Source: Candidatus Fermentibacter danicus (GTDB lineage: Bacteria > Fermentibacterota > Fermentibacteria > Fermentibacterales > Fermentibacteraceae). Taken from it: a stretch of DNA of 64,000 nt. A program made the position numbers and the translations under genes. Under the pieces are notes generated by a model. It was not told the DNA's origin. It ran no database searches and was given only the letters and a program-made list of their open reading frames with translations. The stretch is taken from the NCBI GenBank assembly GCA_001618605.1, contig LKHC01000101.1:1-64000 (forward strand), in the 5' to 3' direction. Position 1 is the stretch's first letter. Each line of letters begins with the position of its first letter. Of this stretch, positions 1 to 64,000 are shown piece by piece.

Positions 1-1
1 G

Positions 2-133
2 GCGGCGGCGCTCTTCATGGCCGTCATGGCCACTCCGCTCGCCGCCTGCGTGACCGTTCTGACGGGAGTGCTGGATACCTGGCTGGATTTCAGGAAAAGA
101 ATGATGACCTCGGGTTTTTCCGGGTCGCCCTGA
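2..133 (+). CDS. C-terminal end of DUF2232-type membrane protein (partial)
   Basis: The reading frame is open from the window edge and ends in TGA after about 43 residues. The visible part is a hydrophobic helix followed by a short polar tail containing DTWLDFRKR. DUF2232 (YybS-like) membrane proteins usually end in a last helix plus a D-T-W-x-D-F-R-type tail, and they often sit between rpsR and rplI. Both the motif and the position just upstream of rplI fit. The family's function is not settled; it is an integral membrane protein. The start lies outside the window. The call rests on a short tail, so it is moderately secure. Confidence 0.6.
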   Translation, partial: AAALFMAVMATPLAACVTVLTGVLDTWLDFRKRMMTSGFSGSP

Positions 134-200
134 CCCGGAGGAGTTCGGGCGGTACAACCGACATCAGACCGGCATTCGAGGCCGGGACGGGAGTCGAGAC

Positions 201-650
201 ATGAAAGTTCTTCTGACGCACAACGTAAAGGACATAGGCAGGTCCGGAGAGATAGTAGAGGTTTCCGACGGCTACGCCCGCAACTATCTGTTTCCCAAGA
301 AGCTCGCCGTACCGGCACAGGAGGGCAACCTGAAGCTGGCAGCCGATGTGAAGCGGAGAGCCGCCGAACGCGATGCGAAGCTCGAGGAGCAGAACCGTGA
401 ACTGGCCGCCAGGCTGGAAGGGGTCGTCTGCACCGTCAGCTCTCCCGCCGATCCATCCGGAAACCTCTATGGGAGCGTCACCGATCGCGAGGTTGCCGTT
501 GCGCTCGAATCCGCCGGAATCAGCATCGATCGCCGTCAGATCCAGCTCGAGCACGTGAAGAAGACGGGTGACCACCCGGTGACGATCAGGATCTCCGGCT
601 CGCTTTCGAAGGAGATCACGCTGCGGGTGGTCCCGGAGGAGAAGTGCTGA
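201..650 (+). CDS. rplI: Large ribosomal subunit protein bL9
   Basis: At 149 residues this is the normal length for bL9. The N-terminal rRNA-binding domain begins MKVLLTHNVKDIGRSG and continues through the GYARNYLFPKKLA segment that is diagnostic of the family. A charged connecting helix at about residues 45-80 leads to the C-terminal domain at about 85-148. bL9 binds 23S rRNA near the L1 stalk and helps keep the reading frame. The ATG at 201 follows a GACGGGAG stretch. The last codons overlap the GTG start of tsaD by seven bases, which suggests translational coupling. Being downstream of a DUF2232 gene is a common arrangement. Confidence 0.97.
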   Translation: MKVLLTHNVKDIGRSGEIVEVSDGYARNYLFPKKLAVPAQEGNLKLAADVKRRAAERDAKLEEQNRELAARLEGVVCTVSSPADPSGNLYGSVTDREVAVALESAGISIDRRQIQLEHVKKTGDHPVTIRISGSLSKEITLRVVPEEKC

Positions 651-1660
651 CCCTTGCCGTCGAAACCTCATGTGACGACAGCGCCGTAGCTCTTCTGGAC
701 GGTACGAGGCCGCTCGCGGAAAGGACGGAGAGTCAGACGGTCCACGCAGGGCTCGGAGGAGTGGTCCCGGAGCTGGCCTCCAGAATGCATCTCGAAATCC
801 TGCCGAGGCTCGTATCGGACCTGCTCTCCGAAGCGGGCGTCGATCCGGGGGATGTCGGAGTGTACGCCGCCACAGCCGGACCGGGGCTGATCGGGTCTCT
901 CCTGGTCGGTCTCTCCTGGGCCAAGGCCGCCGCCTTCTCTACCGGCGGGCGCTTCCTCGGAATGAACCACATCGCTTCGCACCTCTTCATCCATTACGAC
1001 CTCGAAGGCGCCGGACCCGTAGAGTTTCCTGCCGCCGCGCTCGTCGCCTCGGGAGGGCATACTTCGCTCTTCCTGCTGCGCTCATGGGGTGACTGCGAGT
1101 TCCGCGGAGGAACGAGAGACGACGCGGCCGGAGAGGCCTTCGACAAGACGGCCAAGCTGCTCGGCCTGGGCTATCCCGGCGGTGCGGCCCTGGACGGCAT
1201 CGCTTCGGAAGGCGATCCCGGATCGGTTTCGCTTCCCTCCCCCCTGGATGACCCGGATCTTCCGGAGTTCAGCTTCAGCGGCCTGAAGACAGCCGTCAAA
1301 GCCCTTGTGGAGGAAGGGGCTTCAGTCCCGGACATAGCCGCCTGCTTCTGCGAAACGGTCTCCTCCATCCTCGCCTCGAAGCTGATCGCCCTTGCGGAAT
1401 CCTCCGGAGCGAAGACAGTGATGACCGCCGGCGGTGTTTCCGCCAACAGTTTCCTGAGGCGCCGCCTGGCCGCCGGCTGCGACAGGCGCGGGCTTCACCT
1501 GCGCATGCCGGAGCTGCGCTGGACGACGGACAACGCCGTGATGGTCGGAAGGGCTGCCGCTTTCGCCCTCGACAGAGACCCGTCCATCTCGAGCCCCCTG
1601 TCGTGCAACGCATTCGCGAGATGGACAGGGCGGTCTCTCGAGCCGGTGTGCGTGTCATGA
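644..1660 (+). CDS. tsaD: tRNA N6-adenosine threonylcarbamoyltransferase
   Basis: TsaD/Kae1 transfers the threonylcarbamoyl group from TC-AMP to A37 of ANN-decoding tRNAs, working with TsaB and TsaE (and TsaC for TC-AMP). The 338 residues cover the whole ASKHA-fold protein. The start LAVETSCDDSAVALL is the family signature. The metal-binding H-x3-H pair is at His109/His113. SGGHTSLF, GEAFDKTAKLLGLGYPGG, FSFSGLKTAV, TAGGVSANSFLR and TTDNAVMVG follow in the expected order. Translation starts at GTG 644, behind GGAGGA at 635-640, and overlaps rplI. tsaB and tsaE are not in the window. Confidence 0.97.
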   Translation: MLTLAVETSCDDSAVALLDGTRPLAERTESQTVHAGLGGVVPELASRMHLEILPRLVSDLLSEAGVDPGDVGVYAATAGPGLIGSLLVGLSWAKAAAFSTGGRFLGMNHIASHLFIHYDLEGAGPVEFPAAALVASGGHTSLFLLRSWGDCEFRGGTRDDAAGEAFDKTAKLLGLGYPGGAALDGIASEGDPGSVSLPSPLDDPDLPEFSFSGLKTAVKALVEEGASVPDIAACFCETVSSILASKLIALAESSGAKTVMTAGGVSANSFLRRRLAAGCDRRGLHLRMPELRWTTDNAVMVGRAAAFALDRDPSISSPLSCNAFARWTGRSLEPVCVS

Positions 1661-1724
1661 AGCCATTCCGCTGGAGTTCCGCAGTGGTTATGTTCTGATG
1701 TCGCTCTGTACGTAGGAGTCGGAA

Positions 1725-2102
1725 ATGGCTTTCCAGGGGATAAGGACCGGAGTCGATCTGGTCGACATACCGCGGTTCAGCGGTATCGCCGAGGCTCGCG
1801 GAAACGCCTTTCTGTCCCGTCTTTTCACCGCCTCCGAGCTTTCGGAAGGGCGCAGCCTCCAGAGTCTCGCAGCCAGGTTCGCCGCGAAGGAGGCCTTCAT
1901 GAAGGCCCTTGGCACCGGATTGTCCGGAGGGCTGTCCTGGCAGGACATCGAGATCGTAAGGGAGGAGGACGCTCCCCCCAGGATCGTCGCCTCCCGGAAG
2001 GCGGCGGAACTTCTCGGTTCCTGCGAAACCGCCCTGAGTCTCAGCCATACGGCCACCTCAGCCATAGCCATCGTCGTGATCAGCGGAGGCGAAGCACCTT
2101 GA
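1725..2102 (+). CDS. acpS: Holo-[acyl-carrier-protein] synthase
   Basis: AcpS moves 4'-phosphopantetheine from CoA to the serine of apo-ACP and so activates it for fatty acid synthesis. The 125 residues match the small trimeric AcpS type. The conserved N-terminal metal-binding block is GIRTGVDLVDIPRF, the FTASEL segment follows, and the CoA/Mg site is in RFAAKEAFMKALGTG. The C-terminal SLSHTATSAIAIVVI strand is typical. The stop overlaps the TTG start of nnrD by four bases. An acpS-nnrD pair is a common bacterial arrangement. The ATG at 1725 gives the expected N-terminus with little to spare. Confidence 0.96.
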   Translation: MAFQGIRTGVDLVDIPRFSGIAEARGNAFLSRLFTASELSEGRSLQSLAARFAAKEAFMKALGTGLSGGLSWQDIEIVREEDAPPRIVASRKAAELLGSCETALSLSHTATSAIAIVVISGGEAP

Positions 2103-3649
2103 CCCACTGGGTAACTCCGCGGGAGATGCAGGATCTCGACAGGCGTGCCATCCGCTCGGGCACCCCGGAGGAGACCCTCATGGAACGGGCCGGCGGGGAG
2201 GCGGCCGCCCTGGCGGCCGGGATGCTTCCACGACCGGGCTCTCTCGTGTATGTCTTCTGCGGCCCGGGGAACAACGGCGGCGACGGATTCGTCGTCGCAA
2301 GGCTCCTCAGGCGCATGGGTCACGAAGTCAGGGCCGTGCTTGCATCCGACCAGGCCTCCGACATCTCTCCTCTCTGCATGAGGAACCTCGTTCGATTCCG
2401 CGAGGAGGGCGGCCTGGTGACGGGGATGAATCACCTGGCGGACCTCTCCTACGTTCCCGATCTGGCCGTCGATGCACTCCTCGGAACCGGCTTCCACGGC
2501 ACGCTCGGGGGGGCGGTGGCCGCAAGCCTCGAGTATCTCGCGAGAAGCAGCGGAATACTCGCGATCGACACCCCCACCGGGGTCGACGGAGAGCGCGGCA
2601 CCGCAGATCCCCTCACTCCGCATGCCTCCGTCACGCTGGCCCTCGCCGCTCCGAAGCTCGGATGCCTCGTCCCGCCGGGCTGCGGCTTCGCCGGGGCCCT
2701 CTTCCGTGCCGACATCGGCATAGATGTTCCGGCCAGGAGGGACAGGGTCGTCTTCGATTTCGAACTGGCCCGGGCCTCGCTCCCTCCTCGTCCGGTGGAC
2801 GCCCACAAGGGAACCTTCGGCCGGGTGCTGCTGCTCGGCGGTTCGGAGCTGATGCCCGGAGCCCCGCTGCTCATGGCAAAAGGCGCCCTCAGAACGGGTG
2901 CAGGGCTGGTCAGACTGTCGGTGCCCTATCCTGCCGCGGGTTTCGTGTTCGGAAGAATCCCCGAAGCCGTGTGCAGCTATTTCCTGCCCGGGGACGTCAC
3001 CTCGCTTCCCGACCCCGGCGGCTTCGACTGCGTAGCGATGGGTCCGGGGATGGGCGATACGGTCGAGACATCCAAGATAGTGCGGCACGCGCTCTCGACC
3101 TGGAGGGCGCCGATGGTGCTCGACGCCGACGCCTTGAACGTACTTTCCAATTCCTTCGCCGAAATCGCGATAAAGAAGGGGCCGCTCGTCCTGACCCCGC
3201 ATCCCGGAGAACTCGCCCGGTTGACAGCCAGGGAGGCGGGTTCGCGCGAGGACATGTGGGACATGGCCGCCGTCCTGTCCAAGGCCACCGGGGCCTGCGT
3301 CCTCCTGAAGGGCCGCCCGTCGGTGAGCTTCTCGCCCGACGGAGGAAGGGTTCTTGTGCCATGCGGAAACAGCGGGCTTGCCACGGGCGGCTCCGGAGAC
3401 ATACTTACAGGGATGATAGCGGCCCTCGCCGGTCAGGGCGTTGAAACCGGGACCGCGGCTCCGCTGGGAGCGTTCCTGCACGGGCTTGCGGCCGATCTCC
3501 TGGCTGTGGACTCTTCGTCGCGGGCCATACTGCCCTCCGACGTGGCGGACTTCCTTGGAAGGGCATTCCGCTTCCTCGAGGACGGGCCGCCGGAAGGGTT
3601 GCTCAGGTTCGAGGGGAGGTGGGATGGAAGGCTGTGGAATCTCCCGTGA
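2099..3649 (+). CDS. nnrD: Bifunctional NAD(P)H-hydrate epimerase / ADP-dependent dehydratase
   Basis: This enzyme repairs damaged NAD(P)HX. The N-terminal YjeF_N half (about 1-215) epimerises R-NADHX, and the C-terminal ribokinase-like half (about 225-510) dehydrates S-NADHX using ADP. The N half carries CGPGNNGGDGFVVARLL. The C half has KGTFGRVLLLGGS, GAGLVRLSVP, DADALNVL, LTPHPGELARL, LLKGRPSV and the nucleotide-binding NSGLATGGSGDILTGMIA. The start is TTG at 2099, inside the acpS stop (TTGA), with GGAGG at 2085-2089. At 516 residues it is full length for the fused form. The next gene begins 26 bases before this stop. Confidence 0.95.
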   Translation: MTHWVTPREMQDLDRRAIRSGTPEETLMERAGGEAAALAAGMLPRPGSLVYVFCGPGNNGGDGFVVARLLRRMGHEVRAVLASDQASDISPLCMRNLVRFREEGGLVTGMNHLADLSYVPDLAVDALLGTGFHGTLGGAVAASLEYLARSSGILAIDTPTGVDGERGTADPLTPHASVTLALAAPKLGCLVPPGCGFAGALFRADIGIDVPARRDRVVFDFELARASLPPRPVDAHKGTFGRVLLLGGSELMPGAPLLMAKGALRTGAGLVRLSVPYPAAGFVFGRIPEAVCSYFLPGDVTSLPDPGGFDCVAMGPGMGDTVETSKIVRHALSTWRAPMVLDADALNVLSNSFAEIAIKKGPLVLTPHPGELARLTAREAGSREDMWDMAAVLSKATGACVLLKGRPSVSFSPDGGRVLVPCGNSGLATGGSGDILTGMIAALAGQGVETGTAAPLGAFLHGLAADLLAVDSSSRAILPSDVADFLGRAFRFLEDGPPEGLLRFEGRWDGRLWNLP

Positions 3650-4196
3650 CGAAGCCGTGGCGATGCTCGAACGGAAGATTTCGAATCTCGCCCTGAGGCG
3701 TCACTGCCTCGCTACGGGAGCGATCATGCGCAGCCTCGCCTCCAGGCTCGGCTGTGAGGACTGCTCCTCCGCCTGGGAGGTGACCGGGATTCTGCACGAT
3801 CTGGACTACGAGGAGACGGCCTCGACCCCGGAGAGGCACGGAACGGTCACCTGCGCGATGCTCGAGGGAAGGCTGCCGGCGGAATGCCTGCACGCCATTC
3901 TCTCCCACAACGCGGAGAACAACGGCTCCACCCGGGAGACCAGGCTCGATCGCCTGCTCACCGCGGCCGAATGCGTGACCGGCCTCGTGACGGCCACCGC
4001 GCTGATCCACCCGGACAGGAAGATCGCCGGCGTCGAGCCTTCGTCCGTCATAAAGAGGATGAACAAGACAGGATTCGCCAGAACGGTCAGCCGGGAGGGC
4101 ATCATGGAGTGCGTCGCCGCCGGGATCGATCTGGATGAATTCGTTGCGATATCACTGGATTCGATGAAATCAATGGCTGAAGACCTAGGTCTATAG
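3624..4196 (+). CDS. HD-domain hydrolase
   Basis: A 190-residue protein of the HD superfamily. The metal-binding residues are visible in order: His27 (ALRRHCLATG), His58-Asp59 (GILHDLDYE), then a further histidine in AILSHNAEN. This is the COG2316-type short HD protein, presumably a metal-dependent phosphohydrolase; its substrate is unknown. The chosen ATG at 3624 has GGAGG at 3615-3619 and lies 26 bases inside nnrD. A longer in-frame reading upstream would run entirely within nnrD and is not credible. It sits in the rplI-tsaD-acpS-nnrD operon, so it may have a housekeeping or repair role (inference). Confidence 0.82.
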   Translation: MEGCGISRDEAVAMLERKISNLALRRHCLATGAIMRSLASRLGCEDCSSAWEVTGILHDLDYEETASTPERHGTVTCAMLEGRLPAECLHAILSHNAENNGSTRETRLDRLLTAAECVTGLVTATALIHPDRKIAGVEPSSVIKRMNKTGFARTVSREGIMECVAAGIDLDEFVAISLDSMKSMAEDLGL

Positions 4197-4211
4197 CAGC
4201 GGGAGGGCTGG

Positions 4212-5366
4212 TTGGTGGAAGTGAAGACTGTTTCAGAGAGACTAGGCGAGCTCAGACTCCAGATTTCCAGCCAGTCGTATGGCCGCGGGAGCAGCGGATT
4301 CGCCAGCTACAGGACGGACGAGGACGCCGGCACTCCCGACGAGCGGCTCAGGCAGGCCGCAGCGGTCGCACGGTTGACTGGAAGGGCCGGAAGAATCTCC
4401 CTGCACTCCCCCAACGACGTCAGAACCGACGAGGACGCCGCCAGGATCGCGGCGCTCCTGAAGGAACTCTCGCTCGAATGCGGCTCCTTCTACCCCGATC
4501 TCTTCATACCCCGCAAGAGCGGCACCATGAACCACAGGCTCATGTACGGCACCATTTCCAACCCGATCTCCGAACTCAGGGTCGCCAGCATCAATTTCGT
4601 GATACGCTCGATGGAACTCATGAGGGCGCTCGACTGCCGCCAGCTCGTCCTGTGGCTTCCCGACGGGATAGACTCGCCCGGGGAGAAGAACCTCACGGAC
4701 ATGCTGGACCGGATACTGAACGGCATCCGGCAGATCGGGATCAACATCCGTAAGAGCGAAAACCTGATGCTGGACTTCAGGCCGTTCGACCCCTCGTTCT
4801 GTTCCATGGCCGTGAGCGACTGGGGTACCGCCGCCTGGCTCTGCCGCGAGACCGATCCATCCTGCCGGGTCATGCTCGACACCGCCTCGCTGCTTCCGGG
4901 AGCCAGCCTCGACAGCGTAGTGGTGGCCATGCTCCACCAGAAGATCCTCGGCAGCGTAAGGCTTTCCGACAACCGGCTCTCACAGGGCTCGATGCCTGCC
5001 GGGACGCTCGATCCCGCAGCCCTCTTCCGCTTCTTCGTCAATCTTCTCCAGGCGGAGAAGGCCGGCCTGTGCACCATCGGCGACATGGTCTTCGAACTGG
5101 GAGTGAACGCCCGGGTGGGCATCCCGTCCGAGGTCGTCATCAGGGCTATCGAATCCGTGGAACTCGCCTTCGCGACAGCCATGCTGGTCAACCCCGACGA
5201 ACTCTCCGAGATCCAGGCGCGGCCCGACCCCTACCTGGCGGAGAAACTGCTGCAGGACGCCTTCATGACCGACGTGAGACCCGTCATAAGGGCCTGGAGG
5301 GAGCAGAACGGGCTTCCCACCGATCCCGTCCAGGCGCTCAGGAGCGAGCTGGCCGGCAGGAGCTGA
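4212..5366 (+). CDS. Xylose-isomerase-like TIM barrel protein, L-rhamnose-isomerase related, catalytic residues replaced
   Basis: The 384 residues follow the bacterial RhaI type of L-rhamnose isomerase: HSPNDVRTDED near 65, MNHRLMYGTISNP near 106, the DWGTAAW block near 203, and a VRLSDN block near 249 that aligns with the usual FHFND. Aligned by memory to the Pseudomonas stutzeri enzyme, the metal/catalytic positions E219, H257, H281, D289 and D291 appear here as Asp188, Ser226, Arg250, Gln258 and Ser260; only the D254 equivalent (Asp223) is kept. It may therefore be a non-catalytic or repurposed relative. The start is TTG 4212 or GTG 4215, behind GGGAGGG. It is the last gene of the operon, followed by a strong hairpin. 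Confidence 0.65.
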   Translation: MVEVKTVSERLGELRLQISSQSYGRGSSGFASYRTDEDAGTPDERLRQAAAVARLTGRAGRISLHSPNDVRTDEDAARIAALLKELSLECGSFYPDLFIPRKSGTMNHRLMYGTISNPISELRVASINFVIRSMELMRALDCRQLVLWLPDGIDSPGEKNLTDMLDRILNGIRQIGINIRKSENLMLDFRPFDPSFCSMAVSDWGTAAWLCRETDPSCRVMLDTASLLPGASLDSVVVAMLHQKILGSVRLSDNRLSQGSMPAGTLDPAALFRFFVNLLQAEKAGLCTIGDMVFELGVNARVGIPSEVVIRAIESVELAFATAMLVNPDELSEIQARPDPYLAEKLLQDAFMTDVRPVIRAWREQNGLPTDPVQALRSELAGRS

Positions 5367-5386
5367 CCGGCATCGGTCGGATGCGG

Positions 5387-5419
5387 GGAGGGGGCCCGAA
5401 AGCCCCCTCCCTCTTTATT
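5387..5419 (+). terminator. Rho-independent terminator
   Basis: A nine-base perfect stem (GGAGGGGGC at 5387-5395, GCCCCCTCC at 5402-5410) with a six-base loop CCGAAA is followed by CTCTTTATT. It ends the plus-strand operon and lies between convergent genes. On the minus strand there is no T-run after the stem. Confidence 0.85.
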
Positions 5420-5464
5420 CCCGCATCTCCCGCGGTCGATGTGCGACGGGCCGCCGCCCGCCTG

Positions 5465-6046
5465 TCAGCCGGCCAGCTCCCTGCCTCTGTCGAAGGCCTT
5501 GAAGTTGACCTCGAGAGCCTTTTCGGGGATGAGCCCGCGCATCGCGTCTCTCCATGAGGCATCGGGCAGATCGAGACCCACCGACGCGGCGCCTACCATG
5601 ATTGTGTTGACCACGCGGAGGTTTCCGAGAGTCCGGGCCTCTCCGAAGCCGTCTATCAGCCGGAACGAAACGCCCCGGGCGGACAGTTCCCCGAGAACGT
5701 CGGGATACTGGGCCTGTCCGGTACTGACGGAGGGGGGTGCGATCTCGAGGTCGCACACGAGCGCCCTTCCGGCGGGCGAGAGAAAGTGCGACCATCTGAG
5801 AGCTTCTAGCTTCTCCATCGAGACCAGGAGATCGGCGGCGCCATCCTCGATCATGGGGCTGTGAACGGTTTTGCCGAACCGCACCTGGCTCACGACGCTG
5901 CCGCCCCTCTGGGCCATGCCGTGGATCTCGCTCTTCCGGACGTCCATGCCCGACAGCATCGCGGCGGTGCTTATGATCTCGCTCGCCAGCAGAATGCCCT
6001 GCCCGCCGGTGCCGCAGATCAGGATGCTCGTGGTTTCACTCTGCAT
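5465..6046 (-). CDS. iorB: Indolepyruvate ferredoxin oxidoreductase, beta subunit
   Basis: IorB is the gamma-type domain partner of IorA in the enzyme that oxidatively decarboxylates aryl-pyruvates (and related 2-oxoacids) to acyl-CoA with reduction of ferredoxin. The 193-residue protein opens with ILICGTGGQGILLASEIIS, the family glycine-rich motif. It continues with KSEIHGMAQRGGSVVSQVRFG and a hydrophobic DLLVSMEKLEALRW segment, all standard. It overlaps the end of iorA by 11 bases, so the two are surely co-translated. It is the last gene of ptb-buk-iorA-iorB. The stop is 54 bases from the shared hairpin at 5387-5410. Confidence 0.93.
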   Translation of the reverse strand: MQSETTSILICGTGGQGILLASEIISTAAMLSGMDVRKSEIHGMAQRGGSVVSQVRFGKTVHSPMIEDGAADLLVSMEKLEALRWSHFLSPAGRALVCDLEIAPPSVSTGQAQYPDVLGELSARGVSFRLIDGFGEARTLGNLRVVNTIMVGAASVGLDLPDASWRDAMRGLIPEKALEVNFKAFDRGRELAG

Positions 6047-7826
6047 CGACGGCCTCCCTTCTGTAGTCCTTGGAAAGAGCGCCCTTGGGGCATACGTCCG
6101 CGCACAGGCGGCAGTCGGGGTAGCAGAGGAGGGTGTTTATCACCGGCTTGCCGTCGCGGAAGCTTATCGCGGGGCAGCCCAGCGAGAGGCACCGCCTGCA
6201 TCCGATGCATGCGGCGGGGTCGAGAACGGCCGTCGCTTTGCCGGCCGGCTTCCGGATCATCACGCACGGCCGTCTGGTTATGACCACGGAGACCTCGGGC
6301 CTGGCCATCTCCTCACGGAGAATGCTCTCTAGCCCCTTGAGGTCATGTGGATCAACGACGCGAACGGACTTCACGCCGCAGGCGCGGCAGACCGCTTCGA
6401 GATCCAGCCTGGCGGAGGGTTCCCCCCTCAGCCTCTTCCCGGTGGCGGGGTTCTGCTGCCCTCCGGTCATGGCGGTGATGCTGTTGTCCATGATCATAAC
6501 GGTGCCGGTGCAGCCGTTGTAGACCATGTCCACGAGTCCGGTGATGCCGGAGTGGACGAAGGTCGAATCCCCTATGGCGGCTACGAGCCTGTTCACGGCC
6601 TCGTGCCCGCCGGCCTTCTCGAGTCCGCCGAGAACTCCGATGGAGGCCCCCATGCATATGGTGGTGTCCATCGCATTGAGAGGAGGCATGAGGCCGAGGG
6701 TGTAGCAGCCGATGTCCCCGGTGGAGCTGGCCTTGATCTTCGACAGAACCCAGAAGGCGCCGCGGTGGGGGCAGCCTGCGCAGAGCATGGGAGGCCGCGG
6801 GGGAACCTCGGCTGGGGCGGCGGCCGGCAGTGCGGGGAGTCCGAGACCCTTTCGCACGGTCCGCAGATTGAACTCGCCCTCCAGAGGGAAATGCTTCTTC
6901 CCCTCGGCGGGAATCAGGAAGTGTGACCTTATCTGCTCCTCGAGGAACGGATCGCCTTCCTCGACAACCCTCACCTCCTTCACCATCGAGATGAACCGCT
7001 CCAGCAGCTTCCAGGGAAGGGGCCACGTCATCGTGAGCTTGAGTATCGTGGCTCCCGGGTACACCTCTCTCACGTAGGCGGCCGAGACGCCGCTGGCTAT
7101 GATGCCCAGGGAGCGGTCGCCCTCGTAAATCCTGTTGAAGGGGAAGGTGTCGCCGTATTCTGACAGCGCGCGGGTTCTCTCCTCCACCCTCGTATGCATG
7201 GCCTTCGCGAAGGCGGGGATGGGAATCCTCCTCCGCGGATCGCGGACATAGCCCTTCACTGGAACCTCTTTGCGGGGCGCCAGGGCCACCGGGCCGCTGG
7301 AGTGGCTTATCCGGGTGGTGGTTCGGAGCAGGACGGGAGTTTCGAACTTCTCCGAGATGTCCAGGGCCAGGGCGGTGAGATCGCGGGCCTCGGCGCTGTC
7401 GGAAGGCTCCAGCATCGGAACCTTGGCCGCCCTGGCGAAGTGTCTGTTGTCCTGTTCGTTCTGCGAGGAGTGCATGCCGGGATCGTCCGCCGAGACGACC
7501 ACGATCCCGCCCGTAGCTCCGATGTAGCTGAGACTGAAGAAGGGGTCGGCCGCGACGTTCAGCCCTACGTGCTTCATCGCCGTGATGACGCGGGCTCCTC
7601 CGAAGGAGGCCCCGCCGATGACTTCGAGGGCGACCTTTTCGTTGGGCGCCCACTGGGCCTCGATCTCGGGGTAGTGTTCCCCGATCGTCTCGAGAATCTC
7701 CGTGGAGGGAGTTCCGGGATAGGCGGCGGCGAAATGCACGCCGTTCTCCCACGCCCCCCTCGCGATGGCTTCGTTTCCCGACAGCAGCACGCGGCCGTCT
7801 GTCCGTGTGTTGAGAGGCTTCTTCAT
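6036..7826 (-). CDS. iorA: Indolepyruvate ferredoxin oxidoreductase, alpha subunit
   Basis: The catalytic subunit, 596 residues. An N-terminal pyrimidine-binding domain (ENGVHFAAAYPGTPSTEI) leads to the TPP domain with CAGCPHRG, GDIGCYTLG and GDSTFVHSGITGLVD. The C-terminus is a two-cluster ferredoxin domain: CIGCRRCLSLGCP and CYPDCRLCADVCPKG. It makes acyl-CoA and reduced ferredoxin from 2-oxoacids produced by amino acid transamination. The ATG at 7826 (MKKPLNTR) is chosen because AAGGGGTG stands just upstream. A longer frame to 7892 would run through the end of buk. Downstream of ptb-buk, it suggests a full 2-oxoacid to acyl-phosphate to ATP route. Confidence 0.95.
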   Translation of the reverse strand: MKKPLNTRTDGRVLLSGNEAIARGAWENGVHFAAAYPGTPSTEILETIGEHYPEIEAQWAPNEKVALEVIGGASFGGARVITAMKHVGLNVAADPFFSLSYIGATGGIVVVSADDPGMHSSQNEQDNRHFARAAKVPMLEPSDSAEARDLTALALDISEKFETPVLLRTTTRISHSSGPVALAPRKEVPVKGYVRDPRRRIPIPAFAKAMHTRVEERTRALSEYGDTFPFNRIYEGDRSLGIIASGVSAAYVREVYPGATILKLTMTWPLPWKLLERFISMVKEVRVVEEGDPFLEEQIRSHFLIPAEGKKHFPLEGEFNLRTVRKGLGLPALPAAAPAEVPPRPPMLCAGCPHRGAFWVLSKIKASSTGDIGCYTLGLMPPLNAMDTTICMGASIGVLGGLEKAGGHEAVNRLVAAIGDSTFVHSGITGLVDMVYNGCTGTVMIMDNSITAMTGGQQNPATGKRLRGEPSARLDLEAVCRACGVKSVRVVDPHDLKGLESILREEMARPEVSVVITRRPCVMIRKPAGKATAVLDPAACIGCRRCLSLGCPAISFRDGKPVINTLLCYPDCRLCADVCPKGALSKDYRREAVDAE

Positions 7827-7842
7827 CCGCACCCCTTCGGGT

Positions 7843-8916
7843 CTAGCGGTATTCCCTGACTTCCTCGACCCCGTCGAGGACGCGCAGTACACCGCGTACG
7901 AGAGCTTCCAGCTCGGCCTCGCCCGGGAAGGACAGCACCCTCCCCAGGAACGAAAGACCTTCGGTTATACCTTCGACTATCCGGGAATTGTGGGCCATTC
8001 CGCCGGTGACGACGACGCAGTCGACCTCGCCGTGCAGGGCGGCGGCCATGGCGCCGCCCTCCTTCACGAACTGATAGATCATCGACCGTATCGTCAGATC
8101 CGCCGCGGCGTCGCCCTTTGCGGCCCGTTCCGCGGCTTCTCCGACATGGTCGATGCCGAGGTAGGCCATCAGGCCGCCCTCCTTGAGGAACATCCTCTGG
8201 AGCTGCTTCTTCTGGTATTCACCCGAGAAGCAGATGTCCATCAGGCCCGTCACGGGAAGGGAGCCGGCTCTCTGCGAACTGAACGGCCCGCCGTCGTTGG
8301 CGTTGTTCGTGTCGATCATCCTTCCCCTGCGGATCGCATTGACGCTCACCCCGCTGCCGAGATGCAGCACGACCATGTTCAGATCGCGGAGCGGTCTTCC
8401 GAGTTCGAGAGCGGCCTTATAGGCCACCATGCGGATGTTCAGGGCATGGCTGAGGCTCTTCCTCGGCAGGAGTGGATGACCCGAGAGCCGCGCCTCCTCC
8501 GTCATCTCGTCCACCGAGACGGGATCGACGAAGTACGCGGGTATGCCCAGAGGGCCTGCGACAGCCCTGGCCAGGGGTGCGCCGAGGTTGCTGGGGTGGT
8601 CCGCCTGGAGGGTCGAGCCATCCGCTATGTCCTCGAGCAGTCTGTCGTTGACCAGGTATGTGCCGGCCTCCAGAGGCTTGAAAGTGCCTCCGCGACCGAC
8701 GACGGCCGTAAGAGTCGAGAGATCGAAACCCCTCCGGGAGAGCGCGGAAAGCACCAGGTCGCACCTGGGCCGGGTCTGGTTCAGCGTGGGGCCCAGCGCG
8801 GCAAGCTCCTCCGGCAGGTGTCTGACCGATTCCTCGAAGACCGGCTCGGCCTCCCGGTAGACCCCGAACTTCGTGGAGGTTCCGCCTGGATTGAGGGCGA
8901 GAATCAGTCTTTCCAT
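7843..8916 (-). CDS. buk: Butyrate kinase (branched-chain fatty acid kinase)
   Basis: Buk converts acyl-phosphate plus ADP to the free acid and ATP. At 357 residues it has the normal length of this ASKHA-fold family. The N-terminus RLILALNPGGTSTKFGVY is the acetate/butyrate kinase phosphate-binding signature. NMVVLHLGSGVSVNAI is the second, and CVVVTGGMAHNS the adenosine-binding motif. It starts one base after the ptb stop, so the pair is translationally linked. Because iorA and iorB follow, the likely substrates are branched or aromatic acyl-phosphates rather than only butyryl-phosphate (inference). Confidence 0.95.
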   Translation of the reverse strand: MERLILALNPGGTSTKFGVYREAEPVFEESVRHLPEELAALGPTLNQTRPRCDLVLSALSRRGFDLSTLTAVVGRGGTFKPLEAGTYLVNDRLLEDIADGSTLQADHPSNLGAPLARAVAGPLGIPAYFVDPVSVDEMTEEARLSGHPLLPRKSLSHALNIRMVAYKAALELGRPLRDLNMVVLHLGSGVSVNAIRRGRMIDTNNANDGGPFSSQRAGSLPVTGLMDICFSGEYQKKQLQRMFLKEGGLMAYLGIDHVGEAAERAAKGDAAADLTIRSMIYQFVKEGGAMAAALHGEVDCVVVTGGMAHNSRIVEGITEGLSFLGRVLSFPGEAELEALVRGVLRVLDGVEEVREYR

Positions 8917-8917
8917 C

Positions 8918-9808
8918 TCATGCTCCGGTAACTACGCCGAGCGCGAGGGAGTTGAGCTTGGTGCGCGCGGCGTCGGAACGCGACAGCATCACAATGGGAG
9001 CGGTCGCCCCGGCTATCATCCCGCCCACATCGGTGTTGGTCATGTACATGAAGGCCTTGGCGAAGATGTTGCCGCACGAGAGGTCGTGAGTGACCAGGAT
9101 GTTCGCCCTGCCCGCGACCGGACCCGTGATCCTCTTGACAGCCGCGGCCTCCGGATCGATCGCTCCGTCTACGGCGAGCGGTCCCTGCACCTCCACCCCC
9201 TCTATGCCGTCCCGGGCGATCGAGGCGAACAGGCTGGTCTCCGGGAGGTGGGGATCCTCCACCTCCACTGCGGCGAGAAGCGCCGCCCTGGGGGTTTCGC
9301 AACCCAGCCGCATCATGACGGAGGCGGCGTTCTGCACGATCTGCACTATCTGTTCCGCGGTCGGCCTGGGGATCATTCCTCCGTCGGTGACGGCTACGAG
9401 CCTGTCCTGCCGGGGCGCGTGGACTACGGCGATATGGCTGAGAACGCGGCCTGTCCGCAGGCCGACCTCCTTGTCCAGCGCCGCCTTCAGGAAACCGGCC
9501 GTCTTCAGCATTCCCTTCATCAGGATCGTCGCCTCTCCGGAACTCACGCACCGGACGGCCTCGATGGCTGCGGAAGCCTCCGATTCGACGTCCACCATCT
9601 CGATGGAAGGGGGCAGCTTGATCCCCGTCCTGCCAAGGGTTTCAGCGACCAAAGCCTTCGGGGCAAAGACGACCCCGGTGGCTATGTCCTCCTCCGCGGC
9701 CATGACGAGCGCCTCGAGGGACGCCTCGTCGTGCCCCATCGGGACTGCGGCTCTCGCACCGCTTTTCTCGCGGGCGGCCTGTCTTATCTCGGAAAAGTTC
9801 CTGTACAA
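8918..9808 (-). CDS. ptb: Phosphate butyryltransferase
   Basis: Ptb exchanges CoA for phosphate on acyl-CoA, feeding butyrate kinase. With a start at TTG 9808 the protein is 296 residues and begins with YRNFSEIRQAA, as family members do. This TTG is preferred over ATG 9832 because a GGAGGA stands six bases upstream of it, inside the longer reading. Family features include the long PTA/PTB-type central block, SHIAVVHAPRQDRLVAVTDGG (quoted here only in part as AVTDGGM) and the C-terminal ILVTHDLSCGNIFAKAFMYM. It is the first gene of the ptb-buk-iorA-iorB operon. Confidence 0.93.
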   Translation of the reverse strand: MYRNFSEIRQAAREKSGARAAVPMGHDEASLEALVMAAEEDIATGVVFAPKALVAETLGRTGIKLPPSIEMVDVESEASAAIEAVRCVSSGEATILMKGMLKTAGFLKAALDKEVGLRTGRVLSHIAVVHAPRQDRLVAVTDGGMIPRPTAEQIVQIVQNAASVMMRLGCETPRAALLAAVEVEDPHLPETSLFASIARDGIEGVEVQGPLAVDGAIDPEAAAVKRITGPVAGRANILVTHDLSCGNIFAKAFMYMTNTDVGGMIAGATAPIVMLSRSDAARTKLNSLALGVVTGA

Positions 9809-9863
9809 AAGCTTTCCTCCAGGATGACGCACATGGCAAATCCGGATACGGTGTCAAAGCTTT

Positions 9864-9869
9864 ATTATG
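9864..9869 (-). promoter_or_regulatory. Possible -10 box for ptb operon
   Basis: On the minus strand CATAAT (five of six to TATAAT) lies about 56 bases upstream of the TTG start of ptb. No convincing -35 was found, so this is tentative. Confidence 0.3.
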
Positions 9870-9983
9870 GGCACTGAGTGGGAATCGGGCCAGAACCCTG
9901 CATGCTCCGACAACCTTTTCCATGGAAGGATAAGGTGCTGTTTGCGCGTTCGCACGGATGAGGCGGCCGGGTTATCTTCCGGG

Positions 9984-10691
9984 ATGACGAACGGTATGGA
10001 AAACGGCATCCGACCGCTCGCTGCGGCCGACCTCGAAGGCTTCCGCGCCCTGCTCCTCGACTTCGACGGAGTCCTCGCGGACAGCGAACTTCTGTACCAT
10101 GAATCCTGGAACGTCGCCCTGTCGAAATGGGGAGTGCAGATCCCGGAGGAAGAGTATCTCCTTCACTGGACCTCCCTTGGAGAGGGGCTGAAGGGGCATC
10201 TCGCCCGCCATCCCGACCTGGAGGCGCGAGTGGATCCGGTCGAGGCGTCCTCGATCCAGAAGTCCGTCTACGCATCCTTCTGCGGGTCGGGACGGATCGG
10301 GCTGATGGACGGGGCAGCAGGAGTTCTCGACGAGCTTTCGACAGGAGCTTTCGCCGGGCGCTGCGCCATAGCGTCCAACACGGACGAATCCCTGATCCGC
10401 AGCATCATCGCGGCGGCGGGGGCGTCCCCGATACCTGTCGTCGGAGGCGCAGGCCTGCCGAAGAAGCCGATGCCCGACATCTTCCTCCGGGCTGCTTCGC
10501 TTCTGGGATCCGGGCCGGATGAAACACTGGTCTTCGAGGACGCCTGGAAGGGCCTGGAGGCGGCAACGAGAGGCGGGTTCCGATCGGTTCTGGTCAGGAG
10601 CCGCCTGAACAGGGACTTCGACCTCACGGCCGGATACGCGCTGGAAGGGATCGGCGCCCTGCTCCCCATGCTGCGCGAGCTGCGCCGCTGA
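9984..10691 (+). CDS. HAD-superfamily sugar-phosphatase-like hydrolase
   Basis: About 235 residues. Motif I is LLLDFDGVLADSE, which carries the nucleophile Asp and the acid/base Asp. A helical cap domain of the beta-phosphoglucomutase type follows at about 35-100. Motif II is in CAIASNT, the lysine of motif III in LPKKPMPDIF, and motif IV in VFEDAWKGLEAA. This pattern fits subfamily IA phosphatases/phosphoglycomutases acting on small phosphorylated metabolites; the substrate cannot be named. The start is uncertain: ATG 9984 and ATG 9996 are both possible and neither has a strong Shine-Dalgarno. It is divergent from ptb. Confidence 0.85.
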   Translation: MTNGMENGIRPLAAADLEGFRALLLDFDGVLADSELLYHESWNVALSKWGVQIPEEEYLLHWTSLGEGLKGHLARHPDLEARVDPVEASSIQKSVYASFCGSGRIGLMDGAAGVLDELSTGAFAGRCAIASNTDESLIRSIIAAAGASPIPVVGGAGLPKKPMPDIFLRAASLLGSGPDETLVFEDAWKGLEAATRGGFRSVLVRSRLNRDFDLTAGYALEGIGALLPMLRELRR

Positions 10692-10747
10692 CGCTCGGTC
10701 CGGTGCGGCTTGCGCCGCTGAGCCCGCTTTCGTGATAATGGAGGATC

Positions 10748-11263
10748 ATGGGAGGAACGATGCAGAGGATCCTGGACTATGTGACGGTCGCCGCAGTCAT
10801 CGCGGTGATGATGCTTCTCTTCCGGCTCTCCAGATTCCTGCTCTCGAGGATTCTGCGCCTCCGGGAGCGCAGAGGCGGACCGGTCGACTGCAACGACGCC
10901 ATCAGGATGGGATTCCGATTCCTCCTGGCGGGCATGCTGTTCCTGCCCCTGGCGACGGCTCTGGCTGCACGGGCGGACAACAGGTTCCTGATCGGAGGAA
11001 CCGTCCTCCACCTCTCGCTCGTCGCCGTGTCCATCGTACTGTTCAGCTTCGCGGAGGATCTCTTCGCCGGCATGAAGAAGATGCCCCCGACCCGTGCGGT
11101 GTCCACGGGTGAGCATTTCCGCAGTGCAGGGCCGCTTCTGATCATCTTCTGGCTTCTCGGGTCCCTTTTCCTCAGCCCGATCTTCTACTCCGCCCTCACA
11201 TTGGTGCTGGGCGTCTTCTACCTCTTCGCCCTGGCCGCCAGGCCCGGAACGGCCCAGGGGTGA
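10748..11263 (+). CDS. Small integral membrane protein, unknown function
   Basis: A 171-residue protein with four likely membrane helices: near residues 12-32, 58-76, 83-100 and 132-165 (the last may be two). Basic stretches after the first helix (ILRLRERRG) suggest a cytoplasmic loop. No family was recognised. Two ATGs are possible, at 10748 and 10760; the second has GGGAGGA three bases upstream. Its stop overlaps the GTG start of the formyltransferase gene, so it is likely co-transcribed with the formyltransferase and deacetylase genes and could share their envelope-glycan role (inference). Confidence 0.7.
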   Translation: MGGTMQRILDYVTVAAVIAVMMLLFRLSRFLLSRILRLRERRGGPVDCNDAIRMGFRFLLAGMLFLPLATALAARADNRFLIGGTVLHLSLVAVSIVLFSFAEDLFAGMKKMPPTRAVSTGEHFRSAGPLLIIFWLLGSLFLSPIFYSALTLVLGVFYLFALAARPGTAQG

Positions 11264-12072
11264 CCGCGGAGCCGACACACCCCGAAAGGGCTCTCCGCGT
11301 CGTCCTTCTTTGTGACGACGAACCCTTCGAGATTCCCCCGGCGGTCGAGAGAATAATCAGGGCCCTCCCGGGATGGGCGTTTACGGTCGTTTCCCTGCCG
11401 GGGCACGCCTCCTTCAAGGAGACGAAGGTAAACCTCCGCAGGTATCTCGGACTTTACGGCCCCTTCGGCTTCGCGGTGCGCGCGTTTCAGATGCTTGCAC
11501 TCAAGGCGACCGCAAGGCTCGGGCTTCCAGCCGGACGGCCGCACTCCCTGCGGCAGGCCGCCTCGAGATCGGGCGCAGGATTCGCATCGCTCGACAGAAT
11601 CAACTCACCCGCCGGCCGGGCATTCCTCGAGAACCTCGCCCCCGACGTGATAGTGTCGATAGCCTGCCCTCAGATACTCCGCAGGAAGGTACTGGCGATA
11701 CCCCGGATCTGCGCGCTCAACCTCCATTCAGCCCTCCTTCCGGACAACAGGGGCATGCTGCCTACCTTCTGGTCCCTGGCAGCCGATCCACCCAGGGCAG
11801 GAGTCACCCTCCACCTCATGACTCCCGAGCTGGACGGCGGAGAGATCCTTCTCCAGAGGGAGATCCCGGTGTCGCGTGAGGAGGTGTCGCTCCACGACCT
11901 CATCCACCAGGCCAAGCGTAAGGGAGCCGATCTCGTTGTCGAAGGTCTCCGGATCGTTGCGGAAGGCGGTTTCAGAACGCTTCCCAACCCCCCGGACAGC
12001 GGGAGCAGGAACGGTTTCCCGACTCGAAGGGACGTAATTGCCTTCAGGAGAAAGGGAGGCCGGATCTGGTGA
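11260..12072 (+). CDS. Formyltransferase-fold enzyme (methionyl-tRNA/sugar formyltransferase-like)
   Basis: A 270-residue protein with the formyltransferase catalytic triad: Asn154 and His156 in CALNLHSALLPDNRGM, and Asp192 in ELDGGEILLQ. The PDNRG segment is the folate-binding loop type. Its N-terminal 120 residues are less conserved. It is not a normal Fmt, because the C-terminal tRNA-binding domain is missing and the genes around it concern glycans. A 10-formyl-THF-dependent formyltransferase acting on an amino sugar is a reasonable guess. The start is GTG 11260, overlapping the preceding stop. Its own stop overlaps the deacetylase start (GTGA). Confidence 0.78.
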   Translation: MTAEPTHPERALRVVLLCDDEPFEIPPAVERIIRALPGWAFTVVSLPGHASFKETKVNLRRYLGLYGPFGFAVRAFQMLALKATARLGLPAGRPHSLRQAASRSGAGFASLDRINSPAGRAFLENLAPDVIVSIACPQILRRKVLAIPRICALNLHSALLPDNRGMLPTFWSLAADPPRAGVTLHLMTPELDGGEILLQREIPVSREEVSLHDLIHQAKRKGADLVVEGLRIVAEGGFRTLPNPPDSGSRNGFPTRRDVIAFRRKGGRIW

Positions 12073-12980
12073 CAATGAACAGTCATCCCGGCAACGGGCG
12101 CCTTAACGATCGGAACGGTCTCATGGGGTTGAGCTTCGACGTCGAAGAGTGGTTCCAGACCGCTGCGGTGACGGCCGTGTCCGCCCCGGGAGCCTTCGAT
12201 GAGAAGCGCAGGCGCTCCCCGTTTCTGGTGGATGCGCTCGTCCGGTTCCTGGACGAGCGCGGGGCCCGCGCCACCTTCTTCGTTCTGGGCGACCTCCTCC
12301 GGGTCGAGCCGGGAATAGCGGACTCGATTCTCGAGTCGGGCCACGAGCTTGCCTGCCACGGCTGGGGACACCGGAGCCTGAAGGAGATGGACAGGAAGTC
12401 CTTCAGGGAGGACATCGAAAAGTGCCTCTCCCTCTGGGATTCGCTGTCTCTTCCCCGGCCTTCGGGCTACAGGGCTCCCAGCTTCAGCGTGACGGAAGGG
12501 AACTCGGCCTGGGTTGCGGAAGAGCTTTCCTCCGCCGGATTCGTTTACGACAGCAGCGTCTTTCCCGTCGTATTGATGCGGTATGGCATCGACAACTCGC
12601 CGATTTCGCCATACGAACTCGGCGACGGCGGAAGGACGGTAATCGAGCTGCCCCTCGCGGTCTCCCCCTTCATGGGTTTGCGGGTCCCTGTCGCGGGAGG
12701 CGCCTGGATGCGCTTCACGCCGCTGCATCTCCATTCGTGGCTGCTGCGGAGAACCGTTCGCGGTGGCCTCGTCCCCGTCATCTACAGCCATCCCTGGGAG
12801 TATGACGAACCTTTCGACGGCACGAGCGGGTTCAGCCCGGTCGTCCGGCTGAGACAGGGACGCGGATCGGGCAAAAGGATGTGGAAGGCTCTCGGACGCC
12901 TTCTGGACAGGTTCGAATCTCTTCCGCTGATGGAAATCGCCTCGGCTTACCCGGAAAGGCCGGAACCCCGTAAAAGATGA
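12069..12980 (+). CDS. Polysaccharide deacetylase (NodB homology domain)
   Basis: A 303-residue carbohydrate esterase family 4 enzyme. LSFDVEEWFQTAA resembles the start of the deacetylases found in exopolysaccharide loci. The metal-binding histidines are in CHGWGHRSL (H-x4-H), and GYRAPSFSV is the conserved arginine-proline motif. The C-terminal VIYSHPWEYD supplies the last catalytic histidine. It removes N-acetyl groups from an amino sugar polymer. No signal peptide is visible, so it may act in the cytoplasm on a lipid-linked intermediate (inference). It starts at GTG 12069; ATG 12075 is an alternative. Pairing with the formyltransferase suggests deacetylation followed by formylation of one sugar. 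Confidence 0.87.
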   Translation: MTMNSHPGNGRLNDRNGLMGLSFDVEEWFQTAAVTAVSAPGAFDEKRRRSPFLVDALVRFLDERGARATFFVLGDLLRVEPGIADSILESGHELACHGWGHRSLKEMDRKSFREDIEKCLSLWDSLSLPRPSGYRAPSFSVTEGNSAWVAEELSSAGFVYDSSVFPVVLMRYGIDNSPISPYELGDGGRTVIELPLAVSPFMGLRVPVAGGAWMRFTPLHLHSWLLRRTVRGGLVPVIYSHPWEYDEPFDGTSGFSPVVRLRQGRGSGKRMWKALGRLLDRFESLPLMEIASAYPERPEPRKR

Positions 12981-13004
12981 CCGCCGGACCAGGAGGTCCG
13001 GCGG
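12981..13004 (-). terminator. Terminator for the ferredoxin gene
   Basis: A ten-base perfect stem (CCGCCGGACC / GGTCCGGCGG) with a four-base loop lies directly after the deacetylase stop. On the minus strand it is followed by TCATCTTTT, so it mainly serves the ferredoxin gene. It may also stop plus-strand transcripts. Confidence 0.75.
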
Positions 13005-13037
13005 CGACTGGTTCCGAAGGACCGCGTGGAGGCAGGC

Positions 13038-13205
13038 CTATGGGGCCTCTATCGCCTCCACGGGGCAGACGGATGCGCATGACCCGCAGTCGATGCATTT
13101 GCTGTCATCGATCTTGTAGGGCTTGCCCTCGCTGATTGCCTCCACGGGGCACTCGTCCTTGCAGGTTCCGCAGGTGATGCACTTGCTGGTGATCTTGTAA
13201 GCCAC
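13038..13205 (-). CDS. 2[4Fe-4S] ferredoxin
   Basis: A 55-residue bacterial-type ferredoxin with two complete cluster motifs, CITCGTCKDECP and CIDCGSCASVCP, each followed by VEAI. It is a low-potential electron carrier, a fitting partner for IorAB and AOR in this window. The start is GTG 13205, giving VAYKITSKC, with AAGGGAG six bases upstream; longer readings upstream run into the promoter. A near-consensus promoter precedes it and a terminator follows, so it is a monocistronic and probably highly expressed gene. Confidence 0.95.
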   Translation of the reverse strand: MAYKITSKCITCGTCKDECPVEAISEGKPYKIDDSKCIDCGSCASVCPVEAIEAP

Positions 13206-13230
13206 TACGACTCCCTTCGAGTTGTCCGGC

Positions 13231-13259
13231 ACTATACGGCGGGTTCCTAAGCCCGTCAA
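13231..13259 (-). promoter_or_regulatory. Sigma-70-type promoter of the ferredoxin gene
   Basis: On the minus strand TTGACG (13259-13254) and TATAGT (13236-13231) are separated by exactly 17 bases. The -10 box ends 25 bases before the GTG start. Confidence 0.8.
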
Positions 13260-13325
13260 CGCCGCCGTGTACCCGGCGTTTTCCCGGAAGACGGATTTTT
13301 GCATGGTATAATCAAGGAGGAAGCG

Positions 13326-13643
13326 TTGAAGGAATACCTGGCCGAAACCTGCTTCGAGAAAGGCTGGGAGAGCGTAGACAGAAACTTCAGGAAGCTCTCC
13401 CAAGCTGCCGGATTCGACGGCTCGGCCGCGGACGCCGGGATCGAGAGCGACATGGAGCAGGCGACGACGGTCGAGATATCGCAGGCGCTGGACCGCCTGT
13501 CGTCGCAGGTCGGTCTCTTCGCCGACCTCTGGCTGCATTTCCATATGAGATTCGAAGCCCTTGTACACGAGTACGGCCTGGAGATCGACACCGCGCAGTC
13601 CGGCAGGCACGGCGGGCCGGACGGAGGCCCGAAGCAGGGCTAG
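13326..13643 (+). CDS. Small helical protein, unknown function
   Basis: A 105-residue, mostly helical protein with no recognised family. TTG 13326 is chosen as the start because AAGGAGG stands five bases upstream; it gives MKEYLAETCFEKGWESVD. A heptad-like segment runs at about 50-85 with FADLWLHFHMRFEAL, and the tail is Gly-rich (GRHGGPDGGPKQG). TATAAT at 13307-13312 may be its -10, but the transcript would then begin almost at the Shine-Dalgarno site. It converges on the next gene with a few bases of overlap, and the two proteins resemble each other over most of their length (see findings). Confidence 0.6.
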   Translation: MKEYLAETCFEKGWESVDRNFRKLSQAAGFDGSAADAGIESDMEQATTVEISQALDRLSSQVGLFADLWLHFHMRFEALVHEYGLEIDTAQSGRHGGPDGGPKQG

Positions 13644-13942
13644 GACCTGTTCAGCTTCTCCTCCAGAGCCTTTCTCTTCCTCTCGAAATCGACCCATCGC
13701 TCCGCGAAAGCATCCACGGTCCGCTGCAGATCGACGAGATTCTTTTCGAGGCTGCGCCTCGTCTCCTCTCCCCGGCCGTCGTGCCTGGACATCTCCAGAT
13801 CGAGCCTCATCCGGGTCATCCTCTCGTTTATCTCCTCCCAGGCCATTCTGAAGAGGTAGTCGGGAGGAGAGGAGTGATCCTGTACATGATGAGGAGGAGT
13901 CTCCCCCGTCGAGGATTCCCTGGAGGAGTCTCCGTCAGCCAC
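13640..13942 (-). CDS. Small coiled-coil protein, unknown function
   Basis: About 100 residues, beginning at GTG 13942, eight bases inside the end of parB and so likely translated with it. After a Ser/Thr/Pro-rich start it is charged and helical: YLFRMAWEEINERMTRMR, then SLEKNLVDLQRTVDAFAERW, then ERKRKALEEKL. No known domain was recognised. Its position after parAB could mean a chromosome-segregation or cell-division accessory role, but that is only context. It shares a pattern with the convergent neighbour at 13326-13643. Confidence 0.6.
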   Translation of the reverse strand: MADGDSSRESSTGETPPHHVQDHSSPPDYLFRMAWEEINERMTRMRLDLEMSRHDGRGEETRRSLEKNLVDLQRTVDAFAERWVDFERKRKALEEKLNRS

Positions 13943-14780
13943 CCATCATCTCCAGTATCCTCTGAAGGTCGTTCAGGGACGAGTATTCGACGACGATGCT
14001 GCCGCGGCCGCCGCGATCCCTTATCCTCACCCTGGTTGAGAATCTCCTGGTGAGCCTCTCCTGGAGATCATGCACTTCGGCGGTCTGGGCCGCGGTGTTC
14101 TTCCTGACGCGCGGACGCGAGGCCCTGCGGACGTATTCCTCGAGCTGCCTCACCGACATGTCGTTCGACACCGCGAGTTCGGCTGCGGCCTCGATCGCCT
14201 TTGCATCGCGAAGGGCGAGGAGCGCCCTGCCGTGACCCATAGAGAGCCTTCCGTCCGAAAGCATTGCCCTGGCCCCTTCGGGAAGCTCCAGAAGTCTCAT
14301 CAGGTTCGAAACCGTAGATCTGTCCAGGCCGGTCTGGCGCCCCATTTCCTCCTGTGTGAGATTGAAGAGGGAGGAGAGTCTGCCGAACGCCTCGGCCTTC
14401 TCCAGCGGACCGAGGTCGCGCCTCTGGATGTTCTCCACCAGCGCCCAGGCGAGCATCTGGGCGTCCGTGGCCTCGCGTAAGACCGCCGGAACCTCCTCGA
14501 GACCGGCCATCCTGGCCGCCCGGAGCCTGCGCTCGCCCGCTATGACCTGATACCTGAGATTCTGCCTCCTCAGCACGAGAGGCTGAAGAATCCCCTGTTC
14601 ACGGATCGAATCCGACAACGACCGCAACTCGTCCTCGTCCCACTCCTGCCTCGGCTGATGCGGGTTGGGCTCGATCCGGTCAACGCGGATCATGCTGATC
14701 TGCCCCTGTGACGATTCGCTCATCGCGGGAAGGAGGGCTTCGAGGCCCCTTCCCAGAACCTTCTTCTTGGGCTGGGTCAT
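13935..14780 (-). CDS. parB: Chromosome partitioning protein ParB (CTP-dependent clamp)
   Basis: A 281-residue ParB/Spo0J/Noc protein. The N-terminus KKKVLGRGLEALLP is the usual ParA-stimulating motif. The CTP-binding domain has IEPNPHQPRQ and the GERRLRAARMAGL box. The helix-turn-helix region covers LTQEEMGRQTGLDRSTVSN and reads parS. The C-terminal dimerisation domain ends in SSLNDLQRILEMMGG. It loads as a clamp at parS; two matching sites lie 1.4 and 2.6 kb upstream. The start is ATG 14780, overlapping the parA stop (ATGA). An open reading continuing into parA is only an accident of frame. Confidence 0.96.
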   Translation of the reverse strand: MTQPKKKVLGRGLEALLPAMSESSQGQISMIRVDRIEPNPHQPRQEWDEDELRSLSDSIREQGILQPLVLRRQNLRYQVIAGERRLRAARMAGLEEVPAVLREATDAQMLAWALVENIQRRDLGPLEKAEAFGRLSSLFNLTQEEMGRQTGLDRSTVSNLMRLLELPEGARAMLSDGRLSMGHGRALLALRDAKAIEAAAELAVSNDMSVRQLEEYVRRASRPRVRKNTAAQTAEVHDLQERLTRRFSTRVRIRDRGGRGSIVVEYSSLNDLQRILEMMGG

Positions 14781-15535
14781 CTGGAGATCAACTCCTCGGC
14801 GAGCTGCAGGTAGCTCCTGGCTCCCTGTGATTCCACGTCGTAGTGGAGCACCGGCTTTCCGAAGCTCGGAGCCTCGCTCAGCCTGACGTTCCGCGGTATT
14901 CTCGTATTGAGGAGGATTTCGCTGAGATGGTTCTCGGCATCCGCTTCGACTTCCCGGCTCAGCTTCAGCCTCCTGTCGTACATCGTCAGGAGGACGCCCT
15001 CCATTTCGAGGTCCGGATTCCAGAGCTGCCTGACCTTGCGGATTGTGTCCAGCAGGTGCGACAGTCCTTCGAGCGCGTAGTATTCGCTCTGGAGGGGCAG
15101 GAGAATCGAATCGGCCGCCACGAGGGCGTTCAGAGTCAGCAGCCCGAGAGACGGCGGGCAGTCGATAAGGACGAAATGGAACCTCTCGACCTCGGGGACT
15201 CTGAGCTTGTCGCGCAGGAAGAATTCGCGATTGTTCTGCTGCGCCAGTTCGATCTCGAGACCGGCGAGATCCCTGGAACCGGGAATCGCCCACACGCCGT
15301 CGTATCCGGTTTCCACCATCGAGCCTTCCAGGTCGGTTGCGCCCGTGAGAAGGCTGTAGGCGTTCCCGGTCGAAGGGATCTCCATGCCCATGCCGCTCGT
15401 GGCGTTGGACTGGGGATCGAGATCGATGACCAGGACATCCCTGTCGTAAGCGGCAAGGCTGGCCGCGAGATTGATGACGGTAGTGGTCTTGCCCACACCG
15501 CCCTTCTGATTCGATACGGAGATGATCCTGCTCAT
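14777..15535 (-). CDS. parA: Chromosome partitioning ATPase ParA (Soj)
   Basis: A 252-residue deviant Walker-type ATPase. It begins RIISVSNQKGGVGKTTTVIN, with the signature lysine of the KGGVGKTT motif. VLVIDLDPQSNATSG is the A' region and FVLIDCPPSLGLLTLNAL the Walker B region. It forms DNA-bound ATP dimers and moves ParB-parS complexes apart. The start overlaps the stop of rsmG by four bases and the stop overlaps the start of parB. The rsmG-parA-parB order is the standard origin-proximal arrangement. Confidence 0.97.
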   Translation of the reverse strand: MSRIISVSNQKGGVGKTTTVINLAASLAAYDRDVLVIDLDPQSNATSGMGMEIPSTGNAYSLLTGATDLEGSMVETGYDGVWAIPGSRDLAGLEIELAQQNNREFFLRDKLRVPEVERFHFVLIDCPPSLGLLTLNALVAADSILLPLQSEYYALEGLSHLLDTIRKVRQLWNPDLEMEGVLLTMYDRRLKLSREVEADAENHLSEILLNTRIPRNVRLSEAPSFGKPVLHYDVESQGARSYLQLAEELISR

Positions 15536-16176
15536 GGGAAGGCCTTTCGGGTGCTCGCGGCCGCCCCGGGCCGCCTGATCGGAATACGATACTGCGCAAG
15601 AACCCCCGGCCGGTCAAGCGGAGGCACGGGGAGAACGAGTGAACGAATCGCGCCCTCCGCCCCCCCGTCGTCCGGTGAAACCCTCACCGTCAGCGTTCCG
15701 GAGTGACCGAGCTTCTCCATCAGGACGAGCAGTCTGTCCAGGGGCATCAGAGCCCTGGCGGTGAACTGCGGGGAAGCCCCGCTCCAATCCTCGAACCGGC
15801 ACCTGACCACCGTGACCTGAGGGAGACCGAGTTCCCGGGAGGCGTACTCGAGGAAAAGGGCACGGTTTCTCCTGGGTTCGATGAGTGTGGCCTCGAATCC
15901 GAGAAGGGCCAGCACGATGCCGGGGAATCCGGCACCCGAACCGATGTCCGCGACGGGTCTCGAACGGTCCAGCAGGAGAGAGAAGGCGGCGGATTCGAGC
16001 AGATGTCTCTCCCAGAGCCTTCCCGTCTCTCCCGGGCCGGTGAGGTTGATCACCCTGCCACGGTCCCTTATCATGGACATGAAGCGGTTAGCCGATTCGG
16101 CGAAACCACCCGGACTATCGATTCCCAGGCCGGCAAGATCGGCTTCGATCCGTGTCCCGTCAACGGGATGTTCCAC
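15532..16176 (-). CDS. rsmG: 16S rRNA (guanine-527-N7) methyltransferase
   Basis: RsmG (GidB) methylates G527 of 16S rRNA using SAM. The 214-residue protein has INLTGPGETGRLWERHLLES, then the SAM-binding VADIGSGAGFPGIVLALL, LIEPRRNRALFLEY and TARALMPLDRLL. Translation starts at GTG 16176. The GTG is the centre of a parS-like palindrome, and AGGAGGG stands just upstream of it. The gene overlaps the end of mnmG by 17 bases and parA by four. Confidence 0.95.
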   Translation of the reverse strand: MEHPVDGTRIEADLAGLGIDSPGGFAESANRFMSMIRDRGRVINLTGPGETGRLWERHLLESAAFSLLLDRSRPVADIGSGAGFPGIVLALLGFEATLIEPRRNRALFLEYASRELGLPQVTVVRCRFEDWSGASPQFTARALMPLDRLLVLMEKLGHSGTLTVRVSPDDGGAEGAIRSLVLPVPPLDRPGVLAQYRIPIRRPGAAASTRKAFP

Positions 16177-17980
16177 GTGGAACCCTCCTGAGAACGCCGA
16201 CCAGCAGGCATTCCATGTCCGAAGGCCTCATTCCGGGGATGCGGGAGGCCTCGCCGAGGCTGGACGGTCTTGCTTTCTGCAGCGCCTCCCTCGTCTCACG
16301 GCTCAGCCCTTCCATTCCGAGGTAATCGGTGACCCCTTCCAGGCTGATCTCCGAAAGCCTGTCCAGTTCGCGAGCGCGTCTTTCCGCTCTGGATACGAAG
16401 CCTGCATAGCGCTCGTCCAGCGCCACCGAGAACACGAGGTCGGGATCTTGTCCCGAGAGCGACGGCTCCGACGCCGCCAGACCCGCTACGTCGAATCCCG
16501 TCCTCCTGCAGAGGTCGGCGAGCAGCACTCCGTTCCTTCTAACGGTTCGAAGCGCTCTCGATATCTCCCCCGCGCCCTCCTCGATCGAACGAAGCCTCGC
16601 CTCATCTCCGTCCCTTTCGAGACCGCTCCTGACCGATACCGGGAGCATCCTCCTGCATGCGTTGTCCTGACGAAGGTTCAGCCTGTTCATCGCCCTGGAG
16701 GAGTATAGTCTGTACGGTTCTGTAAGATCGGCTCCGGCTATATCCTCGAGCATTACGCCCAGGTAGCTTCCCTCAGACGTCGGTACGAAGCGGGAACCGG
16801 ACCCGCGCGCCCCGGCCGCGGCGTTGGCGCCCGCCACGAGACCGAGACCGGCCGCTTCCTCGTATCCGGACGTTCCGCATGCCTGTCCCGCCACGAAGAG
16901 GTTGTCAGCCGCCTTCAGTCTCAGATTCTCCTCTATCTGACCGCCCGGCAGATACCCGTACTCCACCGCATAGCCCCATGACGCCACGACTGCGCCGGAG
17001 CATCCCGGCAGGGATCTTATCATCTCAATCTGTCTCCGCCTCGACAGGCTAGTCGACATCCCCCCCGCATAGACGATCCGGCAATCGAGGCCGACAGGCT
17101 CCAGAAACACCGGGTGCTGTGTCCTTTCGGGGAATCTCACCACCTTGTCCTCGAAGCTGGGACAGAACCTCGGACCTCTTCCCGTAATCGCTCCGGAGTA
17201 CAGCGGCGAGCCGGCCAGACCCGATCTCGCCGCTTCGATGACGCTTCTTCCGGCCCTGGTCGTGAAGCAGACGGCCCGCTTCCTGCTGGTCTCGACGGTT
17301 GTTCTCGAGGAAAGCCTCCAGTCGTTTCCTTCCTCCTGCTGGACTTCCATGGCGGAGAAATCTATCGACTCTGCAACCAGCCTCGGGGGGGTTCCGGTCT
17401 TGAACCGTTCCACGTGGAACCCTCGTTCGGAAAGGTGCTTCGAGAGAGCATCCGCAGCAGGATCTCCGGTCCTTCCTCCGCTCCATCTCTCCCTGCCGCG
17501 GTACAACATTCCCCCGAGAAAAGTCCCCGTGGCAATGACGGCCGATCTGCAGGCGATCTCCCTTCCATCCGCCAGGATGGCTCGCTCTACTCGATCCCCC
17601 GCCCACCCGAAGGACACGACCTCGCCCTCGACCAGTGTCACTCCCGATTCACGGAGGGCATTGCGCACATATCCGGCGTATGATCTCAAGTCACACTGGA
17701 CCCTCGGTCCCCATACCGCCGGCCCCCTGCTCCTGTTCAGCATCCTCGCCTGTACGGCCGAGGCGTCTGCCGCCTCCGCAATCACCCCGCCAAGCGCGTC
17801 TATCTCCTTTACGAGCGTCCCCTTTGCCACCCCTCCTATCGAGGGATTGCAAGACAATGCGCCAATCGAAGCGATCCTCATCGTCACCAGCGTGGTCGCC
17901 GCCCCGCATCTCACCGCAGCCAGAGCCGCCTCTGCACCCGCGTGCCCTCCTCCGACAACGAGCACATCGCATGGCTTCAC
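16160..17980 (-). CDS. mnmG: tRNA uridine-5-carboxymethylaminomethyl modification enzyme MnmG
   Basis: MnmG (GidA) is the FAD-dependent partner of MnmE in making cmnm5U34 in tRNAs. At 606 residues it is near the family norm. The FAD-binding DVLVVGGGHAGAEAALAA is at the start, then IGALSCNPSIGGVAKG with a conserved Cys, and TGTFLGG. PRFCPSFEDKV and GQACGTSGYEEAAGLG are further family blocks. The start is GTG 17980, overlapping the mnmE stop (GTGA). The longer frame reaching into mnmE is not real. A second parS-like site (17406-17421) lies within the coding region, and the stop region contains the first one. Confidence 0.96.
   Translation of the reverse strand: MKPCDVLVVGGGHAGAEAALAAVRCGAATTLVTMRIASIGALSCNPSIGGVAKGTLVKEIDALGGVIAEAADASAVQARMLNRSRGPAVWGPRVQCDLRSYAGYVRNALRESGVTLVEGEVVSFGWAGDRVERAILADGREIACRSAVIATGTFLGGMLYRGRERWSGGRTGDPAADALSKHLSERGFHVERFKTGTPPRLVAESIDFSAMEVQQEEGNDWRLSSRTTVETSRKRAVCFTTRAGRSVIEAARSGLAGSPLYSGAITGRGPRFCPSFEDKVVRFPERTQHPVFLEPVGLDCRIVYAGGMSTSLSRRRQIEMIRSLPGCSGAVVASWGYAVEYGYLPGGQIEENLRLKAADNLFVAGQACGTSGYEEAAGLGLVAGANAAAGARGSGSRFVPTSEGSYLGVMLEDIAGADLTEPYRLYSSRAMNRLNLRQDNACRRMLPVSVRSGLERDGDEARLRSIEEGAGEISRALRTVRRNGVLLADLCRRTGFDVAGLAASEPSLSGQDPDLVFSVALDERYAGFVSRAERRARELDRLSEISLEGVTDYLGMEGLSRETREALQKARPSSLGEASRIPGMRPSDMECLLVGVLRRVPRGTSR
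16169..16184. promoter_or_regulatory. parS site 1 (ParB-binding centromere)
   Basis: TGTTCCACGTGGAACC has the 12-base palindromic core TTCCACGTGGAA. It matches the general parS form TGTTNCACGTGNAACA at 13 of the 14 fixed bases and is, as far as I recall, the form used in Pseudomonas. It covers the end of mnmG and the GTG start codon of rsmG, 1.4 kb from parB. Confidence 0.9.
17406..17421. promoter_or_regulatory. parS site 2 (ParB-binding centromere)
   Basis: CGTTCCACGTGGAACC has the same 12-base core and differs from site 1 in its first base only. It lies inside mnmG, 1.24 kb from site 1 and about 4.5 kb from dnaA. Confidence 0.88.
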
Positions 17981-19233
17981 TTTCCCACGCACATCCTGGC
18001 CAGCGCCCTTTCGACCGCCAGCCCGATGGAGGCCCCCCTGTCCATGACTGATGAGAGAACGGCCAGGGCTTCGGCGATCTCCTCCGACGCCTGAGGGAAC
18101 TCTCCCGCGTCGATGCTTTCGGCCGCCCTTGCGATTCCATCCCTTATTCCCAGGGCCGCCGAGCAGACGAGGCCGTCCGGCCTCGCAGAAGCCACGGCGC
18201 CCCTGAGCGCCTCCAGGCCCTCGCCCGTTCTCGCGCTCAGATTCAGTCCGTCTCCCCTTACGACATCCGAGAAGCTCGACACCTCTATCGTCCACCCGGC
18301 CCGTTCGGACAGATCCCTGTCCGGTTCGACCCTGCCTCCCGGACTCATCCATAACAGAAGATCATCCGGGCCTATCAAACCGGATGAGATCCTTACGGCC
18401 TCCCTCTCCACCTGGGACGGGGCTTCCTCACCGTTCCTCCGGCGTCCGGGGGTATCGAACAGTTCCACGGCCCTGCCCCCGATGATCGTTCTGCAGGAGG
18501 CTCCATCCCGCGTAGTCCCCTCTTCGGGCGAGACCACGGCCATCTCCCGTCCCGCGAGGATGTTGAAGAGTGTCGACTTCCCCGCGTTCACGGGCCCCGC
18601 TATGAAGACTCTCAGCGGGCATTCCGATCGTGAAGCCGTTTCAGAAAATCTGTCGGCCTCGCCTAGCGCGGTCCGAACCACTTCTTCCATTGCGGGCGCT
18701 TCGCCGGCGAGTTCGTCCGGAAACTCCATCACGGCCTCGAGAGTTTCGTGCAGGATCTCCATCGCTCTTTCGAGGCTTCCTGCAGCCTCCTCGAGACCGG
18801 TCGACCCTTCTGCCCCGTCCTCCGGGCTGTCTCCGGACCAGATCGAGGCCAGGGCCACAACCTGCAGCGCGGACAGGCGTCCGTTCAGGAATGCACGCCG
18901 CGTGAACTCTCCAGGCCTTGCCAGCCTCGCTCCGGCCTTCTGCAGGGAGACGAGAACGCCCCGTGCGACTCTCATCGATCCGGGGCACATGATTTCGACC
19001 ATCTCCTCGCCGGTGAAGCTTCTTCCCGAAGGCCAGGATATCAGCAGCGCCTCCGTGCCGGGAGTGGTTCCGGGGCATTGGGCGAGAGCCCGCCTCATGC
19101 CGGCGAGGCGTCCTTCCTCGAGAGAGAAGATCTTCTCGACGAGGGCCAGGCAGCCCTCCCCGCCCGCTCTCACGACTGCTATCGCGGATTCTCCCGCCGG
19201 CGAGGCCAGAGCCGCGATCACGTCCCGGGGCAT
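17977..19233 (-). CDS. mnmE: tRNA modification GTPase MnmE
   Basis: MnmE (TrmE) is the GTPase that works with MnmG on the wobble uridine of tRNAs. It is 418 residues, slightly short compared with the usual 450. The N-terminal folate-binding domain begins DVIAALASPAGESAIAVVR. The G domain inserted in the helical domain has GPVNAGKSTLFNIL (P-loop) and EGTTRD (switch), and ELFDTPG (G3). The C-terminal C-[IVL]-G-K motif is present as MCVGK and carries the catalytic cysteine. It starts just after yidC and overlaps mnmG. Confidence 0.95.
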   Translation of the reverse strand: MPRDVIAALASPAGESAIAVVRAGGEGCLALVEKIFSLEEGRLAGMRRALAQCPGTTPGTEALLISWPSGRSFTGEEMVEIMCPGSMRVARGVLVSLQKAGARLARPGEFTRRAFLNGRLSALQVVALASIWSGDSPEDGAEGSTGLEEAAGSLERAMEILHETLEAVMEFPDELAGEAPAMEEVVRTALGEADRFSETASRSECPLRVFIAGPVNAGKSTLFNILAGREMAVVSPEEGTTRDGASCRTIIGGRAVELFDTPGRRRNGEEAPSQVEREAVRISSGLIGPDDLLLWMSPGGRVEPDRDLSERAGWTIEVSSFSDVVRGDGLNLSARTGEGLEALRGAVASARPDGLVCSAALGIRDGIARAAESIDAGEFPQASEEIAEALAVLSSVMDRGASIGLAVERALARMCVGK

Positions 19234-19240
19234 TGTCAGT

Positions 19241-20866
19241 TCATCGTCTGTGTCTGGTGGTCTCGACGGCGACGGCGGCGGGCTGTCTTCGGAGCAGCAG
19301 CCTCTGTTCGACGATGCCGATGATGTTGTTCACGAACCAGTACAGAGAAAGTCCGGCGGGGAACCTCATGAAGAACCACGTCATCATTATCGGCATGATG
19401 GTCGCCATGCTCTTCTGCGCAGGGTCGGTGATGGTCGATTTCTGCTGGAAGTACATCGCTGCGCCCATCAGCAGCGGGAGCAGGCCGATCCCCGTGATCC
19501 CGAGAATGCTGGTTCCGAACGGCAGGAGTATCTCCGGCTTCGACAGGTCCGTTATCCAGAGTACGAATCCCGCTCCCCTGAGCGCCACCGAGTTCTCCAG
19601 CACCCTGTACAGGGCGAAGAATATCGGCATCTGGAGCAGGAGCGGCAGGCAGCCGCCCGCCGGATTGACTCCGTGCGTCTTGTAGAGTTTCGACAGCTCC
19701 TCGCGCTGCCTCATCGGGTCGTTGGCGTACTTCTTCTGGAGTTCCAGAACCAGCGGCTGCATGGCCTGCATCTTCTTCATCGACCTGGTGCTGTGGATCG
19801 AGAGCGGCATCATCGCGAACTTCATGACCGCAGAGAGGATTACGATCCTCACCCCCCAGTTTGAGACCGGGGCCAGGATTCGAGTCATGAACAGGTGGAT
19901 CAGCTTTCCGATCCATCTTATCAGCGGCCATCCGAAATCGACCATTGTGTCGGTTCTCGATCCCAGGGCGTGAAGACGGTCGTAATCGACCGGTCCGGCG
20001 TACACCCTGGCGGCGCTGCATGAGAGCGTGATCGCGGGGGAGTTCGTTCCTTCGGAAGAGAAGGCGTATCCGTCAACCCTCCCGCCTTCTTCCGCCAGCA
20101 GCATCACCGTGAAATATCTCGATCTCGATGCGACCCACAGCACCCTCCCCAGGGGAAGGGATTCCTCCAGCGAGGAGGACTTCTTCGAGCGATGCTTCTC
20201 CGCGAACCAGGCGGCCGAGAAGTACCTCGACATGTCCGGCCTGGATTCCGTTACCGGTATGGCTCCCTGTGAGACTGTGAAGGATTCGGCTCCGTCGTCT
20301 TCGATCTCGAAGGAGTAGCTTCCGGCATGGAAGGTGTAGGTGCGGGTCCGCGTGCCTGTGCGCAGGACAACGGTCGTCGCTTCGCCTGCAGTTACCGTGT
20401 CCGGGCTGTCGGACTCAAAAGCGACCGGACCGCCGTTTCCATCTCCCGAAGCGACGAACCAGGGAGCCTCGGCCAGATCGATCGAAGAGTCGCCCTCTTC
20501 ACTTAGGTCGCGCCATCCCGGCATCACCCAGGAATCGATGCCGCCACCGAGTGTGAGTATCGTCGCCTCGACCAGGAGATCGTCTTCCGAGCCGCTCCCG
20601 GCGGGGATCCTGACACATATCCGTCTCTCCGGGACGGTCGGCGCGTCCATAGAGACGCTGTCGGAAACCGCCGGCGAATCGGCTGTCGATTCCGCGTTTG
20701 CAATATCTCCGGTGCCCTCCGCGGGCGTTTCTGAATGCGTTTCTTCGGCATCCGCCGGCGCATCGACATTTACCGCCGCGGTTCTTCTCGATCCGAGCAT
20801 CCATCCAGCCATCAGCACGAGGGACATGAGAACCGCCGCGAGCAGAAGCCTCTGCTGGTCACTCAT
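19241..20866 (-). CDS. yidC: Membrane protein insertase YidC
   Basis: A 541-residue Gram-negative-type YidC. The first membrane helix (about 9-26) is followed by a large extracytoplasmic domain of about 300 residues rich in Ser/Thr/Asp. The conserved Oxa1-like domain with five helices begins near 325: WPLIRWIGKLIHLFM, then RIVILSAVMKFAMMPLS, a charged hairpin with MKKMQAMQPLVLELQKKY, and GGCLPLLLQMPIFFALYRVL. It inserts and folds inner-membrane proteins, alone or with SecYEG. A large periplasmic domain of this type supports a diderm host. It lies between yidD and mnmE; no jag/khpB gene is between them. Confidence 0.95.
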   Translation of the reverse strand: MSDQQRLLLAAVLMSLVLMAGWMLGSRRTAAVNVDAPADAEETHSETPAEGTGDIANAESTADSPAVSDSVSMDAPTVPERRICVRIPAGSGSEDDLLVEATILTLGGGIDSWVMPGWRDLSEEGDSSIDLAEAPWFVASGDGNGGPVAFESDSPDTVTAGEATTVVLRTGTRTRTYTFHAGSYSFEIEDDGAESFTVSQGAIPVTESRPDMSRYFSAAWFAEKHRSKKSSSLEESLPLGRVLWVASRSRYFTVMLLAEEGGRVDGYAFSSEGTNSPAITLSCSAARVYAGPVDYDRLHALGSRTDTMVDFGWPLIRWIGKLIHLFMTRILAPVSNWGVRIVILSAVMKFAMMPLSIHSTRSMKKMQAMQPLVLELQKKYANDPMRQREELSKLYKTHGVNPAGGCLPLLLQMPIFFALYRVLENSVALRGAGFVLWITDLSKPEILLPFGTSILGITGIGLLPLLMGAAMYFQQKSTITDPAQKSMATIMPIMMTWFFMRFPAGLSLYWFVNNIIGIVEQRLLLRRQPAAVAVETTRHRR

Positions 20867-21065
20867 CTTCAGGACCTCCGGGGACGGGGTCCTCCCCGCC
20901 TGCGCAGAAGGGATTGCATCTCATTATCCTCATTGCAGCCATCAGGCCGCCTCTCGCTAGGCCGAATCTTCTTATTGCGGTATCGGCGTAAAGGCTGCAT
21001 GAAGGAGTGAACCGACAGCACTCTGGAAGCAACGGGGATATCCATCTTCGATACAGCGCGATCAT
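20859..21065 (-). CDS. yidD: Membrane protein insertion efficiency factor YidD
   Basis: A 68-residue YidD-family protein. The conserved block is YRRWISPLLPECCRFTPSCS, followed by YADTAIRRFGLARGG and RIMRCNPFCAGGEDPVP, with the family's cysteines and amphipathic helix. It helps YidC-dependent insertion. The ATG at 21065 gives the standard N-terminus; it begins three bases after rnpA ends and its stop overlaps the yidC start by eight bases. Confidence 0.94.
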   Translation of the reverse strand: MIALYRRWISPLLPECCRFTPSCSLYADTAIRRFGLARGGLMAAMRIMRCNPFCAGGEDPVPGGPEDE

Positions 21066-21067
21066 CT

Positions 21068-21466
21068 TCAGGGCTGCCGATGCTGCGAGAGAAGGGCGAC
21101 GAAGGCCTCGAGATCCTCTTCCATTGATCGTTTCGTCACCATCGAGAGCTTCACCGACGGGCTCACCACCATGTCCATTTCCGTACCCAGCGGCATTTCG
21201 AGCCGCTGTCTCAGAGTCTCCCTCACTCTTCTTCTGAAACGGTTCCTCTCGACGGCGCATCCGCTCTTCCTCGAAACGGAAAACCCCAGGCGTATCAGGC
21301 CCAGGGTGTTCCCGGAACATACGATTTTCAGAACGGAGCCCCTGAACCTCCACCCTTCCCTGAAGACTCTTTCGAATTCAGGCTTGCCGGAGAGCCGGCC
21401 CGGAGCGTTCCGTCCACCCGCCCCGCTACGGGACGAGGAGCTTCCTGTTCCTGCGGCGTCTGGCAT
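21068..21466 (-). CDS. rnpA: Ribonuclease P protein component
   Basis: The protein subunit of RNase P, which helps the catalytic RNA mature tRNA 5' ends. The RNR signature is [20 protein letters not shown], and the substrate-contact [13 protein letters not shown] comes before it. It has 132 residues including an unusual 25-residue Ser/Gly-rich N-terminal extension. ATG 21466 is the only possible start: the codon before it is TGA and there is no other ATG, GTG or TTG before the conserved part. The gene therefore overlaps the 3' end of rpmH by 41 bases in another frame. Confidence 0.93.
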
Positions 21467-21560
21467 TCAGGACCTTGCGGCCGTTCCTCGTGGCCATCCT
21501 GGCCCTGAAGCCGTGTCTTCTCGCACGGGAAAGGTTGCTGGGCTGAAATGTCCGCTTCAT
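21426..21560 (-). CDS. rpmH: Large ribosomal subunit protein bL34
   Basis: A 44-residue bL34 beginning [20 protein letters not shown] and ending in a poly-basic tail ([13 protein letters not shown]), exactly as in the family. It is the first gene of the rpmH-rnpA-yidD-yidC-mnmE-mnmG-rsmG-parAB cluster that reads away from dnaA. A promoter with a perfect -35 lies 110-140 bases upstream. Its last 41 bases also encode the beginning of rnpA. Confidence 0.96.
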
Positions 21561-21872
21561 CTGTCTTCTCCCGGTCGACCCGCACGGGTCGTCTGTGTTG
21601 CTTTCACGGCTTGACTGGAGGTCCCCGCGGGACAAAATTGTGCCTGCCGCATCCGGCGGCTGGGGGAAATATGCTACTCCTCAAACAAGGTTCTGTCAAG
21701 TCGGTGCCCGTTATGGAAAAAAAGTTGCTTGTCCGAAATCGACATCTTTTTCAGGCTTCTTCCGATGAATCGTTGTAACGTCTTGATATCCAGAAAGTTG
21801 CTGTCTGTGAAACCTGTGGACAACTCTGTGGAAAAGAACTGTCCGGCATATCGGACAAGGCTTTAGGTTTTC
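21561..21872. other. rpmH-dnaA intergenic region with DnaA boxes (candidate part of oriC)
   Basis: This 312-base gap holds the rpmH promoter, an AT-richer stretch (about 21711-21840) and DnaA-box-like sites TGTGGACAA (21815-21823, one mismatch) and TGTGGAAAA (21827-21835, a perfect match to TGTGNAWAA). A perfect inverted repeat TGTCCG-6-CGGACA is at 21840-21857, just before dnaA. Gene direction diverges here. No additional gene is seen. Confidence 0.65.
21671..21699 (-). promoter_or_regulatory. Promoter of the rpmH operon
   Basis: On the minus strand TTGACA (21699-21694) and TAGCAT (21676-21671) are spaced by 17 bases. It lies about 110 bases upstream of rpmH and reads away from dnaA. Confidence 0.7.
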
Positions 21873-23243
21873 GTGGAACGCCCCGACGATATGCTTTCAG
21901 ATCCACCCGGCCTCTGGACCAGGTGCCTCGACAGGGCCAGAACCACTATGCCCCAGTCCACGTTCACCACCTGGCTCTCCAAATCCTTTTTCGAATCCCT
22001 CGAGGAGGACAGTTTCATCGTCCGCTTCCCGAACCAGTTCATGGCGAACTTCGTCATGACGAACCACGGGGAGATGCTCCAGGGATCTCTTCGCGAGCTC
22101 AGCGGCCACCCGGGTCTCAGTCTTCTCTGCGTCGGCGATCCCGCACCGCCCTTTGCCCCGTCCATGCCGGCACAGCCTCCTCCGGCTCCGGTCCGGCAGG
22201 TTCATTCTCCGTCCATCCGTTCGAACTACCTGCATCCCAGCTATACCTTCGACCGGTTCGTAGCCGGTCCGAGCAACGAACTGGCTCATGCCGGCGCTCG
22301 GGCCGTCGCCATGAATCCCGGAAGCCCCTCCTACAATCCGCTTTTCATCTACGGAGGCGTCGGGCTCGGCAAGACCCACCTCATCCAGGGCATCGCCCAC
22401 GAAGTAAAGAGAATCCATCCGGACAAGCGCTTCGTCTACGTCTCCTCGGAGCAGTTCCTGCATCTTTTCGTCACATCCCTCGGCCGGCAGAACGTCGACG
22501 AGTTCAGGCGGATCTACAGGGACATCGACCTCCTTCTCATGGACGACGTCCAGTTCCTCGGCGGCAAGACCCAGACACAGGAGGAACTCTTCCACAGGTT
22601 CAACGACCTTTATCAGACCGGCAGGCAGATCGTCTTCACCTCCGACAGGCTTCCCGGCGAAATAACCGGTCTCGAGGAAAGGCTCGTCTCACGCTTCCAG
22701 TCCGGCCTCGTTGCGGACATACAGCCCCCGGACTACGAAACCAGGATGGCCATTCTCGAACTCAAGGTACGGGACGAGGGAGAGTTCTTTCCGTCAGAGG
22801 TTCTCGACTTCATAGCATCGACGATCAGAAGCAACGTAAGACAGCTCGAGGGCGCAGTCCACAGGCTGGCCGCATCGAGCAGGATCAACGGTGCCCCGAT
22901 AGATTTGACTCTCACCAAGCGAGTTCTCACCGACGCGTTCGGATCCTCCGCCCAGAGGCTGTCCGCCGGATCCATAACCGCCGCCGTCGCCGAAGCCTTC
23001 GCCGTATCCCCGTCTCAGCTCAGGGGCAAGCAGCGCCGCAGGGACATTCTTATCCCGCGACAGGTAGCCATGTTTCTCATTCGTGAGATGACTGAGTCCT
23101 CTCTTGTCGAGATCGGCAGGTTCTTCTCCGGCAGAGACCATTCCACCGTCCTCAACTCGATTGACCGCATCCGTCAGCTCTCATCGGAGGATCCCTCCCT
23201 GCGCAGACGCATACTCGATCTCAGAACCCGGCTCTCCGGCTGA
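21873..23243 (+). CDS. dnaA: Chromosomal replication initiator protein DnaA
   Basis: A 456-residue DnaA with the four usual domains. Domain I (about 1-80) holds the LWTRCLD and TFTTWL segments. A Pro/Ser-rich domain II linker lies near 90-120. Domain III starts at YTFDRFVAG; Walker A is GGVGLGKT at 161-168 and Walker B is LLLMDDVQFLGG. Domain IV has the box-binding GRDHSTVLNSIDRI. It starts at GTG 21873, or possibly ATG 21891. It opens the origin at DnaA boxes, which lie on both sides of the gene. dnaN follows after 219 bases. Confidence 0.97.
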   Translation: MERPDDMLSDPPGLWTRCLDRARTTMPQSTFTTWLSKSFFESLEEDSFIVRFPNQFMANFVMTNHGEMLQGSLRELSGHPGLSLLCVGDPAPPFAPSMPAQPPPAPVRQVHSPSIRSNYLHPSYTFDRFVAGPSNELAHAGARAVAMNPGSPSYNPLFIYGGVGLGKTHLIQGIAHEVKRIHPDKRFVYVSSEQFLHLFVTSLGRQNVDEFRRIYRDIDLLLMDDVQFLGGKTQTQEELFHRFNDLYQTGRQIVFTSDRLPGEITGLEERLVSRFQSGLVADIQPPDYETRMAILELKVRDEGEFFPSEVLDFIASTIRSNVRQLEGAVHRLAASSRINGAPIDLTLTKRVLTDAFGSSAQRLSAGSITAAVAEAFAVSPSQLRGKQRRRDILIPRQVAMFLIREMTESSLVEIGRFFSGRDHSTVLNSIDRIRQLSSEDPSLRRRILDLRTRLSG

Positions 23244-23462
23244 GGCTGTCCATATCCTGTCGCGAAACCCCGTCCTGGTCTCCGCCTGTGGAAAACTCTT
23301 CCTTCACTGTCTCGATCTGCACACCTTTTTCCACATCGGACCCTCTTGCGGCGCAATCCACACCCTAGCAGTTCGACAGTTTCTTCGATATAATAGTATT
23401 CAACTTCTGTCTCTGTTTTCTATGCTTCTACTGGTCCCAGCCGTTCCACGGAGGGCTGCACG
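23244..23462. other. dnaA-dnaN intergenic region with DnaA boxes (candidate oriC)
   Basis: DnaA boxes match TGTGNAWAA exactly at 23287-23295 (TGTGGAAAA) and, in opposite orientation, at 23327-23335 (TTTTCCACA); a weaker site is at 23354-23362. An AT-rich stretch follows at about 23372-23430, holding TATAAT at 23389-23394, a likely -10 box for dnaN. Boxes plus an AT-rich tract between dnaA and dnaN form a typical origin. Confidence 0.65.
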
Positions 23463-24578
23463 ATGATCAAACTCCTCGTTTCGCAGGCAGAGCTGCTGAA
23501 GGGTCTCAACGCTGTCGCCGCCGCCGTACCGCCCAGAACAAACCTTCCCGCCCTCACGAACATTCTCGTCGAGGCCGGTCACGATCAGTTGAAACTCGCC
23601 GCCACCGATCTCGACACCACGATTACCACGAGCGTTGCAGCCACCGTCACGACACCGGGTGCAGTCGCCATCCCGGGCAGGAAGCTTCATGAGATCGTCC
23701 GGGAACTGCCCGAAGCCGACGTTCACATCAGCGGCACGGGCAACAGGATAAGCATCAACTGCGGCGAGAGTTCCTTCATCATCGCCGGTTCCGCCAGGGA
23801 CAGCTATCCCGAGCTGCCCTCGAAGGTCGACGCTTCCTCCACCACGATCCCTCTTCCCGTTCTGTCCTCCGCGATAAGGCGCACTTCCTTCGCCGTCGCC
23901 AGGGAGGATTATCGTCCGGCTCTCAACGGCGAACTCTGGAAGCTCGGTCCCGAAGGGCTCGAGATGGTCGCCACTGACGGCCACAGGCTCGCCCGCATCC
24001 ATCTCGAGGACGTTACGGCTCCGTCCTTCTTCGAAGCCATTGTTGCCCCCAAGGCGCTCGGTCTACTCGCCAGGATGGCTGAGGAAGGGGACGTAAGCGT
24101 CAGCTTCCAGGGAACGCAGATGTCCTTCGAGTTCGGCACGACTACCATCTTCAGCCGTACGATAGAGGGTCCATATCCTCCCTACGAGAAGGTCATTCCA
24201 CACGACAACGATAAGACCCTGACCATCTCCCGCGAGGATCTGAACTCGGCCCTGCGCAGGATGAGGATCATCGCCAACCCGGCCACTCATCAGGTGAAGC
24301 TCTCCCTCGAGAGCGGCAACATCCTGGTACAGGCCGAGAACGCCGATGCCGGCGAGGCGAAGGAGAAACTCGAGGGAGAATACTCCGGCGAAGCTGTCCA
24401 GGTCGGCTTCAACGCCGACTTCCTGATGGAGATCCTGAAGAACATGACCGGTGACCGCATCGTCATGAAGTTGAAGAACAGCTCATCCGCTGTCGTCCTG
24501 GAGAACGAGACACCCGAGCAGGGGGTTTCTCACCTGTCTCTCCTCATGCCGGTCAGGCTTCCCGGAGTAACAGGATAG
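23463..24578 (+). CDS. dnaN: DNA polymerase III beta subunit (sliding clamp)
   Basis: A 371-residue beta clamp with three similar domains of about 120 residues. It starts MIKLLVSQAELLKGLNAVAA and has LPALTNILVEA, the RPALNGELWKL region and a C-terminal HLSLLMPVRLPG, which takes the place of the usual YVLMPMRL. It encircles DNA and tethers polymerase and repair proteins. ATG 23463 has GGAGGG eight bases upstream. It is followed by a dciA-like gene rather than recF. Confidence 0.97.
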   Translation: MIKLLVSQAELLKGLNAVAAAVPPRTNLPALTNILVEAGHDQLKLAATDLDTTITTSVAATVTTPGAVAIPGRKLHEIVRELPEADVHISGTGNRISINCGESSFIIAGSARDSYPELPSKVDASSTTIPLPVLSSAIRRTSFAVAREDYRPALNGELWKLGPEGLEMVATDGHRLARIHLEDVTAPSFFEAIVAPKALGLLARMAEEGDVSVSFQGTQMSFEFGTTTIFSRTIEGPYPPYEKVIPHDNDKTLTISREDLNSALRRMRIIANPATHQVKLSLESGNILVQAENADAGEAKEKLEGEYSGEAVQVGFNADFLMEILKNMTGDRIVMKLKNSSSAVVLENETPEQGVSHLSLLMPVRLPGVTG

Positions 24579-24633
24579 ACTCTTCCGGCCGAGCAATGCG
24601 TCATACCGGGCCGCCGCGGCAGGAGGCGTGCAG

Positions 24634-29396
<4,763 letters not shown>

Positions 29397-32300
29397 GAAG
29401 CTGAAGCTGTGGCACGTTGCCAATGAGCCACGCCCATCTCCGGTTCCGGAGGTGAGCGCCGAGGCGGCTCTTCCGATCGATCTCCTCGATTCCACTCACG
29501 CGGACCCGGCCATGGTGCGCGAACTCTCCGCCCTCCGGGTATTCGACAGGAGTGGCTGGGAACCCGTCTGTTCCGATGTTGCGCTGATAGTTTCAAAGCT
29601 GAGCCCCGCCTCGAGGGAGAGGCTCCTGGAAAGCCTCTCCCTGATATCCTCGCCTCCTCCGGTCGAGCCTGTCCTGGTCAGGAAATGGCTGAGCGCGGTA
29701 AACGGCCTCCTTCCCTCGTCCTATCCCACGGCCGTGATGGAATTCTTCCAGCTCGCCTGGATGTGGGAACAGCTCCGGACGGTAACCGGCCTCGATCTCG
29801 AAAGAGTGCTGGCCATGTTCTTCCGCGCCCTGAGAGGGGTAGGGGAGGGGCCCAGGTCCGCCCCCATGATCCATTTCCTGCTCCAGCTCGCCGGCCGGTG
29901 GCCGGAGAGATTCTGCTTCTGGCTGGACCGGACGGCTACCGGCGGGCCCGACGTGATACAGGCTCTGAAGATCGCCGAGAGCATGACGAAGGATGCCGCC
30001 CCGTTCGCGAGGGAGACGCTTCTGGATTTCGGAGCGGAGATGGGCTGGAGATTCCTCGACGAGGAATCGATGCCTCTATGGAGAGCGGTCGGAAGGCTCG
30101 GGGAACTCCTTCTCCGAAGGCTCCGCGGCATCGCCGTGCCGGTCCAGTCCATGCATCTCATGGCGGGAGTGCTGGGTCAGATCGAGAAGAGCGCCGAACT
30201 CGATGCGATAATGACCGAGGTGAGAATACGCGTAGCCGGTTCCATGTTCGGTGAACAGGACAGGGAAGTCATCCAGGAAGCCCTGGATCTCGTTCCTGAA
30301 GTTCACAGGGAGCTGGAAGCTGTAGGAGAGATTGAGCTGATAGTCCAGGTGACGGCGCTGAGGGGGGCCTTCACCAGCCCCAGGCTCGTGGGAGAGGCCC
30401 TCGTGAAGCTGGCTATGCTGGCCGGAGGCGGTTCCCTGGACACCTCCGTCCTGATGACGCTCATCGAGAAGTTCGAGGGCCAGGTTCAGGAGACGCAGGT
30501 TCTCAATGCAGTCGAAGTTCTTTCCGGCATTACGGGTTCCGTTCCGGTCCACCCGGTCGACACCTGGTTCAGGCTCATACGCCTTGTGGGAGCGAGTGGA
30601 GAAGAGACGGATACCTCCAGGGCGCACAAGAACGCCATGGCCAGGGTGCTCGAGGCTCTGGTGATGCAGCCCGAGCCCGGCCCCGGTCTGGACGTCCTCG
30701 AACAGATACTCACTATTCCCTCCGTCTCCGCACAGGAGGTCTTCCAGGCCGCCGCCCTGCTGCTGCGCACGGATCTTCCGACCGACAAGGCCGGCATCCT
30801 CAGGAAGACCGGCCAGTGCGTGAGACTCCTGTCGCTGATGACGCCGGACGACAGGGACAGGCTCCTCTCCAGCATACCGCCGCAGTGGCTCACAGCTCTT
30901 GCTTCGGAGGAGACTGACTCCTTCCGGACGGTCTGCGACGCCGTCGAAAAGCTCGATTCGCAGGCCAGGATCCCCAGGTTCCTGGACAGGGTGGTGACTC
31001 CGCTGCTGGAGGAGATCTCCGCCCGCGGGGATGTCTTCGAAGAGTACCTCTCGGCCGCGGTCGTCGAGTACAACAGAATGCCCGCCCAGGGCCGCGTCCG
31101 CGACACCGAGCACGAGCTGCTCAAGAGGCTCTTCAGGGCTGGAGACGGCGCCAAGACCATCGACAACTCGATCTCCGAACTGCTCAAGGTTCCCGGCCTG
31201 GAGGAGGACAGGGTCTCCAGCCTGGTGGAGACCGTCCGGACCCTGTGTTCGGCGTTCTGCCGGCAGGCGGCCTGGCAGGATCCCTCGGACAACACCATGG
31301 CCCAGTTCCTCGAAAAGGGCCTTCCCAGGATAATCACCTCCCTGGTCGACTGCCCCGAGTCTCTGGATACGATCACTCCCTCCAGAATGATGGATCTGGT
31401 TCGTCAGCTCATGCCCTCCAACGCCGCCGGCGACACCGACTCCCAGATCGCCCGCTGGCATACCAGGACAGGAGCCTCCTTCTTCGGACAGGTGCTGCCG
31501 ACCGCGATAGAGATACTCCCGGACGAACCCGGGACACTGGCCTTCTTCGTCGAATCCATCGCCTCCCAGGCCATGAGGTCCGTGCAGGGGCTTCCCGCGG
31601 GCGCGGGGTATCTCAACGAGGTTGCCGGCAGGCTCGAACACATGCTGATAGAATCGTACGCCGCGAAGATCCGTCTTCTCGGAGGCCGGAGGGGGGAGAT
31701 CACCCCCGAGATCCCGGAAGACTGGGCGGCGGAGGTCTACTCGGGCTGGAGCAAGGTACGGGCCTCGGAGGCAGCCCTCCTGAAGGAGGCCACCCAGATA
31801 TCGCGCATCCTGACGGGTGACAGGAAGATGCAGCGGGTCTTCATAAACCAGGCGAGGAAGCTGTGGGAGGGCCTGTCCCGGGCCGGACTGCTCGCCCGGC
31901 CCCAGATGCTGCGAAACACCAGGGAGGGCCTGGCGACGATCTCCGATCTCGCCCACGGCGAACTCCTGGAGCTGTTCCGTCTCCACGAGCAGGGGAAGGG
32001 ACTCGTATCGACCCAGGCCTCGGAGAAGGCCGAGCGCCTGTTCGCGAGACGGGCATCGGACCATTCCGGCGACAGTGCGAGCCGGAGCTGGAGGATGGAG
32101 GTCTTCACCCCGCTCGGGAACTGTCTCATAGATCTCCTGCTCCTGGATGGGGCCAGGACACCCGGGCTCGACAACCTGACGGACGGATTCCTGGAGGTTG
32201 CGGAGTTCCTCGGAAACGAGACGGGGGGAGACGAGCTCCTTCTCGCCTTCCAGAGATGCCTTTCCTACGGTTCGTCCGGCATCGGCGAGTCCGGCGTCGC

Positions 32301-32983
32301 CCAGGCCCTCAAGACGGCGGAGAAACAACTCTTCCGGCCCCTGTGGAGGCGCAGGGCCATGAGCAGGATCGAACTCGTCATCGCAGGGCTTGGCAATCGC
32401 GAGAAACTCGTGGACAGTCTTCTCGACAGGATCGCGAGGGAGCCCGGCGTCGTCTCGCAGGTGAGGTTCCTGAGGCAGTTCGGATCGCTGTTCCTGACAA
32501 TAGAGGAGGTCATCCTCGAGTTCGAGGACAGGAGACAGGAGCTGGGCGTCAGGGACTGCCTGAACGGTGTGTGGCTCATTTCGGGCACCGGCAGGCGGCC
32601 TTCAGGAGTCGCAGAGGCCGCGAGAGAGGCCTTCGAGGCTGCTTCCGAGGTCTTCAGGAGCATCCGCCGCAGGAAGGGCGAGATCACGGCCATCGAGGCC
32701 GAAGAGATCAGCGCCGAGATGAGACGCCGCTACAGGGACAACGCCGACGTGATGGCGACCCTTCTCAGATGGACGCTCGACCCGGCGAGGGAGGAGCTTC
32801 TGGGTGTACTCGAAGGACACCCCGTCCTGCTGGAGGCGGTGAGCAGGGATACCGAACTGATCCACCTGATGGACGGGCTCTTCAACAAGGAGGGTTTCCT
32901 GAACGACGTATCAGCGCTCGCAGACGACCCCGAAGCCCTGAAGAACAGGCTGATGCACATGGCGCGTCTTTCGGAGTGAAGGA

Positions 32984-33979
32984 ATGATGGAAGAGAAGAG
33001 AGCCGCCCTGGTTTCGACCGGGGGTACGATCGAGATGGTCCCGGGCCCCGCAGGATTCCAGATCAGATCGCCGGAGAACGGTCACAACGACGTGCAGTTG
33101 ATCGACTCCGGGCTTCTGCCGGGTTGCGAGGTGGAGCACTTCAAACTCTTCGCCCTGCCGAGCCCCCAGATGACCCCGTCCAGGATGGCCGAACTCTGCA
33201 GATTCGTCGGGGATCTGAGACGGACGGGCAGATTCGACGGCATCGTGGTGACCCACGGGACGGACACACTGGAGGAGAGCGCCTTTCTCGCCGACATATC
33301 CATGGGCGAAGGCTGTCCGGTCGTTTTCACCGCCGCCATGAGAAGTTCCGCCGAACTCGGCGTAGACGGCCCCCGGAACATCAGAGCAGCCCTGCTCACG
33401 GCAACATGTCCTGATTTTCATAACTTCGGAGTTGCCGTAGTGCTGAACGACGAGATACACGCAGCCTGCAGGGTGACCAAGACCTACACGAGCAACGTGG
33501 GCAGCTTCGCGTCACCCGGCTACGGTCCCATCGGTTACGTCGACGAGGACAGGGTCTTCCTGGTCAACCGACCATGCTGGAGCCTCAGGCTTCCTCCGGG
33601 GGATCCGGTTCTGGATGAGAGGGTCGGCCTGGTGAGGACCGCCGCCGGGCTGGGAGCGCGCGAACTCCGCTTCTGCGTGTCCCAGGGCGACAGAGCCGTG
33701 GTGCTGGAGGCCTTCGGCAGGGGAAACGTTCCGCCCGACGTCGCGAACGCAGTGGGAGAAGCTCATGAGGCGGGCGTCCTTGTCGCCGTCGTGAGCCGTT
33801 GCTACGTTGGCAGGGTTCTCGGAGTGTACGGGTATGTGGGAGGAGGTTCCGACCTGGTGGCGAGGGGTGCGATCCTGGCGGGCGACATGCACGGCCACAA
33901 GCTGAGGCTGTTCCTGATGGCCGCACTGGGCGCAGGAATGGGCAGGGAAGAGATCGCAGAACTCATGGAAAGGCTGTGA
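32984..33979 (+). CDS. L-asparaginase
   Basis: A 331-residue asparaginase/glutaminase. The first catalytic threonine motif is LVSTGGTIEM near residue 11, and the second motif is GIVVTHGTDTLEESAF. AAMRSSAELGVDGPRNI and VLNDEIHAACRVTKTYTSNV are family blocks, and the C-terminal domain has the usual alpha/beta form. It converts L-asparagine to aspartate and ammonia. There is no signal peptide, so it is likely the cytoplasmic type (ansA-like). The start is ATG 32984 or the next ATG at 32987, behind AAGGA. It fits an amino-acid-fermenting life style. Confidence 0.93.
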   Translation: MMEEKRAALVSTGGTIEMVPGPAGFQIRSPENGHNDVQLIDSGLLPGCEVEHFKLFALPSPQMTPSRMAELCRFVGDLRRTGRFDGIVVTHGTDTLEESAFLADISMGEGCPVVFTAAMRSSAELGVDGPRNIRAALLTATCPDFHNFGVAVVLNDEIHAACRVTKTYTSNVGSFASPGYGPIGYVDEDRVFLVNRPCWSLRLPPGDPVLDERVGLVRTAAGLGARELRFCVSQGDRAVVLEAFGRGNVPPDVANAVGEAHEAGVLVAVVSRCYVGRVLGVYGYVGGGSDLVARGAILAGDMHGHKLRLFLMAALGAGMGREEIAELMERL

Positions 33980-34092
33980 GAATGCACGCGCCCGCCGCGA
34001 ACCGGGGTTGCGCCGCCCGCACCTGCGGGTGTTCCCTGACGACGGATAATGTCTGCCCGGATCGTAATCCCTGGATGCCGCGGGAGCCGTGA

Positions 34093-34422
34093 ATGGGCGG
34101 TAACGGAGTAACGATCTCGATAATCCCTCACGGAGGAAGGCCTTCCAGGCAATGGCGGCTCGCCGGCGGGCGGCTCCTCCTCCTGCGGGCCGGAGTCGTT
34201 TTTACTATAGTAATAATCCTTGCCGCGATTGCGATCGTCGCGCTCGGTTTCGTCCGGGGCGTCGGTTCCGGATCGCTCAGGGCGCGCGTCGAGGAGCTGG
34301 AGGACTCCCTGGCTTCCGCCAGGGAGATAGAGGCGCGGCTCGACTCGATCGAGACGGTTCTCGAGGAGATCGGTACCGTCCGTGAGAGGCTCGAGAATAT
34401 TTCGGAGCATGCCGGCCAGTGA
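34093..34422 (+). CDS. Membrane-anchored coiled-coil protein resembling the N-terminus of M23 peptidases
   Basis: 109 residues: a short start VTISIIPHGGRPSRQWRLAG, one membrane helix at about 31-53, then a coiled coil at about 60-105 ending in a stop. Many envelope M23 (LytM) peptidases encoded next to bactofilins begin with this same I-I-P-H-x-G...R-x-W/F-R-L, helix and coiled-coil layout, but carry a peptidase domain afterwards. Here the peptidase is missing. The ATG at 34093 has GGGAG seven bases upstream. The bactofilin gene follows after 27 bases. It may act as a bactofilin membrane anchor (inference). Confidence 0.7.
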   Translation: MGGNGVTISIIPHGGRPSRQWRLAGGRLLLLRAGVVFTIVIILAAIAIVALGFVRGVGSGSLRARVEELEDSLASAREIEARLDSIETVLEEIGTVRERLENISEHAGQ

Positions 34423-34449
34423 GGACCGGGTTTTTCCAGGGAGGCTGCC

Positions 34450-34812
34450 ATGGGCCGTGATGATTCATCGCGTTCGTCGTCGATGAACTCGATAGTGGGT
34501 TCCGGGAGCGTGTTCAACGGGACGCTCCGCATGGAAGGGGGCCTGCGCGTCGACGGCACCATAGAAGGGCAGATCGATGTCACCGGCACTCTGACGGTGG
34601 GCCACGACGGGCTGATCCGCGGCGACGTCAGTGCAACCGAGGCGATCATCGGAGGAACCGTCATAGGAACAATCCGTGCGGACAATCAGCTCGAACTCCA
34701 GCACGGCTCGAGGGTCGAGGGAGACATCTTCACCCGTTCCCTCATCATCGAGGATGGCGTATTCTTTGAGGGGAACTGCCGCATGCGCCCCGAAGGGGAG
34801 CATGAGGTCTGA
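34450..34812 (+). CDS. Bactofilin
   Basis: A 120-residue polymer-forming cytoskeletal protein (bactofilin/DUF583). After a disordered Ser-rich start, the beta-helix core begins at NSIVGSGSVFNGTL and repeats G-x-[hydrophobic] turns: LRVDGTIEGQI, LTVGHDGLIRGDVSA, VIGTIRA, SRVEGDI. Bactofilins polymerise without nucleotide and often localise cell-wall enzymes or chromosome factors such as ParB. ATG 34450 has GGGAGG upstream. It follows the membrane coiled-coil gene, with which it probably works. Confidence 0.93.
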   Translation: MGRDDSSRSSSMNSIVGSGSVFNGTLRMEGGLRVDGTIEGQIDVTGTLTVGHDGLIRGDVSATEAIIGGTVIGTIRADNQLELQHGSRVEGDIFTRSLIIEDGVFFEGNCRMRPEGEHEV

Positions 34813-34979
34813 CTCGGGAGCCATCGATGTGGAAAATGTGGAAAAGTCCTCCCCGCTGTGTAAAACTAAGTATCTTTTAGATAGACAATATTATGTGTCG
34901 TTAACATAAAGGTGTTTGGCAGGTTGTTTCCACAAGTGCATGAGGCAGACATGGCACATTGTCGAAAGGCGGAAACGGC
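34813..34979. other. AT-rich intergenic region with DnaA-box cluster upstream of V-ATPase
   Basis: Three exact matches to the DnaA box TGTGNAWAA lie in the same direction: 34828-34836 and 34837-34845 (directly adjacent) and 34857-34865 (TGTGTAAAA). A fourth with one mismatch, in the opposite direction, is at 34926-34934. Between them, 34861-34918 is very AT-rich for this genome. It must also hold the V-ATPase promoter; TATTAT is present but I could not pair it with a good -35. Confidence 0.6.
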
Positions 34980-35297
34980 GTGACAGGATCGCTCGACATC
35001 CTGAAGCAGGCCGAACGCGAGGCCAGGCAGACCGTTGAGGACGCCCGGAGAAAGGCTTCCTCCATCAGGGCTGCGATACCGGGGGAGATTGCCGCTCTCG
35101 GTGAGGAACTGAACCGCAGGGTGGCCGTCGAAACCCGGAAGAGGGAGGAGGCGGTCAGGAGTTCGGTAGATGCCGGGAAGAGCGTTCTCCTCCGGGCATC
35201 TGAGGAGAGGATCGAGCGCCTGCGTTCGATGGAGGAGGAGCTGACCGCCAGGGCCCTGAAGACTCTCTCCGAACTCCTCTCGGTCCGGGAGGGCTGA
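34980..35297 (+). CDS. V/A-type ATPase peripheral-stalk subunit (H/G-like)
   Basis: A 105-residue charged, helical protein: SLDILKQAEREARQTVEDAR, then a long Lys/Arg/Glu-rich coiled coil. Archaeal and bacterial V/A-ATPases start their operons with such a subunit (AhaH, NtpF). It pairs with subunit E in the peripheral stalk. GTG 34980 is chosen because AAAGGCGG stands upstream; an earlier TTG at 34959 has no ribosome site. It is the first gene of the operon and is separated from subunit I by one base. Confidence 0.8.
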   Translation: MTGSLDILKQAEREARQTVEDARRKASSIRAAIPGEIAALGEELNRRVAVETRKREEAVRSSVDAGKSVLLRASEERIERLRSMEEELTARALKTLSELLSVREG

Positions 35298-35298
35298 C

Positions 35299-37338
35299 TT
35301 GGCGATAGACCGCGTCTCGAAGACGAGGGCTATCTGCCACTCCTCGGAGCGTGACGGCCTGCTCGCCATTCTCGAGTCCAGCGGCGGCTTCCACCCGGCC
35401 TCCCCCGACGACTCCCAGGACTGGCTCCTCCCGGCCGGGCTCGATACATCCGCCATCGCGGGCCGGATCGACGAACTCGAGTCGGTCATAGGCTTCCTGC
35501 GAGAGTTCAGGCCGAAGCCCGGCCTTGTGGAGAAGCTCGGCACCGTCCCGAGGAGCATTCCGGCAGACAGGCTGACAGCCCTGCTGCATGACGGGGATCT
35601 GCTCTGGAGCGCGCGGCGGGCATGGCGGCTCGCGATGCTGATTTCCGAACGAAGCGGCGACCTGCAGGAAGCCCGCGAAGAGGAATCCTTCCTGTCGGCC
35701 TGGGCCGATCTGGACATTCTGCCGGAGGAACTCGGCGAGCATGGCTGCGGCTGCGGATCCCTCACGATACACGCGGGGGTCTGCCCTGCCTCGTCGAGGG
35801 AGGCGCTGACAGCCCTGGACGGGTCCGAGCCCCTGGCGGCTGTTCTGGAACTCGTCCCCCCGAACCCTGACGGGACGGCCAGATTCGTCGTGTGCATCCA
35901 TTCCGCAGCCTCCGAAGAACTCCGCCAGGAGATATCGAGACTCGGTTTCTCCCCTGTCGACTTCGGGCACAGGAAGGGTCGCGTCTCCGATCTCCTCGAA
36001 TCGGAGCGCCGCAGGATCAGAGCCCTCGAGAAGCGAATCACAGAGTTTGAAACGGAGGCCGCCGCCCTCTCGGACCGCCTCCCCGATCTCGAGGAGCTGA
36101 GGGATGCGGCGGGGCTCCTCCTGTCGAGGCTTTCCGCCACTGGGGCAGGTCTTGCGGGGGACAGGCTCTTCACGATACAGGGATGGGTGCGGGACAGGGA
36201 CTTCGACAGGCTCGCAGCCTCCGTCTCCGGGCTCGGAGCCGCCCTCCTCGAACGGATAGAACCGGACGAGGACGAAGAGCCGCCCTCGGCCATAACCCAG
36301 AGGGAAGTCTTCGATCCCTACGCCATGTTGACGGAGATGTTCGGCAGCCCCTCCCCCTCGGACCCCGATCCGACTCCTCTCATGGCTCCGTTCTACTCTC
36401 TCTTCCTCGGCATCTGCATCGGTGACGCCGGCTACGGAGCCGTCCTCGCGGCCCTCGCAGGCGCCGGAATCCTTCTGGAGAAAAGGAAGGGCCGCCGTAA
36501 CAGGCTGTTCGGCATCCTGTTCCACGGCGGCATCGCCGCGATCCTGGTGGGAACCCTGTTCGGAGGATGGTTCGGAATGGACAGGGCCTCCCTGCCGTCC
36601 TTCATGACCGCGCCGGCCGCCCTGCTGGATTCCCTCGTCCCAGACGGGAGTTCGTACAGCGTCTCGATGCAGTTTCTCTACACGACGATGGCTCTCGGGG
36701 TAGTACAGCTCCTGGCCGGAGTCGTCATCAACTTCGTGAAGCGCTGGCGGAACGGAGAACGAGCGACGGCGGTCCTCGAACAGACCGGCTGGGTGCTGGC
36801 CGCCGTGGGGCTCTTCCCCTGGCTGTTCAACCACTACCTGCTCGAAGGGGTTCTCTATGACAGCACGGGTCCCATGGACGGAATCCTGCTGTTCTGCCTG
36901 TTTGCCGGCGCCGTTCTGATCTTCATAATGGGCGGCCGGGAGGCCAGGGGCTTCGGGAAGGTCGGCCTCGGCATGATGGCCGCCTACGGGATAGTCAACC
37001 TTCTTGCGGACGCCCTCTCCTATTCGCGGCTGTTCGCCCTCTCTCTGTCGGGGGGGATAATCGCCACCGTCGTGAACCAGATATCCCGTATGCTCCCCGG
37101 AACGGACATCCCTGGATTCGGCCTCCTGATCACGATTCCGGTCCTGGTGTTCGGCCATGTCTTCAACATCGCCATGTCCGTCCTCGGAGGCTTCATCCAT
37201 ACCGCAAGGCTGCAGTTCGTCGAGTATTTCGGCAAGTTCTACGAGGGCACGGGGGTCCCGTTCTCTCCCTTGCAATACAAATCCCAGTATGTAAACATTA
37301 TCCGTGACAACCAGGATCCCGAAGGGGGTAGCAGGTGA
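35299..37338 (+). CDS. V-type ATP synthase subunit I (a)
   Basis: A 679-residue stator subunit. The N-terminal half (about 1-330) is cytoplasmic with a coiled coil near 230-270 (RRRIRALEKRITEFE). The C-terminal half has the membrane helices, starting at LMAPFYSLFLGICIGDAGYG and including YSRLFALSLSGGIIATVVNQ, where the conserved arginine near the rotor glutamate lies. It forms the ion half-channels. It starts at TTG 35299 with GGGAGGG five bases upstream. The stop overlaps the GTG of the K subunit. Confidence 0.93.
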   Translation: MAIDRVSKTRAICHSSERDGLLAILESSGGFHPASPDDSQDWLLPAGLDTSAIAGRIDELESVIGFLREFRPKPGLVEKLGTVPRSIPADRLTALLHDGDLLWSARRAWRLAMLISERSGDLQEAREEESFLSAWADLDILPEELGEHGCGCGSLTIHAGVCPASSREALTALDGSEPLAAVLELVPPNPDGTARFVVCIHSAASEELRQEISRLGFSPVDFGHRKGRVSDLLESERRRIRALEKRITEFETEAAALSDRLPDLEELRDAAGLLLSRLSATGAGLAGDRLFTIQGWVRDRDFDRLAASVSGLGAALLERIEPDEDEEPPSAITQREVFDPYAMLTEMFGSPSPSDPDPTPLMAPFYSLFLGICIGDAGYGAVLAALAGAGILLEKRKGRRNRLFGILFHGGIAAILVGTLFGGWFGMDRASLPSFMTAPAALLDSLVPDGSSYSVSMQFLYTTMALGVVQLLAGVVINFVKRWRNGERATAVLEQTGWVLAAVGLFPWLFNHYLLEGVLYDSTGPMDGILLFCLFAGAVLIFIMGGREARGFGKVGLGMMAAYGIVNLLADALSYSRLFALSLSGGIIATVVNQISRMLPGTDIPGFGLLITIPVLVFGHVFNIAMSVLGGFIHTARLQFVEYFGKFYEGTGVPFSPLQYKSQYVNIIRDNQDPEGGSR

Positions 37339-37778
37339 ACGAGTTCCTCTCTTACTCCGGGGTTGCCATCGCAGCGGCTCTTGCCGGCATCGGCTCCGCT
37401 GTCGGAGTGGGCATGGTGGGCCAGGCGGCCGCCGGGGTTCTCAGTGTCGATCCCAAGAAGTTCGGCAAGCTCCTCCTCCTCGTCGCTCTTCCCGGCACGC
37501 AGGGCATCTACGGCTTCGTCATCGCATTCCTGCTCCTGCAGAGGATAACCGCTCAGACGACGCTCACGAGTGATTTCGCACTGCAGTCCTTTCTCGCCGG
37601 GATTCCCGTCGCCCTCACCGGCCTCCTCTCCGCCATACACCAGGCCAAGGTAGGCGTCTCGGGCGTCGCACTGGCGGCGAAGCAGCCTGCGGATGCGACG
37701 AAAGGCCTCATTCTCGCGGTGTTCGTAGAGTTCTACGCCATCCTCGGCTTCCTCGTGTCATTCCTTATGCTCCCGTAG
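37335..37778 (+). CDS. V-type ATP synthase subunit K (c ring)
   Basis: A 147-residue four-helix rotor subunit with two related hairpins. The ion-binding glutamate is Glu132 in FVEFYAILGFLVSF; the first hairpin has no acidic residue in the matching place. Leu52, Thr55 and Gln56 (LPGTQGIYG), Gln103 (HQAKVG) and Glu132 correspond to Leu61, Thr64, Gln65, Gln110 and Glu139 of the sodium-binding Enterococcus hirae NtpK, with a constant offset of 9 and then 7. That points to Na+ as coupling ion. It starts at GTG 37335, overlapping the subunit I stop. Confidence 0.94.
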   Translation: MNEFLSYSGVAIAAALAGIGSAVGVGMVGQAAAGVLSVDPKKFGKLLLLVALPGTQGIYGFVIAFLLLQRITAQTTLTSDFALQSFLAGIPVALTGLLSAIHQAKVGVSGVALAAKQPADATKGLILAVFVEFYAILGFLVSFLMLP

Positions 37779-37790
37779 GGGCTGTAAGGG

Positions 37791-38384
37791 ATGTCACTCG
37801 AATCGATAGCGGCCAGGATCAGGGAGGATGCGGCGAATGAGGCCGCCGGTCTCGTCGAGGCCGCGGATTCCGAAAGGCGGTCCGCCCTCGACGAAGCCAG
37901 AAGGCGGCTCGAGGAGGAATTCGCCCGGGATCTCGACAGGGTCGCCAGGAATGCCTCTGAACTCGAGGCCAGGCTGCGCTTCCATGCCGCCCGCGAGGCC
38001 GACAGGATGGTCGAGACGGAGAAGAGGGCCCTTCTGGACAGGGCGATCACGAATGCGGTCGAGAGGCTCGCCGGCCTTCCGGACGCGGAGTACGGCGAAC
38101 TCGTGACCTCGATCCTCTCTGCCTGCACGATGGAGGGCGACATAGACGTGGCCATCTCGGAAGACGACGCGGACAGGATAACGCCTGCGCTCCTCAGGAA
38201 AGCCTCTGGAAACGGCAGGAACTTCCGCCTGATCCCGGAGAGGCACGGCGGCCGCGGCGGGGTGATCATGAGTTCCGGCGGCGTAAGCTTCAACGCCACA
38301 TTCTCGATGCTCGCCTCCCTCGAGAGGGAGAGGCTGGTAATGGAACTCGCCCCGATGCTGGCGGATTCCGGCAGCCGCGGATGA
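37791..38384 (+). CDS. V-type ATP synthase subunit E
   Basis: A 197-residue peripheral-stalk subunit. The N-terminal half is a long charged helix (IREDAANEAAGLVEAADSER and on), the C-terminal half a small alpha/beta domain with FRLIPERHGGRGGVIMSSGG, typical of subunit E. ATG 37791 has AAGGG just upstream. It sits between K and C, the normal place. Its stop overlaps the ATG of subunit C. Confidence 0.88.
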   Translation: MSLESIAARIREDAANEAAGLVEAADSERRSALDEARRRLEEEFARDLDRVARNASELEARLRFHAAREADRMVETEKRALLDRAITNAVERLAGLPDAEYGELVTSILSACTMEGDIDVAISEDDADRITPALLRKASGNGRNFRLIPERHGGRGGVIMSSGGVSFNATFSMLASLERERLVMELAPMLADSGSRG

Positions 38385-39358
38385 GGAACCCGTACCTCTA
38401 TCCCAACGGCAGGATCGGGGCCCTCGAGAAGGATCTGCTCCCCGCACGGACATGGCAGATGCTCCTGTCCGCGGCCGATTCGGTCGAGGCTTCCCGCCTC
38501 CTTGCGGACACCTGGTACGGCCGATTCCCTGGGCTTTCGCAGTGTGCCTTCGAAACCGTGTTCGAAGCCGCCCAGGCGGCTTCCGAACAGGAATTGATGG
38601 AACTCTCGGAGGATCGGGCGCTCGTGAGAGGGATTCTCCATCGCCGCGACGCCCGCAACGCGCGATATCTCTGGAAGGCAGCCCTGTGCGGGGGGAATGC
38701 GGACGGCCCCGAACTCGAGAAGCCGGGGCTTGTGGAGCATTCACTCCTCGCATCGGCCCTTGCGGACGAGGAAGCCCGGAAGCTCCTCCCCGCGGCCATG
38801 AGCGCAGCAGCGGAGGAACTCTCCTCCCTGAGCGATCCGTCCCCGCTCGAAGTGGACAGGATACTGGACAGGATGGCCGCCGGCCTGGAACTCGATGAAT
38901 TCTCATCCATGGGGCCCGGCTTCAGGCGCCTGCTCGAAACCATGATCGATTCGAGGAACGTCACGACCTGCATCAGGATCATGCTCTCCGGGAGCAGGGA
39001 GGATCTGTCCCCCGGAGTTCTCCTGGAGGGGGGGACGGTTTCCCGGAAGGCGGTCTGTGGTGCCGCCCTGGAGGGCTCCCTGCCGGACTTCGTCGCCGAC
39101 ATCGAGAATCTCGAACGGCTCGCCCCGTTCGTGAAGGAGACTCTCTCCTCCAGATCCTTCCTCGAACTCGAGCGCGAAACCGAGCGGGTGATCATGGAGA
39201 TGCTGGATGCCGGCTCCTTCGAACTGTTCGGCCCGGCTCCGCTCGCCGCATTCATTTTCAAGAAGGAGATGGAGATGAACCATCTCAGGATACTGCTCGC
39301 GGCTAAGGCCGCCGGCATGGACAGGGCGCGTCTCTCCAGGCGCCTGCCGAGAGGCTAG
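38381..39358 (+). CDS. V-type ATP synthase subunit C (d)
   Basis: A 325-residue helical subunit of the archaeal/bacterial C (eukaryotic d) family, which forms the socket between the central stalk and the c ring. It begins NPYLYPNGRIGALEKDLLP, and EASRLLADTWYG is typical. The C-terminus holds the conserved KKEMEMNHLRILLAAKAAG. The start is ATG 38381, overlapping the subunit E stop (ATGA). Confidence 0.9.
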   Translation: MRNPYLYPNGRIGALEKDLLPARTWQMLLSAADSVEASRLLADTWYGRFPGLSQCAFETVFEAAQAASEQELMELSEDRALVRGILHRRDARNARYLWKAALCGGNADGPELEKPGLVEHSLLASALADEEARKLLPAAMSAAAEELSSLSDPSPLEVDRILDRMAAGLELDEFSSMGPGFRRLLETMIDSRNVTTCIRIMLSGSREDLSPGVLLEGGTVSRKAVCGAALEGSLPDFVADIENLERLAPFVKETLSSRSFLELERETERVIMEMLDAGSFELFGPAPLAAFIFKKEMEMNHLRILLAAKAAGMDRARLSRRLPRG

Positions 39359-39364
39359 GACGCC

Positions 39365-39691
39365 GTGTCCGGACAGGGAATCGCATTTATCGGCGACCCC
39401 GACTCCTCCCTCGGTTTCAGGGCGCTGGGCGTTTCGGTGGAGAACCCCTGCAACGCCGAGGAGGCCGTCCGGGCCTTCCGCGGCGCCGTAGCCGGAGGAG
39501 CGTCCGTCATAATGATAACAGAGGCCATGCTGGACCATCTCCGCGAGGAAGTGGAACGCACGGCCAAAAGACCCATACCCGCAGTCGTCGTTCTTCCCGG
39601 CATCACCGGGTCGGCGGGCCGCGGAGGAGATACGATCAGACGGCAGATAACGCGAGCCGTGGGCGTCGATCTCATGGCTGAGGAGCGATAG
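39365..39691 (+). CDS. V-type ATP synthase subunit F
   Basis: A 108-residue Rossmann-like subunit. IAFIGDPDSSLGFRALGV is the conserved start, followed by SVIMITEAMLDHL and VVVLPGITGS. It binds subunit D in the central rotor shaft. The start is GTG 39365, six bases after subunit C. A gap of 27 bases leads to subunit A. Confidence 0.92.
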   Translation: MSGQGIAFIGDPDSSLGFRALGVSVENPCNAEEAVRAFRGAVAGGASVIMITEAMLDHLREEVERTAKRPIPAVVVLPGITGSAGRGGDTIRRQITRAVGVDLMAEER

Positions 39692-39718
39692 CCCTCGGAT
39701 TCCGGAGGTCTCCAGGCA

Positions 39719-41503
39719 ATGACAAAGGGCACCATCAGGAAGGTCGCGGGACCGCTCGTCGTTGCGGGCGGTATGGCCGAGGCCAGGATGTACGACGTGG
39801 TCTATGTCTCCGACATGCGTCTCCTGGGCGAGATCATCGAGATCAAGGGCGACGCTGCGTCCATCCAGGTCTACGAGGAAACATGGGGCCTCGGCCCGGG
39901 CGATCGCGTCTACAGCACCGGCGAGCCTCTCTCCCTCGAACTCGGCCCCGGTCTGCTCACCTCGATATACGACGGAATCCAGAGGCCGCTCGACAAGGTC
40001 CGCGAGCGCTCCGGCGACTGGATATCCAGAGGGATCAACATACCGGGCCTGGATCATTCCAGGCGGTGGGAATTCACGCCGACCGCGACCGTGGGGTCCG
40101 CGGCGACCGGCGGCGACTTCCTCGGCTCGGTCCCCGAGACCGCAACGGTCGAGCACAGGATAATGATTCCCCCAGGCATCTCCGGAACCCTCGCCTGGGT
40201 CGCCCCGGCCGGTTCCTATACGATCGACGAAGTGATAGCGAAGGTCAGGACGGCCTCCGGCGAAGAGGTCGATCTCCGTATGTACCAGAAGTGGCCGGTC
40301 AGACGGGCTCGTCCCGTGCAGAAGAAGATGGCTCCCACCGAACCCCTGGTGACGGGTCAGCGCGTGATCGATGCCTTCTTCCCCGTGGGCAAGGGCGGAA
40401 CGGCCTGCGTCCCGGGGCCGTTCGGCAGCGGGAAGACCGTCATACAGCACCAGCTCGCAAAATGGGCGGACGCCGAGATCGTCGTCTATGTCGGATGCGG
40501 CGAACGCGGCAACGAGATGACCGATGTACTGCAGGAGTTCCCCGAGATTCTCGACCCCAGGAGCGGCAAACCCCTCATCCTGCGCACCGTGCTGGTCGCT
40601 AACACTAGCAACATGCCGGTGGCGGCGCGTGAAGCCAGCGTCTACACCGGGATGACCATAGCGGAGTACTTCCGTGACATGGGCTATTCGGTCGCTCTCA
40701 TGGCGGACTCCACCTCCAGATGGGCCGAGGCCATGAGGGAGATGTCGGGCAGGCTCGAGGAGATGCCGGGTGAGGAGGGCTACCCCGCCTATCTCGGAAC
40801 CAGGATCGCCGAGTTCTACGAGCGGGCCGGCAAGGTCCACTGCCTCTGCTCCGGCGAGAGGGAGGGAGCGCTCACCGTGGTCGGCGCCGTCAGCCCGGCC
40901 GGGGGCGATCTGTCCGACCCCGTGGTCCAGGCCACTCTGAGGGTAGTGAAGGTCTTCTGGAGCCTCCAGGCGAGGCTCGCCTACATGCGGCACTTTCCCG
41001 CCATCGGATGGCTGGAGAGCTATTCCCTGTACACGGAGAACCTCCGGGACTGGTACGGGAAGGAGCTGGACGCCGGCTGGACGGCACTACGGAACGGCGC
41101 GATCGCCCTTCTACAGGAGGAGGCCAACCTCCAGGAGATTGCGAGGCTCGTAGGCGCGGAATCCCTCTCTTCCGAAGATCAGCTCACGCTCTTCACCGCC
41201 AGGTCGATCCGCGAGGACTTCCTGCACCAGAATGCATTCCACGAGGTGGACACCTTCTGCTCGATGCGGAAGCAGGTCCGCCTGCTGGGTCTGATCATGT
41301 CGATACACGAGTCCCTGTCCCGCGCCATAGGAGCCGGGGCCTCACCGAAGGATCTATTTTCCCTGCCCTTCCGGGAGTCGGTGGCCCGGGCCCGGTACGT
41401 GCCCGAGAATCGACTTGAGGAAATCGACCGGATCCTCGAAACCGCCGGTTCCGAAATCGAGGGCGTGCTCGAACAGACTGCACGCGCGGGGGAGGGAGCC
41501 TGA
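39719..41503 (+). CDS. V-type ATP synthase catalytic subunit A
   Basis: A 594-residue catalytic subunit. The P-loop is GPFGSGKT at residues 233-240, and the characteristic non-homologous insertion lies at about 115-190. [30 protein letters not shown]-type and [20 protein letters not shown] blocks are all present, with small variations. It hydrolyses or makes ATP together with subunit B. ATG 39719 is the start; the stop overlaps the ATG of B by one base. Confidence 0.96.
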
Positions 41504-42894
41504 TGATCCGCGAATACAGGACTACCGTCGAGATTTCCGGGCCTCTGATGTTCGTCGAGAACGTCGAGGGAGTGACCTACGAGGAGCTGGCCGAGATCGA
41601 GCTGCCGGACGGGACGATCCGGCACGGCAGGGTACTCGAGGTGAACGAGTCGATGGCTCTGGTCCAGCTCTTCGAAGGTTCGAGCGGCGTCGGCATCTCC
41701 CAGAGCGTCGTGCGGTTCCTCGGAAAGAGCGTCGAGCTTGGTGTTTCCGAAACCATGCTGGGCAGGGTCTTCGACGGGCAGGGACGCCCCAGGGCGCCCT
41801 TCGACACGTTCCCTCCCATAGTCCCGGACAGGATGATCAACATCAACGGTTCGCCGCTGAACCCCTACGCGAGGGACTACCCGGCGGAGTTCATCCAGAC
41901 CGGGCTGAGTTCGATAGACGGGATAAACACCCTCGTCCGAGGTCAGAAGCTACCGGTCTTCAGCGCGAGCGGCCTCCCGCACTCCGCCGTGGCGGCGCAG
42001 ATCGCCAGGCAGGCAAGGGTGATCGGCGAGGGCGAGAGCTTCGCAGTGGTGTTCGCCGCGCTTGGGATCACCTTCGAGGAGGCCGACTACTTCATCCGCG
42101 ACTTCAAGTCGACGGGAGCCATGGACAGAGCGGTCGTCTTCCTGAATCTCGCGGATGACCCGGCGATAGAGAGGATCGCCACACCCAGGCTCGCCCTGAC
42201 GGCGGCCGAGTATCTGGCTTACCAGAAGGACATGCACATCCTCGTCATCCTGACCGACATGACGAACTACTGCGACGCGCTGCGCGAGATATCCGCAGCA
42301 CGCCGGGAGGTTCCGGGAAGACGGGGTTATCCCGGGTATCTCTATACCGACCTCTCCACCATCTACGAGAGAGCCGGCCGCGTGAAGGGGAGAAAGGGTT
42401 CGATAACGCAGATCCCGATCCTCACGATGCCCGAGGACGACAAGACGCATCCGATACCGGACCTGACCGGGTACATCACGGAGGGTCAGCTCATCCTGAA
42501 CCGCGAGCTGCACAAGAGGGGCGTCTATCCCCCGATGGACGTAATGGAGTCGCTTTCGAGGCTCAAGGACAAGGGTATCGGGAAGGGCAAGACCCGCGAG
42601 GATCACGCCGACCTGTTCAACCAGCTCATGGCGGCCTACTCGGCAGGAAAGAACGCCCGTGAACTGGCCGTGATCCTGGGCACGGCGGCGCTCAGCCCGC
42701 TCGACCAGCAGTACCTGAGGTTCGCCGAGGAGTACGAGAGGCGGTACATAAGCCAGGGTGAGGGCGAGAACCGCACCATCGAGGAAACCCTGGACCTCGG
42801 CTGGGAGCTGCTGAAGCTCCTGCCACGCGAGGAGATGAAGCGGGTGAGGCCCGAGCACCTCGACAAATACTGGCCCGCAGGGGAGCATTCCTGA
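41503..42894 (+). CDS. V-type ATP synthase subunit B
   Basis: A 463-residue non-catalytic subunit. The region where A has a P-loop reads [19 protein letters not shown], as expected for [10 protein letters not shown]-like, [20 protein letters not shown] and [20 protein letters not shown] are conserved. It lies between A and D, overlapping both by one base, so the three are tightly coupled. Together with A it forms the A3B3 hexamer. Confidence 0.96.
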
Positions 42895-43532
42895 TGGCCG
42901 TAGTCGTTCGCGCCACCCGCATGGAGCTGCAGACGCTCCGGAAGCGGTCGGTCCTCGCGCGGCGCGGGCACAAGCTGCTGAAGGACAAGCTGGACGAGCT
43001 GATGAGGCAGTTCAAGATCCTCATCGCGGAATACATGGGCGCCCGCCAGAAGATCGAGGGGGAGCTTCTCGAGGCATACAGGGAGTTCCTCTTCGCACGC
43101 GCCTCCATGCGACGGGAGGCCCTGGCCGACGCCCTGCGCTATCCTGGAGCCGTTGCGGTCGTCCACGGCTCTACACGCAAGGTGATGAATCTCACTCTGC
43201 CGGAATTCGACGTCTCCATGGAGGGCAGCATCCGCAACTACGGGATGCTCGACACCACTCCGGAACTCGACGCCTCCCTCGAGGTCTTCGCCCGGGTTCT
43301 TCCGGGAATCGTAAGGCTCGCCGGCCAGGAGAAGGCGATAGGCATCCTCGCGGCGGAGATCGACAGGACGAGACGGCGGGTGAATGCGCTCGAGTACATC
43401 CTGATTCCCGAACTGGAAGAGGCCGTTTCCCGCATCAGGCTCAAGCTCGAGGAAATCGAGCGCGGGAACCTCACGAGGCTGATGAAGGTCAAGAAGATGG
43501 CGGAGCGGAAGAGGGAGGGGACGCTTCTCTGA
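42894..43532 (+). CDS. V-type ATP synthase subunit D
   Basis: A 212-residue central-stalk subunit made of two long helices. RATRMELQTLRKRSVLARRG and LKDKLDELMRQF mark the N-terminal helix, and NALEYILIPELEEAVSRIRL the C-terminal one. It rotates inside A3B3 and contacts F. It is the last gene of the nine-gene operon; a separate promoter follows. Confidence 0.94.
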   Translation: MAVVVRATRMELQTLRKRSVLARRGHKLLKDKLDELMRQFKILIAEYMGARQKIEGELLEAYREFLFARASMRREALADALRYPGAVAVVHGSTRKVMNLTLPEFDVSMEGSIRNYGMLDTTPELDASLEVFARVLPGIVRLAGQEKAIGILAAEIDRTRRRVNALEYILIPELEEAVSRIRLKLEEIERGNLTRLMKVKKMAERKREGTLL

Positions 43533-43557
43533 GGCCTCCCGGGATCGTCCGGATTGA

Positions 43558-43585
43558 TTGACATCCCCGTACCGGACTGTAATTT
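43558..43585 (+). promoter_or_regulatory. Promoter of the Lys/Ala-rich protein gene
   Basis: A perfect TTGACA (43558-43563) is followed after 16 bases by TAATTT (43580-43585), about 56 bases upstream of the ATG. The -10 is weak. Confidence 0.5.
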
Positions 43586-43641
43586 ACTGTCAAACCCGGG
43601 TTCTCCGGGCCGGTCTGTTCATTCCGCTCTGGAGGGTGGAG

Positions 43642-43851
43642 ATGGCCGAAGCGAAGGCTGCCAGGAAGACCGCGGACGCGAAGGTAGACAAGGCGAAGGC
43701 TGACAAGAAGGTCGAGAAGGCGGTGAAGACCTGCAATGCCGAGAAGGCCGCCAAGATAGCTGCAAAGACCGCAAAGAAGGAAGCTGCTCCCGCCAAGGCG
43801 CCGGCTCCCAAGGTCACAGGCACTTGCGGCGGCTGCAAGACCAAGAAGTAG
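43642..43851 (+). CDS. Small Lys/Ala-rich protein with C-terminal CGGC
   Basis: 69 residues, more than half Lys and Ala, with tandem AK(A)DKK-like runs similar to histone-H1-like bacterial proteins. It ends GTCGGCKTKK, giving a C-x2-C pair plus a lone Cys near residue 34. ATG 43642 has GGAGGG upstream. It has its own promoter and terminator. A DNA- or RNA-binding role is plausible from composition alone; the Cys pair could bind metal or form a disulfide. No family was recognised. Low-complexity Lys/Ala repeats may arise convergently, so homology claims would be unsafe. Confidence 0.75.
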   Translation: MAEAKAARKTADAKVDKAKADKKVEKAVKTCNAEKAAKIAAKTAKKEAAPAKAPAPKVTGTCGGCKTKK

Positions 43852-43871
43852 AACGCCGTCGTATCCGAAAA

Positions 43872-43905
43872 GAAGGGCCCCGGTCACCGGGGCCCTTCCC
43901 GTTTC
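43872..43905 (+). terminator. Rho-independent terminator
   Basis: A twelve-base perfect stem (GAAGGGCCCCGG / CCGGGGCCCTTC) with loop TCA, then CCGTTTCC. It ends the Lys/Ala-rich gene and lies between convergent genes. Confidence 0.82.
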
Positions 43906-43916
43906 CTGACGCCAGG

Positions 43917-44549
43917 TCAGCCGCGCTGCGGGCCTCTCCTAAGATCGATCCTTATGTCGCCCCCGGCTTCGGCACCGTGAAGGGTTCCAACGAAGGACTC
44001 GATCAATGCGGACAGAACCCGTGCCGGATAACCGGACAGAGGAATCCGCGAGTCGCCGATGCGGAGGGAGACCGTGCCGTCGGGAGGGCTGTCCTCCCCT
44101 TGGCGGCATGGTTCAGGAACCACTCCGAGGATTCGAAGCATCACAGGCGCCTGCAGGCCGTCGAGCCTTGGAAGAGGGACCGCATCGAACCCCCAGGTCG
44201 CCAGGCATCCGCTCTCCGATGCCGCGGCCGCATCCAGGGCGATGCCGGGCAAGTCGTGCCCCGGAAGACCTACCAGCACGAGGTCGGCGGATATGTCGGA
44301 GAATGAGCTGAAAGCCGCCGGGTCGACCCCCGGTCTCCTGTAGACGAGGCTGGCCTCCGGGGCGACGAGCACGAGACTCGAGAACGGATAGCCGTTGTAC
44401 GGATCGGGATCTCCAGTGCTGTTCCAGGGGCCGGCGAAGGAGACGGTGGTACCCCCCGACTCGGAGCAGCATCGGGCTATGCCTGCGGCGCAGGCGAGCC
44501 TGGATTCCCGGCTTCCTCCACGAATGGCGATGCAGCGGCCTGGTCTCAT
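43917..44549 (-). CDS. MobB-like protein with degenerate P-loop
   Basis: A 210-residue protein. The C-terminal part, VSLRIGDSRIPLSGYPARVL followed by a short IRIDLRR strand, resembles the extra domain of archaeal-type MobB proteins (molybdopterin-guanine dinucleotide biosynthesis). The middle, SSLVLVAPEASLVYRRPG and ADLVLVGLPG, also follows the MobB pattern. The N-terminal P-loop expected as G-x4-GKT/S reads IAIRGGSRESRLACAAGIA and lacks the lysine. It overlaps the ThiF/MoeB-like gene by four bases. In this locus it may help cofactor assembly for the AOR. The family call is uncertain. Confidence 0.45.
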   Translation of the reverse strand: MRPGRCIAIRGGSRESRLACAAGIARCCSESGGTTVSFAGPWNSTGDPDPYNGYPFSSLVLVAPEASLVYRRPGVDPAAFSSFSDISADLVLVGLPGHDLPGIALDAAAASESGCLATWGFDAVPLPRLDGLQAPVMLRILGVVPEPCRQGEDSPPDGTVSLRIGDSRIPLSGYPARVLSALIESFVGTLHGAEAGGDIRIDLRRGPQRG

Positions 44550-45223
44550 GCTGAACCTCCGTCCGGAACTTCCCCCGCCCCGCGGGCAGAGGCTCCCGAT
44601 GCATGTCTTTCGAGAAGAATCGAAACCGCTTCGTCAGCGACCATTGAGGCCGCGAGGGAAACCTTTGTGGAGAGCGTTCCGAGATGGAGGCCGCTGGTCT
44701 GGTCACCCACCAGGGAGATCGACCCGCGGCGCTCCAGGCGTATGGTCCCCGACGCTCCCGTGCCGGCGATGCCCGATACGGCGATAACGGGTACTCCCGG
44801 CATCCCCAGTGCCCATTCCTCGATGGCCATGACCTTGGTCTCCGCAAGATCAAGCGCTTCTATCAGCAGATCGCAATCCTCGAACGGCGCGCAGAATCCG
44901 CCGGGGGACAGCCGTATCGGGAGCCCGGTGAAAACCGTACCCGCTCCGGTTCTCGATATGTTCTCGGCCAGGGCGTCCACCTTGAGCCTTCCGCACTGGT
45001 CGAGGAAATAGGCCTGGCGGTTGAGATTGGGCAGGGCGACCTCGTCATGGTCGACCACGACCATCCTGCCGAGCCCCGCTCTCGCCAGGAGCATCGCCGC
45101 ATTTGACCCGATCCCTCCGGCGCCGGCGATTCCCACCGAGCACCCCGACAAAACCCTTCTCGTGCCGGGAGGGTTGGACGCGAAAACCCCGCCGTTCATG
45201 CCGGAACCTGGATCGGACAGCAT
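44546..45223 (-). CDS. ThiF/MoeB/HesA-family adenylyltransferase
   Basis: A 225-residue E1-like enzyme. The nucleotide-binding VGIAGAGGIGSNAAMLLARA, the VVVDHDEVALPNLNRQ motif and a VIAVSGIAGTG segment are typical. It would adenylylate the C-terminal Gly-Gly of a ubiquitin-like sulfur carrier. A MoaD/ThiS-like carrier with GG end is encoded 3 kb away at 48013, so the two could be partners (inference). ATG 45223 is chosen because GGAGGAGGGG stands directly upstream; a longer reading to 45334 has no ribosome site. No zinc-binding CxxC pairs are seen, unlike E. coli MoeB. Confidence 0.85.
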   Translation of the reverse strand: MLSDPGSGMNGGVFASNPPGTRRVLSGCSVGIAGAGGIGSNAAMLLARAGLGRMVVVDHDEVALPNLNRQAYFLDQCGRLKVDALAENISRTGAGTVFTGLPIRLSPGGFCAPFEDCDLLIEALDLAETKVMAIEEWALGMPGVPVIAVSGIAGTGASGTIRLERRGSISLVGDQTSGLHLGTLSTKVSLAASMVADEAVSILLERHASGASARGAGEVPDGGSA

Positions 45224-45327
45224 GTCCCCTCCTCCGTGCCCTCGACTATCGACCGTGACCGGGGATTCCAACGACGGGAATCCAGCCGGAATCCATGCCC
45301 GCCGGCTTCCGGCGGTACCATAGAGTA

Positions 45328-45356
45328 TTGCCATAAAAGCCGTTGGAGGCTAGTTT
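45328..45356 (+). promoter_or_regulatory. Possible promoter of the polyferredoxin-AOR operon
   Basis: TTGCCA (45328-45333) and TAGTTT (45351-45356) are spaced by 17 bases. It would give a leader of about 87 bases ahead of the GTG at 45450. Confidence 0.45.
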
Positions 45357-45362
45357 AGACGC

Positions 45363-45449
45363 ACAGGAAGAATCGTCGCGGAAGTCTCCGCGGCCTTCCC
45401 TGGATATCGCAATCGAGCGAGCCTCTCTGGAGAGGCGGGAGGTGTGCCG
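45363..45449 (+). promoter_or_regulatory. Structured leader of the AOR operon
   Basis: Two perfect six-base hairpins with four-base loops are present: CGCGGA/TCCGCG at 45377-45392 and GCCTCT/AGAGGC at 45421-45436. The second ends right before the GGGAGG ribosome site (45437-45442). It could be a cofactor-responsive leader like the Moco RNA motif, but I cannot match the known consensus from sequence alone. Confidence 0.35.
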
Positions 45450-45842
45450 GTGCCGAAGCGGCTTTCGTGCGACAACTCTAAGTGCATCGCCTGCGGGGCA
45501 TGCATGACGGCCTGTTCGACGCTGTTCTTCAAGGTGGACGATCCCAAGCGGTCCTGCATCAGGATCGAGCAGAACGGGCCGGAAATCGACATGAGCGTCT
45601 GCAACCAGACCTGCCGGCTCTGCGTCGCCGAATGCCCGGTCAAGGCTCTGACAGTTTCGCCCCAGGGCGTCGTGATGCTGGACAGGAAGCTGTGCGTCGG
45701 CTGCCTCGCCTGCGTCGCCGTATGCCCCACGGGAGCCATGAGGCACTATCCGGGTCTGGCGAATCCGTTCAAGTGCATCGCGTGCGGAGCCTGCGCCCGC
45801 AAGTGTCCAACGGGTGCGATCGGCATCGTAGTCGAGGAGTGA
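45450..45842 (+). CDS. Polyferredoxin, four [4Fe-4S] clusters, AOR partner
   Basis: A 130-residue protein with four cysteine clusters: CIACGACMTACS near the start (variant, last residue Ser after Cys), CNQTCRLCVAECPVK, CVGCLACVAVCPTG and CIACGACARKCPTG. It likely carries electrons from the aldehyde oxidoreductase encoded next to it. GTG 45450 is preferred over GTG 45444, because GGGAGG (45437-45442) is then seven bases away rather than one. AOR follows two bases after the stop. Confidence 0.92.
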   Translation: MPKRLSCDNSKCIACGACMTACSTLFFKVDDPKRSCIRIEQNGPEIDMSVCNQTCRLCVAECPVKALTVSPQGVVMLDRKLCVGCLACVAVCPTGAMRHYPGLANPFKCIACGACARKCPTGAIGIVVEE

Positions 45843-45844
45843 TC

Positions 45845-48013
45845 ATGACTGATACAGGATTCGACGTCGCAGGCCTGAAGGCCAGTCACAGGCCGGTTTC
45901 CGAGTTCAGGTACGAGAAGAGGCCGGTAGTCGCGGGCTACAACGACAGAACCCTCTACGTGAACGTCGGTGACGGGCGGATAGCCGAGAAGCCGGTCTCC
46001 GCGGACACCAGGGCCAAGTTCACAGGAGGCAAGGGATACGGGCTGAAGCTGCTCTGGGATGCGGTGACGCCCGCCACGAAATGGAACGATCCGGAGAACG
46101 AGGTCAACATCGCCACGGGGCCGGTCGGCGGGAACACGAACTACCCCGGTTCCGGAAAGTCCATCGTCGTCTCGATCTCCCCGACAACCGGGATTCCGAT
46201 CGACTGCAACGTCGGTGGATACTTCGGCCCCTTCCTGAAGTTCTCCGGCTTCGACGCCCTCGAATTGCAGGGCAGGGCCGAGAGGGACGTGATCGTCTAC
46301 ATCGACGGGGACGAGGGCGTGGTGAAAATCTTCGAGGCCCCCGGGGAAGCCGTCGACAGCCATGTCCTGGCCGAGCAGATGGTGGCGATGTTCGCCAGGG
46401 ACGAGAACGACAGGCAGCACATATCCTCGGTGTCCGCCGGGAGCGGGGCCGAAAACTCCCTGATCGGATGCCTCAACTTCTCCTTCTATGACAAGCGGAG
46501 AAAGGTCGCCAGGCTCAAGCAGGCTGGAAGGGGCGGCATCGGGACCGTATTCCGCGACAAGAAGATAAAGGCCGTCGTGGTTAAGTATTCCAGTCTGGAC
46601 GTCACCTCCAACAATCCGGCCGACCTTGCAAAGCTGCAGGAGACCGGCCTGAAGCTGCACAGGGAGATCATCGAGCTCGACGACCAGCAGTGCAGGATGA
46701 GGGAGATAGGAACCGCCCACCTCACCGAGATCATGAACGAATACGACCTGCTCCCCACATGCAACTACAAGTTCGGCAGCAGTCCGGACGCCGAAGGGAT
46801 CAATTCCCATGCGTTCTCAGCGATCGTCACGCACGGCCTTCCCGACGGCTGCTGGTACGGCTGCACGATGGCCTGTGCCAAGGCCGCGGACGGATTCGAG
46901 CTGGCCACGGGCCCCTACAAGGGACACAAGGTCACCGTGGACGGTCCGGAGTACGAGACGGTGGCCGGGTGCGGCGCCAACATCGGGGTCTTCGACCCGA
47001 GGGTCGTGCTGGAGCTGAACTTCTACTGCGACACCTACGGGATCGACACCATCTCCTTCGGCACCTCGACGGCCTTCATCATGGAGTGCTGGGAGAACGG
47101 GATTCTAGATTCCGACCGCACCGGCGGCCTGGAGATAACCTGGGGCAACGGCCCTGCGGCGCTCGAACTCCTTCACAGGATAGGACGCGGAGAGGGATTC
47201 GGTCTGGTGGCCGGCCTCGGAGTGCGGCGGATGAAGGCGTACTTCGCCGAGCACTACGGCGCCGATCCGAAGTTTCTCCAGGACATAGGCTGCGAGTGCA
47301 AGGGGCTCGAGTACTCACAGTACGTGTCCAAGGAGTCGCTCGCCCAGCAGGGCGGGTACAGCATGGCCCTCAAGGGCCCGCAGCACGACGAGGCCTGGCT
47401 CATCTTCATGGACATGGTGAACAACAGGATCCCGACCTTCGAGGACAAGGCCGAGGCTCTGTACTACTTCCCCATGTTCAGAACCTGGTTCGGGCTTCAG
47501 GGGCTCTGCAAGCTTCCCTGGAACGACATCGAGCCCGCCGACAACGCATCCACCGACGAGCCGGCGAAGGTTCCGGAACACGTGGACAACTATCTCGCCA
47601 TCTACAAGGCAGTCACGGGAAACGATCTCGACAGGGAGGGCCTGATCCGGCAGTCGGCGAGGGTCTACAACTTCCAGAAGGTCTTCTGCATCAGGATGGG
47701 AAAGGGCCGCCGAATCGACGACCTGCCTCCCTACAGGATGGTCGGGCCGGTCACGGTCGAGGAGTACGAGTCCAGGGCCGACAGATACGACAAGCAGCTC
47801 AGGGAGCAGGTGGGTGTCGATCCGTCCGGCATGGACACCCCCGCGAAGATTGCCGCACTGCGGGCATACCGCGAGGACAGGTACGAGAAGCTCCAGGACG
47901 CCGTCTACAAGCGCAAGGGATGGACAAGGGAGGGGATACCGACGATCGAGACCCTTCAAGACCTCGGAATCGACTACCCGGAGGTCGTCGAAGTGGTGAA
48001 ACCCCTGCTTTGA
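45845..48013 (+). CDS. aor: Aldehyde:ferredoxin oxidoreductase family, tungsten enzyme
   Basis: A 722-residue member of the AOR family, longer than the 605-residue Pyrococcus AOR. Domain 1 carries the pterin-binding GPVGGNTNYPGSGKSIVVS-like block. Cys336, Cys340 and Cys344 (CWYGCTMACAKA), with Cys555 in GLCKLPWND, are the likely [4Fe-4S] ligands; note C-x3-C-x3-C instead of the C-x2-C-x3-C of Pyrococcus. YGIDTISFGTSTAFIMECWE is a strong family motif. It oxidises aldehydes to acids, or the reverse, with ferredoxin. ATG 45845 has GAGGAG upstream; the longer open frame lies over the polyferredoxin and is not real. The substrate is not predictable. Confidence 0.92.
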   Translation: MTDTGFDVAGLKASHRPVSEFRYEKRPVVAGYNDRTLYVNVGDGRIAEKPVSADTRAKFTGGKGYGLKLLWDAVTPATKWNDPENEVNIATGPVGGNTNYPGSGKSIVVSISPTTGIPIDCNVGGYFGPFLKFSGFDALELQGRAERDVIVYIDGDEGVVKIFEAPGEAVDSHVLAEQMVAMFARDENDRQHISSVSAGSGAENSLIGCLNFSFYDKRRKVARLKQAGRGGIGTVFRDKKIKAVVVKYSSLDVTSNNPADLAKLQETGLKLHREIIELDDQQCRMREIGTAHLTEIMNEYDLLPTCNYKFGSSPDAEGINSHAFSAIVTHGLPDGCWYGCTMACAKAADGFELATGPYKGHKVTVDGPEYETVAGCGANIGVFDPRVVLELNFYCDTYGIDTISFGTSTAFIMECWENGILDSDRTGGLEITWGNGPAALELLHRIGRGEGFGLVAGLGVRRMKAYFAEHYGADPKFLQDIGCECKGLEYSQYVSKESLAQQGGYSMALKGPQHDEAWLIFMDMVNNRIPTFEDKAEALYYFPMFRTWFGLQGLCKLPWNDIEPADNASTDEPAKVPEHVDNYLAIYKAVTGNDLDREGLIRQSARVYNFQKVFCIRMGKGRRIDDLPPYRMVGPVTVEEYESRADRYDKQLREQVGVDPSGMDTPAKIAALRAYREDRYEKLQDAVYKRKGWTREGIPTIETLQDLGIDYPEVVEVVKPLL

Positions 48014-48210
48014 TGATCACCGTGAACGGTTCTCCCCACCCGTGGCACGACGGGATGACCGTGCGGAAGATTCTCGAGGAGAAAAGGTACACGTTTCCCC
48101 TCCTGGTGGTCAGGATCGACGGAAGGCTCGTGCCTCGCAGCGATTACGGAGAGACCACCGTGCCGGACGGCGCCGATGTTGACGTGATGCACCTGATGAG
48201 CGGCGGCTGA
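48013..48210 (+). CDS. MoaD/ThiS-family sulfur carrier protein
   Basis: A 65-residue beta-grasp protein: MITVNGSPHPWHDGMTVRKI, then VVRIDGRLVPRSDYGETTV, then a C-terminal DVMHLMSGG. The terminal Gly-Gly is needed for adenylylation and thiocarboxylate formation. ATG 48013 overlaps the AOR stop by one base. Next to an AOR it probably supplies sulfur for the dithiolene of the pterin cofactor (MoaD role), although the sequence pattern is also close to ThiS. The ThiF/MoeB-like protein at 44546-45223 is a likely activating enzyme. Confidence 0.88.
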   Translation: MITVNGSPHPWHDGMTVRKILEEKRYTFPLLVVRIDGRLVPRSDYGETTVPDGADVDVMHLMSGG

Positions 48211-48243
48211 CTCCGGATCGCCGAGGCGGCCGGCGAAACAGAA

Positions 48244-48267
48244 GGGGCGGGCCCGGAGGCCCGCCCC
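48244..48267. terminator. Bidirectional terminator hairpin
   Basis: A ten-base perfect stem GGGGCGGGCC/GGCCCGCCCC with loop CGGA lies between the convergent MoaD-like and RRM genes. On the minus strand it is followed by TTCTGTTT, so it serves the RRM gene best. Confidence 0.75.
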
Positions 48268-48284
48268 GATCCGTCTAGCGGCGG

Positions 48285-48578
48285 TCAGTCGTTGCCGAGC
48301 GGCCTGCGCATCGGCGGGCGATCGCCCCTGTCCTTCTCCTGGGAGAAGTCCACGCGGACGGCCCTTCCGTCGATCATCGCGCCGTTCATGGCGTCCTTGG
48401 CCCTGGCGGCTTCCTCCTCCGTGGCGAACGTCACGAAGCCGAAGCCCCTGGAACGCCCGGTCTCCCTGTCCAGTACGACCCGGGCCTCCCTGACCTGGCC
48501 ATGAGGCGTGAAGGCATCGCGGAGTGTGATGTCATTGGTCGCCCATGCGAGACCACCGATAAACAGTTTGTTGCCCAT
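48285..48578 (-). CDS. RNA-binding protein, single RRM domain
   Basis: A 97-residue protein of the bacterial RRM (Rbp) type. RNP2 is KLFIGGLAW and RNP1 is RGFGFVTFA; RVVLDRETGRSRGFG joins them. A short Gly-poor, charged tail (QEKDRGDRPPMRRP) follows. Such proteins bind single-stranded RNA and are often cold-induced. ATG 48578 has GGAAGG seven bases upstream. A long untranslated region seems to precede it (see findings). Confidence 0.94.
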   Translation of the reverse strand: MGNKLFIGGLAWATNDITLRDAFTPHGQVREARVVLDRETGRSRGFGFVTFATEEEAARAKDAMNGAMIDGRAVRVDFSQEKDRGDRPPMRRPLGND

Positions 48579-48938
48579 ATGCACCTTCCTTTCCGGGGTC
48601 ATGCCCCTTCAGAGACTCTGCGTGGTGAAGGTCCAACCCTTCCGGAAGACCGGAAGATGCCCGGGACGAGCGGCCCGGAAGACTTCGCGATTCTCGAAGC
48701 CTTCCATCCCTGCATGTCTTTCGGGGAACCGGCGCCGAGGTGTGGATTCGCGCAACTGGCGGCAGATCTTGCAAGGACGCTGAGGATAATAGGACCAGGC
48801 TCTCTTTCCGAACCATGAACCCTCCGGGAGTGACCCGGAACCACATCCCGCCCGAAGACACGCTCTTCGAGCAGCATGATTCTCGTTTACCTGCATTCTT
48901 TCGTCAAGAGGCAATGCCATCCATTCACATGGACGGCA
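48579..48938 (-). other. 360-base gap upstream of the RRM gene
   Basis: No convincing gene is seen: overlapping short open frames occur on both strands, without ribosome sites or recognisable products. A possible minus-strand promoter is at 48879-48907 (TTGACG, 17 bases, GAGAAT), which would give a leader of about 290 bases for the RRM gene. Confidence 0.4.
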
Positions 48939-49313
48939 TCAGCCCCCCTCGCCGAGGAGTCGCTCGGCATCATCCAGACCGATCTCCCCTGATCTCAGGC
49001 GTGCGAGCACCTTTAACGCATCACGCTTCCCGGCCTCATTCCGCCCGGAGTCGTCAAGTGCCCTGAAGACCTCTTCCACCCGGAGCCTGGCCGTGGGATA
49101 GGAGACGCCCAGCACCTTCTGTACCTCCCTCAGGTTTCCCCGGGCGTCCAGGAACGCGTCGAAGACCTGCCTCAGGCCGTCATCCAGCCTGCAGACAGGG
49201 CAGGGGTCGAACTCCCCGACGACCTCCGAGCCGCAGTCGGGGCAGACCAGCTTCGTCACCAGGAGTGGCCTGGAGCAGGATGGGCACTTCGAGGGGATCG
49301 ACCTGTCAGGCAT
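48939..49313 (-). CDS. DUF2089 protein (zinc-ribbon plus helix-turn-helix)
   Basis: A 124-residue DUF2089-family protein. The N-terminal zinc ribbon has CPSCSRPLLVTKLVCPDCGS and a second pair CPVC. The helical part has VQKVLGVSYPTARLRVEEVF, which looks like a helix-turn-helix, and the end (LKVLARLRSGEIGLDDAERLL) repeats the short SHOCT-like motif seen at the start of the neighbour. It is likely a DNA-binding regulator of this gene pair. ATG 49313 is chosen because GGGAG stands six bases upstream; the start overlaps the end of the DUF4097 gene by eight bases. Confidence 0.85.
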   Translation of the reverse strand: MPDRSIPSKCPSCSRPLLVTKLVCPDCGSEVVGEFDPCPVCRLDDGLRQVFDAFLDARGNLREVQKVLGVSYPTARLRVEEVFRALDDSGRNEAGKRDALKVLARLRSGEIGLDDAERLLGEGG

Positions 49314-50226
49314 CCGTTTCTCCCGAGGCATGGATGTTTCCTCCCATGGTCCTGGCAATGAGCCTGTGCTCCCTGTCCTTGCCGGATTCGAACGTGGCCC
49401 GTCCCGGGGAACCAAAAGAGCTTCCGGCAGCATCACCGGAGATCGTGCCCCCTATCGTTTCCAGCAGGAGCCCGAGCGATCCACGGGCTTCGGAGTCGAG
49501 TTCGATCGAGATGTTTCCGCCGATGGTCTTCGCGATCGAGCTTCCCGAGGGCTTGCCCGTAATGGCGATCCGGATCGTGCCCCCCATCGTCCTGGCCTTG
49601 AAGGGAGCGTTCATGCGGACGAGGTCGAGGTTGCCCCCCATCGTGCGGAGAGAGGAGGGGAAAGGCAGCCCGCAGGCCGAGATGTCTCCTCCCTTGGAGC
49701 GGGCCTTCAGCCTTCCGGTCGAAGCCGGCAGCTCCAGGGACAGGTTCCCTCCGGTCCAGATGACGATGACCTCATTGCCGCGATTGAAGACCCTCGCGGC
49801 CGAGCCCTGTCCGATTCTGGCGAAACCGCCCTCGATCGAGGAGACGGAAAGGCTCCCGGGAGCCTTTCCCCGGGGGTGGGTCACTCTGACGATGGAATCC
49901 TTCCCGACGGGGAAGGAACCCTCGGAGAGGGCCAGCTCTTCGCCGCAGGAACAGATCTCTTCTTCGTCGGGATCGAACTCCCCGGACTCCCCGGACTCCA
50001 TCGCCTCACGCACCGCCGAGCCTATTCCCGCAACCGTCTCGCGGATCGTGTTCATCGCCTCGGCGATCGTGGACGCGCCCGTCGTCCTTCCATGCTCCGG
50101 CCTCGACTTCATGCCGCGCCGCTTCTGTCCGCCCTTCTCAAGCGCCGCCAGGAGCCGTTCTGCTCCTTCGACGTCGATCGTGCCCTCGGAGAGCATCCTC
50201 AGTATTTCTCTCTTCTCTTCGATCAT
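49306..50226 (-). CDS. DUF4097-type beta-helix protein with SHOCT-like N-terminus
   Basis: A 306-residue protein. The N-terminus IEEKREILRMLSEGTIDVEG forms the SHOCT-like helical motif. A linker with an acidic patch and a CSC pair is next. The C-terminal 190 residues are repeated strands of the adhesin-like DUF4097 type, with recurring TMGGNL, TMGGTI, TIGGNI, TIGGTI and TMGGNI turns about 25 residues apart. There is no signal peptide. Such proteins are commonly paired with DUF2089 regulators; the function is unknown. ATG 50226 fits a GGAG site upstream. Confidence 0.82.
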   Translation of the reverse strand: MIEEKREILRMLSEGTIDVEGAERLLAALEKGGQKRRGMKSRPEHGRTTGASTIAEAMNTIRETVAGIGSAVREAMESGESGEFDPDEEEICSCGEELALSEGSFPVGKDSIVRVTHPRGKAPGSLSVSSIEGGFARIGQGSAARVFNRGNEVIVIWTGGNLSLELPASTGRLKARSKGGDISACGLPFPSSLRTMGGNLDLVRMNAPFKARTMGGTIRIAITGKPSGSSIAKTIGGNISIELDSEARGSLGLLLETIGGTISGDAAGSSFGSPGRATFESGKDREHRLIARTMGGNIHASGETDA

Positions 50227-50279
50227 TCCAGCATCTCCAGATGATAGAAACCTCCACCCGCACACCGGGTGTTGCCAGA

Positions 50280-50307
50280 ACGATAACTCAACTTTCTATT
50301 TTGTCAA
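50280..50307 (-). promoter_or_regulatory. Promoter of the DUF4097-DUF2089 pair
   Basis: On the minus strand TTGACA (50307-50302) and TATCGT (50285-50280) are spaced by 16 bases, in an AT-rich stretch about 55 bases upstream of the ATG. Confidence 0.65.
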
Positions 50308-50582
50308 TATCACTTATCTTTTTGATGTGGTTTGTTTCCCTTGTTCCGGAGAGCGTGGATTCCGGAGGAGGGATACCGCGCTCCCGGCCTGCCCGGGTTC
50401 ACGCCCGTGGCGGGGATGGACTCGGACCCCGGCCCGCCCCTCCCGGGGACTCGTCGCCGGATGGTGGGATTGTCCACCTGTTTGTGTATAATCCCCTCGT
50501 GAGCCCGCTGAAGCGTTCCCCGGCAGGGAGGATGCTGAAGCCGTAAACGAAGTTGTCGATCCCAACATGAATGGAGGAAACC
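50308..50582. other. Divergent intergenic region
   Basis: Apart from the minus-strand promoter at 50280-50307, the gap holds a TATAAT at 50487-50492, a likely -10 for the peptidase gene (no good -35), which overlaps TGTGTATAA, an exact DnaA-box match at 50484-50492. I see no other gene. Confidence 0.4.
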
Positions 50583-52136
50583 TTGAAGATCTCTCTTTCG
50601 CTTCTGGCCATACTCTGTGCCTTGTCCTCGGCGGGCGTGAGCAGCCCCCGCGAGGCTGCGGCGCTGGTATTCGACGATCTGCTCGCGTTGGACATCACGG
50701 GCAGAACAGTGTCCTATCTGCCCGAAGCCGTCTACCAGGGCCAGGGCATCGAGGCCTGGCACGAGACCGTGGTGAGCCCGTTCAGCGGCTATCTCGTCCT
50801 GGTGGACGACATGGCCCTTGCAAACTGGGAGCATCCATGCCGCTGGGTGTTCGTGGCCTTCGACGGCACGACGAGCATCGTCGAGATGCATACTCCTCCC
50901 CTCTGGCTCGAGAGGATGGAGGTCTACAGGACGAGCCTCCCGGCGGTTTCTTCCATCGACAACCGCCAGGCCCTCCTTGACTGGTTCGTGCCGAACCCGC
51001 AGACCCCGGAAAACGATCCCGAGCACACCTACGCCTGGATCATCTCGGGCGGCGCCAATCAGGGCAGCAACCACATCCGGTACTACGGCGACGTGCAGTT
51101 CCTGTACCTGACGCTGACGCAGGACTACGGCTATACGAACGACCACATAGTGATCTGCTTCGCCGACGGGACGAATCCGGCGGTCGACAACTCCAGCGGC
51201 GGGAACTCAAATCCCGACCTTGACGGCGACGGCACCGTGGACTTCGACTTCGACGCCTCGTACGACGGCATCTGGAACGGCTACAACCAGATCCTGTCCC
51301 TCGTAGGATCCGACGATCACCTGTTCATATTCACAACCGACCATGGCGGTTCGGGCAAGGGGCTGACCAACCTGCCTCCCGAGGCCTACCTCAACCTGTG
51401 GAACTCCCAGCAGTGGAACGACGACGCCTACGACACCTGGATCGACGCGTTCAACACCATCTCCCTCAACGTCGCGATGGAGCAGTGCTACTCAGGCGGG
51501 TTCCTGGCGGAGACCGTGCCGACCACAGGCAGCCAGCACCGGACCTTCACCTCTGCCGCGAACGGCTCCGAGTCGTCCTGGGCAGGCGCGACCATGCCCG
51601 ATTATGACGAGTGGGCCTATTGGTGGATCGGCGCGATGCATGGTTGGTTGCCGGCGGGCGGTTCCTACCCGGGAGGGGCGCTGCCCGGTAATCCCGACCT
51701 CAACGACGACGGGTTCATAAGCTACGGCGAGGCTGCAAACCGGGCCAAGGCCTGGGATTCGTGCGCCCAGAGCGGCCAGGAGCACCCGCAGTACGACGAC
51801 GACCCTGATAGCTGCGGCGATCTCTACTACCTCGGCGGCAGAATCTACACCGGTATCGCCGACGAAACCAGCGAAGCCCCGCTTTCCTCGGGGCTTTCCT
51901 GCTCTGCCAACCCCTTCACGGGTGCCGCTGTCGTCAGCTTCGAGCTCTCGGTCCCGACGGAGATCACGCTCGAAGTTCTCGACATCGCGGGCAGGCGTGT
52001 GGCTACGCTCGCGGCGGGCGAGCTGGCTGCCGGCCGCCACGAGATCACCTGGAACGCCGAAGTTCCGACCGGCGTCTACCTCGTTCGCATGGACTCCCCG
52101 TCCACGATCGAGACGCTGCGACTCGTGAAGTTCTAG
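50583..52136 (+). CDS. Secreted caspase-like (clan CD) peptidase with C-terminal sorting-type domain
   Basis: A 517-residue secreted protein. The signal peptide is at 1-20 (KISLSLLAILCALSSAGVSS). The legumain/gingipain-like catalytic pair is His254 in FTTDHGGSGKG and Cys302 in AMEQCYSGGF. EF-hand-like calcium loops occur at 212-223 (DLDGDGTVDFDF) and again as DLNDDGFISYGE. The last 85 residues form a FlgD-like beta-sandwich ending VYLVRMDSPSTIETLRLVKF, much like type IX secretion targeting domains. TTG 50583 is the start because GGAGGA stands four bases upstream. It is probably exported and cell-surface attached or released. Confidence 0.87.
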   Translation: MKISLSLLAILCALSSAGVSSPREAAALVFDDLLALDITGRTVSYLPEAVYQGQGIEAWHETVVSPFSGYLVLVDDMALANWEHPCRWVFVAFDGTTSIVEMHTPPLWLERMEVYRTSLPAVSSIDNRQALLDWFVPNPQTPENDPEHTYAWIISGGANQGSNHIRYYGDVQFLYLTLTQDYGYTNDHIVICFADGTNPAVDNSSGGNSNPDLDGDGTVDFDFDASYDGIWNGYNQILSLVGSDDHLFIFTTDHGGSGKGLTNLPPEAYLNLWNSQQWNDDAYDTWIDAFNTISLNVAMEQCYSGGFLAETVPTTGSQHRTFTSAANGSESSWAGATMPDYDEWAYWWIGAMHGWLPAGGSYPGGALPGNPDLNDDGFISYGEAANRAKAWDSCAQSGQEHPQYDDDPDSCGDLYYLGGRIYTGIADETSEAPLSSGLSCSANPFTGAAVVSFELSVPTEITLEVLDIAGRRVATLAAGELAAGRHEITWNAEVPTGVYLVRMDSPSTIETLRLVKF

Positions 52137-52158
52137 TAGGCACTTCACGGACTCGGAT

Positions 52159-52190
52159 GGGGCGGGCCTCAGGGCCCGCCCCTCTACGTT
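52159..52190 (+). terminator. Rho-independent terminator
   Basis: A ten-base perfect stem GGGGCGGGCC/GGCCCGCCCC with loop TCAG, then TCTACGTTT. It ends the peptidase gene. Its stem is identical to that at 48244-48267. Confidence 0.8.
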
Positions 52191-52371
52191 TCGGGACCGG
52201 TGCGGGAGGAGGTGTTTCCACCAAACCGTCAGGGAACCCGGGGCGTTCGGCGGGGCTGGCGGGAACGCTGTCGGGTCATTTGATTGTCCCTTGTGTGGAA
52301 GGTCCGCCGGTTGTGCCGAATCTTCCGCAAGGATCGCGGAAACTGGTGAAGTCTTACGGAGGGAGCCTGCC

Positions 52372-52800
52372 ATGAGGCCGGTCACGCCCGAGGTTACTGT
52401 GGACGCAATAATCGAACTGTCGGACGGCAGGATCGTTCTGGTCGACAGAAAGTTCTTCCCGAAGGGCTGGGCGCTGCCGGGCGGATTCGTGGACCCCGGC
52501 GAAAGCCTGGCTCATGCGGTACGCAGGGAGGCGAGGGAGGAGACATCCCTCGAAGTTGAGCCGGTGTCGCTGTTTCATGTCTATTCGAGGCCGTGGAGGG
52601 ACCCCAGGGGCGACACCGTCTCCGTAGTCTATCACTGCACAGCGGAAGGCGAACCCAGCGGCGCCGACGACGCCCTGAGAGCGGGCGCCTTCCTCCCCCG
52701 CGACCTGCCCTTCGATTCCATGGCGTTCGACCATGCGACAATCGTCCGGCAGTTCCTGGAGTGGAAGGAGACGGGGCGGAAGCCTTCGCTCGAGGAGTGA
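52372..52800 (+). CDS. NUDIX hydrolase
   Basis: A 142-residue NUDIX protein. The box is complete: GGFVDPGESLAHAVRREARE with the following EET, meeting G-x5-E-x7-R-E-x2-E-E. It starts with VTVDAIIELSDGRIVLVDRK. It hydrolyses a nucleoside diphosphate linked to another group; the closest general pattern is the ADP-ribose/MutT type, but the substrate cannot be fixed. ATG 52372 has GGAGGG upstream. It stands alone between terminators. Confidence 0.9.
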   Translation: MRPVTPEVTVDAIIELSDGRIVLVDRKFFPKGWALPGGFVDPGESLAHAVRREAREETSLEVEPVSLFHVYSRPWRDPRGDTVSVVYHCTAEGEPSGADDALRAGAFLPRDLPFDSMAFDHATIVRQFLEWKETGRKPSLEE

Positions 52801-52999
52801 CCGCGGGCAACCTTCCACCGCCGCCGGTTCCATCCATGCTCCGGAACCCTTGCAAGGCGAATATCCTGCTCCGTCAGGTATCCCGGTTCATAGAGTAGTC
52901 GTAGAAGAACCCGGGAGCCCGGGGTAGGCCCCAGCCGACCGGGTGGTCGATCGTGAACGCGATGCACGCTTCAGTGTCGGTCTCTTCACCAGACGGGAA

Positions 53000-53021
53000 G
53001 GGCGGCCCCGAAGGGCCGCCC
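53000..53021 (-). terminator. Terminator of the OmpA-family gene
   Basis: A nine-base perfect stem GGGCGGCCC/GGGCCGCCC. On the minus strand the loop is TTCG, a very stable tetraloop, followed by TTCCCGTCT. It lies 24 bases after the OmpA stop. Confidence 0.82.
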
Positions 53022-53044
53022 CCCGCTGGATCGGTACTGTCGTC

Positions 53045-55048
53045 TCAGTTCACGGAGAGGACCGTGAACTCGATTCTCCTGTTCTGGGCCTTGTTGGCCG
53101 AGGAGGTGTTGGGCACCACGGGAGCGGTCTCGCCGTATCCGATGGTGGACAGTCTTCTCGCCGACACGCCGTGATTCACCAGGTAGGTGAACACGGACTG
53201 GGCCCTCTGCTCGCTGAGAGTCTGGTTGAAGGACTCGCTGCCGTCGGAGTCGGTGTGACCGGCGATCCTGACGGTGGCGTCCGGGTTGTCCAGAAGAGTC
53301 TCGACCACGCCGTCGAGGACGCCGTAGGACTCCGGCTTGAGCGTCGCGCTGCCGACATCGAAGTAGATGTTGTTGAAGCTGAGAACCTGGCCCTCGACCA
53401 GTGCGGGCCTGAGTTCGAGGTTGACAACTACCGTCTGGTCCGCCGGGATGACCACGGGCTGGGACCTGGGCAGATAGTCCGGGGCCTCGGCCTTGATGGT
53501 CCAGGTGCCGGACGGAACCTGGAGCTGATAGACGCCGTCGGCGCCGGAGGAGACGGAGATGGCCTCAGGAGCGTCGGTCACGGAGACGGTGGCGACCAGA
53601 GGCGCGCCATCCTCGCTGGAGGTGACGGTACCCGTGACGATCCCGCCCGCGGGCGTCGGGATGAGGGCGAAGTCCTTCACGACCGACTGACCGGCATCGA
53701 TGATGACGGTGGCCGAACCGGGGATGTAGCCCTCGGACCTGACGGCGATGGCCGTGCTGCCGCCGGGGACCATGACGGAGTAGAAGCCGGAGGTTTCGTC
53801 GGTGAATACGGACGGCATAGTGGTGCCTGGGAAGAAGACCTCAGCCGCGACCGGCTTCCCGTCGACCGAGCTGGTGACCATTCCCGAAATCCTGCCCTGG
53901 GTGGGAGGAGTGGCCTCGTGGATCAGGTCGCTCGAGAAGGCAATGTCGAAGCCGATGCCCCAGTCGTTGGCGGAGCCGAACGGCATGGGCGCGAGTTCCA
54001 TGCGCTGCTCGTCGGTGACGGGCCCGGTCTGATAGAGCCCGTGTCCGAGATCGCTGAACTCACCGAAGAAGTCTGTCATGCCGAGATCGAACGTGACGTC
54101 GACCAGGGCGCCGCTCGAGGTGACGAAGCGGATTCCGGGAGTGAGGTAGGCCGTGCTGTTCTGTCCCTCCCTGTCCAGGCATTCCTGCAGGGAGTACTCG
54201 AGGAAGAGCACCGCAAACTTGGTGGGGAACTCGATGGCGGCTCCCGCCTCGAGGACGTTGTCCTCGACGACGAGGTTGACATCGGTGGAGTCGCTGAAGG
54301 TATAGCCGCCGGGGCCCATCTGAACCCGGAAGTCGGTGAAGTTGAAGTTCTGCTTGTAGTGCGCCCATCCGGCGTTGGCATGGAGCCTGATCCGGCTGCT
54401 GGGCCAGACATCGGCCATGTCGAAGGAGAGCAGGCCGCCGACACCGTAGGAGGTGTGACCCGTGGAGATGGTGGGCCTCCTGATGTCATACATGGGCATG
54501 CCGTCGAACCAGAGACCGCAGTAGTCCTCGGAGGTCACAGTCTCGTTCTTGGAGGGGGCGAATCCCCACCAGTTCTGCAGGCCGAGCCACAGGAGGTTGT
54601 TGGACGGAGTAGGAGTGAAGCCGAGCTTCATTCCGACCCTGACGTCTCCGAGGCCGTCTACGCCGTCCCAGCGGCCCGCGATCATCCCGCGGGGCTGGAC
54701 GAGGTCGCGCTCGTAGTAGTTGGCGACATAGGAGAGGCGCGCACCGAGTTCCATGAAGTCGGTCAGGCCGTAGCCTACTGCGAAGTAGCCGTCGCCGTAG
54801 TGTTCCTTGTCGCTGACGGCGATGGTATCATGGTACACCGGGCCGAAACTGTGGAACTCCAGGGCTTCGATTTCGTTCGTGCTGGCCCAGTAGCGGCCCA
54901 TCAGCCCGAACATGATCTCACCAATGCCGACCGGGCGGGCATCTACTACTCTATTGACCCCGCGAAAGCCCATCAGTGACGGCAATGCAACCGCCATCTG
55001 AGCGGACAGCAACAGGATCAAACCAGCAAAAACCAGCGATCGTCTCAA
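53045..55048 (-). CDS. Outer membrane protein: beta-barrel, carboxypeptidase-like repeats, OmpA domain
   Basis: A 667-residue protein. A signal peptide is at about 1-22 (SLVFAGLILLLSAQMAVALP). Residues of about 25-370 look like an outer-membrane beta-barrel with many alternating strands. Two carboxypeptidase-regulatory-like domains follow (GRISGMVTSSVDGKPVAAEV and IVTGTVTSSEDGAPLVATVS). The C-terminal OmpA domain has NIYFDVGSATLKPESYGVL, AGHTDSDGS and RRIEF and would bind peptidoglycan. It starts at TTG 55048 with AAGGAGGG five bases upstream. It is probably an abundant structural envelope protein. Confidence 0.88.
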   Translation of the reverse strand: MRRSLVFAGLILLLSAQMAVALPSLMGFRGVNRVVDARPVGIGEIMFGLMGRYWASTNEIEALEFHSFGPVYHDTIAVSDKEHYGDGYFAVGYGLTDFMELGARLSYVANYYERDLVQPRGMIAGRWDGVDGLGDVRVGMKLGFTPTPSNNLLWLGLQNWWGFAPSKNETVTSEDYCGLWFDGMPMYDIRRPTISTGHTSYGVGGLLSFDMADVWPSSRIRLHANAGWAHYKQNFNFTDFRVQMGPGGYTFSDSTDVNLVVEDNVLEAGAAIEFPTKFAVLFLEYSLQECLDREGQNSTAYLTPGIRFVTSSGALVDVTFDLGMTDFFGEFSDLGHGLYQTGPVTDEQRMELAPMPFGSANDWGIGFDIAFSSDLIHEATPPTQGRISGMVTSSVDGKPVAAEVFFPGTTMPSVFTDETSGFYSVMVPGGSTAIAVRSEGYIPGSATVIIDAGQSVVKDFALIPTPAGGIVTGTVTSSEDGAPLVATVSVTDAPEAISVSSGADGVYQLQVPSGTWTIKAEAPDYLPRSQPVVIPADQTVVVNLELRPALVEGQVLSFNNIYFDVGSATLKPESYGVLDGVVETLLDNPDATVRIAGHTDSDGSESFNQTLSEQRAQSVFTYLVNHGVSARRLSTIGYGETAPVVPNTSSANKAQNRRIEFTVLSVN

Positions 55049-55082
55049 TTGACCCTCCTTTTCCGGGTAAGACGCACTTGCG

Positions 55083-55115
55083 TATATAAAGAACGCAAAC
55101 GGCCGGCTTTGTCAA
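55083..55115 (-). promoter_or_regulatory. Possible promoter of the OmpA-family gene
   Basis: A perfect TTGACA on the minus strand (55115-55110) is followed after 19-21 bases by TTTATA/TATATA (55090-55083), a longer spacing than usual. It lies about 40 bases upstream of the TTG start. Confidence 0.45.
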
Positions 55116-55444
55116 TACTTTCGGGTGCTGAAAAGGATGTTAATTGCCTGTCAATAGTATAATTGAATGTGGTCTGTACTGTCCAGGGAGAGGACTTCCG
55201 GCTGCGACTCCATCGGGCAGCCGATGGACTGTCCCGGGAGGAATGGGTGCGGACCGCCGTAACGGTTCCGTTGAGGCAACAGCATCGGGCGTGGAGGAGA
55301 GTCTGTCGAACCTGGAGGATCAATGACGTTCCAGGGGCTCCGGATCGTCCTTCGAGAAGGTCCGGCCGCTTCCGGCCGAAGGCCCGGTGGATCACGGATT
55401 CGGAGTGATCGCGTCAGGTGTCGTGTGAAGCATCGGAGGTCCGA
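55116..55444. other. Intergenic region between divergent envelope genes
   Basis: This 329-base stretch contains TATAAT at 55158-55163 on the plus strand, a possible -10 for the beta-barrel gene (no good -35), and a second TTGACA on the minus strand (55154-55149). Short open frames exist but have no ribosome site or recognisable product. I see nothing else. Confidence 0.4.
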
Positions 55445-56407
55445 ATGAAAATCGATCCTGCCTCTTTCCGGAGAATCATCTCCGGTTTCCCCGTTGTTCC
55501 CGTGATTTTCGTCCTTTTCCTGTTCGTTGCTCCGGCTTCGGCCTGGGATCCCCTCTACTACCAGAATCTCGCTTCCGTACTGCAGTCGATGCACAGCGAC
55601 GGCGACGTGGCTCTGGGGTTCTTCAGCTCCAGCAGCCGGTGGGTGGCGGACTCGACCGGGAAACAGATCGAGCACGATCTACCGACCGCCCTCTCGGTGA
55701 TCCGAGTGCTGGCGACGGGAAGGTACGGCATCACGAACAGCCATACCGTGAGCATCCTCATCCCGGCCTTCATCCAGGTCTCCGGCGCGGCGGACACTTC
55801 CGGCGCCGGCATCGCTGACCCGTGGATCACTCTCGACGGATGGATAGAACGCGATCCGATGCTCATCGGAAGGCTCGGTCTGCGGATACCGCTCAAGGGC
55901 TATCTCGAATCCGGCGAATACTCGGAGAGCGATCGCCATCTCGCCATCGACGGAGCGCTGACGGTCGAAACCCCACTCTCCGGACCGGGCGTGCTCCTCC
56001 GGGCTACGGGCGGGCTGAGGTACAGCATGTCTGCATGGTCCGCCTATCCCCCCTTCCCCAAGGACTCCTGCGAGACCCGACCGCCCATCGAGTTCCGGAC
56101 CACCGACTTCCTCGTCCTCAAGGCCAACCCGGAACTCGACGTGCGCATAGGCGGGGAATTCGCCACCCGCGGCGACATCAAGTGCAATTTCGGCGAAGGG
56201 GAAGGATGGGAAACCGCCGAGAACACTTCGACCACGACATTGGATCTCAGGGCGGGTTTCGACCTCGGCGGCGCGTCATCCTCCTTCACGGGCGACATCT
56301 ACTACAGGCTGTCCGGCGCGAACGCCTTCAAGGAGTGGGGCATAGCCGTGACCGGCCTCGGGCTGGACTTTACCAGTCTCTTCGGCCTCGGGGGCTCTGG
56401 CCGGTGA
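55445..56407 (+). CDS. Predicted outer-membrane beta-barrel protein
   Basis: A 320-residue protein with a long N-terminal signal (basic start, hydrophobic VVPVIFVLFLFVAPASA) and then repeated alternating strands with aromatic ends, such as LLRATGGLRYSMSAWSAYP and TLDLRAGFDLGGASSSFTG. The C-terminus is Gly-rich. This is typical of a transporter- or porin-like barrel, but no family was recognised. ATG 55445 has GGAGG eight bases upstream. The stop overlaps the GTG of the next gene (GTGA), so both are made together. Confidence 0.7.
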   Translation: MKIDPASFRRIISGFPVVPVIFVLFLFVAPASAWDPLYYQNLASVLQSMHSDGDVALGFFSSSSRWVADSTGKQIEHDLPTALSVIRVLATGRYGITNSHTVSILIPAFIQVSGAADTSGAGIADPWITLDGWIERDPMLIGRLGLRIPLKGYLESGEYSESDRHLAIDGALTVETPLSGPGVLLRATGGLRYSMSAWSAYPPFPKDSCETRPPIEFRTTDFLVLKANPELDVRIGGEFATRGDIKCNFGEGEGWETAENTSTTTLDLRAGFDLGGASSSFTGDIYYRLSGANAFKEWGIAVTGLGLDFTSLFGLGGSGR

Positions 56408-57192
56408 AACGACTTATTCCCGCCGCCGCGCTGGTGCTGGGCTCCGTACTGCTGGTTCTGACCGCGATGCCCGGCAGCCCGGGCGTTCTCATGAGGAGGG
56501 CGGCCGGGACATATCTCGACGCTCTGGGGCGAGGGGTTCCCGCCGAGGCGCATTCCCTCCTGACCGACAGCCTGGCTGCACTGGTCTCGGAAGCCGGCCT
56601 CTCGAGGATGGAGACCACGCCCTCGGGCTCCGACCCGGCCCTCGGCGGGCTGGGCCGTCAGGAGGCGAGGGGATGGCCGCTTGAAGCGAGGGGGGAGGAG
56701 GGGGGTGCAAGGATCCTCTGGCTGCGGCAGGACGGTGACCGCGGGTGGAGAATCGCCGGGGATACGGAGCTGGACGCCCTCATGGGCTCGGCCTCGGTCA
56801 TCTGCCGGGACTACGCTCTCTCCGTCGTCATCCCGGCCGCCGTGTCGGGAACGGATCCGTCGAGCATGTCATGCCCCTTCTCCGGGCAGCCCTACTCGCT
56901 GGCCGGTGAGAGGCTGGTCTGTCCGGCCCGCCATCTGGGCGAGGGCCTGGACATCCGGGGAGACGAATGCGGTTCGCGGCGTGCGGAGGCGGCCGCTGCC
57001 GTCATGTCCTGGATGGGAGAGGGGCACGGCTTTCCCGGGAGCTTCGAGGAGATCTGGGAGGGGAGCGGAGGCGCCATCGGCCTCCGGGGGGGTTACAGGT
57101 GCCCCGTAAACGGCTATTCCTACTACACGCTGGTCGACTCGGGCGTATGGTGCCCCTTCCACGGCATGCTGACGCCTGTCGGCCCGCAATGA
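56404..57192 (+). CDS. Membrane-anchored protein with two C-P...C-P cysteine pairs
   Basis: A 262-residue protein with one N-terminal membrane helix (LIPAAALVLGSVLLVLTAM) and an extracytoplasmic rest. The C-terminal half has two similar units: CPFSGQPYSLAGERLVCPAR and CPVNGYSYYTLVDSGVWCPF with a following His-Gly. Each has C-P-x2-G-x2-Y, 10-13 residues, then C-P; they look like zinc-ribbon-like knuckles, although outside the cytoplasm disulfides are also possible. No family was recognised. It starts at GTG 56404, overlapping the barrel gene. Confidence 0.65.
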   Translation: MKRLIPAAALVLGSVLLVLTAMPGSPGVLMRRAAGTYLDALGRGVPAEAHSLLTDSLAALVSEAGLSRMETTPSGSDPALGGLGRQEARGWPLEARGEEGGARILWLRQDGDRGWRIAGDTELDALMGSASVICRDYALSVVIPAAVSGTDPSSMSCPFSGQPYSLAGERLVCPARHLGEGLDIRGDECGSRRAEAAAAVMSWMGEGHGFPGSFEEIWEGSGGAIGLRGGYRCPVNGYSYYTLVDSGVWCPFHGMLTPVGPQ

Positions 57193-57234
57193 CAGAGACT
57201 CTGAAGAGGGAGAATTCCTGACGGTAAGGAGAGC

Positions 57235-58428
57235 ATGAACCCCATCGAAAGGCTCATATCCGACCGGGACACATTCGTAGACTTCTGCAGAGGCCTTGCG
57301 GACGAGCCCGTGATCGCCATCGACACCGAGTTCCACAGCGAGCGGAGATTCTGGCCCGAACTCTTCCTGGTCCAGATCGCCGACAGGAGCGGCCCCTGGG
57401 CCATCGATCCCCTCTCGGTAGGCGATCTGGCCCCTCTGGAACCCGTCCTGGCCGATCCTTCGATCACGAAGGTGATGCATTCCGCCAGGAACGATATCGC
57501 CGTCCTGATGCGGACCCTTCCGGGGGGAATCCTCGAGAACGTCTTCGACACCCAGATCGCTGCGGCCTTTCTGGGGTACGGCGAACAGTGCAGCCTTCAC
57601 AACCTGCTTCTGGATGCCTGCGGGATCAAGTCGAAGAAGGCCTTCTGCCTGAGCGACTGGTCCCGGCGCCCTCTGGCCGGGGAGCAGCTCGACTACGCGC
57701 TGGACGACGTGCGCTATCTGCTGGATCTCCATGCCAGGCTGGACGCCGACCTGAAAAGGAAGAAGAGGACGGACTGGTACAGGCACGAGGCCCTGGATCT
57801 CGTCCGGCCCGAGAGCTACGAGGTGTCGCTCCCCGACCTCTTCCGCAGGGCCAGATCCACGGGAAAGATCAAGAAATCCAATCTCCCCGTCCTGTGGCGC
57901 CTCATAGGGTGGAGGGAGACGAGGGCCCGCGGCCTGGACAGGCCCAGGCAGCACGTAGCCCCCGATTCCCTGCTCGCCAGGCTTGCAGTCATGTCACCGA
58001 CATGCCGGGATTCCCTGGAGCGTCTGAGGGGCCTTCCCTCGGGCTTCGCGGGCAAGTGGGGCGAGGAAGTCCTGGAAGTAGTGAGGAACGCCCTCTCCGA
58101 TCCTCCCGGGGATGTTCCCGAGATCAGAGTCCAGCGATCCGACGGCGCCGCCTCGGCAAGGGCGGACATCCTGAGGATCTATGCGAAGCAAAAGGCCGGG
58201 AGGCTCGGGATCGCAACCTCCCTGCTGATGCCCCGCGAGCTGCTGGACAGGCTGGCGTCCGCCCGCCCCGGCGAGAAGCCCGAAGACATCGTGTCGGGGG
58301 ATCCCGACCTGTGCGGGTGGAGGCTCGAGGTTCTGGGCGGGGAGGTGTTCGATCTCCTGTCGGGCAAACTGGCTCTCGCGCTCAATCCGACCCGCTCAGG
58401 AGGGCTCAGGTTCGTGCGGAACGGATGA
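57235..58428 (+). CDS. rnd: Ribonuclease D
   Basis: A 397-residue RNase D. The DEDDy exonuclease residues are Asp30 and Glu32 (AIDTEFHSE), Asp87 (HSARNDIAVL), Tyr154 and Asp158 (YALDDVRYLL). The HRDC domain at about 205-290 (LPVLWRLIGWRETRARGLD and on) follows, with a further C-terminal helical part. It trims the 3' ends of tRNA precursors and other stable RNAs. The ATG at 57235 lies after AAGGAGAGC. It is followed within 45 bases by a lipoprotein gene. Confidence 0.94.
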   Translation: MNPIERLISDRDTFVDFCRGLADEPVIAIDTEFHSERRFWPELFLVQIADRSGPWAIDPLSVGDLAPLEPVLADPSITKVMHSARNDIAVLMRTLPGGILENVFDTQIAAAFLGYGEQCSLHNLLLDACGIKSKKAFCLSDWSRRPLAGEQLDYALDDVRYLLDLHARLDADLKRKKRTDWYRHEALDLVRPESYEVSLPDLFRRARSTGKIKKSNLPVLWRLIGWRETRARGLDRPRQHVAPDSLLARLAVMSPTCRDSLERLRGLPSGFAGKWGEEVLEVVRNALSDPPGDVPEIRVQRSDGAASARADILRIYAKQKAGRLGIATSLLMPRELLDRLASARPGEKPEDIVSGDPDLCGWRLEVLGGEVFDLLSGKLALALNPTRSGGLRFVRNG

Positions 58429-58472
58429 TGGAGCCCCGCTCCGTCCCAATCGACCACAGGAAAGGATACGGT

Positions 58473-60074
58473 ATGAAGAAGCCGATGCTTTTCATGGCGA
58501 TGCTTCTGCTGGCCTCGACGGGCTGCAGCAGGCGCGTCGGGACGAACACCAGACTGGAGGGAGAGATCAAGAGGAAGGACCCGGAGATCGCGGACAGGCT
58601 CGAGGATGCCGAGGAACTGCTGACAGCCGCGGGCAGGCCGGTGGATCCCCGCTCCCCCTGCGCCTCCTTCGCGCTCGCTTCCGGGAAGGATCTCCTGATC
58701 GAGGTTTCCAGCGACGACTTCGATCCGGTCATCGTGGCCTTCGATCGTGACGGTGGGATACTCGGCGTCAACGACGACTGGGACGGCTCCTTCGACTCGC
58801 ATCTGGTTCTGGAGAACGTCCCGCGGGGGGCCAGGCTCCTCGTGTTCGCCATCGACGGTTCCAGAGGCGAGTACGAACTGCGCTCCGAGGAGGCCGATCA
58901 GGAGGATATCGCCGAGTTCGCCGCATGGACGGACCTCGCCTCCGGCGCCGTCGAGGGCGAGGTGATCGACGACAAGAACGACAAACTCCTGGAGGACATA
59001 CTCGAGGATGGCCTCGACAGGCATTTCTATGATCCTGACTACAGATCGGCCAGGGTCCATCCCTTCGAGGTGACCCGGGAGCAGCTCGTGTCTCTCTTTC
59101 TGGAGTCGGACAGGTTCGACCCGATTCTCGCTCTAGTCGAGATCGACGGGGACGAGTACGTCTATGTCGCCCACAACGACGACTACTTCGGCAGCCTGTC
59201 CTCCAGGATCGACCAGGTGCTCGAGCCCGGCCGGTACGCCGCCGTGGTGATCCCGTACTCTTCAGGCGCCGATGGTCGCTATTCCCTTTCCTGCGAGTTC
59301 TACGACCTGGATTCTATGGAACCGGACATCATGGATGCCGGGGCGCCGGGGACCGAGGTTGCCGGCAGCGTGACTCTGGGAAGGGGACTTGCCATGGGCG
59401 TCTGGCCCGGAATCTCGGTCGAGAGGCCCTACGACCTCATGATCACTGCTGCTACCCCCTGTGCCTTCTTCCGGTTCGAGATCGGGAGCGACGAGGCCGG
59501 GCCCTACGATATCCACGCCTCGTCGACCGACCTGGACGCCTACCTGTGCCTTCTTTCCGTCGAAGACGGCGGGGTCGGATACATCGCAAGCAACGACGAC
59601 TACCGCGGGTCCGACGCAGGACTGACGAAGCTGCTGGCGCCCGGTGAATATGTCGCTCTCGTTACGAGCTATTCCGGCTCGGCGGAAGGGGAGGTCCGGT
59701 TCGGCTACTCGCCGTCCCGTTTCGAGCCGCAGCCCCTCCCTGAGGGCAGGGTGGTGCAGGCCAACGTGAGCTGGACGATGCCCGAACTGTACTACAGCCT
59801 CGAGATCACGGCCGGAAGCGTCTACCTCGTCGGCGCCCGGAGCGACGAGATCGATCCCGTCATCGAGGTCCTCCTGCCGGACGGGACGACTCTCAGAGAC
59901 GACGACGGGGGCGGATATCCCAATGCTCTGCTGCGCCTGGATCCGATGCCGTTCCAGTCCGGCACGGCTCTCATCACGGTGAAGGACTACTACAGCAGCT
60001 CGACCGGTCCGGTCAGGATCGAGGTCACGCGCGAGCGGAGAACCGAATCCGGGGTCTTCGCCCTGTACGACTGA
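58473..60074 (+). CDS. Lipoprotein with four PPC-like beta-sandwich repeats
   Basis: A 533-residue protein with a type II signal peptide ending LLLASTGC (Cys18). Four repeats share the pattern D-P/A-[VY]-[hydrophobic], a Gly-Asp turn, then D-D and a later P-G: around DFDPVIVAFDRDGGILGVND, RFDPILALVEIDGDEYVYVA, DLDAYLCLLSVEDGGVGYIA and EIDPVIEVLLPDGTTLRDDD. This is the bacterial pre-peptidase C-terminal (PPC) type, but here without an attached peptidase. Its role in the envelope is unknown; the Asp clusters may bind calcium. ATG 58473 has AAAGGA upstream. Longer open frame upstream lies over rnd and is not real. Confidence 0.8.
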   Translation: MKKPMLFMAMLLLASTGCSRRVGTNTRLEGEIKRKDPEIADRLEDAEELLTAAGRPVDPRSPCASFALASGKDLLIEVSSDDFDPVIVAFDRDGGILGVNDDWDGSFDSHLVLENVPRGARLLVFAIDGSRGEYELRSEEADQEDIAEFAAWTDLASGAVEGEVIDDKNDKLLEDILEDGLDRHFYDPDYRSARVHPFEVTREQLVSLFLESDRFDPILALVEIDGDEYVYVAHNDDYFGSLSSRIDQVLEPGRYAAVVIPYSSGADGRYSLSCEFYDLDSMEPDIMDAGAPGTEVAGSVTLGRGLAMGVWPGISVERPYDLMITAATPCAFFRFEIGSDEAGPYDIHASSTDLDAYLCLLSVEDGGVGYIASNDDYRGSDAGLTKLLAPGEYVALVTSYSGSAEGEVRFGYSPSRFEPQPLPEGRVVQANVSWTMPELYYSLEITAGSVYLVGARSDEIDPVIEVLLPDGTTLRDDDGGGYPNALLRLDPMPFQSGTALITVKDYYSSSTGPVRIEVTRERRTESGVFALYD

Positions 60075-60103
60075 AAACCGATCCGGTTGGAGGTTAGATA
60101 TGA

Positions 60104-60129
60104 AAGGGGCGGCCAGGCGGCCGCCCCTT
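60104..60129. terminator. Bidirectional terminator hairpin
   Basis: An eleven-base perfect stem AAGGGGCGGCC/GGCCGCCCCTT with loop AGGC lies between convergent genes; TCATATCT follows on the minus strand and GTCACTAC on the plus strand. Confidence 0.72.
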
Positions 60130-60171
60130 GTCACTACATGATTTCCGGCCGGGTCCGGTCCAGGACCGTCC

Positions 60172-61287
60172 CTATTCGAGCAGGTACACTCTGCTCCAGT
60201 TGTCGGGATTGGTGTCGAAAGCCAGGAATCCACCCTCCCCGACAGTGACCGACCAGTATTCGGTATCGCCCGGGTAGTCGACGGTAACCGTCTCGACGAG
60301 ACTGCCTTCGAGGTCGAAGACGTCGAAGATGACCTCGTTCACCCAGCCCCGCCTGACCCAGATCCTGTCGTCCGGAGTGACGATGACGCCGCCTATGGAC
60401 GACTTGAAGGGCCTGGGCTCCCAGGAGGCCATCTCCGGCGGCATTCCGGACGCGATCATCCTCTCCCTGACGAAGGCCTTTTCCTCGGCGATCTCCTCGT
60501 CGGTCTTCGGGACGGGGTCATACGGGCGTTCGATCGTCAGGAACAGGGTTCCGTCAGGCTCGTAGCCCCTTACGACGTATTCCTCCGGGGACATCGGGGC
60601 GAGGAAGACCCTGCCGTCCACGGTTGCATCGAAGAGGAACATGTCGCTCATGCTCCCAGCGATATCGGTCGGGTCGAACGGGGCCATGGCCCGGTGATAG
60701 ACTACCGACGGCTCGATGTCGGCGCCCTCCCATCGGGCCAGCACCATGCCCATGAACATCCCGTCATCGTTCTGCTCGAATTCGGGCTTCATCCCCACCA
60801 TCGAAGCCGAGTCCACAGCCGTGATCTGAACGGGAACGGCCGGGAAGAACCCAGAGATCTCACCGATCAAGGCACCCGTGGAATCGAATGTCTGTATCTT
60901 TGCGGCCATCGCGTCGGCGACCGCCAGGCTGCCGTCGCTCTCCCGGAAGGTAATAGCCGAAGGCATCAGGAACTCGCCGGGGCCGCTGCCCCGGCGTCCG
61001 ATCGTCGCACGGTAGCCGCCATCGGAGCCGTAGATCTGGACGATGCACTTCTTCAGGTCCAGAACGGCGATCGAGCCGTCCGGGGTCCACTCGACCGCCG
61101 CGATCTGGCCGAACACGTAGTTGCTGTCGCCGATCTCAATACCAATGCTGTCCGTAACCGAAAGCGTCCTCCGGGGAACCCCCTCCGCCCAGTCCGGCAC
61201 GAGGTTCCGTCCGCCGCGTCCGCCGCAGCCTGCGGCAAGGATCGCCGCCGAAACGGCCGCGGTGGATACTGCGATGAATCCTTTCAT
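60172..61287 (-). CDS. Lipoprotein with six-bladed beta-propeller fold (NHL-like)
   Basis: A 371-residue protein with a lipoprotein signal ending ILAAGC. The remainder has repeated blade-like units such as AAVEWTPDGSIAVLDLKKCI, RESDGSLAVADAMAAKI and VIVTPDDRIWVRRGW, with the G-x-G-P-G-E-F sequence (RGSGPGEFLMP) characteristic of six-bladed propellers. Similar proteins are abundant in FCB-group genomes, with unknown ligands. ATG 61287 is chosen since AAGGAG is five bases upstream; GTG 61290 is the alternative. It lies 20 bases after glnA. Confidence 0.82.
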   Translation of the reverse strand: MKGFIAVSTAAVSAAILAAGCGGRGGRNLVPDWAEGVPRRTLSVTDSIGIEIGDSNYVFGQIAAVEWTPDGSIAVLDLKKCIVQIYGSDGGYRATIGRRGSGPGEFLMPSAITFRESDGSLAVADAMAAKIQTFDSTGALIGEISGFFPAVPVQITAVDSASMVGMKPEFEQNDDGMFMGMVLARWEGADIEPSVVYHRAMAPFDPTDIAGSMSDMFLFDATVDGRVFLAPMSPEEYVVRGYEPDGTLFLTIERPYDPVPKTDEEIAEEKAFVRERMIASGMPPEMASWEPRPFKSSIGGVIVTPDDRIWVRRGWVNEVIFDVFDLEGSLVETVTVDYPGDTEYWSVTVGEGGFLAFDTNPDNWSRVYLLE

Positions 61288-61306
61288 CACGGCTCCTTCC
61301 TGCCGC

Positions 61307-62734
61307 CTATATGTTGAAGTAGAGGAAGTGTTCGATCGGATGAGGGTTTCCCCTCAGCATTGCGGTCTCCTCCCTCTTTACCTCTACATACGCGTCTATG
61401 AAATCCGGCTCGAACACTCCGTCCCGCTCCAGGAACTCCCTGTCATCCTCGAGGCTGTCCAACGCCTCGTCGAGACTCGTGGGGAGGACCGGAAGTCCGG
61501 AATCGTCGTATCCGGGAGCGAAGACGTTGTCGTCTATGGGGCCGAATCCCATCTCCTCCGGCTTCATGTCCTTCCTGATGCCGTCGATGACGGCCATCAG
61601 GATCGAGGCCATGCTGAGATAGGGATTGCCGGAGCCGTCCGGCACCCTGTACTCGAACCGCATCGACTCGGCGGTGCGGGCGTAGGCCGGCACCCTGATC
61701 GCGGCGCTCCTGTTGGCGCCGGAGAAGAACCTGTAGACGGGCGCCTCCATGTTCGGGACGAGCCTGTGGTAGCTGTTTATGGAGGGGTTTGTGAAGGCGC
61801 AGAGCGCTCGTGCATGGTGGAGTATCCCGGCGATGGCGCTGCGGGCCATGCCGCTCAGGCGGCAGTAGCCGTCCTCGCTGTAGAAGACCCTCTCCTCGCC
61901 GTTCAGGAAGAACAGGTGGAAGTGCATCCCGTTCCCCGGCTCGCCCTTGATCGGCTTGGGCATGAAGGTCGCAGCCAGGTTGTGCTTGAGGGCGACGTTA
62001 CGGATTATGTGCTTTGTGATCATCACGTTGTCGGCCGAGCTGAGGAACGGGGCGAAATCGACCTCCACCTCCACCTGGCCCATTCGGCCGGCCTCGTGGT
62101 GGTGGTATTTCACCTGTATCCCCGCCGCCGCCATCAGGGAGGCGATCTCCGCCCTGATGTCGTGCAGGCTGTCCACCGGGAACATCCTGTGGTAGGCGCT
62201 CGCGGTCTGGTGGAAAAGCCCCAGCGACTCGGGACAGGAAGCGTTTCTGTAGCTCTCGATGCTTCCCAGCTCGAACCCGGTCCTGCAGGGATCGTTACAG
62301 AAGTCCGCCTTGTCGAAGAGGTAGAACTCGAACTCGGGCGCCCAGAAGCTCTCGGTAGCCAGCCCGGAATCCCTGAGAAGATCCTGGGCCTTCCTCGCTA
62401 CGCCCCTCGGATCCCTGGAGTAGGGCCTGCCCGTGTCGGGATGCACGATGTCGGCGATCAGACCGAGAGTGGGGTGTCTGGTGAAGGGATCGTCGAAGAC
62501 CCGACGGGGGTCGGGGACCAGCGCCAGATCGCCCGCTTCGATCGGAGTCATGGCCGACAGGGTGGATCCGTCGAAGCCGACCCCGCGTGTGAACAGATCG
62601 GGCTTGATGCTCTTCGCCGAAAGAGTGACGTGACGCCAGCATCCGAGAACATCCGAGAATCTTATGTCGACTTCCTCGTAACCGCCCTCGGCAATCTTCT
62701 TGAGGAGCATCTGGACTATCCCAGCCGCTGTCAC
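61307..62734 (-). CDS. glnA: Glutamine synthetase, type I
   Basis: A 475-residue GSI. GVGFDGSTLSAMTPIEAGDL, the FWAPEFEFYLFD metal site, HHHEAGRMGQVEVEVDFAP, GNGMHFHLFF and NRSAAIRVPA follow in order. It makes glutamine from glutamate, ammonia and ATP. The region where the adenylylated tyrosine (NLYDLPPEE in enterics) would be reads differently (FGPIDDNVFAPG), so control by GlnE-type adenylylation is unlikely. It starts at GTG 62734, overlapping the ispG stop by four bases. It is probably co-transcribed with prmC and ispG. Confidence 0.95.
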   Translation of the reverse strand: MTAAGIVQMLLKKIAEGGYEEVDIRFSDVLGCWRHVTLSAKSIKPDLFTRGVGFDGSTLSAMTPIEAGDLALVPDPRRVFDDPFTRHPTLGLIADIVHPDTGRPYSRDPRGVARKAQDLLRDSGLATESFWAPEFEFYLFDKADFCNDPCRTGFELGSIESYRNASCPESLGLFHQTASAYHRMFPVDSLHDIRAEIASLMAAAGIQVKYHHHEAGRMGQVEVEVDFAPFLSSADNVMITKHIIRNVALKHNLAATFMPKPIKGEPGNGMHFHLFFLNGEERVFYSEDGYCRLSGMARSAIAGILHHARALCAFTNPSINSYHRLVPNMEAPVYRFFSGANRSAAIRVPAYARTAESMRFEYRVPDGSGNPYLSMASILMAVIDGIRKDMKPEEMGFGPIDDNVFAPGYDDSGLPVLPTSLDEALDSLEDDREFLERDGVFEPDFIDAYVEVKREETAMLRGNPHPIEHFLYFNI

Positions 62735-63813
62735 CTTGCCGGACCTCCCTGTTTTTCTGCAAACCTGGAGAGTTCATGTTCGAGCCTGGAACGAATTTCA
62801 CCGGGCTGGACCGTTCCCGGCAGCCTGCGACCGCCTTCGAAGAGGATCATGCCCGCAGGGCTGCCTATGACTGCGAAATCCGCCTCCCGGGCCTCGCCCG
62901 GGCCGTTCACCTCGCAACCCATCACGGCGACGGTAAAATCTCCCCTGATACGCCTGAGGATTCCCGACAGCTCCCCGGCGATCCCCGCGACATCTATCCT
63001 GGTTCTGGCGCATGTCGGGCAGCTCACGAGCCTGGGATGGATGCGGCCGAGCCCCAGGGAGGACAGGATCTCCCACGCGACGAAGGGCTCGTCCTCCGGT
63101 GGGCCCGACAGTGAAACCCTGATGGTGTCGCCGATGCCCCGCGCGAGCAGCAGCCCGATCGCCACCGAGCTTCTCACGGCTCCTTCGAGAGACGGACCCG
63201 CCTCGGTCACCCCCAGATGCAGAGGGCGGTCGCATTCCCGGGCGGCCCTGAGGTTCGCCTCGACCGTCGTCATCGGATCGCTTGCCTTGAGCGAGATGAC
63301 GGTATCGGTGAAACCCGTCTCCGCGAGGAGCAGCAGATGCCTCTCGGCCGCCGCCCAGAGCGCGTCGGCGCCGGTGCCGAGTTTCTCCCGGATGTGCCCC
63401 GGGATGCTTCCCGAGTTGATGCCGACACGTATGGGGATGCCCCTGGAGGCGGCCTTCTCCGCGAGAACCCGCACATCCGCGGGCCGCTGAATGTTTCCCG
63501 GGTTGATGCGGAGCTTGGCCACGCCGGCTTCGACGGCGGCGACAGCCAGATCGTGACGGAAGTGGATGTCGGCCACGATCGGCACCCCGCTCTCGGCGAC
63601 GATCCGATGGAGGGCGGCCGCCGAGGCTTCGTCGGGGACGGACACCCGGACTATCTGGGCGCCTGCTTCCACGAGGGAGCGTATCTGGGCGATCGTTGCG
63701 CCGGCGTCGGCGGTGGGAGTGTTGGTCATGGACTGGACCGAGATCGGGGCCCTCCCTCCGATCCGCACGGACCCGACCGTGACGCTCCTGCACCGTCTTC
63801 TTCGTATCCTCAT
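62731..63813 (-). CDS. ispG: 4-hydroxy-3-methylbut-2-en-1-yl diphosphate synthase
   Basis: IspG (GcpE) reduces MEcPP to HMBPP in the non-mevalonate isoprenoid pathway, using reduced ferredoxin or flavodoxin. The 360 residues include VTVGSVRIGGRAPISVQSMT, VADIHFRHDLAVAAVEAG and LRINPGNI. The [4Fe-4S] cysteines lie in SCPTCARTRIDV and CEVNGPGEAREADFA. ATG 63813 gives the family N-terminus; the earlier start at 63879 would lie within prmC. The start overlaps the prmC stop (ATGA) and the stop overlaps the glnA start. Confidence 0.95.
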   Translation of the reverse strand: MRIRRRRCRSVTVGSVRIGGRAPISVQSMTNTPTADAGATIAQIRSLVEAGAQIVRVSVPDEASAAALHRIVAESGVPIVADIHFRHDLAVAAVEAGVAKLRINPGNIQRPADVRVLAEKAASRGIPIRVGINSGSIPGHIREKLGTGADALWAAAERHLLLLAETGFTDTVISLKASDPMTTVEANLRAARECDRPLHLGVTEAGPSLEGAVRSSVAIGLLLARGIGDTIRVSLSGPPEDEPFVAWEILSSLGLGRIHPRLVSCPTCARTRIDVAGIAGELSGILRRIRGDFTVAVMGCEVNGPGEAREADFAVIGSPAGMILFEGGRRLPGTVQPGEIRSRLEHELSRFAEKQGGPAR

Positions 63814-64000
63814 GTTCTCACTGCAGTAATCCAGCGTGGCCTCCCCGACAGATCCGCCCCGGCCCGGACCGAGGCCCATGTTCCAGCGGCGGACATCTCG
63901 TCGGCGAGAATCGCGGGCTGCCGCCCGGCGGCTTCCAGCGCGAGCACGCCCCCTCTTCGCAGGAGGCTGCCGGCTTCCTCGATGAGTCTTCGGATCAGGA
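63810..64000 (-). CDS. prmC: C-terminal part of release factor glutamine methyltransferase PrmC (partial)
   Basis: The minus frame is open from the window end to TGA at 63812-63810, giving the last 62 residues. LIRRLIEEAGSLLRRGGVLA and LEAAGRQPAILADEM match the PrmC/HemK pattern of helix, L-x-x-G-G-x-L-x-x-E-x-G-x-x-Q. The last strand (RAGADLSGRPRWITAVRT) also fits the family's D-L-x-G-x-x-R ending. PrmC methylates the GGQ glutamine of release factors. The N-terminal catalytic part is beyond the window. Confidence 0.85.
   Translation of the reverse strand, partial: LIRRLIEEAGSLLRRGGVLALEAAGRQPAILADEMSAAGTWASVRAGADLSGRPRWITAVRT

Follow-up and report, generated by a model that had tools for sequence, protein, structure and literature searches.

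A DnaA-box cluster of fixed spacing upstream of the V/A-type ATPase operon in Fermentibacterota, a possible DnaA control element

DnaA is an ATP/ADP-sensing protein which initiates replication, and DnaA-boxes are its binding sites. Detailed studies of groups of DnaA-boxes outside oriC exist, to our knowledge, for only a handful of model bacteria, and we know of no model organism among the Fermentibacterota. In E. coli the DnaA-boxes concentrate near oriC (PMC12371093), and the sites datA, DARS1, and DARS2 are non-coding groups of boxes outside oriC in which the spacing of the binding sites is conserved and the intervening DNA drifts (PMC4585315). The DnaA regulon of E. coli contains closely spaced pairs of boxes upstream of genes, with a preferred gap of 2–3 bp between the two boxes (PMC11317965). 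In B. subtilis eight strong DnaA-binding regions, each with several boxes, were found in vivo, most of them outside oriC and some with a role in transcription (PMC4447404). A fourth type of locus, the origin located between dnaA and dnaN, has boxes adjoining an AT-rich stretch.

The locus described here is found in a window of 64,000 nucleotides (the whole stretch of DNA that was analysed), in the gap between a bactofilin gene (34450..34812, plus strand; PF04519, E 1.5e-27) and the operon for a V/A-type ATPase (34959..43532, plus strand). The operon consists of a small first gene, whose true start is probably the GTG at 34980, followed by the genes for subunits I, c, E, C, A, B, and D. Three exact matches to the DnaA-box consensus TTWTNCACA are present on the minus strand of the gap, all within 38 bp. 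Box 1 (34828..34836, TTTTCCACA) and box 2 (34837..34845, also TTTTCCACA) touch each other head to tail, and the start of box 3 (34857..34865, TTTTACACA) is 20 bp from the start of box 2. Then comes an AT-rich spacer with no strand (34866..34916), which among relatives is constant in length but variable in sequence and in AT-richness, and after that the inverted box 4 on the plus strand (34926..34934, GTTTCCACA), which starts 69 bp from the start of box 3 and is not an exact box because it has one mismatch. A weakly conserved block with the approximate limits 34907..34925 (plus strand) lies immediately to the left of box 4 and has the form ACTTAAAGTAGTTT in the largest genus. The preliminary description of this DNA had reported three exact boxes, two of them touching head to tail, upstream of the ATP synthase operon, and both statements hold; the fourth box in reverse which it mentioned is indeed inverted, but inexact.

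The boxes in the gap are real as DnaA-box sequences and occur far beyond chance. The window contains seven TTWTNCACA matches where 0.42 would be expected, and none of 100 shuffles reached seven. In the 2.01-Mb metagenome-assembled genome (MAG) as a whole there are 13 matches, to be compared with 12 for a reversed-pattern control, so the genome-wide number is at chance level and the signal is therefore the clustering; if 13 boxes were placed randomly, about 2e-7 triples within 38 bp would be expected. A clustering of boxes beyond chance is one property that the gap shares with an origin of replication. It should be noted that boxes and AT-rich DNA, when judged by eye, may indicate the wrong origin.

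Matches with GyrA assign the genome to the Fermentibacterota (Candidatus Aegiribacteria / Fermentibacteraceae). The gap was compared in 42 genomes of the order, and the order was taken to stand for the phylum. Subunit I is present in 40 of them (it is missing in G038 and G040), and in these 40 the gap could be read: 39 gaps were aligned, and that of G024, which was read by eye and is kept outside the counts based on 39, has the same layout as the others. Boxes 2, 3, and 4 are kept in all 40 readable gaps between the bactofilin and V-ATPase genes. In the aligned gaps box 2 is found within one mismatch in 38, box 3 in 36, and box 4 in 38 of the 39; box 1 is found at this level in 20 of 39, the present genome included. 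Throughout the 39 aligned gaps box 3 has an offset of 20 bp from box 2. The inverted box 4 follows at 69 bp from box 3 in 22 of these gaps and at 68 bp in the other 17. As a control the frame of box 2 was moved by 1 to 12 bp, and boxes appeared only at −9, which is box 1. The 11-bp spacer between boxes 2 and 3 was scanned for a hidden box in the 39 gaps, and no strongly raised match was found. Twelve of the 42 genomes have the exact touching pair, each as a single copy and in every case in this gap. In G016, G027, G030, and G039 the bactofilin reading frame crosses boxes 1 and 2, and its C-terminal sequence is NVENVEKI.

The DNA between the boxes is poorly conserved in the order. In the present genome the 60-mer starting at box 3 (34857–34916) has the highest AT content of the window, 73%, and this stretch had suggested an unwinding element, but the AT content of the 45 nt following box 3 ranges from 47 to 80% in the 39 genomes; often it is no higher than in the rest of the gap, and in genera with low GC it is unremarkable. 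A conserved AT-rich unwinding element is thus not a property of the gap. The combination of a fixed spacing and a variable AT content leads to the conclusion that it is the geometry, and not an unwinding element, which is kept by selection. The fixed spacing across the phylum suggests that DnaA may control something at this gap.

An origin at this position, whether the true oriC itself or one part of it, had been among the four readings offered by the preliminary description. A related explanation is that the gap is a second or ancestral origin, which is or was oriC and is still used in some lineages; the box cluster, the AT-rich stretch, and the inverted box of the present genome speak in its favour. 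We calculated the cumulative GC skew of 13 contigs of the order, 12 of them with dnaA (the contig of G004 is without it). In 11 of the 12 dnaA contigs the skew minimum is at the end of dnaA or at dnaN, 10.5–11.9 kb upstream of subunit I; the exception is the contig of G011, which carries dnaA and has its minimum elsewhere. In 1-kb bins the mean skew goes from −0.061 to +0.100 at the dnaA end/dnaN and is still positive across the V-ATPase gap, where there is no switch. For the plus-strand genes from dnaN to the gap, TA3 is below that of all lagging classes in each of the 13 genomes, and GC3 exceeds that of all lagging classes in 11 of them. By these third-position skews dnaA resembles lagging genes of the left replichore and the segment from dnaN to bactofilin belongs to the right replichore. 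A GC3 test gene by gene is noisier and gives no sharp switch by itself: dnaN (−0.112), gyrB (−0.062), and bactofilin (−0.139) tend to negative values, and dnaA has a negative value in all 12 cases.

The gap between dnaA and dnaN (23244..23462, plus strand) is the likely oriC, with boxes at 23287 (minus strand) and 23327 (plus strand), a near-box at about 23356, an AT-rich end, and the skew switch; one more TTWTNCACA match is found upstream of dnaA (21827..21835, minus strand). The counts for the dnaA-dnaN gap refer to 28 genomes, because G039 and G016 gave no motif match and were dropped from 30 dnaA loci. The boxes are conserved in this gap, the best position being found within one mismatch in 27 of the 28 genomes, and so is an AT-rich element which contains TATAAT. 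This genome thus has an ordinary dnaA-dnaN origin layout, and an origin at the V-ATPase gap is rejected for the Fermentibacterota on the basis of the skew switch and the replichore signal at dnaA/dnaN. A skew switch and a coverage peak at 21.6–23.5 kb, together with boxes that were not conserved, had been named beforehand as the outcome that would speak against the preliminary description; the skew switch is there, but the boxes are kept. In many of the 28 genomes the sequence GTGACA-18 bp-TATAAT precedes dnaN with a DnaA-box inside the spacer, and this element is likely a dnaN promoter under DnaA-boxes. To the left of dnaA two palindromes resembling parS (16169–16184 and 17406–17421) lie within or next to mnmG, not far from a ParB gene (13935–15617, minus strand), and similar pairs are seen in many relatives.

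The described loci nearest in kind to the gap are datA/DARS, the strong DnaA-binding regions in B. subtilis, and the promoters with box pairs in E. coli, and we do not claim that it would be a member of any of these kinds. Like datA, DARS1, and DARS2 it is a box group outside oriC with the spacing kept and the intervening DNA drifting, and it is non-coding except in the four genomes where the bactofilin frame covers boxes 1 and 2. It differs from them in being 12 kb from oriC, in its box layout, and in its position beside an ATPase operon. The B. subtilis regions have several boxes per chromosomal region as the gap has, but in the accessible text no common gene context with the gap is seen, and the boxes of the gap are predicted sites. 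As in the E. coli regulon, paired boxes are situated upstream of genes; here, however, 0 bp and 11 bp separate the boxes instead of 2–3 bp, there is a fixed inverted partner 68–69 bp away, and the gene downstream codes for an ATPase. An origin of the dnaA-dnaN type also has boxes next to an AT-rich stretch, but in this genome the skew switch is at the dnaA-dnaN gap.

Two of the four original readings survive, a DnaA titration site and DnaA control of V-ATPase expression. According to the former the gap would be an origin-proximal site for titration of DnaA or for control of its activity, similar to datA, DARS, or a DnaA-box cluster, and the neighbouring operon would be incidental. Replication would reach such a site within seconds of its start, and either the doubling of the site or the complex formed on it would lower the amount of free or active DnaA. 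This is the main rival of our preferred reading; we consider it doubtful, though to be taken seriously. In all 28 genomes of the order which have both on one contig, subunit I is found 12.2–13.3 kb downstream of the dnaA domain, so that proximity to oriC is inseparable from proximity to the operon within the phylum. A titration or activity site would also agree with the concentration of boxes near oriC and with the conserved spacing of datA/DARS in E. coli (PMC12371093 and PMC4585315, respectively). Furthermore, box 4 and the start of the operon are separated by anything from 39 to 136 bp, as measured with a rough script, and a rigid inner spacing combined with a variable distance to the operon suits a DnaA complex, possibly one without a role in transcription. 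A search on both strands of 39 gaps revealed no sigma-70 promoter with a constant position, which likewise favours titration or activity control, and a scan of the gap in the window found no sigma-70 promoter either. For this reason it is from the position of the boxes only that we infer a control of the promoter. The block beside box 4 was considered as a general promoter and rejected, because its 32-mer form is present in only 18 of the 42 genomes (two genera), at the V-ATPase junction; one MAG with 7% contamination (G039) has an additional copy of this 32-mer.

The comparison with genomes outside the order favours DnaA control of the V-ATPase. The 4 kb upstream of subunit I was scanned for exact boxes in seven such genomes with weaker matches to subunit I, and an exact-box cluster was found in one, G044, which has three exact boxes. 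The gene order in G044 is parA, parB, M23 peptidase, bactofilin, gap, small gene, V-ATPase subunit I, and the junction of bactofilin, gap, and V-ATPase, as recognized by Pfam, recurs in this second phylum. A search in 15 genomes of the second phylum that are at least 80% complete found subunit I in 14, and 13 gaps were inspected. In all three genomes of G044's genus a minus box is followed by an inverted plus box at +76 bp and, after about 53 bp more, by a second plus box, some of the boxes having one mismatch. In G071, which belongs to the same family as G044, the head-to-tail pair is present and the inverted box is poorer. Runs of one-mismatch boxes are found in the V-ATPase gap of three genomes of family f23, and the inspected gaps of families f22 and f24 have no such box cluster. 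This patchy occurrence in the second phylum, and the single exact-box cluster among the seven scanned genomes, speak against control of the operon. An exact box spelling of the gap in G044's genus, TTATCCACA, is also found in exact boxes beside dnaA in G044 and G073. In G044 at least 93 kb separate the gap from dnaA, which is on another contig. The cluster thus stays with the V-ATPase away from dnaA, and the junction itself is kept across phyla, and for this reason we prefer control of the operon to titration or activity control. Boxes upstream of a gene and conserved together with it, as for a promoter regulated by DnaA, are found in 40 of 40 readable gaps of the phylum and in one family of the second phylum.

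G044 also provides an argument for a second origin. The cumulative skew of its 51-kb contig is lowest at 23992, about 0.6 kb away from the boxes in the gap; the genes for V-ATPase, bactofilin, M23 peptidase, ParB, and ParA are all on the same strand; and 155 kb of the surroundings of dnaA show no skew switch. An unusual position of the origin is therefore possible in G044 (G044:C24:23320-24100). On the other hand the amplitude of the skew in G044 is small, another genome of the second phylum (G061) has a clear skew switch at dnaA, and G073 from G044's own genus has a weaker one there. Together with the skew at dnaN in the order, the replichore signal, and the AT-richness that is not conserved, this makes a second or ancestral origin quite improbable.

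Our best explanation, which we hold to be about equally likely to be right or wrong, is that the box cluster is a cis-acting element through which DnaA would control the V/A-type ATPase operon, and not an origin. DnaA would bind side by side to the head-to-tail boxes 1–3 and meet DnaA bound to the inverted box 4, the approximately 60 bp between them being bent or looped, and the complex would cover the DNA immediately upstream of the operon. The amount of DnaA or its nucleotide state, which shifts at the start of replication, would then raise or lower the expression of the ion-pumping ATPase. The binding of DnaA, the joint action of the boxes, and the transcription of the ATPase genes as the target are all features that we infer from the DNA. 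A more far-reaching formulation, which is only tentative, is that a rigid DnaA switch on the V/A-type ATPase operon, composed of two or three boxes head to tail and an inverted box at the distance of one DNA bend, exists in the whole phylum and in part of another and couples the ATPase to the replication cycle, the junction in G044 perhaps being at the origin.

Whatever its function, the spacing is kept nearly to the base pair throughout a phylum, at an ATPase operon. If the DnaA switch exists it would represent an old link between energy and initiation. An action of the cluster on the ATPase operon would be direct evidence of DnaA linking replication to energy metabolism; an action on DnaA itself would make it a new member of the control sites represented by datA/DARS. 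A literature search gave nothing on DnaA-boxes in Fermentibacterota or on the regulation of an ATP synthase operon by DnaA, and ATP synthase did not turn up in a term search through the accessible text of PMC8203912.

The sites might also be used by another protein with a motif similar to the DnaA-box, or by the second DnaA-family ATPase of the genome, since this genome and many of its relatives code for a second protein with the Bac_DnaA ATPase domain. That protein is, however, without DnaA domain IV in Pfam, and the boxes of the gap are spelled like the boxes flanking dnaA, so that we find this explanation very improbable. The second Bac_DnaA ATPase domain (L002, G000:C116:27831-28292) is followed by a long tail and lacks the C-terminal helix-turn-helix of DnaA according to Pfam; similar proteins are present in many genomes of the order, and the protein could be a regulator of DnaA of the Hda sort.

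Two further observations concern other parts of these genomes. Between gyrA and the asparaginase gene the window contains a frame of 1226 codons (29299–32979) with no Pfam match. Many contigs of G002 have the 9-mer TTATACACA within tens of bases of their ends, and it looks like a dispersed repeat which breaks the assembly.
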